A stretch of 36,416 nucleotides of DNA from Deltaproteobacteria bacterium. GTDB taxonomy: Bacteria; Desulfobacterota; Syntrophorhabdia; Syntrophorhabdales; Syntrophorhabdaceae. The stretch covers positions 1 to 36,416 of the forward strand of contig JAKORG010000079.1 in the NCBI GenBank assembly GCA_029777945.1. The letters run 5' to 3'. Both the position numbers and the translations under genes were made by a program. The notes below the pieces were generated by a model, which had not been told where the DNA came from, made no database searches, and was given only the letters and a program-made list of their open reading frames with translations. Below, piece by piece: positions 1 to 36,416 of this stretch. Within the stretch, counting starts at the first letter, position 1, and every line of letters starts with the position of its first letter.

Positions 1-701
1 CTATGCCCCTTGAGCTTTTAAAAAAGGATATGGCAAGGTTCGGACCTGTATTCGGTCAGGGTTACGGCCAGACAGAATCAGGCCCTGATATCAGCATCCT
101 TCCCTTAGAGGACCACAAGGTAATTTACAAATCAGAAGAGGAACAGAAAATACTGGCATCGTGCGGGCAGCCCTGTCTATGGGTGCACGCAAGAATTGTT
201 GACGATAAAGGGGCTGATGTGGAGCCCTATCAGGTGGGCGAGATCATAGTGAAGAGCAAATCGGTCATGGTAGGCTACTGGAATAAGCCTGACTATACAA
301 AAGAAACAATAGTTAACAGTTGGCTTCATACAGGTGACATGGGTTATTATGATGAAAAAGGATACATGTATATCGTTGATAGAAAAAAAGACTTAATCAT
401 ATCTGGAGGAGAAAATGTGTATCCACGAGAGGTGGAAGAGATTCTTTATAAACACCCATCGGTAATGGAGGCTGCTGTTATTGGTGTGCCTGATGAGAAG
501 TGGGTAGAGAGGGTGCATGCCGTTGTTGTCCTTAAAAAGGGTGCCCAGGTGACTGCTGATGAGATAATTAACTTCTGTAAAGAAAGGATAGCTAAATATA
601 AGGCCCCTCGCTCTGTAGAGTTTGTAGATGCACTTCCAAAGAACCCCCAGGGAAAGATACTTAAAAGGGAACTAAGGGCGAGATATGTAAAAAAAGAATA
701 G
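1..701 (+). CDS. Acyl-CoA synthetase (AMP-forming), C-terminal part, cut by window edge
   Basis: This is the 3' part of an acyl-adenylate-forming CoA ligase that activates a carboxylic acid with ATP and transfers it to CoA. The visible 232 residues carry the late core motifs of the ANL superfamily: YGQTES near residue 21, the LHTGD motif near 107, the hinge DRKKDLIISGGENVYP near 126-141, and the C-terminal PKNPQGKILKREL holding the catalytic lysine. A full enzyme has about 500-550 residues, so roughly the first 300 lie upstream of the window and the first in-frame ATG (base 3) is internal. It resembles fatty-acyl or aryl-CoA ligases; the substrate cannot be read from this part. It ends 7 nt before the convergent DUF362 gene. 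Confidence 0.9.
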   Translation, partial: MPLELLKKDMARFGPVFGQGYGQTESGPDISILPLEDHKVIYKSEEEQKILASCGQPCLWVHARIVDDKGADVEPYQVGEIIVKSKSVMVGYWNKPDYTKETIVNSWLHTGDMGYYDEKGYMYIVDRKKDLIISGGENVYPREVEEILYKHPSVMEAAVIGVPDEKWVERVHAVVVLKKGAQVTADEIINFCKERIAKYKAPRSVEFVDALPKNPQGKILKRELRARYVKKE

Positions 702-708
702 TCTATTA

Positions 709-1587
709 TTATGCTTTTAAGATTTTTATTTTATCGAGGTTTATCTCGCCAAGACCTCTTTTATATGCAGTCACCGTTATGGAAATATCCTGGGGAGTTA
801 GGTTAAAGAGGGTTGTGGCATAGGCATCTATTGCCACTATGTCAGTGGAAGCTATAACTTTATTTAATATCTTTACATCTTTTAAACTCCCACCCTGGGG
901 ACCGTGGTTTGTAAGTATCCTTGTCGCATCGATGATGACAAGATGGCTTTTTATAAATGTGTTCAAATCAGCCAGTGCCTCTTCAATTTCCCTGTGTATA
1001 TATCCTCTATTCCCTCCCATTATGCCCATCATATTTTTAAGACCCAGAGTGAGTCCTGTTAAGCCATGATGTTTTGCAATGGGGCAATTTATAAAAACAT
1101 TAGCCTTAAGGGCATCGTCATAGAGTTCCCAGTTTTTCAAAAAAACACCATTTATCTTAACATCCTTAAATTTTTCCCTTTCTGTATATCTTAATTCCAC
1201 ACCTTTTATACCTTTAAGGGCTGCCTCTATACCACTGTTTTCATAGCACCTTCTCGGGTCATTGCATGTATTATCAAAAACCTTAACGATTTTAGCACCT
1301 GCCTTAAGACATTCCTCAACAATAGTCCTTACAACAATAGGATGGGTATTAGCAGCAAATTCAGGTTTTCTATCCCAGCCTATATTAGGCTTTACAACCA
1401 CCACATCACCTTTTTTTACAAATTTACCCATGCCGCCTAAGGCAGAGATACAATTCCTTGTTATTGCAGCGTAATCCTTGCCTTCACATACAGCCACAAT
1501 AGATGGTTCTTTTGCGAATAGATTTTTCGCTATATTATTTGTTATAAGGGAGGATAAAATTAACTTTAAAAATGTCCTTCTATGCAT
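709..1587 (-). CDS. DUF362 domain protein, Tat-exported
   Basis: This 292-residue protein matches the DUF362 family, whose biochemical role is unknown. Recognisable family blocks are VVKPNIGWDRKPE near residue 85, an NTHP motif just after it, and NCPIAKHHG followed by LGLKNMMG near residues 165-190. The N-terminus has two arginines in the Tat-like context RRTFLK followed by a hydrophobic stretch, so export to the periplasm by the twin-arginine system is likely. Conserved cysteines are few and no ferredoxin motif is present, unlike longer DUF362 proteins. It is divergent from the molybdopterin oxidoreductase gene, with about 68 nt between starts. The shared Tat signals suggest both act in periplasmic redox chemistry, which is inference. 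Confidence 0.85.
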   Translation of the reverse strand: MHRRTFLKLILSSLITNNIAKNLFAKEPSIVAVCEGKDYAAITRNCISALGGMGKFVKKGDVVVVKPNIGWDRKPEFAANTHPIVVRTIVEECLKAGAKIVKVFDNTCNDPRRCYENSGIEAALKGIKGVELRYTEREKFKDVKINGVFLKNWELYDDALKANVFINCPIAKHHGLTGLTLGLKNMMGIMGGNRGYIHREIEEALADLNTFIKSHLVIIDATRILTNHGPQGGSLKDVKILNKVIASTDIVAIDAYATTLFNLTPQDISITVTAYKRGLGEINLDKIKILKA

Positions 1588-1655
1588 TAAAATAAGTGTA
1601 ATATTTATTTTGTTTTTGTCAACACATAAAACATTCCATATGTAAAGGATGTTTC

Positions 1656-2354
1656 ATGGATGGTCTAAATCTTACAAGGCGGGATTTTATAAGATTTTTA
1701 AGTGTGCTCGGCGCCTGTGTGTTTATTCCAGAATACATTGTTTATGGGAAAGAGGTGAAAAAGATGCTAACCAATTATGATAAACAGGGATTTTATGTAA
1801 GGTTTATAAACCCCATCGAGCCTGTAAACCATAAGACCTGGAGGCTTGAGGTAGGAGGTCTTTGTGAAAACCCCAAGATTTTTGACCTAAAGACCCTTAA
1901 GGACTTTCCTAAATCAACGCAGATATCAAGGCTTAAATGTGTAGAGTCATGGTCCAGTAAGGCAAATTGGGGTGGTTTCAGGCCAAAGGAGCTTTTTAAA
2001 GTCGTCAAGCCCAAAAAAGAGGCAAAATATGTTTATTTTTATTCCGCTGATGAATATTACGAATTTATCCCCATAGAAGATCTTCTTCATCCCCGAACAA
2101 TATTTGCCTATACGATGAACGATGCACCCTTACCAGATGAACATGGTGGGCCTTTAAGACTAATCATACCCCCAAAATACGGTTATAAAAGCGTAAAAAC
2201 CATAATGAAAATACAATTTGTTGACAAAGAAGATAAGGGATACTGGGCAAAGTGGGGTTATTCGAACGAGGCAACGATACAGCCTGGCTGGGATTATGCC
2301 CTTGACCTTGACAGGCATATTAAAGTAGAAGAACCTGGTGAATTAAAATATTAA
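1656..2354 (+). CDS. Sulfite oxidase-family molybdopterin oxidoreductase (YedY/MsrP-like), Tat-exported
   Basis: The 232-residue protein has a Tat signal (TRRDFIRF at residues 7-14 and a hydrophobic segment) followed by an oxidoreductase molybdopterin-binding domain. The molybdenum-ligating cysteine is probably Cys95 in the block LKCVESWS, which corresponds to the CVEGWS/CVEAWS signature of MsrP and sulfite oxidases. The block HGGPLRLIIPPKYGYKSVK near residue 163 is the family's cofactor-binding turn. No dimerisation domain follows, so it is of the short MsrP type rather than eukaryotic-type sulfite oxidase. No haem partner (MsrQ) lies next to it. The physiological substrate is unknown: methionine sulfoxide in MsrP, but other sulfoxides or sulfite are possible. 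An AAAGGA ribosome site precedes the ATG by a few bases. Confidence 0.85.
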   Translation: MDGLNLTRRDFIRFLSVLGACVFIPEYIVYGKEVKKMLTNYDKQGFYVRFINPIEPVNHKTWRLEVGGLCENPKIFDLKTLKDFPKSTQISRLKCVESWSSKANWGGFRPKELFKVVKPKKEAKYVYFYSADEYYEFIPIEDLLHPRTIFAYTMNDAPLPDEHGGPLRLIIPPKYGYKSVKTIMKIQFVDKEDKGYWAKWGYSNEATIQPGWDYALDLDRHIKVEEPGELKY

Positions 2355-2368
2355 TTTCTAATTTTTCA

Positions 2369-2397
2369 TTGTCATAGTCAAAAAAATAGCATATAGA
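2369..2397 (+). promoter_or_regulatory. Possible sigma70 promoter of cooS
   Basis: TTGTCA (2369-2374), a 17-nt spacer and TATAGA (2392-2397) lie about 48 nt before the cooS start. The -35 matches 5 of 6 consensus positions and the -10 matches 4 of 6. In an AT-rich region such matches arise by chance, so this is a modest call. A 19-nt element repeated elsewhere in the window (2412-2430) lies just downstream of the predicted transcription start. Confidence 0.35.
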
Positions 2398-2411
2398 ATA
2401 TCTAAACTAAA

Positions 2412-2430
2412 TTTAAAAAATGGCATTTAA
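2412..2430 (+). repeat. 19-nt element shared with the 21.2-kb intergenic region
   Basis: TTTAAAAAATGGCATTTAA occurs here, in the cooS leader just before its ribosome site, and as an exact reverse complement at 21171-21189. Its core AAATGGCATTT is nearly palindromic. It could be a regulator site or a chance match in AT-rich DNA. Confidence 0.4.
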
Positions 2431-2445
2431 AAAGGGAGGTCTAAA

Positions 2446-4350
2446 ATGGAAGACAAGAGAATTTCTTATCATGAATCTGTTCGCAAAGTATATGAGAGAA
2501 TAAAAAAAGACAATATGGATAATATATGGGATAGATACGAAGCCCAGGGTATGGGTGGCAATCCTGACCAGAGGTGTCCATTCTGTCTGGCAGGTGTGCG
2601 ATGTGATTTATGTTCAAACGGTCCGTGCAGGGCAGATGTGGAGAAAAATAAAAAAGGTGTATGCGGTATAACCGGGGATGGTATGGCCATGAGGATGATG
2701 CTTTTAAGAAATGTTATGGGTGCATCTACTTATCACTATCATACTGAACAGACCATAAAGACACTAAGGGCAGTGGCTGAAGGCAAATCGCCGTTTAAAA
2801 TAAAAGATAAAGATAAACTCATGGGACTTGCCATTCGTTTTAATATACCCGATTTTATGCCTGAAGATGATGTAATTTTAGCCCTGTGTAATCATTTTGA
2901 GGCAGATTTCAATAGAAAGCATGATGAACCAAGTCACATAGTTCTCACCCTTGCACCAAAAGAAAGGATAAAAACATGGAAGGAACTGGGGATTTTCCCA
3001 GGTGGCATATATGGAGAGATGTTGTTTTCTACAAGTTCATGTCTAACAAATGTGGATGGCTATTATAAAAGCCTTGCATTAAAGGCAATGAGGCTTGCAA
3101 TTGCCATGGCATATCAGAGTCAGCTTATAAACGAATACTGCCAGGACATACTTTTTGGTACCCCAAGACCACATAAGATTAGGTGTGACCTCGGGGTTCT
3201 TGACCCTGATTATGTAAATGTGTTGCCAAATGGACACGAACCCTTTCTCGGTTTTGCCATGATAGAGCTTGCAAAAAATCAAAAATGGCAACAGAAGGCA
3301 AGGTCTGTAGGTGCTAAAGGTTTAAGGATTATTGCAAATATAGAGACAGGTCAGGAGATGATCCAGCGATGGGAGACCGACGATGTATTCTTTGGCTTTA
3401 TAGGGAACTGGATTATGCAGGAGGCTGTATTGGCAAGTGGCTGTGTAGACTTATTTGCCTGCGATATGAATTGTTCCATGCCTGTGGATCCAAAATATGC
3501 GGAGAGATACAAATTTAAGCTTATACCAGTGAGTCCACTTGTTGCCTTTGAGGGAATAAAAGATAGGATCGATTATATTCCAGAAGAGGCAGAAAAACAG
3601 GCGGAGAAACTCCTTGAAATGGCAATTGAAAATTTTAAGGAAAGAAGACAAACAGTAGAGCCCGTCACAGGCTTGCCATTAAGGGAGGCATTGGTTGGTT
3701 TTTCTACAGAGAGCATCTTTGGAATTTTAGGTGGCACACTGGAACCTTTATTAAAGGCAATTATAGGGGGGAATATAAAAGGTATTGCAGCAATTGTATC
3801 TTGCACAACATTGAGGGATTCAGGTCAGGACTGTCATACTGTAGCCATTGCAAAAGAGTTAATAAAGAGGGATGTTCTTATACTTTCAATGGGTTGCGGA
3901 AATGCAGCACTTCAGGTGGCAGGGCTTACGAATTTAGAGGCAAAGGAACTTGCAGGCAATAGTTTAAAGGCAGTTTGCGAACTCTTAAAGATTCCTCCTG
4001 TATTGAGTTTTGGCACATGCACAGATACAGGGAGGGTTGCAGATTTAGTTGCAGCCTTTGCCTCATTGCTTGGTGATATTCCCATATGTGAATTGCCTGT
4101 TGTGGCAGTGGCACCGGAATATATGGAACAGAAGGCTACAATAGATGCCATATTTGCCCTCGCCCTTGGTCTATATACATATGTCAACCCTGTGCCTACA
4201 GTAACAGGCGCACCTAATCTCGTAAAGCTTCTTACAGAAGAACTTGAAGGTTTAACAGGTGGAAAGTTAAATGTAGAGAAAGACCCCATAAAGGCAGTGG
4301 ATGGTATAATGGCTCATATTGAGGCAAAAAGAAAGAAACTCGGAATATAA
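2446..4350 (+). CDS. cooS: Divergent anaerobic Ni-type carbon-monoxide dehydrogenase, catalytic subunit
   Basis: The 634-residue protein is a CooS-type CO dehydrogenase, which interconverts CO and CO2. Near the N-terminus, cysteines 44, 47, 53, 56, 61 and 73 form the B/D-cluster region (CxxCx5CxxCx4C, then C73). Compared with Carboxydothermus CODH II recalled from memory, C-cluster ligands are retained at His264, Cys343, Cys453, Cys484 and Cys525, and the catalytic lysine at Lys563. The CC pair carrying ligand Cys295 is replaced by Ile299-Glu300 in ANIETGQEM. The proton-relay His93 position falls on Tyr96, although His97 and His99 are adjacent. One of the two D-cluster cysteines is Arg52. No cooC or cooF is adjacent. 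A strong ribosome site, GGGAGG, precedes the ATG. The family call is secure; CO oxidation activity is not. Confidence 0.9.
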   Translation: MEDKRISYHESVRKVYERIKKDNMDNIWDRYEAQGMGGNPDQRCPFCLAGVRCDLCSNGPCRADVEKNKKGVCGITGDGMAMRMMLLRNVMGASTYHYHTEQTIKTLRAVAEGKSPFKIKDKDKLMGLAIRFNIPDFMPEDDVILALCNHFEADFNRKHDEPSHIVLTLAPKERIKTWKELGIFPGGIYGEMLFSTSSCLTNVDGYYKSLALKAMRLAIAMAYQSQLINEYCQDILFGTPRPHKIRCDLGVLDPDYVNVLPNGHEPFLGFAMIELAKNQKWQQKARSVGAKGLRIIANIETGQEMIQRWETDDVFFGFIGNWIMQEAVLASGCVDLFACDMNCSMPVDPKYAERYKFKLIPVSPLVAFEGIKDRIDYIPEEAEKQAEKLLEMAIENFKERRQTVEPVTGLPLREALVGFSTESIFGILGGTLEPLLKAIIGGNIKGIAAIVSCTTLRDSGQDCHTVAIAKELIKRDVLILSMGCGNAALQVAGLTNLEAKELAGNSLKAVCELLKIPPVLSFGTCTDTGRVADLVAAFASLLGDIPICELPVVAVAPEYMEQKATIDAIFALALGLYTYVNPVPTVTGAPNLVKLLTEELEGLTGGKLNVEKDPIKAVDGIMAHIEAKRKKLGI

Positions 4351-4372
4351 AGATTAAATTAAGGGGGGTAAA

Positions 4373-5623
4373 ATGGAAGGGGCAGGCAGTGTTGAAAAGA
4401 GGACTATTCACTGGGCATGGATAGTCCTTGCCGTATGTTTTTTTGACCTATACATAAACTACGGTATAAGGCTTGGTTATAGCGTTTTACTTCCAGAAAT
4501 GATAAGGACCATGGGGTTTACAAGAAGGCAGGGTGGGGATATATTCAATGCCTATTTTATAGTGTATATAATTTTTTCGCTATTTACAGGCTATCTTACA
4601 GATCGTTTAGGTGCAAGGAAGGTGATATCTGTCTTCTGTGTTATACTCGGTATTGGAACTGTGCTTATGGGAACTGCAAAAAGCTTTTGGCAGGCATGCA
4701 TCTTTTATGGCATTGTAGGTATGGGTGGTGCTGCCATGTGGACGCCCATCATCACCCTTGTGCAGAGGTGGTTTGCAGTAAGAAAAAAGGGTATGGCTTT
4801 GGGTATTCTATCTACAGGCTTTGGCCTTGGTTTTGCCACAATGGGTAGGTTTTATCCTGCTGTAGTTGCATGGAGAGACTGGCGATACTGCTGGTATATT
4901 CTTGGAGTAGCAGCCCTTTTTATGGTTTTTATAAATGCATTGCTACTTCGAAGCAAACCTGAGGACAAGGGTCTGTCCCCATGGGGTAGTATAGAAGATA
5001 AGCCCCCTCAGCAAGAGGTATCAAAAATGGCGCAAAAGATAAGCCTTTCAGAGATTCTCTCCGTTTCTAATTTCTGGTTTATTGCCATTTCATATTTTCT
5101 CATTGCTGCAGCACTATATCTTTTATTAACCTTTATGGTGGACTATGCAAGATATGAAATAGGGCTTGCCTATGAAAGGGCATCGCTTCTTGCAACGATT
5201 CACGGTTTAGGACAGATCATAGGGGTCCTTACAATACCTATGGCATCTGACTATATAGGCAGGCGCATGACCCTTGTTATCTCCAATGCATGCATAGCCC
5301 TTTGTATATTCAATGTGATTCTTGCCGGTAACAATGTTACATGGCTTTATATCAGTACAGGTTTTCTCGGTGCTTTTTTCGGTGCCACCTTTCCCATGTA
5401 TGGTGCCGCAGGAGGGGATTATTTCAAGAAGGAGATGATGGGAACCGTAATTGGTGCCTTAACGATATTTTACGGTTCAGGTGCTATCCTTGCCAATAGG
5501 GTAGGTGGCCATATTAGGGATATTACAGGTTCGTTCTTTATTCCCTTTATTCTGGCATCAATATCAGCCATTGTAGCATCTATACTTATGGTATTTGTGA
5601 AAAGAAGGATATGGAATACATAA
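4373..5623 (+). CDS. Major facilitator superfamily transporter
   Basis: This is a 416-residue polytopic membrane protein with about twelve hydrophobic segments. The MFS motif A appears twice: TDRLGARKV after helix 2 (near residue 75) and SDYIGRRM in the second half (near residue 295). The arrangement resembles the oxalate/formate and monocarboxylate transporter branch of the superfamily, but the substrate cannot be told from sequence alone. It starts 22 nt after the cooS stop behind an AAGGGGGG ribosome site, so it is probably cotranscribed with cooS. A carboxylate related to C1 or short-chain acid metabolism would fit that context, which is inference. Confidence 0.85.
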   Translation: MEGAGSVEKRTIHWAWIVLAVCFFDLYINYGIRLGYSVLLPEMIRTMGFTRRQGGDIFNAYFIVYIIFSLFTGYLTDRLGARKVISVFCVILGIGTVLMGTAKSFWQACIFYGIVGMGGAAMWTPIITLVQRWFAVRKKGMALGILSTGFGLGFATMGRFYPAVVAWRDWRYCWYILGVAALFMVFINALLLRSKPEDKGLSPWGSIEDKPPQQEVSKMAQKISLSEILSVSNFWFIAISYFLIAAALYLLLTFMVDYARYEIGLAYERASLLATIHGLGQIIGVLTIPMASDYIGRRMTLVISNACIALCIFNVILAGNNVTWLYISTGFLGAFFGATFPMYGAAGGDYFKKEMMGTVIGALTIFYGSGAILANRVGGHIRDITGSFFIPFILASISAIVASILMVFVKRRIWNT

Positions 5624-5731
5624 CATCGCAACCTGATGACACAGAATTTACCCAGGATATCTACATTAAACATGAATTAAAACCTCAAATATTGAGTATC
5701 ATTACAAAGAATAAAAAATTAACAAAAATTA

Positions 5732-5759
5732 TTGACAAGTTTGTCCATTATGATAGTAT
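5732..5759 (+). promoter_or_regulatory. Possible dsrA promoter with overlapping palindrome
   Basis: TTGACA (5732-5737), 16 nt and TAGTAT (5754-5759) lie 42 nt before the dsrA start. The -35 is perfect and the -10 is poor (4 of 6). A short perfect inverted repeat, GACAA-GT-TTGTC (5734-5745), overlaps the -35 hexamer, which is a usual position for a repressor site. This is the only long gap upstream of the whole dsr run, so a promoter is expected here. Confidence 0.4.
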
Positions 5760-5800
5760 GTGACATAGATTTTTTCAGTCAATCTTTAAGGGGGTGAGTT

Positions 5801-6964
5801 ATGAGTGATGAGACACCTTTGCTCGATGAACTTGAAAAAGGGCCATGGCCGAGTTATGTAACCCAGATAAAGCGTGCGGCAAAAAAGAAAAAGGCCGCAA
5901 AAGACCTGCTTGGTATTCAAGAGCTCTCGTATAAGGACAGGATAACTCACTGGAAGCACGGTGGGATTGTAGGTGTTACAGGATATGGTAGCGGTGTTAT
6001 TGGTAGATACTGCGACCAACCGGAAAAATTTCCAGATGCTGCTCAATTTCATACAATGAGGATTAACCACCCGGCAGGTTGGTTTTACAACACAAAATCA
6101 CTCCGTGAAATCTGTGATACCTGGGAGCAATACGGTAGTGGTCTTACAAATTTTCACGGTTCAACAGGGGACATCATACTCCTTGGAACAACTACAGATA
6201 ACCTGCAGCCATGTTTTGATGCCTTAACAGAAAAAGGCTTTGACTTAGGTGGCTCAGGATCAGCGCTACGGACCATATCAGGTTGTGTGGGTCAGGCAAG
6301 GTGTGAATGGGCAAATTTTGACACCCTAAATCTTGTCTATGATTTGACCATGGAATTTCAGGACGAAATCCACAGACCACGCTGGCCTTATAAATTTAAA
6401 ATTAAGGCATCGGGATGTCCAAATGACTGTGTTGCAGCCATTGCAAGGGCTGATTTCACCATCATTGGGACTTGGAGGGACAGTTTAAGGATTGACCAGG
6501 CTGCTATAAGAAACTATGTGGATAATGGATTTGAAATAAAAACCCTAATTGTAGATAAATGTCCTTCAGGTGCCCTGGAATGGGACGATAAGTCAAAAGA
6601 ATTAAAACTAAATGCAGAGGATTGTGTCCGTTGCATGCACTGCATAAACAAGATGCCAAAGGCAATAAGACCTGGAGTAGATACAGGTGCAACAATCCTT
6701 GTAGGAGGAAAGGCGCCTATTATTAAAGGTGCATATCTATCATGGGTGTTGGTGCCCTTTATCAAGGTAGAGCCGCCCTATGAAGAGATTAAAGGCCTTT
6801 TGAGAAAGATCTGGGATTTCTGGGATGAAAACGGTCGCACAAGGGAGAGGCTTGCAGAGCTCATTGAGCGTGTGGGTTTAAAGAATTTCTTAAAAGAAAT
6901 AGGCGTGCCACCTATGCCTCAAATGGTATATAAACCAAGGGCAAACCCTTATGTGTATTTTTAA
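5801..6964 (+). CDS. dsrA: Dissimilatory sulfite reductase alpha subunit
   Basis: DsrA forms the cytoplasmic A2B2 sulfite reductase with DsrB and reduces sulfite at a coupled sirohaem-[4Fe-4S] centre. The cluster cysteines are Cys162/Cys168 (CVGQARC) and Cys206/Cys210 (CPNDC), preceded by the lysine-rich YKFKIK strand of the sulfite-binding site. An inserted ferredoxin domain is visible with Cys254 and CVRCMHC at 275-281. The N-terminal [14 protein letters not shown] block and the C-terminal NPYVYF are typical. At 387 residues it is shorter than the usual 410-440. The missing parts are a segment near residue 30 and a loop just before the ferredoxin domain; catalytic motifs are intact. An AAGGGGGTGAG ribosome site precedes the ATG. 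It is the first gene of the dsr run. Confidence 0.98.
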
Positions 6965-7012
6965 TGTTAAATTAAACGCATTGAACATATAACAAAATCA
7001 AGGAGGGCAATT

Positions 7013-8077
7013 ATGGGAAGGACAGATATAGGGCCACCGGATTATAAAGATATGCTTCCCCCGGTGATAAAGAAAAATTATGGAAAATGGAAATTTCACG
7101 AGACCATAAGACCCGGGGTTTTAAGGCATGTATCTGAATCAGGAGATGAACTCTACACAGTAAGGGCAGGTTCTCCCAGGCTTTTAAGTATAGATTTTGT
7201 AAGGGACATCTGTGATGTTGCAGATAAATACTGTGATGGTTATTTAAGATTCACAAGTCGTTATAACATCGAGTTTATGACGGATAAAAAGGCAAATGTA
7301 GATGCCTTGATAGAAGAATTAAAAAGGCTCGGTCTCCCTGTGGGAGGGACAGGGAACGCTATATCTAATATTGTCCATACCCAGGGCTGGATACACTGCC
7401 ATAGCGCAGCAACAGATGCATCAGGTCTTGTAAAGGCAATAATGGATGAGCTGTATGATTATTTTACAAGCATGAAACTACCGGCTTATGTAAGAATAGC
7501 CGTGGCATGCTGTATAAACATGTGCGGGGCAGTCCACTGTTCTGATTTGGCAATTGTGGGTGTCCACAGAAAACCCCCAAAGGTAGACCACGAAAAGGTC
7601 CTTGCCCAATGTGAAATACCAACGATTATTCAATCATGTCCTACCGGTGCCATAAGGCGTCATCCTGACCCCAATGTAAAGAGCGTGGTGGTCCGAGAAG
7701 ACCTTTGCATGTATTGCGCCAACTGTTTTACCGTATGCCCTGCTATGCCGCTTGCAGACCCTGAAGGGGATGGCGTTGCCATCTACGCTGGAGGCAAGGT
7801 ATCCAATGCAAGAAAACCACCCATGTTCTCGAGGATGGTAGTCCCTTATCTACCTAACAATCCACCTCGATGGCCTGAGGTTGTTGATATAATCAAGAAG
7901 ATCGTGGAGGTATATGCATCGAATGCGAAAAAATACGAGAGGATGGGTGAATGGATAGAGCGTATTGGCTGGGAAAAATTCTTTAAATTAACGGGCATTC
8001 CTTTTACAGAACAGCATATAGATGATTTTACCCATGCTGTTGAGACTTATAGGACAACGACCCAATTTAAGTGGTAA
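7013..8077 (+). CDS. dsrB: Dissimilatory sulfite reductase beta subunit
   Basis: DsrB carries the catalytically competent sirohaem in the DsrAB reductase. Visible motifs are [14 protein letters not shown] (Cys129), the cluster block [11 protein letters not shown] (166-176), and a ferredoxin domain with Cys209 and [12 protein letters not shown] (232-242). The ending TTTQFKW matches the usual TQFKF. At 354 residues it is somewhat shorter than the usual 360-380, mostly at the N-terminus, where it begins directly at the [15 protein letters not shown] block. It follows dsrA by 48 nt with its own strong ribosome site (AAGGAGGG), as expected for equimolar subunits. Confidence 0.98.
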
Positions 8078-8103
8078 AGGCAATATAAAAAGGGGGTGTA
8101 AGA

Positions 8104-8307
8104 TTGCAAGAAGAGATAACTGAAGAATTAAAAAATAAAATTATTGAATATTTAAAAACAGTTTCAAAGGCAAAGAATAAAGAAGTTGCCCGGGCAATAG
8201 ATGCTGATAAACACATTGTGGATAAGGCAATAGCTGAATTGAGCAAAGAGGGAAAGATAGAGTACATCTACCTCGGTGCATCTTTTATTAAACTAAAGGA
8301 AGATTGA
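8104..8307 (+). CDS. dsrD: DsrD, winged-helix activator of sulfite reductase
   Basis: This 67-residue protein matches DsrD in size, position and its winged-helix pattern (helix KNKIIEYLKTV, helix NKEVARAI, recognition helix, then a strand pair IEYIYLGASFIKL). DsrD is an allosteric activator of DsrAB in sulfate reducers and is used as a marker of the reductive Dsr type. The start is TTG at 8104: an AGGGGGTG ribosome site lies 5 nt before it and no in-frame ATG or GTG occurs nearby. Sequence similarity to Desulfovibrio DsrD is low by eye, so the name rests partly on its place right after dsrB. Confidence 0.85.
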   Translation: MQEEITEELKNKIIEYLKTVSKAKNKEVARAIDADKHIVDKAIAELSKEGKIEYIYLGASFIKLKED

Positions 8308-8338
8308 TTTTATAATGTGTTATGGGGTTTGAACTTAT

Positions 8339-9772
8339 ATGACTGCCCGATTGATGATTGCAGCACCGTCAGGCAGATGCGGAAAAACTACCATAACTAC
8401 AGGGATATGTGCATCTTTAAGAAAAAGGGGTCTTATAGTTCAGCCTTTTAAAAAAGGGCCAGACTATATAGACCCCTCATGGCTTACTGCTGCATCAAAA
8501 AGACCCTGCAGGAATCTCGACCTATTTATGATGAAAAAACAGGCAATTTTAGAAACCTTTCACATGGCATCAGAAGATGCGGATATTGCCATTATAGAGG
8601 CGAACATGGGTTTTTATGATGGCATAAAACCTGACGGGAAAGACAGTCCTGCAAGCCTTGCAAGACTCCTTGATACACCTGTTGTATTTGTAGTTAACTG
8701 TTCCCGCATTACAAGAAGTGTGGCAGCCATAATCCAAGGGTTTTTAGGATTTGAGCCAGACAACTGTATAAAAGGGGTCATTCTGAACAATGTTTCAGGT
8801 AAAAGACATGAAAAAAAACTAACAGACAGCATAAAAAAATATTGCAATATCCCTGTCCTTGGCGTTGTGCCTAAATCTCTCTCGTTAAATATAAAAGAGA
8901 GGCATCTTGGGCTTATCCCTTATGGTGAGGACAAAAAAGGGGAAGAGTTAATCGATGATATGGCCCGATTTTTTGAGCAATACATTGATATGGATGGCAT
9001 ATTGTCCATATCAAAAAGCACAGTGTATAAAAAGGATACTAAACCCTTAATAGATACAAAAAAAAAGATAGAGAGAAAACACAATGTAAAGATCGGCATT
9101 TTCTACGATAGGGCCTTCAGCTTCTATTATCCTGAAAATCTTGAAGCCCTTGAGAAAAACGGTGCTGAACTCGTTTATATTAATTCTATGAAGGATACTG
9201 CACTACCTGATATTGACGGTCTTTACATCGGCGGTGGATTTCCAGAATTATACGGGTCAGAGATCATAAAGAACAGGTCTCTTTTAGGGCATGTAAGGAT
9301 AGCCATTGAAAACGGGATGCCTGTTTTTTGTGAGTGTGCAGGACTTATATATTTATGTGATGGAATAAAAACAGATGAAGGTTTTTTTGAAATGGCAAAA
9401 ATCATACCTTCCGTGGTAGAAAAAAAGAAATTACCACAAGGGCATGGATATATGGACGTTGAGGTAATTACAGATACTCCATTTTTTAAAAAAGGGGCAA
9501 GGATAAAGGGCCATGAATTTCATTATACAAGGTTAATAAATGTTAAAAACCTCCATTATGCACTAAAGGTTTTACGGGGCAATGGTATAGATGGATATTA
9601 CGATGGGATATTGTATAAGAACATGTTTGCGTCTTACATGCATATCCACGCTGCAAGTGTTCCCAATTGGGCAAAAAGATTTGTCCGTATTGCTGAAAAA
9701 TATAAAAACAAAAACTGTAACAGGTATATATATTGGATTAACAAAAAGGGGGTGTATTATAATGCCAGATGA
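8339..9772 (+). CDS. dsrN: DsrN, cobyrinate a,c-diamide synthase family amidase
   Basis: This 477-residue protein has the two-domain CobB/CbiA architecture. The N-terminal ATPase domain contains the P-loop APSGRCGKTT (residues 9-18) and KGPDYIDPSWL. The C-terminal class I glutamine amidotransferase domain contains GGGFPELYG, the nucleophile cysteine in FCECAGLIYL near residue 337, and GHEFHYT. The family transfers amide nitrogen from glutamine to corrin carboxylates. The paralogue in dsr operons, DsrN, is thought to amidate sirohaem to the form found in DsrAB. The context, between dsrD and dsrC, favours the DsrN role over cobalamin synthesis. The ribosome site is weak. Its last 11 nt overlap the next gene. 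Confidence 0.88.
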   Translation: MTARLMIAAPSGRCGKTTITTGICASLRKRGLIVQPFKKGPDYIDPSWLTAASKRPCRNLDLFMMKKQAILETFHMASEDADIAIIEANMGFYDGIKPDGKDSPASLARLLDTPVVFVVNCSRITRSVAAIIQGFLGFEPDNCIKGVILNNVSGKRHEKKLTDSIKKYCNIPVLGVVPKSLSLNIKERHLGLIPYGEDKKGEELIDDMARFFEQYIDMDGILSISKSTVYKKDTKPLIDTKKKIERKHNVKIGIFYDRAFSFYYPENLEALEKNGAELVYINSMKDTALPDIDGLYIGGGFPELYGSEIIKNRSLLGHVRIAIENGMPVFCECAGLIYLCDGIKTDEGFFEMAKIIPSVVEKKKLPQGHGYMDVEVITDTPFFKKGARIKGHEFHYTRLINVKNLHYALKVLRGNGIDGYYDGILYKNMFASYMHIHAASVPNWAKRFVRIAEKYKNKNCNRYIYWINKKGVYYNAR

Positions 9773-9962
9773 ACGGGAGATAGTTCAATGTCCTGTATGC
9801 CATACAGAGATAGAAATAGGCTCTCAGGTGGCAAAACTTTACGGTGCAGTAAGGGCAGCTCCAAGGGCTCAAAGTAATTACGAAGGCAAGGATTATTTTT
9901 TCTGCTGTAAGGCATGTAAAAAAAAGTTTGATGAAGATCCAAAAAAATATATCAAAAAATAG
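9762..9962 (+). CDS. Small YHS/TRASH-like metal-binding protein
   Basis: The 66-residue protein starts at ATG 9762 behind the ribosome site AGGGGGTG; a longer in-frame reading from 9591 lies inside dsrN and has no such site. It has CPVC near residue 10 and YFFCCKACKKKFDEDPKKY at the end, the pattern of YHS or TRASH treble-clef domains that bind metal through cysteines. The central part (KLYGAVRAAPRAQSNYEGK) is longer than in minimal YHS domains. Its gene overlaps dsrN by 11 nt and precedes dsrC by 11 nt, so it is translationally embedded in the dsr operon. Possible roles are metal or sulfur sensing, or delivery to DsrAB or DsrC. No specific function is known to me. Confidence 0.75.
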   Translation: MPDEREIVQCPVCHTEIEIGSQVAKLYGAVRAAPRAQSNYEGKDYFFCCKACKKKFDEDPKKYIKK

Positions 9963-9973
9963 GAGGTTAACTG

Positions 9974-10291
9974 ATGGCAAAGACAACACTCGGAGGAATA
10001 GAAATCGAAATTGATGAAGATGGTTTTATTCAGGAACCTGAAAAATGGAATCAGGCAATAGCAGAGGACCTGGCAAAGGTTGAACAGGCATATCCCATGA
10101 CAGAGGAGCACTGGAAGGTAGTGAACTACTTGAGAGATTATTATCTCAAATATGAGATTGCACCGCCCATAAGGATGCTGGTGAAACAGACAGGTTTTGA
10201 TCTGAAAAAGATATACCAGCTTTTTCCATCAGGACCGGCAAAAGGGGCATGCAAAATTGCAGGGCTGCCAAAACCAACAGGCTGCGTATAA
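9974..10291 (+). CDS. dsrC: DsrC, sulfur-carrier protein
   Basis: DsrC is the physiological co-substrate of DsrAB: sulfite reduction leaves a trisulfide bridging its two C-terminal cysteines, which DsrMKJOP then reduces. This 105-residue protein ends with the diagnostic CX10C arm, Cys93 and Cys104 in the block GACKIAGLPKPTGCV, with both cysteines present. That makes it a true DsrC rather than a TusE homologue, which lacks Cys93. The upstream block EDGFIQEPEKWNQAIAEDLA is also typical. The ribosome site AGGAGG lies 7 nt before the ATG. Having dsrC inside the dsrAB cluster is not the usual arrangement in Desulfovibrio, where it is unlinked. Confidence 0.97.
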   Translation: MAKTTLGGIEIEIDEDGFIQEPEKWNQAIAEDLAKVEQAYPMTEEHWKVVNYLRDYYLKYEIAPPIRMLVKQTGFDLKKIYQLFPSGPAKGACKIAGLPKPTGCV

Positions 10292-10304
10292 TTTTTAAGA
10301 GAAT

Positions 10305-11216
10305 GTGAACACTTTTCTCGCTATCCTTACTTATTTTGCCTATTGCTTTATCATAGGGGCTTATACTGTAAAAATTATTAAATATTTGAAGCTCCCTACC
10401 CATCTCAGGTGGGAGCTCTACCCTGTTATACATGAAGAGAAATACGCTTATGGTGGTTCCTATTTTGAAAAAAAGGAATGGTGGAATGAAGAAAAGCAAA
10501 AGCGTTATGCAAAGGGCATTCTTTATCTTCTTAAGGAATATTTCACACTGGGCGATTATTTGACACGCAATGTGCTCTACTGGTTAGGACTATTCCCATG
10601 GCATATCGGTTTTATCCTCATTATTGCATTTCATATTCTCTGTTTTTTTGGTGCTCTTTTCATGGTACTGGGATTTACCATATCTTCAGGTTCACCAGAC
10701 CTGTGGGGAAGAATTTTATTTTATTCAATTCTGATAACAGGTATAGTGAGTTTTATAACAGGAACTGTAGGAAGCATTTTAATTATAATAAATCGTATTA
10801 TTGATAAGAGTTTAAGAACCTATGCTACACCATTAAATTTTTTAATGTACATCTTTACACTCGTGGTCTTTATTAGTGGTCTTTATTCCTGGTATTTTAT
10901 CGATCCTGACATGAAAGAATACAGAGAGTTCTGGAAGGGACTTATCACATTTCATTTTGTAGGTGTTGAAGTAGGAACAATGGTTCATATAATACTCTTT
11001 GATCTTTTCCTCATATACCTACCATTTACTCGTTCACTTCACTATATCACCCGCTTGTTTGCTTTTTTTCTCATCCGCTGGGATGATGAACCAAATAGAA
11101 AGGGCAGTGAACTTGAAAAAAGGCTTATCAAAAATTTGAACCAGAAGGTAGGCTGGCAAGGACCGCATATTGGCGCTGGAAGAAGCTGGAATGAGCTTGC
11201 AAGATATGATAGGTAA
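10305..11216 (+). CDS. DsrM/TmcC-like membrane cytochrome b subunit (second copy)
   Basis: This 303-residue membrane protein has about five hydrophobic segments (near residues 3-21, 98-123, 138-164, 182-204 and 218-244). Histidines in helices 2 and 5 (WHIGFILIIAFH; VEVGTMVH) could ligate haem b, as in the NarI/DsrM/TmcC family of quinone-reactive subunits. It differs clearly from the canonical DsrM at 13327 and lacks its SPVPF..TTVCGQQKSL block. Its stop is 3 nt before the HdrD-like gene, so the two form a membrane-cytoplasm pair like DsrMK or TmcBC. The start is GTG 10305, as the overlapping ATG at 10303 reads immediately into a stop. It follows dsrC by 13 nt. Confidence 0.8.
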   Translation: MNTFLAILTYFAYCFIIGAYTVKIIKYLKLPTHLRWELYPVIHEEKYAYGGSYFEKKEWWNEEKQKRYAKGILYLLKEYFTLGDYLTRNVLYWLGLFPWHIGFILIIAFHILCFFGALFMVLGFTISSGSPDLWGRILFYSILITGIVSFITGTVGSILIIINRIIDKSLRTYATPLNFLMYIFTLVVFISGLYSWYFIDPDMKEYREFWKGLITFHFVGVEVGTMVHIILFDLFLIYLPFTRSLHYITRLFAFFLIRWDDEPNRKGSELEKRLIKNLNQKVGWQGPHIGAGRSWNELARYDR

Positions 11217-11219
11217 GAT

Positions 11220-12815
11220 ATGAAGATAGAGGATATTAGTAAAAATACTGAACAACTTGTAACAATAGAATCAAAGGACCTCATACCCCTTCCTTATCCT
11301 TATGATGACCCAGCGAATGAACCTTTAATGAAAAGATTAACAGATGATCAGAGAATGCGATACGAGGCATCCCTTGATGGTATAATTGCCATAGGCATAC
11401 CAAAACCATCAAGTAAAGAAGAGGAAGAAGTCTTTGTAAAGAAGTTTCTTTCTGGTCTTGAAAAACTCCTTACCCCGGAAAATAATTGGACCTTCCTCCA
11501 GCCACTTTACCACTCCCTTGAATACTGTGTTAAGTGTCAGATATGTAATGACTCGTGTCCTGCATATCTGGCAAGTGGAAAAAAGGAGATTTATCGGCCT
11601 ACATATAGGGCTGAAGTGCTTCGGAGAATAATAAATAAATATATAAAAAAAAGGAATAAACTCCTCTTAAGACTAACAGGCAGTGATATTGACCTGAACT
11701 GGACTCTTGTAGCAAGACTTGGAGAGCTTGCATATCGATGCACATTATGTAGAAAGTGTGCCCAGGTCTGCCCACTTGGTGTGGATAATGGCCTTATAAG
11801 CCATGAGATAAGGAAGATATTCAGTCAGAAGATGGGGATAGCCCCCAAAGAACTCCATGAACTGGGAACTATGCAACAGTTAAAGGCAGGTTCATCAACA
11901 GGCATTACGCCAAAGGCACTTGGAAATATCATAGAATTTATGGAAGAGGAGATAGAGGAGAAGATAGGAAGGAAGATAAAAATACCTGTAGATAAAGAAG
12001 GAGCCGAGATACTATTGATTCATAATGCAGGGGAGTTTGTATCCTGGCCTGAAAATACAGAGGCTTTCGCCATCATTTTTGACATAGCAGGTATTGACTG
12101 GACATTATCAAGTGATCTTGTGGGCTATGATGCAGTTAATTATGGGGTCTGGTATGATGATATACAGCTTGCACGGATTGCGGTGAAACATGCAGAGATA
12201 GTAAAGGCATTAAAGGTCAAAAAGATAAATGTAGGTGAGTGCGGTCATGCCCATAAGGCAATGATTGTTGTTGCAGACCGCATATTGACAGGGGAACTAA
12301 ATATTCCAAGGGAGAGTGCGCTGCCTATTTTAGCAGACATTGTTTTAAACAACAGGATTAAACTTGACCCGGAGAGAAACAATTTTCCTGTAACCCTTCA
12401 TGATCCGTGCAATATGGTAAGGCTCATGGGCATAGTAGAGCCTCAGAGGCAGATATTGAGAAAGATCTGCCCCCAATTCAGAGAGATGGAGCCCAACGGC
12501 GTTGACAATTATTGCTGCGGTGGTGGAAGCGGATTCGCCATCATGCAATCCATGAATTTCCCGGACTGGAGGAGTGCTGTATCGGGCAGGATGAAGTTAA
12601 AACAGATCCTTGAGGTATTCCATGATGTGATAGGCCCTGATGTAAAAAAGTATGTGTGTGCACCATGCTCTAACTGTAAAGGCCAGATAAGGGATCTTTT
12701 CGCATATTACAATGTATTTGAGAGATGCAACATCTTCTACGGTGGTCTTGTTGAACTTATTGTAAATGCCATGGTGGATATAAAAAAACCTTTTATAGAG
12801 TGGGAGTGGAGATAG
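11220..12815 (+). CDS. DsrK/HdrD/TmcB-like iron-sulfur subunit (second copy)
   Basis: This 531-residue cytoplasmic protein has two 4Fe-4S ferredoxin motifs (CVKCQICNDSC at residues 103-113; CTLCRKCAQVC at 174-184) and two CCG-type halves near the C-terminus. The second half is complete: DPCNMVRLMG, CCGGGSG and CAPCSNC, which can hold the non-cubane cluster that reduces disulfides in heterodisulfide reductase. The canonical DsrK at 14373 has CMCAID in place of CAPCSNC. A likely role is oxidation or reduction of thiol/disulfide substrates, DsrC being the obvious candidate given the gene order. It could equally be a TmcB-type subunit lacking its cytochrome partner. An AGG ribosome site lies 6 nt before the ATG. 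Confidence 0.85.
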   Translation: MKIEDISKNTEQLVTIESKDLIPLPYPYDDPANEPLMKRLTDDQRMRYEASLDGIIAIGIPKPSSKEEEEVFVKKFLSGLEKLLTPENNWTFLQPLYHSLEYCVKCQICNDSCPAYLASGKKEIYRPTYRAEVLRRIINKYIKKRNKLLLRLTGSDIDLNWTLVARLGELAYRCTLCRKCAQVCPLGVDNGLISHEIRKIFSQKMGIAPKELHELGTMQQLKAGSSTGITPKALGNIIEFMEEEIEEKIGRKIKIPVDKEGAEILLIHNAGEFVSWPENTEAFAIIFDIAGIDWTLSSDLVGYDAVNYGVWYDDIQLARIAVKHAEIVKALKVKKINVGECGHAHKAMIVVADRILTGELNIPRESALPILADIVLNNRIKLDPERNNFPVTLHDPCNMVRLMGIVEPQRQILRKICPQFREMEPNGVDNYCCGGGSGFAIMQSMNFPDWRSAVSGRMKLKQILEVFHDVIGPDVKKYVCAPCSNCKGQIRDLFAYYNVFERCNIFYGGLVELIVNAMVDIKKPFIEWEWR

Positions 12816-12816
12816 C

Positions 12817-13326
12817 CTGGAACTGAAAATACTGCTAAAAGAAAACAGAGAAAAAATACTTAATACCTGGTTTGAAATGGTGGTTTCTTTTTATCCAAAG
12901 GAAACGATCGATTTTATAACAAATGAAAAGGACAGGTTTTTAAATCCCGTTGGCAGTATCATCAAAGAAGGCATGGCCATTATATATGATGTTATAGTAG
13001 AAGGAAAGGATAAAGATGGTGCATCATCTGCAATAGAAGGTATAATGAAGATAATGGCCATTGAAGATGTTAAGCCATCCACTGCCACATCCTTTGGGTA
13101 TTTTTTAAAAAGGATTTTGATTGAGAGGTGCACTCCATATGTGAAAGACAGCAAATTTTTAGATGAACTTCATGCCTTAAACAATAGAATAGATGAGATT
13201 ACACTTATGGCATTTGATTTTTATATGGGATGTAGAGAACAAATAAACCAAATCAGGATAAAGGAATTAATGTCTGGAAGGGCAGCGGATACTCATAATT
13301 TTTTAAATTTTAAGGTTAATAGGTAA
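12817..13326 (+). CDS. RsbRD N-terminal domain protein, probable CTG start
   Basis: This protein resembles the RsbT co-antagonist RsbRD N-terminal domain, an all-helical globin-fold sensor module. No STAS domain follows, so it is the sensor part alone. The first ATG (12877) would leave 149 residues and delete the first helix. The frame stays open upstream and encodes LELKILLKENREKILNTWFE, the typical opening of this domain. The best start is therefore CTG 12817, placed 1 nt after the stop of the preceding gene with GGAGA 4 nt before it; this gives 169 residues. Small RsbRD-N genes next to dsrM occur, as I recall, in several sulfate reducers; a redox or gas-sensing role is inference. It abuts dsrM without spacing. 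Confidence 0.8.
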   Translation: MELKILLKENREKILNTWFEMVVSFYPKETIDFITNEKDRFLNPVGSIIKEGMAIIYDVIVEGKDKDGASSAIEGIMKIMAIEDVKPSTATSFGYFLKRILIERCTPYVKDSKFLDELHALNNRIDEITLMAFDFYMGCREQINQIRIKELMSGRAADTHNFLNFKVNR

Positions 13327-14328
13327 ATGAAGATTATATTGCCTTTTTTCACTGTGGTACTGATTGCCTGTCTTGTCTATGGAGGAACAAGATACTTAGA
13401 GGGGCATATCCTTTTTGGGATTATTGTTCCTTATATTTGTTTTGCCCTTGCCATAGTCGGTTTTGTTGTAAAGATTGTAAAATGGGCAGTCTCACCAGTG
13501 CCATTTAATATAACCACAGTGTGCGGACAGCAAAAATCTCTTAATTTTTTAAGACACAGCCCCATTGAAAGCCCCGCGTCAAGATGTGGTGTGTTTTTTA
13601 GGATGCTTTTTGAGGTATTATTTTTCCGTTCCCTCTTAAGAAATGAAAAGGTAGAGCTATACGGAAAAGAAAGAAGACTAATCTACGGAAGTGATAGATA
13701 CCTTTGGATTTTTGCCATATTATTTCACTGGTCAATGCTTATAATTTTATTAAGACACCTGAAGTTATTCCTCGAACCCATACCTTACTGGATAATTATG
13801 CTTCAAAATCTTGATGGCATCTTTCAATCACATATACCACCTGTGTATATAAGTAATGTATTGGTTTCTATTGGCCTGGTCTTTCTTTTTTTAAGGAGGT
13901 TGAAAAGAAGGGTCATGTATATCTCTCTGCCATCAGACTTTTTTGTCCTTTTTTTAATAGGTGGGGTGATTCTTTCAGGTATGCTCTTAAGATATGTGTA
14001 TAGGGCAGATATCCTGCTCGTTAAGGCCTTTTTATTTGGTCTTATATATTTAAACCCTGTTCCGTATACTGGTTTTGGCACCATGTTTTACATACATCTT
14101 TGTTTTATAAGTGTTTTGATTGCATATCTACCTTACAGCAAACTCATGCATATGGCAGGGGTTTTTTTAAGCCCCACAAGGAATTTGAGAAATGACAGTC
14201 GTGCAAGAAGACATATAAATCCATGGGATTATCCTGTAAAGGAACATACATATGAAGAGTGGGAGGAAGAATTTAAAGATGCCTTAAAAGAGGCAGATAT
14301 ACCCCTTGACAGTGAAAACAAAGGATAA
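13327..14328 (+). CDS. dsrM: DsrM, membrane cytochrome b subunit of DsrMKJOP
   Basis: DsrM is the quinone-interacting haem b subunit of the sulfite-reduction membrane complex DsrMKJOP. The 333-residue protein has about six hydrophobic segments, the characteristic block SPVPFNITTVCGQQKSL near residue 56, histidines in transmembrane segments (FHWSMLIILLRH; FYIHLCF), and the cytoplasmic tail LSPTRNLRNDSRARRHINPWDYP. These agree with canonical DsrM. The ATG follows directly on the stop codon of the RsbRD-N gene, so translation is probably coupled. It begins the contiguous dsrMKJOP block. Confidence 0.95.
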   Translation: MKIILPFFTVVLIACLVYGGTRYLEGHILFGIIVPYICFALAIVGFVVKIVKWAVSPVPFNITTVCGQQKSLNFLRHSPIESPASRCGVFFRMLFEVLFFRSLLRNEKVELYGKERRLIYGSDRYLWIFAILFHWSMLIILLRHLKLFLEPIPYWIIMLQNLDGIFQSHIPPVYISNVLVSIGLVFLFLRRLKRRVMYISLPSDFFVLFLIGGVILSGMLLRYVYRADILLVKAFLFGLIYLNPVPYTGFGTMFYIHLCFISVLIAYLPYSKLMHMAGVFLSPTRNLRNDSRARRHINPWDYPVKEHTYEEWEEEFKDALKEADIPLDSENKG

Positions 14329-14372
14329 AAAAAGTATTTTAAGTATGTTACTTGATTTTATGGATGGGTAAA

Positions 14373-15980
14373 ATGGAAAAACCGGATGAGATGAAAAAAG
14401 CCATAGACCTCACTCCAAAAAAAGGGGACTGGATGACCCCTGAGGTGGAATTAAAAAAAGGCACATACTGTTACGGAGCGCCCTTAAAACACCAGAAGTA
14501 CCTTGAGCTTCCAAATCAGAGGGAATGGCAACCCCATGATGTTGACTGGAAGCTACCTGAAAACTGGAAGGATATAATACTGGATGGCATGGCAAAACTT
14601 TTAAAGAAAAACCGCGCCTTTAAACTATTCATGGATATATGTGTTCGTTGCGGTGCCTGTGCAGATAAGTGTCATTTTTTTATAGGCTCAGGGGATCCGA
14701 AAAACATGCCCGTTGTCCGAGCAGAACTTTTACGCTCTGTCTACAGGAGATACTTTACCATTCATGGAAGGATACTGGGAAAACTTGCCGGTGCAAGGGA
14801 CCTAACAGTGGATGTCTTAAAGGAGTGGTTCTATTATTTTTATCAGTGCACAGAGTGCAGAAGATGTTCTGTATTTTGTCCTTATGGTATAGATACCTGC
14901 GAGATTACCATGATGGCAAGGGAGCTATTAAATCTTGTAGGGTGTAACATCCAATGGGTTGTTGAGCCTGCATCCAACTGTTTTAGAACAGGCAACCACT
15001 TAGGGGTGCCTCCCCATGCATTCAAAGAGACACTGGGGTTTGCATTAGATGAGATAAGAGACTTAACAGGTATAAATGTAGAGGCGCCTATAAACAAAAA
15101 GGGTGCAGAAGTCCTTTTTATAGCCCCTTCTGCAGATTACTTTGCAAGCCCCCACTGGTATACCCTGCTCGGTTATCTTATGCTTTTTCACGAGATTGGC
15201 CTTGATTATACATGGAGTGCCTATGCATCAGAGGGAGGTAATTTTGGGCTTTTTCATTCAGCAGAGCTTGCAAAGAGGTTAAATGCCAAGATATATGCAG
15301 AGGCAAAAAGGCTTAAGGTAAAATGGATTTTAGGTGGTGAGTGTGGTCATATGTGGCGGGTTATACATCAATATATGGATACATTCAATGGACCTGCAGA
15401 TTTTCTGGAAGTGCCTGTATCGCCTGTTACAGGCACAAAATTTGAGCATGCCAAATCTACAAAAATGATTCATATAGCAGAATTTACAGCAGATTTAATC
15501 AGACACAACAAACTAAACCTCGATAAATCAAGAAATGATAATTGGAAGATAACATTTCACGACTCCTGTAATCCTGCCAGGAGCATGGGGCTTTTAGAAG
15601 AGCCGAGATACATTATAAAAAATACATGCAATCACTTTTACGAGATGCCAGAAAATACCATAAGGGAAAAGACATTCTGCTGTGGCAGCGGGGCAGGTCT
15701 TGGTGCTGATGAAAACCTTGAGATGAGACTCAAAGGAGGTATGCCAAGAGCAATGGCAGTAAAGTATGTGAAAGAAAAATATGGGGTGAACATGCTTGCG
15801 TGCATGTGTGCCATAGACAAGGCTGCATTGCCACCACTTCTTGATTACTGGGTATCAGGTGTTGATGTTTGTGGTGTCCATGAGCTTGTAGGTAATGCCC
15901 TTGTTATGAAGGGTGAAAAAAAGAGGGAGACAAATTTAAGGGGAGAGCCAATAAAAGGGGATAGTAAGGATACGAAATGA
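14373..15980 (+). CDS. dsrK: DsrK, HdrD-like catalytic iron-sulfur subunit of DsrMKJOP
   Basis: DsrK is the cytoplasmic subunit that reacts with the DsrC trisulfide through a special 4Fe-4S centre. It contains two ferredoxin motifs (CVRCGACADKC and CTECRRCSVFC) and two CCG-related regions (GGECGHMW; FHDSCNPARSMG, CCGSGAGLG, then CMCAIDKAALP). The start is placed at ATG 14373 (535 residues), giving MEKPDEMKKAID; a TTG at 14352 would add seven residues with no clear ribosome site. The stop overlaps the dsrJ start in an ATGA. CMCAID replaces the CxxC of a full CCG motif, in contrast to the paralogue at 11220. Confidence 0.95.
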   Translation: MEKPDEMKKAIDLTPKKGDWMTPEVELKKGTYCYGAPLKHQKYLELPNQREWQPHDVDWKLPENWKDIILDGMAKLLKKNRAFKLFMDICVRCGACADKCHFFIGSGDPKNMPVVRAELLRSVYRRYFTIHGRILGKLAGARDLTVDVLKEWFYYFYQCTECRRCSVFCPYGIDTCEITMMARELLNLVGCNIQWVVEPASNCFRTGNHLGVPPHAFKETLGFALDEIRDLTGINVEAPINKKGAEVLFIAPSADYFASPHWYTLLGYLMLFHEIGLDYTWSAYASEGGNFGLFHSAELAKRLNAKIYAEAKRLKVKWILGGECGHMWRVIHQYMDTFNGPADFLEVPVSPVTGTKFEHAKSTKMIHIAEFTADLIRHNKLNLDKSRNDNWKITFHDSCNPARSMGLLEEPRYIIKNTCNHFYEMPENTIREKTFCCGSGAGLGADENLEMRLKGGMPRAMAVKYVKEKYGVNMLACMCAIDKAALPPLLDYWVSGVDVCGVHELVGNALVMKGEKKRETNLRGEPIKGDSKDTK

Positions 15981-16354
15981 AGAAGATTATATTGGGCCTG
16001 ATTTTGTTTCTCTTAGTTGCCTTTTTACCTCTGGGATATAATATCTACACAGGCAAGAAAGCATATATCCCTGTTATTAAGGCCCCTGAAGATAAGAAAG
16101 AATGTGTTGAAAATGTATTTATTATGAGAAAAAGGCATAATATTGTGCTTGAAAAGTGGAGGGATGCATCGGTTAGACATGGTATTAAAAAATATGTGTC
16201 CTTAAACGGCACTTATAAGATTAGCCTAACAGGAACCTGTCTTGGATGCCATTCTGATAAAACGCAGTTCTGTGACAGGTGCCACGATTATGCAGGGGTT
16301 AAACCCAGATGCTGGGATTGCCATAATATTCCAGATAAGGTTGCAGAAAAATGA
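15977..16354 (+). CDS. dsrJ: DsrJ, periplasmic triheme cytochrome c
   Basis: DsrJ is the triheme c-type cytochrome of DsrMKJOP facing the periplasm. The 125-residue protein has an uncleaved-looking N-terminal hydrophobic anchor (residues 4-20) and three CXXCH haem sites: CLGCH at 88-92, CDRCH at 99-103 and CWDCH at 112-116. An additional cysteine, Cys43, lies upstream of the haem sites; DsrJ is known for one haem with unusual His/Cys ligation, for which Cys43 is a candidate. The start overlaps the dsrK stop and the stop overlaps the dsrO start, both as ATGA. Confidence 0.96.
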   Translation: MKKIILGLILFLLVAFLPLGYNIYTGKKAYIPVIKAPEDKKECVENVFIMRKRHNIVLEKWRDASVRHGIKKYVSLNGTYKISLTGTCLGCHSDKTQFCDRCHDYAGVKPRCWDCHNIPDKVAEK

Positions 16355-17103
16355 ATAGAAGGGATTTTCTTAAAATTACAGGTATTCTTGCTATAGGTGC
16401 TGCATCCCATCAAACAGCAATGATTCTATTGAGCTCAGAGGTAAAAGGAGATCAAGCCAAGAAAAAGAGATGGGCAATGGCAATAAGCTTCAGTGCCTGC
16501 GTAAAAAGGGAAGGGTGCAGGGATTGCATCGATAATTGTCATCTTATCCATAATGTCCCTGAATTTACAGACAATAAAGATAAGATTCAGTGGATATGGT
16601 CATCACATTACGAATCTGTTTTTGGAGAACAGACAAATATGTTTACAAAGGGTATGTTAAAAAACCTCTCTATTTTGTGTTTGTGCAATCACTGTGAAAA
16701 CCCGCCCTGTGTAAAGGTCTGTCCCACAAAGGCAACATGGAAAAATAAAGATGGCATAATCATGATCGATTATCACAGGTGTATAGGTTGTAGATACTGC
16801 ATGGCAGCATGTCCATATGATGCAAGAAGCTTTAACTGGAAAGACCCAAAACCTTTTATAAAAGAGATAAACAGGGATTTTCCTACAAGGGCTAAAGGGG
16901 TTGTAGAGAAGTGCAATTTCTGCGAGGAAAGGATAACCCAGGGCCTTTTACCTGCTTGTGTTGAAGCATGCCCTGAGAAGGCTTTAACATTTGGAGATTT
17001 AAACGACCCTGAAAGCGACATATCGAGGCTGCTTAAAACAAGATTCAGCATACAGAGAAAACCCCATCTCGGCACAGACCCAAAAGTATTTTATCTGTTT
17101 TGA
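16351..17103 (+). CDS. dsrO: DsrO, Tat-exported ferredoxin subunit of DsrMKJOP
   Basis: DsrO is a periplasmic iron-sulfur protein of the HybA/NrfC type that passes electrons between DsrJ and DsrP. The Tat signal NRRDFLKITG is at the extreme N-terminus. Sixteen or more cysteines form four cluster sites: Cys50/56/59/63, Cys110/112/115/120/124, CIGCRYCMAACP (144-154), and CNFC with Cys203/207. The length, 250 residues, is normal. It follows dsrJ with a 4-nt overlap and precedes dsrP by 6 nt. Confidence 0.96.
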   Translation: MNRRDFLKITGILAIGAASHQTAMILLSSEVKGDQAKKKRWAMAISFSACVKREGCRDCIDNCHLIHNVPEFTDNKDKIQWIWSSHYESVFGEQTNMFTKGMLKNLSILCLCNHCENPPCVKVCPTKATWKNKDGIIMIDYHRCIGCRYCMAACPYDARSFNWKDPKPFIKEINRDFPTRAKGVVEKCNFCEERITQGLLPACVEACPEKALTFGDLNDPESDISRLLKTRFSIQRKPHLGTDPKVFYLF

Positions 17104-17109
17104 GGTATT

Positions 17110-18258
17110 ATGATTGAAAAGGCATTTAAGGGAACAATAGGATACTGGCTCTGGTTATGTTTTCTTTCTGCCTTAGCGCTGGCAGGATTTATTTCTTATC
17201 TGAGGCAGCTTGATATAGGCCTTGGCATAACTGGCATGGGAAGGGATGTTTCCTGGGGGCTATATATTGCAAACTTTACTTTTTTTGTCGGTATTGCTGC
17301 ATCGAGTGTTGTAGTTGTGCTACCCTATTACCTCCATGATTACAAAAAATTTGGTGATATAATCATACTTGGTGAATTTTTGGCAGTATCATCTGTTGTC
17401 GTAACGATACTGTTTATTCTCGTTGATTTAGGGGTGCCGTCAAGGGTTTTAAATGTGCTTATTTATCCATCGCCTTCATCCCTTCTTTTTTGGGACATGG
17501 TTGTGCTTACTGGCTATCTCATTCTAAATATAGTTATCGGTTGGTGGTCTTTTGACGCCAAGGTGAAAGAGATAGAACCTCCAATATGGATTAAACCCCT
17601 TGTATATATCTCCATACCGTGGGCAATAAGCATCCATACTGTTACAGCATTTATCTATTCAGGTCTTTCTGCAAAGCCCCTCTGGCATACAGCCCTTTTG
17701 GCCCCGCGATTTCTTGCCTCTGCCTTTGCCTCAGGGCCTTCTGTTCTTATTGTTTTGTGTTTTATTATAAGGCGATGGTTTGGGTTTAACATCGAAAGGG
17801 ATGTTATAAAAAAGATAGCCATTATTGTTACCTATGCACTATCGATACATATATTTTTTATGCTTGCCGAGATATATACGGTATTATATAGTGATCTACC
17901 TTCCCACAAAAGCCATTTTGAATTTCTTTTTTTAGGTGTGCCTGGGAATAGATTTCTTATACCCTGGACATGGGGGTCTACTGTAGGGGCTATAATTGCA
18001 TTTGTTTTATTTTTAATCTCCCATAAAAAAAATGACAGCCTTGTTATATTTGCCAGTATTATCACTGTGGTTTCTATCTGGTTAGAAAAGGGTTTTTGCC
18101 TTATTATCGGTGGATTTGTCCCAACACCATTTGAAGAATATCCCAAATATGTTCCAACGATTTTTGAGTTGTTTATAACCTTGGGGATTTATGCAGCAGG
18201 GGGATTAATACTTACAATTTTATATAAAACAGTGGTTTCTTTTAGACAATCTAAATAA
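17110..18258 (+). CDS. dsrP: DsrP, NrfD-family integral membrane subunit
   Basis: DsrP is the NrfD-like membrane subunit of DsrMKJOP, which exchanges electrons with the quinone pool together with DsrO. The 382-residue protein is almost entirely hydrophobic, with about ten membrane segments. Family features include GMGRDVSWGLYIANFTFFVGIAASSVV-type sequence around residue 42, and ISIPWAISIHTVTAFIYS near residue 175 with a conserved histidine. It is the last gene of the dsr run. Its stop is 6 nt from the stop of the convergent histidine kinase and I see no clear terminator between them. Confidence 0.95.
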   Translation: MIEKAFKGTIGYWLWLCFLSALALAGFISYLRQLDIGLGITGMGRDVSWGLYIANFTFFVGIAASSVVVVLPYYLHDYKKFGDIIILGEFLAVSSVVVTILFILVDLGVPSRVLNVLIYPSPSSLLFWDMVVLTGYLILNIVIGWWSFDAKVKEIEPPIWIKPLVYISIPWAISIHTVTAFIYSGLSAKPLWHTALLAPRFLASAFASGPSVLIVLCFIIRRWFGFNIERDVIKKIAIIVTYALSIHIFFMLAEIYTVLYSDLPSHKSHFEFLFLGVPGNRFLIPWTWGSTVGAIIAFVLFLISHKKNDSLVIFASIITVVSIWLEKGFCLIIGGFVPTPFEEYPKYVPTIFELFITLGIYAAGGLILTILYKTVVSFRQSK

Positions 18259-18264
18259 ATTGTA

Positions 18265-20229
18265 TTATGTGCCTGTGAGGTCTTTTATGGCATTTAAAAG
18301 TGTTCTGGCAGTATAGGGCTTATCGAGAAAACCGTTTATATGGTATGATTTTAGCGACTCCTTTTGCCTTTCTGTCATAAATCCGCTGGATATTAAAATT
18401 TTAATGTCCTCTTTAAGATTTCTCAAATCCTTTAACACCTCATCCCCTTTTTTGCCAGGCATGATCATGTCGAGGATAACAATATCAATGGTTTCAGCGT
18501 GTTCTTTGAATAATTTTATTGCCTCATCACCGTCTTTTGCCTCCAAAACATGAATACCTACACTTTTTAAAACGCCCTTTAAAAAATCCCTGATTACATC
18601 CTCATCATCCACAATTAGCACCTTTATGTTGAAGCTGAAATCTTTATAATCTATATTCTTTTCCTCTTCATTATGTAATCCATCTTCCCCTGCATGGGCA
18701 ACAGGTAAATAAACAATAAAATTGGTCCCCTCTTTTGGTTTGCTGTCAATCTCTATTAAACCACCATTGTTTTTTGTTAGCTTTTTTGCCAAATAGAGTC
18801 CCATTCCAAGGCAATGGCTATCCTCTTTCGTAGTAAAAAATGGCTCAAAGACTTTATTCATTATCTCTTGACTCATACCGGGCCCATTGTCCTTTATCTC
18901 AACAACTACAAAACCTTTTTTATTTTTCGTTTTTTTAAACCCTGTTGAAATCTTTATAACCCCTTTTCCCTCTAATGCATCCTTTGCGTTTAATAAAATG
19001 TTTAAAATAATATTCTGGATTTCTCCCTCATCGCCTTTTACAGGTGGCACCATCTCGTTTAAATGTTTTTCTATTGTAATATCCCTGTAACTTTCTTTGA
19101 AGATAAGGGTAAGGTCGTCTATTATTGCATTTATATCCACAACATTATTTTTTCTACCCTGTCTTTTTGCAAAACCCAAAAGATGGCGGGTTAATTTTGC
19201 AGCCCTTTGCGCTGCATTTTCTATGGCAAGGGTATACTTTAAAAGTTTGCTTTCCTTTTCGAGGAAGTTTTTCATTAAAGATGCATAACCCAGTATCCCT
19301 GTAAGTATGTTATTAAAGTCGTGGGCTAATCCTCCTGCAAGAAGGCCTAAACTCTCCATATTTTTTAATTGTGCCATATATGCATCATCTATCTTTTCTT
19401 GAGAAACATCGTGGAGGAAAAAGCATTTGATTTTTGTCTGAACTTTTCCGTTTTTCTGTAATATGGGGAAGCTTTTTATGTTGAAAATCCTGTATTTTCC
19501 ATCTGATACGAATTCTACCTTACCTTCAGTAGAAAATTTACTCTCCAGGATATGCCTGCTTACTTTAAAGACATTATCGAATCTTTCACCTATTAGAAGC
19601 TGTTCATCAATTGAAAATTCTTCTACTGCCTTTTGATTTGCATATTGTATGTAATTTAAATCGTCCAGTAAAAAGATAGGTTCAGGAAAGAAATCAAGGG
19701 CTCTTTTGTAATACAAATCCTTATGCTCGTATCCTTCAAAATCAGATTCTGATGATATGTTTAAAAGGATGAGTTTATTAAATATACTGCATATGAGTTT
19801 AAGCTCTTTTAAAAATGAATCAGGGATGACCCATTTTCTTTTTGTGGCAAATATTATGTATCCAATTTTACCAAATCCTTTATTGCTCAGGGGATATGTA
19901 TAAATAAGATTGTAGCCGAACATGTCGTTAAAGAGAAAGGGGTTATGGTTTTCAGGAAAGATATCTTTAATGGTTTCAATGTTAATGTTGTCAGGTGTTT
20001 TATCAAGACTTAAATAACTGTAATTTTTATGTGTTTTGGCTTCAACAACAATCTTACAGGTCTCAAAAGGCAATTCCTCTAAAAAGAGAGATGGCGCCTC
20101 ATCTATTATGTTTTTGCCTTTTTCGAATGTATTGACAATGCGAATAAGTAAAGAATAGTTCTTTACTGCCCTTTCAAAAAAATCCCATTTAAATTCCGAT
20201 TTTTCGTCATAAGTATTTTTAAGTTGCAT
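18265..20229 (-). CDS. Cytoplasmic hybrid sensor histidine kinase (PAS-HisKA-HATPase-REC)
   Basis: The 654-residue protein has an N-terminal region of about 160 residues that looks like a GAF-type sensor, then a PAS domain (about 175-285), and a HisKA dimerisation domain with phospho-acceptor His303 in LAHDFNNI. These are followed by a HATPase domain (KDNGPGMS and GMGLYLAKKL) and a C-terminal receiver domain with VDDEDVIRD, phospho-acceptor Asp in VILDMIMPGKKG near 585, and the DKPY lysine motif. No membrane segment is present, so it senses an internal signal. Having the receiver at the end implies phosphorelay to a separate partner or a terminal output through protein contact. Its start overlaps the upstream HDOD gene by 11 nt, so the two are one operon. 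Confidence 0.92.
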   Translation of the reverse strand: MQLKNTYDEKSEFKWDFFERAVKNYSLLIRIVNTFEKGKNIIDEAPSLFLEELPFETCKIVVEAKTHKNYSYLSLDKTPDNINIETIKDIFPENHNPFLFNDMFGYNLIYTYPLSNKGFGKIGYIIFATKRKWVIPDSFLKELKLICSIFNKLILLNISSESDFEGYEHKDLYYKRALDFFPEPIFLLDDLNYIQYANQKAVEEFSIDEQLLIGERFDNVFKVSRHILESKFSTEGKVEFVSDGKYRIFNIKSFPILQKNGKVQTKIKCFFLHDVSQEKIDDAYMAQLKNMESLGLLAGGLAHDFNNILTGILGYASLMKNFLEKESKLLKYTLAIENAAQRAAKLTRHLLGFAKRQGRKNNVVDINAIIDDLTLIFKESYRDITIEKHLNEMVPPVKGDEGEIQNIILNILLNAKDALEGKGVIKISTGFKKTKNKKGFVVVEIKDNGPGMSQEIMNKVFEPFFTTKEDSHCLGMGLYLAKKLTKNNGGLIEIDSKPKEGTNFIVYLPVAHAGEDGLHNEEEKNIDYKDFSFNIKVLIVDDEDVIRDFLKGVLKSVGIHVLEAKDGDEAIKLFKEHAETIDIVILDMIMPGKKGDEVLKDLRNLKEDIKILISSGFMTERQKESLKSYHINGFLDKPYTARTLLNAIKDLTGT

Positions 20230-21046
20230 AGGTAATGATGTTCAGTAGTTCCATATTTTTTTTAAGTTCTCCGTTTATGTTCTCTTTCTCTTTTATCAAT
20301 ACTAATTTTTCAGGGTCACCGTTTGTCTCCCTGCAATAAAAAAAAATGTCAGAAATCCTAATGAGTTTTAAGAGCATCAATTCATTCCCCTTTTCACTAT
20401 TATGATGATTTTTTATGATAGAAGTAATCGCCTCCGGGAGCCCCCATTTCTTTGCAATGATATAACCGATTTCCTGATGGTCTGTGCCAAACAGTTCCTT
20501 TTCTGCCATAACTATCTCTTTTTTATCGGATATTAAACTCTTGGAACGTATCTCATAGTCTATAATCTCTGAATAAAATACAATCTTTCCTATATCATGA
20601 AGCAGTGCACCCATATAGGCAACTTGCGGGTTTTCATCAAGGGTTTTTTCAGCTAAAATCTTTGCTGAAGTTGCAACAAAAATCGAATGCCTCCAAAACC
20701 TGAAAAGGTCTTTAAACTTCAGTGTGCCTCTTATGCCGTCCATTAAGATTAAACATAATATGATGTTTTTAACCTCCTCTAAACCTATGTTTACCAGTGC
20801 CTGATGGAGGTTGTATAAGGGATAGCCTCTATTGTAATAAGCTGAATTGGCGATACTTAATATCTTGGCTGATAGGCCTGGATCCTGATTTAAGACCTTA
20901 TAAATGTCGTTTATAGAGGAATTAGAATCCGTTATAAGAAAAATCATTCTATCTATAAGGCACTGTAAAGAAGGTGCAATTTTTAATTCAAATGCCCTAT
21001 TATAAAGCCTTTCCTGTACTGATTTATCAAATTCAATATCCTTCAT
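20219..21046 (-). CDS. HDOD domain signalling protein
   Basis: The 275-residue protein matches the HDOD domain, an HD-related module of unknown catalytic status used in bacterial signalling. The block LLHDIGKIVFYSEI retains the His-Asp pair, and KKWGLPEAITSIIKNHH supplies further histidines, so a residual metal site is conceivable. The N-terminal part (IYKVLNQDPGLSAKILSIANSAYY) is the typical HDOD opening. It overlaps the histidine kinase gene that follows and is the first gene of this two-gene operon. The partner suggests a role in a phosphorelay. Confidence 0.88.
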   Translation of the reverse strand: MKDIEFDKSVQERLYNRAFELKIAPSLQCLIDRMIFLITDSNSSINDIYKVLNQDPGLSAKILSIANSAYYNRGYPLYNLHQALVNIGLEEVKNIILCLILMDGIRGTLKFKDLFRFWRHSIFVATSAKILAEKTLDENPQVAYMGALLHDIGKIVFYSEIIDYEIRSKSLISDKKEIVMAEKELFGTDHQEIGYIIAKKWGLPEAITSIIKNHHNSEKGNELMLLKLIRISDIFFYCRETNGDPEKLVLIKEKENINGELKKNMELLNIITYAT

Positions 21047-21170
21047 GGTAAATAGTATACAATTTTCTCACTATTTTTATCGTTTAAAGACAAAAAAACT
21101 TAATAATGGAATCAGATTTTTTTTGATTTTTTCGAAAAAAATTATTTTTTTTAAGCAATAAATGGCCTTG

Positions 21171-21189
21171 TTAAATGCCATTTTTTAAA
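21171..21189 (-). repeat. Second copy of the 19-nt element
   Basis: Exact reverse complement of 2412-2430. Here it forms the right half of a hairpin (21160-21183), about 57 nt upstream of the GNAT promoter -35. Confidence 0.4.
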
Positions 21190-21245
21190 AAGCAGTGGCT
21201 GAAAATTTAAAAATTTCACCTTTTTTAAAAGGCAGATTTCATGCC

Positions 21246-21273
21246 TTGACAACATTGCGTTCCCTGCTATAAT
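21246..21273 (+). promoter_or_regulatory. Sigma70 promoter, near-perfect consensus
   Basis: TTGACA (21246-21251), a 16-nt spacer ending in TGC (extended -10) and TATAAT (21268-21273). Both hexamers match the consensus exactly. It drives the GNAT gene, leaving a leader of about 110 nt that includes the GC-rich hairpin at 21312-21324. Confidence 0.75.
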
Positions 21274-21390
21274 TCTTTAAAGAACCCTTTGAGAGATAAA
21301 CCAGATATATCCCGCCTGAGGCGGAAAAGATTTTTGAAATATTTTAAGAAATAGACCTTTCTTATAACACACTTTTTGATGGAGGTTATT

Positions 21391-21828
21391 ATGGAGGATG
21401 CTGTTAAGTTAAGGATATTAACTCTAAGGGATTTAGACGCAGTAACAGAGATAGATTATTCCCTTCTTGGAAAAAAAAGAAGAGAATACTGGGCTACAAG
21501 GCTTGAAATCATAGAGACATCGGGCGTTCCCTCCCTTGCCGCAGAGATAAATGGTGAAATCATAGGGTTTATCTTAGGGAGCGCCAGTGGCTGGGAATAT
21601 GGTATACCAGAAAATGTAGCGTGGATTGATACAATAGGTGTCAAAAAAGAATACCAGAGGAGAGGCATTGCAAGGCTTCTCTTTAATGAAATGGTTTCCA
21701 TGTTTAAAAAGGTGGGGGTAGATACGGTTTATGTATTTGTTAATTGGCGGGACCTTGATTTACTTCAATTTTTTGAAAAGATGGGTTTTAAAAAAGGGGA
21801 GATGATAAACCTCGAGTTGAGAATATAA
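21391..21828 (+). CDS. GNAT family N-acetyltransferase
   Basis: This 145-residue protein is a GCN5-related acetyltransferase that moves acetyl from acetyl-CoA to an amine. The acetyl-CoA motif A is visible in IDTIGVKKEYQRRGIARLL near residues 83-101, preceded by a beta strand (AEINGEIIGFILG) and followed by the C-terminal FFEKMGFKKGEM block. The start is set at ATG 21391, since GGAGG lies 5 nt before it; in-frame TTG 21376 and ATG 21379 lie too close to or inside that site. It stands alone behind its own strong promoter. The substrate is unknown; RimI-like protein acetylation and small-molecule acetylation are both possible. Confidence 0.85.
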   Translation: MEDAVKLRILTLRDLDAVTEIDYSLLGKKRREYWATRLEIIETSGVPSLAAEINGEIIGFILGSASGWEYGIPENVAWIDTIGVKKEYQRRGIARLLFNEMVSMFKKVGVDTVYVFVNWRDLDLLQFFEKMGFKKGEMINLELRI

Positions 21829-21961
21829 ATCTATTTAGTTGTATTTATTAAGGATTTTTAACAACCCCTAAATAAACATTTAGACCTTTTCAAACCTTAC
21901 GCTTTTTAACCAGTTAATAAAAAATAGAAGGCCATATTAGGAATTTACACCCTTAAATGAT

Positions 21962-22414
21962 CTACCTTTGATTTAAAACCGATATGGCATATTCGAACCC
22001 GTCTATCAATGCCATAAAAGAGGCCATGTTTATGTTCTCTGCTGTTTCATTTACGCTCCAGATATTTTTGCCGTCTGTGAATATGATAGATACCTCAACA
22101 GATGAAGAGGTGCCTGATTTTGCATCATTTACCCTTGCAGAAAAGTCCACAAGTTTTATCCTTTGAATTACAGGAAATATAGAAGATAATGATTTTTTTA
22201 GCACATTTGCAAGGGCATCAACAGGACCTACGCCTGTAGAGGCTTCATGAGTTTCATTGTCATCTGTTTTTATTATAACAGTTGCCTCAGGTCTTATACC
22301 GTCATTGATAAGTCTGTATGTGCCTACTATCTCAAAAGGCCTCTTATATCCCTCAAGGGAACGTAAAATATTTAATTCCTTTGTGGCATTTCTTATATTA
22401 AAGAGTCTGTTCAA
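21962..22414 (-). CDS. Free-standing LeuA-type allosteric (regulatory) domain protein
   Basis: The 150-residue protein consists of a single LeuA regulatory domain, the C-terminal leucine/isoleucine-sensing module of isopropylmalate and citramalate synthases. The blocks [26 protein letters not shown] and LVDFSARV align by eye with the C-terminus of CimA encoded just upstream ([26 protein letters not shown] and LVDYKVRV). No catalytic TIM barrel is present. Its start overlaps the end of cimA by 17 nt, so the two proteins are made together. It probably arose by duplication of the CimA tail and may act as a regulatory subunit binding CimA or a LeuA elsewhere; that is inference. Confidence 0.85.
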
Positions 22415-24002
22415 CTTTTTTGTCCTCTTTTTTATTGGTTTTTTCTTCTTCTATGAGGAGTTTATAGTCAATGCCGTCAACCAGTGCCTGCCAGCTTGCT
22501 TCTATGATGTTTTCTGAAACGCCCACAGTCCCCCAGTTTTTTTCACCGTCACTATTTTCTATTAATACCCTTGTAACTGCCTTTGTCCCATCCTTTGTTG
22601 ATAGTACCCTAACCTTATAATCTACAAGGTCCATGGCCTTAAGAGACGAATAGAATTTATAAAGTGCCTTTCTAAATGCATTGTCAAGGGCATTCACAGG
22701 GCCTGTGCCCAGGGCTGCTGTATGTTCTATCCGATCCCCTACCTTTACCATAATGGTTGCCTCTGAAATGGGTTGGTTTTTCTCTTTTTTTTCAACAATC
22801 ACCCTGAATCCTATCAAATCGAAATATTTTTTATGTAAACCCAGTGCCTTTTTAATTAAGAGCTCAAGAGAACCTTCGGCGCCTTCGAACTGGTAACCCC
22901 GCATCTCTAACTCTTTTATCTTTTTAACAATTTCCTTTGCTGCCTTTTTATCCTTTTCTATGTCTATATTGAATTCCTCTGCCTTGTATAGAATGCTACT
23001 TTCACCTGAGAGGTCTGATATGAGCACCCTCTGTCTATTTCCAACAAGATGGGGTTCGATATGCTCATATGTCTCTGGATTCCTTCTTATGGCACTTACA
23101 TGGATACCGCCTTTATGGGCAAAGGCACTATCTCCTACATAGGGTCTGTGTTTGTCTGGGATGAGGTTTGCCATCTCATCTACAAATAGACTTAACTCTC
23201 TTAATTGGACGAGCTTTTCCCGGGATAGACCTTCGTATCCCATTTTTAAAATTAAATTCGGTATTATGGAACAGAGGTTTGCATTTCCACATCTCTCGCC
23301 ATAACCGTTTATTGTCCCCTGGATGTGAACGCATCCTGCCTTTACAGCCATAAGGGAGTTGGCAACTGCATTTTCCGTATCGTTGTGGGTGTGAATACCA
23401 AGCTTTGCCTTTATTTCATGTTTTACCTCTCTTACAATATCGTAAACCTCATAGGGCATGCTACCACCATTTGTATCGCAAAGTACAATCAAGTCAGCCC
23501 CTGCATTATATGCAACCCTTAATATATCCATGGCATAGGGTCTGTTATTTTTGTAACCGTCAAAAAAATGCTCTGCATCAAAAAAAACGATTTTTCCATG
23601 TTTTTTTAGGTATTCTATGGTCTTATCAATCATCTTGAGGTTTGTATCGAGCTTTACCTTAAGGGCATCCTTTACATGCAAGTCCCAGCTTTTACCAACA
23701 ATTGTTACATATTCTGTATCAGCATCAAAAATTGCCCTTAATGTCTCATCATCTTCTGGCTTTGTATTTGCTTTTACGGTGTTGCTAAAGGCCACGATCT
23801 TTGAATTTTTAAGGTTTAGTTTTTTGACATCTTTAAAGTACAGTAGATCTTTTGGATTTGATCCTGGCCATCCACCTTCTATATAGTGCATGCCAAATTC
23901 GTCGAGCTTTTCTGTTATCCTTAGTTTATCATTTAATGAAAAGGAGATATCTTCAGACTGGGCACCGTCTCTTAATGTAGTATCGTAAAATTCTAACGTC
24001 AC
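22398..24002 (-). CDS. cimA: Citramalate synthase
   Basis: CimA condenses acetyl-CoA with pyruvate to (R)-citramalate, the first step of the threonine-independent isoleucine route. The 534-residue protein opens with [19 protein letters not shown], the metal-binding DTTLRDG motif of the DRE-TIM family, and has the metal-site histidines in [16 protein letters not shown] and the [11 protein letters not shown] block. From about residue 400 it carries a LeuA-type allosteric domain. Length and motifs distinguish it from LeuA (shorter) and homocitrate synthase. Its ATG overlaps the lysC stop by 4 nt, and it overlaps the LeuA-domain gene by 17 nt at the other end. Confidence 0.93.
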
Positions 24003-25231
24003 TTCTCCTCCTTCACCTCTTCTGCATCAAGACCAAACCCACTGTGTAGGGCACGCACTGCAAGCTCCCCGTATTTTGCCTCAATCACGCAGGAAATCTT
24101 TATTTCAGAGGTTGTAATAGCCTCTATATTTATCCCTTCCTTTGCAAGGATCGAAAACATTTTAGATGCAACCCCTGAATGGGATCTCATGCCGAGTCCC
24201 ACTATGGATACCTTTGCAATGTTCTCATCCAAGACCACCTTTTCAGCATCTATCTTTTTTGCCACTTCTTCTGTTATTTTATAAGCCTTTTTTGCATCTG
24301 CCTTTGCCACTGTAAATGTTATGTCCGTATAATTGTCTTTGCTTACATTCTGAACAATAATGTCAACAACAATGTTTTCATCGGATAATGCGGAAAATAC
24401 AGAAGCAGCCACGCCTGGTTTATCTGGCACCTTGCTTATTGTTATTTTTGCCTCGTTTTTATTATATGTAATACCTGTAATCTTCATCTGTTCCATATCT
24501 GATTCCTCCTTACAAACTATTGTACCGTCACCATAGGTGAAGGATGATTTTACATGTATGGGCACATTATATCTCATGGCAAATTCAACGGATCTGATCT
24601 GTAATACCTTTGCTCCTAAACTTGCCATCTCCAGCATCTCTTCGTATGAAATTCTATTGATCTTTCTTGCCTTTTCACAAATGTTTGGATCCGTTGTGTA
24701 TACACCGTCCACATCTGTATAGATTTCGCACATATCTGCCTTTAATGCAGCAGCTAAAGCCACTGCAGATGTATCAGAGCCACCCCTACCAAGGGTTGTG
24801 ATATTACCCTCTTCATCAATGCCCTGAAAACCAGGCACTACCATCACCTTGCCCTTTTTCAGTTCTTGAAAGATCTTATCACTTTCAATCCTTGAAATCC
24901 TTGCCTTTGTAAAACTTGAATCTGTTATTATCTTTACCTGAAAGCCAAGCAGTGATATGGCATCATAGCCCAGTGTCTTGAGGGTAATAGCAAGCAATGC
25001 AGATGTTACTTGTTCTCCAGTTGATATGAGAACATCCACCTCCCTTTCATCGGGAAGCTTATTTATTGAGTGGGCTAAATTTAAAAGTTTATCTGTTTCG
25101 CCTGCCATAGCAGATACAACAACAATCATGTCATGACCCTGTTTTTTGTAAGATATGACCCTCTCTGCCACATTTCTTATCCTTTCGACATTGGCAACTG
25201 ATGTGCCTCCGTATTTTTGAACGATTAGCAT
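23999..25231 (-). CDS. lysC: Aspartate kinase
   Basis: Aspartate kinase phosphorylates aspartate, the entry to lysine, threonine and methionine synthesis. The 410-residue protein has the N-terminal nucleotide motif [29 protein letters not shown] near residue 150, and [14 protein letters not shown]. Two C-terminal ACT domains (about 265-400; e.g. [16 protein letters not shown]) give allosteric feedback. The size is that of a monofunctional kinase, without homoserine dehydrogenase. An AGG-rich ribosome site lies close before the ATG. It sits between tsaE and cimA and overlaps cimA by 4 nt. Confidence 0.95.
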
Positions 25232-25259
25232 CCTTTTACCTCCGTTTTAAAATTCCTTT

Positions 25260-25679
25260 TTAAGGCCTTATTACCTCAATCTTTCTCGTGTGTTCATCTA
25301 TTACCTGTATTATAACCTTTATTGCATCCTCTTGCCATATCATCTTTTTAGGCCATTCCACAGCGATTATCCCTGTGTCTAAAAACTCTTCAACTTCCAG
25401 TTCTATTTGTTTATCTTCATCTATCCTGTATAAATCTACATGGCATAGGGTCATCTCCTTTCCTTCATAAATATTTATTAAAGTAAAAGAAGGGCTTACT
25501 ACATACTGCCAGTCATCAACACCTATGCCTTTTGCCATGCCTTTTATAAACTGTGTTTTCCCTGCACCCAATTCGCCTTCTAACAGATACAATTCACCCC
25601 TTTTTGCAACTCTACCTATGTTCTCACCTATGTTCCATGTATCAGAGGGATTTTTCGATATAAACTCTGTCTTTTCCAT
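25260..25679 (-). CDS. tsaE: TsaE, tRNA t6A biosynthesis ATPase
   Basis: TsaE is the small ATPase of the TsaBDE complex that makes N6-threonylcarbamoyladenosine on ANN-decoding tRNAs. The 139-residue protein contains the Walker A motif LEGELGAGKTQF near residue 33, SPSFTLINIYEG and CHVDLYRI, all typical. Its start lies 38 nt inside the end of nnr. The overlap appears real because both reading frames retain family-typical residues there. TsaB and TsaD are not in the window. Confidence 0.93.
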   Translation of the reverse strand: MEKTEFISKNPSDTWNIGENIGRVAKRGELYLLEGELGAGKTQFIKGMAKGIGVDDWQYVVSPSFTLINIYEGKEMTLCHVDLYRIDEDKQIELEVEEFLDTGIIAVEWPKKMIWQEDAIKVIIQVIDEHTRKIEVIRP

Positions 25680-27216
25680 CCCTTATTTCCACCAATGCAT
25701 CACCTATGCTATTTAAGAGGTCATAGGCAAGTAAATCCATATCTGAATGCATTTCAACCCATTTATCAGCAATGTAGCCATGTAAATAGACCCCTAAGAT
25801 CGCTGCCTCTTTCAAAGAATAACCCTGGGAAACAAGGCCTCCTATGAAACCTGTCAGGATATCTCCGCTACCTCCTTTTGCAAGGCTCGGGTTCCCTGTG
25901 GGGTTGATGTAGAGTTGATTTTCTGTTGAAAATATTATGGTTTTTGCGCCTTTTAAAACAAGATTTACCCCTGTGTTTTCAACAAATTCCTTTGCCTTTT
26001 CGATTCTGTTTTCGTTGATTTCTTTTGGGGTGACTCCGATAAGCCTTGCAAGCTCACCGGGATGGGGTGTAAATACCGCCCTTCTTTTTGTGTTTTTTAT
26101 TAAATCCAAATGACCGACAAAGGCATTTATACCATCTGCATCTATAACAAAGGGTTTATCTATTTCAGTAAAAACCCTTCTTGCAAACTGAGAAGTTTCT
26201 GGATTTTGTGAAATGCCTGGACCCATAATTACCACATCTTTGTCTTTTAAAAATTCTTTTACCTGATTGAATGATGCATTGACAAAAAATCCTGATCCAT
26301 TATCTTCTACGGGATATGTCATTACCTCTGTAAGCTTTACCTCCATTATGCTGTTTAAGGTTGCTGGTATTATAAGGGTGACAAGGCCAGCCCCTATTTT
26401 TAGTGCTGCCTGGGATGCCATATGGGCAGCACCTGTCTTTCCTGGTGAACCTGCAATAACTACAGCATGACCAAAGGTGCCTTTATGTGACCAGGGCATT
26501 CGGGGTTTTAAAAAAGATCTTATCATATCACCGTCTATTACATAGCCGTCGATCCCTAATTCATCTTCAATAAATTTAGGCATTGAAATATCAACTACAG
26601 TGAGTTTTCCTGTGTGGTATGAGCCAGGATAAATAAATTGCCCCAATTTCGGATAAGCAAAGGTAAAGGTATGGTGCGCCAAAACAGCAGCACCTAATAT
26701 TTTGCCTGTTTTACCGTCTATTCCAGAGGGTATATCCACTGCAACTATCTTTTTTCCGTAATTGTTTATATCCCCTATTATGGCCTTCTCAATGCCAGCT
26801 ACATCCTTTGAAAGACCTGTGCCAAAGATTGCATCTATCACAACGTTTGCATGTTTTATTGCCATCCTTATCTTATCTGTATATTCCTTAATTTCAAAGA
26901 TGTTGCCGCCTATGGATTCAAAAAGCCTCATATTTATATATGCGTCACCTTTTAAAGCATCCTTTTCACCTATCAAAAACACCTTTACATTATGTCCATC
27001 TCTAAATGCATATCTTCCAATAACAAAACCGTCACCACCGTTATTACCCCTTCCGCAGAAAATTACTATGCGGCTCTTTTCTATAAGATAGAGTTCTCTT
27101 ATTAGTCTATATGCGCCACGACCTGCATTTTCCATTAGCACTGTTGAGGGTATACCCCATTTTTCAATTCCATATCTATCAAACCTTGCCATCCTTTCAG
27201 GAGAAAGGACTACCAT
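25642..27216 (-). CDS. nnr: Bifunctional NAD(P)H-hydrate epimerase / dehydratase
   Basis: The protein repairs hydrated NADH and NADPH. The N-terminal epimerase half (about residues 1-210) has IFCGRGNNGGDGFVIGR and the VVDAIFGTGL block. The C-terminal ADP-dependent dehydratase half (about 220-500) has HKGTFGHAVVIAGSPGKTGA, TPHPGELARL and NPTGNPSLAKGGSGDILTG. The start is set at ATG 27216 (524 residues) because GGAGGAG immediately precedes it; a GTG at 27228 overlaps that site. Homologues are about 490-520 residues. It lies between acpS and tsaE in a housekeeping-type arrangement common in bacteria. Confidence 0.93.
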   Translation of the reverse strand: MVVLSPERMARFDRYGIEKWGIPSTVLMENAGRGAYRLIRELYLIEKSRIVIFCGRGNNGGDGFVIGRYAFRDGHNVKVFLIGEKDALKGDAYINMRLFESIGGNIFEIKEYTDKIRMAIKHANVVIDAIFGTGLSKDVAGIEKAIIGDINNYGKKIVAVDIPSGIDGKTGKILGAAVLAHHTFTFAYPKLGQFIYPGSYHTGKLTVVDISMPKFIEDELGIDGYVIDGDMIRSFLKPRMPWSHKGTFGHAVVIAGSPGKTGAAHMASQAALKIGAGLVTLIIPATLNSIMEVKLTEVMTYPVEDNGSGFFVNASFNQVKEFLKDKDVVIMGPGISQNPETSQFARRVFTEIDKPFVIDADGINAFVGHLDLIKNTKRRAVFTPHPGELARLIGVTPKEINENRIEKAKEFVENTGVNLVLKGAKTIIFSTENQLYINPTGNPSLAKGGSGDILTGFIGGLVSQGYSLKEAAILGVYLHGYIADKWVEMHSDMDLLAYDLLNSIGDALVEIRDGKDRVYIEKSL

Positions 27217-27258
27217 ATTCTCCTCCACGATAATAAAACAGTTTTTTTGGAATGTTTT

Positions 27259-27591
27259 TTATTTATCTTCATGTATTATAACCACTGCGACGGCATAATC
27301 TCTCTCATGGGATATGCTTAACCCTTTATAAACCTTTCCTCTGTAATTGATATAAGGTTTTTTTGTGTTTTGAAAGACATATATTTCTTTTAAAGGCAGC
27401 TTCATCCCTTTTGCCTTAATAAATGCCTCTTTTGCTGCAAATCTACCTGCAATAGATTCGTGCAAAAATTTTCTTTGTTTTAAAAAAGGCTTTTCCTCGT
27501 CTGAAAAGACCTTATTGAGGAACTTTTCACCGTATTTATCAAGAACCTTTTTTATTCTTTTAACATCCACTATGTCTACACCAACATCCAT
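27259..27591 (-). CDS. acpS: Holo-[acyl-carrier-protein] synthase
   Basis: AcpS transfers 4'-phosphopantetheine from CoA to acyl carrier protein. The 110-residue protein has the magnesium-site aspartate in GVDIVDVKRI near the start, the helix SIAGRFAAKEAFIKA with the catalytic glutamate and lysine, and LSISHERDYAVAVVI at the end. It is shorter than E. coli AcpS (126) but all key residues are visible. It is the first protein gene of the minus-strand run acpS-nnr-tsaE-lysC-cimA, 110 nt downstream of tRNA-Cys, and the tRNAs may share its transcript. Confidence 0.94.
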   Translation of the reverse strand: MDVGVDIVDVKRIKKVLDKYGEKFLNKVFSDEEKPFLKQRKFLHESIAGRFAAKEAFIKAKGMKLPLKEIYVFQNTKKPYINYRGKVYKGLSISHERDYAVAVVIIHEDK

Positions 27592-27700
27592 ACTATCCGA
27601 TTCTTAATTCAGTTAAAATAACATAAAAAACAAAGAGTTAAAAGGCTATTTTTTAATATAAGGCTTGTAAGAGGGGATGAAGACAGGTAATTTAAAATAT

Positions 27701-27775
27701 TGGAGGCGGCATCCGGATTTGAACCGGAGAATAACGGTTTTGCAGACCGCTGCCTTACCGCTTGGCTATGCCGCC
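27701..27775 (-). tRNA. tRNA-Cys(GCA), CCA encoded
   Basis: Reading the minus strand, a 7-bp acceptor stem GGCGGCA/TGCCGCC encloses a D-arm, an anticodon loop CTGCAAA (anticodon GCA), and a T-arm with GGTTCAAATCC. The discriminator base is U, as expected for cysteine tRNA, and the CCA is genomically encoded at 27703-27701. The cloverleaf is complete. Confidence 0.95.
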
Positions 27776-27794
27776 TTTAAAATAATATTAAAAA

Positions 27795-27838
27795 GTGATT
27801 AGCGGAAAAAACATTAAAATTTCTTTCTCGCTAATCAC
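27795..27838 (-). terminator. Inverted repeat between tRNA-Gly and tRNA-Cys, possible terminator or processing hairpin
   Basis: GTGATTAGCG (27795-27804) and CGCTAATCAC (27829-27838) form a perfect 10-bp stem with a 24-nt AT-rich loop. On the minus strand the stem is followed by TTTTT, so it could act as an intrinsic terminator between the two tRNAs; on the plus strand it is followed by CTTTTC. The large loop is unusual for a strong terminator. Confidence 0.45.
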
Positions 27839-27863
27839 CTTTTCTTTCACCTTTCTTTTTTTA

Positions 27864-27938
<75 letters not shown>

Positions 27939-27950
27939 ATTCCATTATCT

Positions 27951-27979
27951 TTATAATACAATCTATATGTCAATGTCAA
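27951..27979 (-). promoter_or_regulatory. Sigma70 promoter for tRNA-Gly
   Basis: On the minus strand, TTGACA (27979-27974), a 17-nt spacer and TTATAA (27956-27951) lie so that transcription would start about 5 nt before the mature tRNA. A second TTGACA follows directly (27973-27968), making a tandem -35. This promoter may also serve tRNA-Cys and, by read-through, acpS. Confidence 0.7.
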
Positions 27980-28076
27980 TCTTTTGTTTTTCTTGAAGTT
28001 ATTATTTTTTTTGCCCATAATTTTTGTTTAAAAAAACATGGAATTTTTTCTATATCTCTGTTATTTTTAATTTATA

Positions 28077-28152
28077 CGGGATGTAGCTCAGTATGGTTGA
28101 GAGCGCTTGCTTCGGGAGCAAGAGGCCGCTGGTTCAAATCCAGTCATCCCGA
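28077..28152 (+). tRNA. tRNA-Pro(CGG), CCA not encoded
   Basis: The acceptor stem CGGGATG/CATCCCG, starting with the C1 typical of proline tRNA, encloses a D-arm with AGCTCAG, an anticodon stem-loop with loop TTCGGGA (anticodon CGG), and a T-arm GGTTCAAATCC. The discriminator is A. The next bases are TTT, so CCA must be added after transcription, unlike the two neighbouring tRNAs. It ends 1 nt before the convergent hisF stop codon. Confidence 0.94.
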
Positions 28153-28153
28153 T

Positions 28154-28921
28154 TTAATAAAGATTTACATTAAGCCCTTTGTCCCTTAAATATTCTTTTA
28201 CCTGCCTTATACTGAAGGTTCTAAAATGAAAGACCGAGGCAGCAAGGAGAATTTTTGCTCCACCTTTTATAACGCCTTCATAGAAGTGTTCGAGCTTTCC
28301 TGCCCCACCTGATGCAACAACAGGAACTTTTACTGCATCAGAAATGGCCTTTGTAAATTCCAGGTCATATCCTTGAAGTGTGCCATCACCGTCCATGCTT
28401 GTGGGCAGTATAATACCAGCGCCTAAATCCTCACACTGTTTTGCCCATGTAATTGCATCCTTTCCCACAGGTAATGTGCCGCCGGCAATAACAAGTTCGA
28501 ACCCTGATAGCATGGCCTTATTTCTTCTTGCATCTATGGCAATAGTTATTCTTTCAGAGCCGAACCTTTTTGCTGCATCGCCTACAAGCTTTGGATTTTT
28601 AACTGCTGCGCTGTTCATGGAAACCTTATGCGCCCCTGCGGCAAGGACAAGTTCAATATCTTCAAGGCTTTCTATTCCACCACCCACTGTTAGGGGTATA
28701 TTTATCACAGAAGAGACTGCCTTTACCCATTCGAGCCTTGTTTTACGGTTCTCAAGGGTTGCTGCAATATCAAGCATGGCAAGTTCATCTGCACCCTCTT
28801 TTTCATAAAATGCAGCATTTTCCACAGGGTCTCCTGCATCCCTAATGTCTACGAAATGCACACCCTTTACGACCCTGCCATTTTTCATATCCAGACATGG
28901 CATTATTTTGATGACATCCAT
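28154..28921 (-). CDS. hisF: Imidazole glycerol phosphate synthase cyclase subunit HisF
   Basis: HisF is the cyclase subunit that, with HisH, makes imidazole glycerol phosphate and AICAR in histidine biosynthesis. The 255-residue TIM barrel begins IKIMPCLDMKNGRVVKG with the catalytic Asp11. It contains TVGGGIE, the second catalytic aspartate in ITIAIDARR near residue 130, and SMDGDGTLQGYDLE. CGGAG precedes the start. No other his genes are adjacent. Its stop lies 1 nt from the end of the tRNA-Pro gene on the other strand. Confidence 0.95.
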   Translation of the reverse strand: MDVIKIMPCLDMKNGRVVKGVHFVDIRDAGDPVENAAFYEKEGADELAMLDIAATLENRKTRLEWVKAVSSVINIPLTVGGGIESLEDIELVLAAGAHKVSMNSAAVKNPKLVGDAAKRFGSERITIAIDARRNKAMLSGFELVIAGGTLPVGKDAITWAKQCEDLGAGIILPTSMDGDGTLQGYDLEFTKAISDAVKVPVVASGGAGKLEHFYEGVIKGGAKILLAASVFHFRTFSIRQVKEYLRDKGLNVNLY

Positions 28922-28949
28922 AATTACTCCGTTTTTTCAAATTTTTAAA

Positions 28950-28978
28950 ATAATACTATAAAGTTAACACGTACACAA
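28950..28978 (-). promoter_or_regulatory. Possible hisF promoter
   Basis: On the minus strand, TTGTGT (28978-28973), a 17-nt spacer and TATTAT (28955-28950) sit about 30 nt before the hisF start. An inverted repeat CACAAT-N8-ATTGTG (28974-28993) overlaps the -35, a possible operator. The hexamer matches are moderate. Confidence 0.35.
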
Positions 28979-29103
28979 TCTATTTTTATTGTGCAGAAAA
29001 TATTTGATAAGATTATTGTAGTATGTGCTAAGAGTTATAAAATCTTTATGCGCCAAATTACTGTATGTTCTTTAACATATTTGGATTTTTTGTTTTTCCT
29101 GTA

Positions 29104-29132
29104 TTGACAAGGACAAAGGTGGGCATTATATT
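29104..29132 (+). promoter_or_regulatory. Sigma70 promoter of dnaK-lon
   Basis: TTGACA (29104-29109), a 17-nt spacer and TATATT (29127-29132) lie 33 nt before dnaK. I see no CIRCE palindrome and no clear sigma32-type promoter, so the heat-shock control of this operon is not evident from sequence. Confidence 0.65.
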
Positions 29133-29164
29133 TACTCTAAACTCAATAACAGGAGGATGGTAAA

Positions 29165-31072
29165 ATGGCTAAAAAAGTAATTGGTATAGACCTTGGAACA
29201 ACCAATTCCGTTGTAGCAATAATGGAAGGTGGTGAACCTAAGGTAATCATAAACGAAGAAGGGAGCAGATTAACCCCAAGTGTGGTTGCCTTTACAAAGG
29301 ACGGAGAGATACTGGTAGGTCAAACAGCAAAGAGACAGGCAATCACGAACCCGGAAAATACAATATTTTCCATTAAGAGATTCATGGGAAGGAGATACAG
29401 TGAGGTTCAGGAAGAGATAAAGACAGTGCCCTATAAGGTTGTGAGTGATTCTGAAGGAAACGTGAGGGTTGAGGTAAGGGGTAAGCAGTATACACCACAG
29501 GAGATATCTGCATTTATTTTACAGAAATTAAAGAAATCTGCAGAAACATACCTCGGTCAGACCATAGAGGATGCTGTTATAACGGTCCCTGCATATTTTA
29601 ATGATTCCCAGAGACAGGCTACAAAGGACGCAGGAAGGATTGCAGGATTGAATGTCCTCCGTATTATAAACGAACCCACTGCATCTGCCCTTGCATACGG
29701 TCTTGATAAGAAAAAGGACGAAACCATTGCAGTTTATGACTTTGGTGGTGGAACATTCGATATATCCATACTTGAGGTAGGTGACAATGTGGTGGAGGTA
29801 AAGTCCACAAACGGAGATACTCATTTCGGCGGTGATGATATAGACCAGAGGATTATAGACTGGATCATCTCTGAGTTTAAAAAGGATCAGGGGATTGATC
29901 TGTCAAAGGACAGAATGGCCCTTCAGAGGCTAAAAGAGGCTGCAGAGAGGGCAAAGATTGAACTTTCTACCACAGTTGAGACAGAGATAAACCTGCCCTT
30001 TATAACTGCCGATAGTTCAGGACCAAAACATCTGAATATGAGATTGAGAAGGGCAGAGCTTGAAAAACTTGCCGATGACATAATCCAGAGAACCATTGAA
30101 CCCTGCAGAAGGGCATTGGAGGATGCAAAGTTGACGCCAGCAAAGATAGATGAGGTTGTCCTTGTCGGTGGTTCAACAAGGATTCCCAAGGTGCAGGAGG
30201 TGGTAAAGAATTTCTTTGGAAAAGAACCACACAGAGGCGTAAACCCCGATGAGGTAGTGGCACTGGGTGCTGCGGTTCAAGGCGGTGTGCTTGCCGGTGA
30301 GGTAAAGGATGTGTTGTTACTCGATGTGACCCCCCTTTCATTGGGAATAGAGACATTGGGCGGTGTTATGACAAGGATTATAGAGCGTAATACCACCATA
30401 CCCACAAAGAAGAGCCAGATCTTTACCACAGCAGAGGACAACCAGACAAGCGTTGAAATCCATGTCTTGCAAGGTGAAAGGGAACTGGCAAGGGATAATA
30501 GGACCCTCGGTAGATTCCATCTTATGGGCATACCACCGGCACCGAGAGGTATCCCGCAGATTGAGGTGACATTCGATATAGATGCAAACGGCATACTCCA
30601 TGTTTCTGCAAAGGATCTTGCTACAGGAAAAGAGCAGAATATAAGAATTACGGCATCTACGGGTTTAAGTGATGAAGAGATAAAACGTATGATAAGGGAT
30701 GCTGAAATGCATGCAGAAGAGGACAGAAAGAGGAAACAGGAAATTGATATGAAAAACCAACTTGATAACCTGATATATAATGCTGAAAAAACAATCCGTG
30801 ACAACAGAGATAAATTGACAAGTGAAGATACAAGAGGCCTTGAAGATGCAATAAGTACTGGAAAGGATGCCTTAAAGAGTGGTGATATGGAAAGGATAAA
30901 GAGGTCTATTGACCAGGTAACCCAGGCATCCCATAAGGTAGCCGAGATACTTTACAAAAAGACATCGGGCCAGGCACAAGCAGGTGGGGCAGAACAACAA
31001 TATCAGCAAAGTGGAGCCCGTAAGGGAGATGACGATGTGGTAGATGCCGAATTCGAGGATGTAAAAAAATAG
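29165..31072 (+). CDS. dnaK: Molecular chaperone DnaK (Hsp70)
   Basis: DnaK is the ATP-dependent Hsp70 chaperone. The 635-residue protein has the ATPase signature [18 protein letters not shown] at the N-terminus, [31 protein letters not shown] and [14 protein letters not shown]. The substrate-binding domain starts after the linker [18 protein letters not shown] near residue 380. The C-terminus ends in a glutamine/glycine-rich stretch and [14 protein letters not shown], the usual acidic tail. The ribosome site AGGAGG is strong. grpE and dnaJ are not adjacent; the gene is instead followed after 9 nt by lon, pairing chaperone and protease in one operon. Confidence 0.98.
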
Positions 31073-31081
31073 GGGGCATAA

Positions 31082-33430
31082 ATGGTAATAGGCTTTAGGA
31101 ACGACAAAACTATAAAAGACAGACTATATATACCTGCTGAATTGCCCATATTGCCTTTAAGGGGAACAGTGGCATATCCTGATCTTGTCATGCCCCTCAT
31201 TGTGGGAAGGGAAAAGTCGATTAGGCTCGTGGATGAGGCAATGGCAAAGGACAAGATCATAGGTATAATAACCCAGAAAAACCCTGATATAGAAGACCCT
31301 GACATAGATGACCTATATACCATAGGCACTGTGGCTACTATAATGAAGATGGTAAAAATGGTGGACGGGAGTCAGAGGATTGTGGTGCAGGGCATTTGCA
31401 GGTTTAAACTCGTTGAGTTTACAGAAAGGGAATATACATTAAAGGCAAAGATATTGCCCATATTCGAGGAATACCAGAAAGATATAGAAATAGATGCCAT
31501 GTATCTTAACCTGAAAAACCTTTATAAAAAGGCAGTTGAGATGGCACCCTATCTTTCTTCAGAACTTGCCCAGATCTCTTCAAAGATAGAGAACCCAGGA
31601 AACCTCGCTGACCTTATTGCATCCACAATAAATATAAGTGTCGGTGAAAAACAGGAAATCCTTGAGACCATAGATTTAAAGGAAAGATTAAAAAAGATAA
31701 CCATACTGTTGAATAGAGAGGTAGAGACCTTAGAGCTAAGTAGCAGAATCCAGACCCATGTAAAAGAAGGCATAGACAAGACCCAAAGGGAATACTATCT
31801 AAGGGAACAGTTAAAGGCAATACAGAAGGAACTCGGTGAGACAGACGATAAATTCACAGAGATAGAAGAATTGAAGAAAAAGATTGCTGAGGCAAAGATG
31901 CCTCCTGATGTTCAAAAGGTGGCAGAAAAGGAATTGGATAGGCTATCGAAAATGAGCAGTATGTCTGCTGAGTATACTGTTTCAAGGACATACCTTGACT
32001 GGCTTATCGAGTTGCCTTGGTCAAGGCAGACAGAAGATAACCTTAATATTGAAGAGGCAAATGGTATATTAAATGAAGACCACTATGACCTCGAAAAGGT
32101 GAAAAAGAGGATCCTTGAATATCTTGCTGTTAGAAAACTTAAGTCCGACATGAAAGGCCCGATTCTCTGTTTCGTAGGCCCTCCTGGTGTGGGTAAGACA
32201 TCACTGGGGAAATCTATTGCCCGGGCCTTGGGGAGAAAATTCGTCCGTATATCTTTAGGTGGCATAAGGGATGAGGCAGAGATAAGGGGTCACAGAAGGA
32301 CATATGTAGGTGCACTTCCGGGAAGGATAATTCAAGGTATAAAGAAGGCTGGATCCAATAATCCTGTATTTATGCTCGATGAGGTGGATAAAATCGGCAT
32401 GGACTTCAGAGGTGACCCATCCAGTGCCCTTCTGGAAGTGTTAGACCCTGAACAGAATTATTCCTTCAGTGACCATTATCTTGAGGTGCCCTTTGACCTA
32501 TCAAAGGTAATGTTTATTGCCACTGCAAATATGCTTGACCCCATACCACCTGCATTAAAAGATAGGATGGAGGTCCTTGAACTTCCAGGATACACAGAAG
32601 AAGAAAAGCTCATGATTGCAAGGCAGTTTCTCATACCAAAACAGAGGTCAGAACATGGCTTAACAGAAGACCATATAGAATTCGATGACGAAAGTTTAAA
32701 GCTCATTATAAGATCATATACAAGGGAATCGGGGGTAAGAAACTTAGAGAGGGAGATTGCCACTGTTTGTAGGGCCGTGGCAAAGGATGTTGCAGAAGGT
32801 AAGACAGAAAAGAGAGTCATTACAGCAGACAGTATTCACAGTTACTTAGGACCCATTAAATATTTCTCAGAGGTGGCAGAGAGGACAAAATATGCCGGTG
32901 TAGCCACAGGTCTTGCCTGGACACCTACAGGCGGCGACATACTTTTTATAGAATCCACAAAGATGAGGGGCAAAGGGAATCTGGCCCTCACAGGTCAATT
33001 AGGTGATGTTATGAAAGAATCTGCCCAGGCAGCTTTGAGTTATATAAGGAGCAAGGCCTCAGAATATAACATCCCTGAGGATTTTTTTGAAAAACACGAC
33101 ATACACATCCATGTGCCCCAGGGTGCAATTCCAAAAGACGGTCCATCAGCAGGGATTACCATGCTCGTGTCCCTTGTATCCCTTTTAACAGATAGGCTGG
33201 TTCGTAATGATGTGGCCATGACAGGAGAGATTACATTAAGGGGTCTTGTTTTACCTGTAGGTGGTATAAAACAAAAGGTGCTTGCTGCAAAAAGGGCAGG
33301 GATACCTAATGTGATACTGCCAAAACTGAACGAAAAAGACCTTGAAGAGGTGCCAGAAAGCATTAAAAAGGATATGAATTTTAAATTCATCGAGAGGATG
33401 GACGAGGCAATAGCAGAATGCCTGACATAG
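31082..33430 (+). CDS. lon: ATP-dependent protease Lon
   Basis: Lon degrades misfolded and regulatory proteins. The 782-residue protein has an N-terminal LonN substrate-binding domain (ILPLRGTVAYPDLVMPL), a coiled helical region, the AAA+ module with Walker A GPPGVGKTSLGK near residue 363 and Walker B FMLDEVDKI, and the C-terminal protease. The protease has catalytic Ser in PKDGPSAGI near 688 and Lys in GGIKQKVLAA near 730. The length is that of bacterial LonA. It follows dnaK by 9 nt behind AGGGGG and converges on selB, with stops 8 nt apart. Confidence 0.98.
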   Translation: MVIGFRNDKTIKDRLYIPAELPILPLRGTVAYPDLVMPLIVGREKSIRLVDEAMAKDKIIGIITQKNPDIEDPDIDDLYTIGTVATIMKMVKMVDGSQRIVVQGICRFKLVEFTEREYTLKAKILPIFEEYQKDIEIDAMYLNLKNLYKKAVEMAPYLSSELAQISSKIENPGNLADLIASTINISVGEKQEILETIDLKERLKKITILLNREVETLELSSRIQTHVKEGIDKTQREYYLREQLKAIQKELGETDDKFTEIEELKKKIAEAKMPPDVQKVAEKELDRLSKMSSMSAEYTVSRTYLDWLIELPWSRQTEDNLNIEEANGILNEDHYDLEKVKKRILEYLAVRKLKSDMKGPILCFVGPPGVGKTSLGKSIARALGRKFVRISLGGIRDEAEIRGHRRTYVGALPGRIIQGIKKAGSNNPVFMLDEVDKIGMDFRGDPSSALLEVLDPEQNYSFSDHYLEVPFDLSKVMFIATANMLDPIPPALKDRMEVLELPGYTEEEKLMIARQFLIPKQRSEHGLTEDHIEFDDESLKLIIRSYTRESGVRNLEREIATVCRAVAKDVAEGKTEKRVITADSIHSYLGPIKYFSEVAERTKYAGVATGLAWTPTGGDILFIESTKMRGKGNLALTGQLGDVMKESAQAALSYIRSKASEYNIPEDFFEKHDIHIHVPQGAIPKDGPSAGITMLVSLVSLLTDRLVRNDVAMTGEITLRGLVLPVGGIKQKVLAAKRAGIPNVILPKLNEKDLEEVPESIKKDMNFKFIERMDEAIAECLT

Positions 33431-33438
33431 AATTTGCT

Positions 33439-35346
33439 TTAGTGGGAGTTCAAAGAGCGGAGAACTCTTTTGTCTCCCACCCTAATGGTTAGTTTAATTT
33501 CATCGAGATATTCAAGGATGGGGATCATATATTTCCTTGAAACATTAAAGAGGGATTTGAAGTCAGAAGGCGTCATTTCCCTCTTTTCCTTTAAGAATCT
33601 CTCCACCGTTTCTTTTAAATCATCCATGATGCTTGTGTGAAAATAAAGGTCTGATTTAACCTTTACGGCCTTTTTCTTGTGCACGAGCCTCTCAAGGATG
33701 TCCTTTGTCTGTTTCTCGTCCCTTTTTATCTCCTGGGAAAGTTCCTTTACACCTGGAGGGGTGATACCGTATTTTATTAGAATTTTCAACATTTCCGTTT
33801 CAATGGAATCAAGATGCTGGTCTGCGGCATCCTTTTTATCAATACCTATTACCTTATCCTGCTCTATTTTTAGAACCCCATCTTTTATGAACTCATCAAG
33901 GCTTGTCTGGAATATTATTTGTTCAACCTTTGGCAGCCTTGTCCTCAATTCTTCTTTAGAGATTCCTACTTTTAATGGGTTTTTCTCGTGGAAATCCATT
34001 ACGTTTTTCTTAAGCATCTCCTTGTATTCCTTAAACCTATCCATATCAACTATAAACTTTCCCATTCCTTTTATTTTATTATCTTTTTTCAGTGCATTTA
34101 GAACGGATTCCATTGAATCCATTTCCATACCCAAAATTGTAGAGAGCATGTCTTTTTCCATGCCTCCATGACCACCTTTTTTAATATGATAAAGGGCCTT
34201 CTCATGAGGTTGACCGCTTATCAATATTTTATATGTGTCTAAAAGTTCGGAAGAGAGCCTTTTGTGTTTAAGCGGTGCGATATCGAGGATTACCCCTCCG
34301 CCTATGGTTTGAATCCTAAACGATCCCCTTATAATAAATCTATCACCAGGCAATGCTACTATAGGTTCTTTAAATACAAGTTGAGCAAATGCCTCATCCC
34401 CAGGTTCAATGATATCTCTATCAAGAAGGATTAGACGGGCCTCATCCAGCATGGTGGCCAGATGGAACCTGAAAATTGAATCTGTCTTTATGCCTTTAAA
34501 GGGTAGTTTAAGGTATTTAAAGGAGACATCGAGTCTTTTAGTTGGGAAGAGGGTGTTTGGTCTTCCTATAATGGTCCTCCTTTCTATTTCGTCTCTGTCT
34601 ATGCCTTGGAGGTTTAATGCAACTCTTTGTCCTGCATAGGCCTCTTTAGCATCTTCATGATATGCCTGGATGTTTCTAATCCTTGCCCTTTTTTCTAAGG
34701 GATATACCTCTATTTCTTCTCCTACCTCTATATGACCAGAAACACAGGTGCCTGTTATGATGGTGCCGAGACCTTTTAGTGTGAATACCCTGTCAACGGG
34801 TAATCGGAAAATGCCCTTTTTCGACCTTTCTTTGGTGGATAAAGCCACATCCATAATCGTTTTTTTTAAGATATCCAGGTTTTCCCCTGTATGAGATGAA
34901 ACAGGTATTACCGGTGCATTTTTAAAAGGGGTTAATTTTAAAAAATCGTCTATATCTTCCTTTACAAGCTCGAGCATCTCCTCGTCCACGAGGTCTTTTT
35001 TCGTGATCGCCACGATTGCCTTTTCAAGACCGAGCATGGTGCAGATGTCCATATGTTCCCTTGTCTGGGGCATGACCCCCTCGTCTGCTGCGATAACGAG
35101 CAGCACGACATCTATACCCCATGAACCAGAAACCATGTGCTTTACGAATTTTTCATGGCCCGGGACATCTACGATACCTATTATTAGTTCATCGTTTATC
35201 TTATAATGGGCAAAACCGAGTTCTGTTGTTATACCCCTTTCCTTTTCTACCTTTAGCCTGTCACAGTCTATACCTGTTAATGCCTTTATAAGGCTTGTCT
35301 TTCCGTGGTCTATGTGACCTGCTGTGCCAATTACAATCCTTTTCAT
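33439..35346 (-). CDS. selB: Selenocysteine-specific elongation factor SelB
   Basis: SelB delivers selenocysteinyl-tRNA to UGA codons marked by a SECIS hairpin. The N-terminal EF-Tu-like GTPase has [51 protein letters not shown] and ITKKDL. Domains II-III follow, and the C-terminal ~260 residues are winged-helix repeats that bind the SECIS. The start is taken at ATG 35346 (635 residues, [13 protein letters not shown]); a TTG 51 nt upstream would add a non-conserved extension. No clear ribosome site precedes the ATG. selA, selC and any selenoprotein gene are outside the window. Confidence 0.93.
33442..33480. terminator. Possible bidirectional terminator between lon and selB
   Basis: Inverted repeats GTGGGAG (33442-33448) / CTCCCAC (33474-33480), with an inner GAGTTC (33446-33451) / GAACTC (33462-33467) followed by TTTTGT, overlap the 3' end of selB just past the lon stop. 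Either stem could end lon transcripts. The T-run is short, so confidence is limited. Confidence 0.4.
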
Positions 35347-35411
35347 GTCAAAAACTATACAATATTTTAGAATACTCCTCAACCCTATTAAAATCAAAAG
35401 GTGGCTAAAAT

Positions 35412-35777
35412 ATGTCCGATGATAAGATAAGAAAAAGACATGGTAAGGAAATAAAAATGGATCCTCCCTATCTTATGTGGAAAGAGTTTGATTGAGACCT
35501 GGCATTTATTAAGGGAAACCTCTATTCAATAACAGTACTTACCCTTTTATAAAGACAGATGGTGGCATGGGCAATGTTTTACTGCCCTTGGGGCTATTGA
35601 ACAATTAAGACTTCATGTAAATTAGCATTAAATGGAAGATGTGATTCAAAAAACTTATAGAGGTATTTTTTAGCTTGCCCCATACGATGGTTGCCCCTTG
35701 TAAACAAGGCCCTTGTGGTTTATAGAGATGTACTGAAGGGAAAGGGAGAGGGTGAGAAGTTTAAAGAGTGTGCTTAA
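35412..35777 (+). pseudogene. Decayed gene or microprotein locus divergent from selB
   Basis: A ribosome site AGGTGG lies 8 nt before ATG 35412, which opens a 27-codon frame (MSDDKIRKRHGKEIK then DPPYLMWKEFD) ending at TGA 35493. Further coding-like stretches continue in other frames: WWHGQCFTALGAIEQLRLHVN around 35559-35622 and CPIRWLPLVNKALVVYRD through KGKGEGEKFKECA to a TAA at 35775-35777. The pieces read like one small protein of about 115-120 residues broken by frameshifts. I do not recognise the family. Alternatives are a real 27-residue peptide, or chance. No other gene is seen in this roughly 375-nt stretch. Confidence 0.35.
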
Positions 35778-36247
35778 TCTTCTTGCCTTTTGAATAAAAA
35801 TTTGTAAGTTGCCTTGATTGCCTTATTGGTGTCTCTTGATTTTACAGAAGACCAGTCTCCTTTTATGCCTTTTATAAATGATGTGCCCTCATCTGTTATA
35901 ATCTTTGAAACACCAATTTCTTTTCCATCATTATCATAATCTAAGGCAGGGATTACCCTGTATTTATTTTCATCTGCCTTGAATTCTACCAGGCATAAAG
36001 TATTGCTTAAGTTTTTGTATTGTTCATTATATAGTCCATTAATTTTTAAATAATCCGTGTAATGTTTTATAATCTGCTGACTTTTATAAAAAAAAGTGAC
36101 CCAGATTATTACATTGTTTGATAGAGGCTGGTAACAGAATTGTGATCTAAAAATACCATCTACATATTCTTCTGCATCTGCCACATTTTCTATATCGCAA
36201 TAACAAAGGATATCTTTATCTTCGTAGATTAATTTCCAGTTCCACAT
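35774..36247 (-). CDS. Hypothetical protein, resembles Adhesin_E-type domain
   Basis: I do not recognise this 157-residue protein with certainty. The pattern WKLIYEDKDILCYCDIENV, then NNVIIWVTFFYKSQQ and NTLCLVEFKADENKYRVIPALDYDNDGK, resembles the repeated-strand surface-adhesin E-like proteins found in many Proteobacteria, which are usually secreted. Here there is no signal peptide: the protein begins MWNWKLIYED. AGG lies about 8 nt before the ATG. Its stop touches the end of the decayed locus on the other strand. The next upstream gene on the same strand is MORN-like, so the two may be cotranscribed. Confidence 0.6.
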   Translation of the reverse strand: MWNWKLIYEDKDILCYCDIENVADAEEYVDGIFRSQFCYQPLSNNVIIWVTFFYKSQQIIKHYTDYLKINGLYNEQYKNLSNTLCLVEFKADENKYRVIPALDYDNDGKEIGVSKIITDEGTSFIKGIKGDWSSVKSRDTNKAIKATYKFLFKRQED

Positions 36248-36340
36248 GTATCTTACCTGCTTTTATTTTTTATTATCTTTTAAATATTTTATCAAGAGCT
36301 TTTGTAAATTGGTAATTGATGCATTAAGCATACAGTGTGT

Positions 36341-36416
36341 CTATTTTTTACTGTCTTTACCTTTAGGTTCGCCGTTTTCCCAGATCCCTTTATATATTAT
36401 CCTTCCCTTTGGGTCA
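36341..36416 (-). CDS. C-terminal end of a MORN repeat-like protein, cut by window edge
   Basis: The minus strand from the window edge to TAG at 36343-36341 reads DPKGRIIYKGIWENGEPKGKDSKK. The pattern YKGxWxNGxPxGKG is the core of a MORN repeat, a short beta-hairpin motif found in tandem. Only about 24 codons are visible, so length, start and function are unknown. A 93-nt AT-rich gap separates it from the hypothetical gene downstream. Confidence 0.5.
   Translation of the reverse strand, partial: DPKGRIIYKGIWENGEPKGKDSKK

Follow-up and report, generated by a model that had tools for sequence, protein, structure and literature searches.

A Syntrophorhabdaceae gene resembling CO dehydrogenase very probably encodes a CooS-V-type protein of structural group D-1

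CooS-V of Carboxydothermus hydrogenoformans is a homologue of CO dehydrogenase (CODH) for which high-resolution structures, EPR data and activity tests have been published (PMC9311411). The protein carries a [4Fe-3S-nO] hybrid cluster without nickel, and its Cys41 binds a bridging [2Fe-2S] cluster (PMC9311411). Both CO oxidation and CO2 reduction are absent, NO reduction was not detected, and hydroxylamine reductase activity is very low, with a kcat/KM of 20 per M per s (PMC9311411). CooS-V combines low turnover with a large redox rearrangement of its cluster and possesses a redox-gated substrate channel; its authors proposed that it is a reductase and viewed the replacement of Cys295 by Glu as a shared derived character of its subclade (PMC9311411). 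The C295E variant of CODH-II loses both nickel and CO oxidation (PMC9311411; PMC6344411).

In PMC6344411, structural group D-1 is defined by a type III D-cluster (CxxC-x5-C), Glu in place of the first C-cluster cysteine, Tyr in place of the acid-base His, a retained Lys and, as in hybrid cluster protein (HCP), a Glu two residues ahead of that Lys. The active-site sets of D-1 and HCP are reported there as identical, and a genetic study of M. acetivorans is cited as suggesting some role of D-1 in CO oxidation. For clade D, a 2026 survey identified no clear pattern of operons (PMC13056359). For HCP, an hcp-frdX operon is known (PMC1274295).

The window analyzed here is a stretch of 36,416 nucleotides from a Syntrophorhabdaceae bacterium whose genome comprises 2.4 Mb in 102 contigs and whose nearest named relatives are Syntrophorhabdales MAGs. 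The features discussed below are as follows; "relatives" are the 80 loci described later.

2433..2441, + strand: Shine-Dalgarno-like GGGAGG 5′ of the ATG start (sequence)
2446..4350, + strand: cooS-V-type gene of 634 aa (structural group D-1, clade D CODH homologue), very probable (sequence, alignment, tree, fold match)
2575..2586, + strand: D-cluster Cys44/Cys47, aligned with CooS-V Cys38/Cys41 and NvCODH Cys50/Cys53 (80/80 relatives)
2602..2664, + strand: B-cluster Cys53, Cys56, Cys61 and Cys73, aligned with CooS-V Cys47/50/55/68 (80/80 relatives)
2731..2733, + strand: Tyr96 at the CODH proton-relay His site (80/80 relatives; also Tyr in CooS-V and host HCP)
3235..3237, + strand: His264, predicted cluster ligand, equivalent to CooS-V His259 (80/80 relatives)
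3343..3345, + strand: Glu300 at the C-cluster Cys295 site, equivalent to CooS-V Glu295 (80/80 relatives; PMC9311411)
3469..3474, + strand: Asn342-Cys343, equivalent to CooS-V Asn337-Cys338 (80/80 relatives)
3802..3804, + strand: Cys453, equivalent to CooS-V Cys449 (80/80 relatives)
3895..3897, + strand: Cys484, equivalent to CooS-V Cys480 (80/80 relatives)
4018..4020, + strand: Cys525, equivalent to CooS-V Cys521, the persulfide cysteine (80/80 relatives; PMC9311411)
4126..4134, + strand: Glu561-x-Lys563, HCP-type second Glu ligand (equivalent to CooS-V Glu556) and conserved Lys (80/80 relatives)
4373..5623, + strand: MFS transporter, monocarboxylate/oxalate-formate antiporter-like, 22 bp 3′ of the D-1 gene

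The translated gene was aligned with CooS-V, CODH-IV and NvCODH (as they appear in the alignments of the PDB search), the canonical CODH and the HCP of the host, and the 80 relatives. All residues named in the first-pass annotation (Arg52, Tyr96, His97, His99, His264, Ile299-Glu300, Cys339, Cys343, Cys453, Cys484, Cys525 and Lys563) were found at the positions given there, in the translation and in the alignment. Against the solved CODHs, Ile299-Glu300 occupies the Cys294-Cys295 columns and Tyr96 the column of the relay His (His93), both as had been proposed. The D-cluster had been described as having lost one cysteine to Arg52 while gaining an extra CxxC. Both features are present, with Cys44 in the first D-cluster cysteine column and Arg52 in the second, but the loss is offset by the "extra" cysteine, Cys47, which is the equivalent of CooS-V Cys41.

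Compared to the definition of group D-1, the protein shows every signature item: a type III D-cluster (C44-x2-C47-x5-C53), Glu300 at the position of the first C-cluster cysteine (Cys295), Tyr96 at that of the acid-base His, Lys563, and Glu561 two residues before it. The column of Glu561 also holds Glu in the host HCP, and Ser or His in true CODHs. The canonical Ni,Fe-CODH set of one His and five Cys is incomplete, with Glu300 at the Cys295 equivalent, and the canonical acid-base His93 is absent, with Tyr96 in its place. The predicted cluster ligands are all identical to those of CooS-V. The earlier view that the gene belongs to a group of the family with altered cluster motifs was correct, as was that of a broken Ni-Fe C-cluster motif. 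The group is not uncharacterized, as had been supposed, since D-1 was defined in PMC6344411 and the structures, EPR and activity tests of CooS-V were reported in PMC9311411.

Database, tree and fold comparisons pointed to the same assignment. The top PDB match was CooS-V (7b7q; E=1.7e-196, 657 bits), followed among CODHs by that of Thermococcus sp. AM4 (385 bits). Over the alignment, the window protein is 50.0% identical to CooS-V; its identity is 33-34% with true CODHs and about 21% with the host HCP. Its score against TIGR01702 (CODH) was 721.7 versus a cut-off of 478, and its score against TIGR01703 (hybrid cluster protein family) was 26.8 bits, below the cut-off of 360.8. In an IQ-TREE analysis of 48 rows, 31 D-1 rows including CooS-V and the window protein fell together on one side of a branch (support 99/98), apart from CODHs having Cys295, and all 200 bootstrap trees (100%) recovered the split; this tree has long branches to single PDB rows and, with no deliberate sampling of clades B, C, D-2 to D-4 and G, tests D-1 against canonical CODHs only. 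An AlphaFold2 model built from the sequences of the window and the loci (mean pLDDT 85.5, pTM 0.89, with low confidence at residues 42-60, the D-/B-cluster cysteine motif) matched CooS-V best (7b9a and 7b7q; E 1.7e-62 and 4.0e-61, TM 0.93-0.95), and true CODHs ranked after it (E 2.3e-48 and worse). Collectively, these results make it very probable that the product of 2446-4350 is a CooS-V-type protein of clade D, structural group D-1, and not a CODH. The CooS-V-type branch is known and widespread, and the finding, which is real, is explained by published work. As TIGR01702 scores far above its cut-off, standard models would annotate the gene as a CO dehydrogenase, and such an annotation would wrongly assign CO oxidation to it.

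Conservation was assessed in 80 relative loci from GTDB genomes (70-86% identity), which are close relatives by design because they were retrieved with peptide patterns from the query. C44, C47, R52, C53, C56, C61, C73, Y96, H99, H264, E300, N342, C343, C453, C484, C525, E561 and K563 are invariant in 80/80, and this pattern is not due to chance. When 297 genomes of the phylum were searched separately, further members were found at 67-71% and 51-53% identity, and they carry the same block. Below the 51-53% members the identity values show a gap down to about 36%, and the proteins examined under ~36% all carry the canonical set of Cys-Cys, His, Gln, and Ser or His. Between the D-1 members and the canonical CODHs of the host and phylum, the ligand sites switch together as one set. 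Arg52 is replaced by Ser in both 51-53% members and in CooS-V.

The first-pass annotation had suggested that either Glu300 or the nearby Cys339 could substitute for the lost C-cluster ligand. The proposal holds for Glu300, which is kept in all 80 relatives, and fails for Cys339, which is rejected as a replacement ligand since its column varies (Cys in 56/80, Ala in 23/80 and Ser in 1/80 relatives, and Met in CooS-V). A Cys295 equivalent at a shifted position is also ruled out, since the column never departs from Glu and Glu300 is unambiguously matched with CooS-V Glu295.

Compared to CooS-V (PDB 7b7q, 7b9a; WP_011342982), the window protein shares the cluster-binding positions, the Tyr at the relay site, the type III D-cluster, the second Glu two residues before the Lys, the length and the fold. 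It differs in half of its residues (50% identity), including Arg52 versus Ser46 and Cys339 versus Met334, and its gene is directly followed by the MFS gene. Canonical CODHs (CODH-II, CODH-IV, NvCODH and the host CODH on contig C67) share with it the overall fold, the B-cluster and the equivalents of His264, Cys343, Cys453, Cys484, Cys525 and Lys563, whereas Glu300 in place of Cys295, Tyr96 in place of His, Asn342 in place of Gln, Glu561, 33-34% identity and the lack of nearby maturation genes set the window gene apart. The class I HCP of the host (contig C37) matches the active-site residue types of the window protein (His, Glu, Cys, Cys, Cys, Glu, Lys, Tyr) at most aligned columns, in a distant alignment whose columns at Glu300 and Cys343 are unstable. 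This HCP differs from the window protein in its length of 542 aa and its N-terminal cysteine motif, and lies far off in the tree.

The window gene, the CODH gene on C67 and the HCP gene on C37 are the three Prismane-family genes of the host genome. The CODH gene on C67 sits in the operon acsB-CODH-acsD-folD-MinD/CooC-like ATPase-acsV; with this separate canonical CODH in a CODH/ACS operon, the CO chemistry of the host is assigned to C67. The hcp locus of C37 (L084:3172-6382) consists of a divergent Crp/Fnr regulator, an operator, hcp and a gene for a ferredoxin-domain protein. Its operator, TTGACTTAAGTCAA at 3928-3941 of L084, 5′ of hcp, matches the core of the delta-proteobacterial HcpR operator exactly (PMC1274295), and this part of L084 looks like a complete HcpR-hcp-frdX locus. 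A motif search found no HcpR operator 5′ of the window gene, and HcpR control of this gene in the manner of the host hcp is ruled out for want of an upstream operator. HcpR motif scores upstream of 79 D-1 genes resemble those of shuffled sequence, with the exception of locus L063. This locus, from Desulfobacterales, has an exact HcpR-type operator, TTGACCTAAGTCAA, 136 bp 5′ of its D-1 gene, a single case that could be due to chance.

The ferredoxin family that is tied to HCP also adjoins D-1 genes in other organisms. Full-length homologues of the hcp-linked, FrdX-like ferredoxin lie near the D-1 gene in 20/80 loci, always on the same strand and usually adjoining it or one gene off, either upstream or downstream. 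These loci (L051, L050, L065, L045, L034, L024, L059, L062, L037 and L020 among them) come from both bacteria and archaea: Dehalococcoidia/Chloroflexi, WOR-3, Methanofastidiosia, Thermoplasmata, Methanophagales, Lokiarchaeota and others. Among 46 genomes of the host's order, the ferredoxin is directly 3′ of hcp in 31 and near no D-1 gene, that of the window included. In the host itself, the hcp-linked ferredoxin has one full-length match, adjoining hcp, and the next best match is a short ferredoxin domain. Together with the known hcp-frdX operon, these neighborhoods suggest, by association, that the electron donor of HCP also serves D-1 proteins. The surveys of the family, in the text available, make no mention of a link between ferredoxin and D-1.

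The MFS gene is likely to be on the same transcript as the window D-1 gene. Of the 24 genomes of the order with a D-1 gene, 16 have the MFS gene and 8 lack it, and in 14 it directly follows the D-1 gene; a further 13 genomes of the order carry the MFS gene and no D-1 gene. One of the two non-adjacent cases, G004, is broken by a contig end; in L009, which is probably this locus, an MFS gene begins there. The arrangement is not shared by relatives outside the Syntrophorhabdales group. Ferredoxin and transporter neighbors provide testable partners for the natural role of CooS-V-type proteins.

By homology with CooS-V, the window protein would be a homodimeric CODH-fold protein with a [4Fe-4S] B-cluster in each subunit, a [2Fe-2S] D-cluster common to the dimer and bound by Cys44 and Cys47, and, where a CODH has its Ni-Fe C-cluster, an Fe-S-O hybrid cluster free of nickel. 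The predicted ligands of the hybrid cluster are His264, Glu300, Cys343, Cys453, Cys484, Cys525 (as a persulfide) and Glu561, and the protein would be expected to lack CO oxidation. Electrons from ferredoxin may pass through the D-cluster and the B-cluster to the hybrid cluster, which in its reduced form could reduce a hydroxylamine-, NO- or peroxide-type oxidant or a similar small molecule and would undergo an HCP-like redox rearrangement during turnover. The cluster type and substrate class are extrapolated from a single homologue at 50% identity. The earlier proposal of a different reaction can be upheld in general terms. On balance we lean toward a stress reductase that protects from nitrosative or oxidative stress; the window gene itself has neither a ferredoxin neighbor nor an HcpR operator, which makes its link to stress an indirect one.

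Retention of five of the six C-cluster ligands and of Lys563, and the genetic hints from M. acetivorans D-1 (cited in PMC6344411), would suit a modified yet functional Ni,Fe-CODH in which Glu300 fills the role of Cys295, nickel is bound and CO is slowly oxidized. We consider this extremely improbable: CooS-V, with the same ligand set, has neither nickel nor CO activity (PMC9311411), C295E abolishes both in CODH-II (PMC9311411; PMC6344411), every relative has Tyr at the site of the proton-relay His, no CooC, CooJ, CooT or HypAB gene adjoins the window gene, and the host already has a canonical CODH. The low turnover and large redox rearrangement of CooS-V (PMC9311411), and Rrf2-family regulators adjoining the D-1 gene in five loci of candidate division WOR-3, are consistent with a redox or stress sensor of little catalysis, whose cluster would morph with redox state and signal. 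The protein has no signaling domain, most loci have no conserved regulator partner, and CooS-V has a redox-gated substrate channel, which points to a reductase (PMC9311411); a sensor is very unlikely.

The MFS protein, whose gene lies 22 bp downstream and is adjacent in 14/24 of the order's D-1 genomes, is similar to monocarboxylate and oxalate/formate carriers, the D-1/MFS pair precedes a dsr sulfite-reduction cluster in the window, and CooS-V is poor at hydroxylamine reduction (PMC9311411). These observations would fit a non-HCP reaction in which an unrelated, possibly organic or sulfur-oxyanion substrate is imported through the MFS protein and reduced. Against this, 13 genomes of the order have the MFS gene without D-1 and 8 have D-1 without the MFS gene, relatives outside this group do not have the MFS gene in common with it, and the dsr neighborhood is not shared; we regard this explanation as unlikely. 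With the stress reductase as the preferred reading, it is conceivable, if rather doubtful, that window-type D-1 proteins, which are 70-86% identical across bacteria and archaea and 50% identical to CooS-V, catalyze a reduction new to hybrid-cluster enzymes, fed by FrdX-type ferredoxin and, in Syntrophorhabdales, tied to an anion imported by the MFS protein.

Several other genes of these loci were observed. Upstream of the window gene (709-2354) are a DUF362 protein (− strand) and a short MsrP-like molybdopterin protein (+ strand), and the same pair precedes D-1 in L006 and L007. In candidate division WOR-3, the Rrf2-family regulator is directly 5′ of the D-1 gene (L020, L023, L028, L037 and L062). 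The dsr cluster at 5801-18258 contains dsrA, dsrB, a cobB/dsrN-like gene, dsrC, two DsrM-like and two DsrK-like genes, a DsrO-like ferredoxin and a DsrP/NrfD-like gene; the dsrMK arrangement is apparently duplicated. A functional tie of the D-1 gene to this cluster is rejected, as the neighborhoods of the relatives do not share the cluster. A SelB elongation factor is encoded at 33439-35397; the organism thus probably uses selenocysteine, and selenoproteins of the host may be truncated in standard translations.
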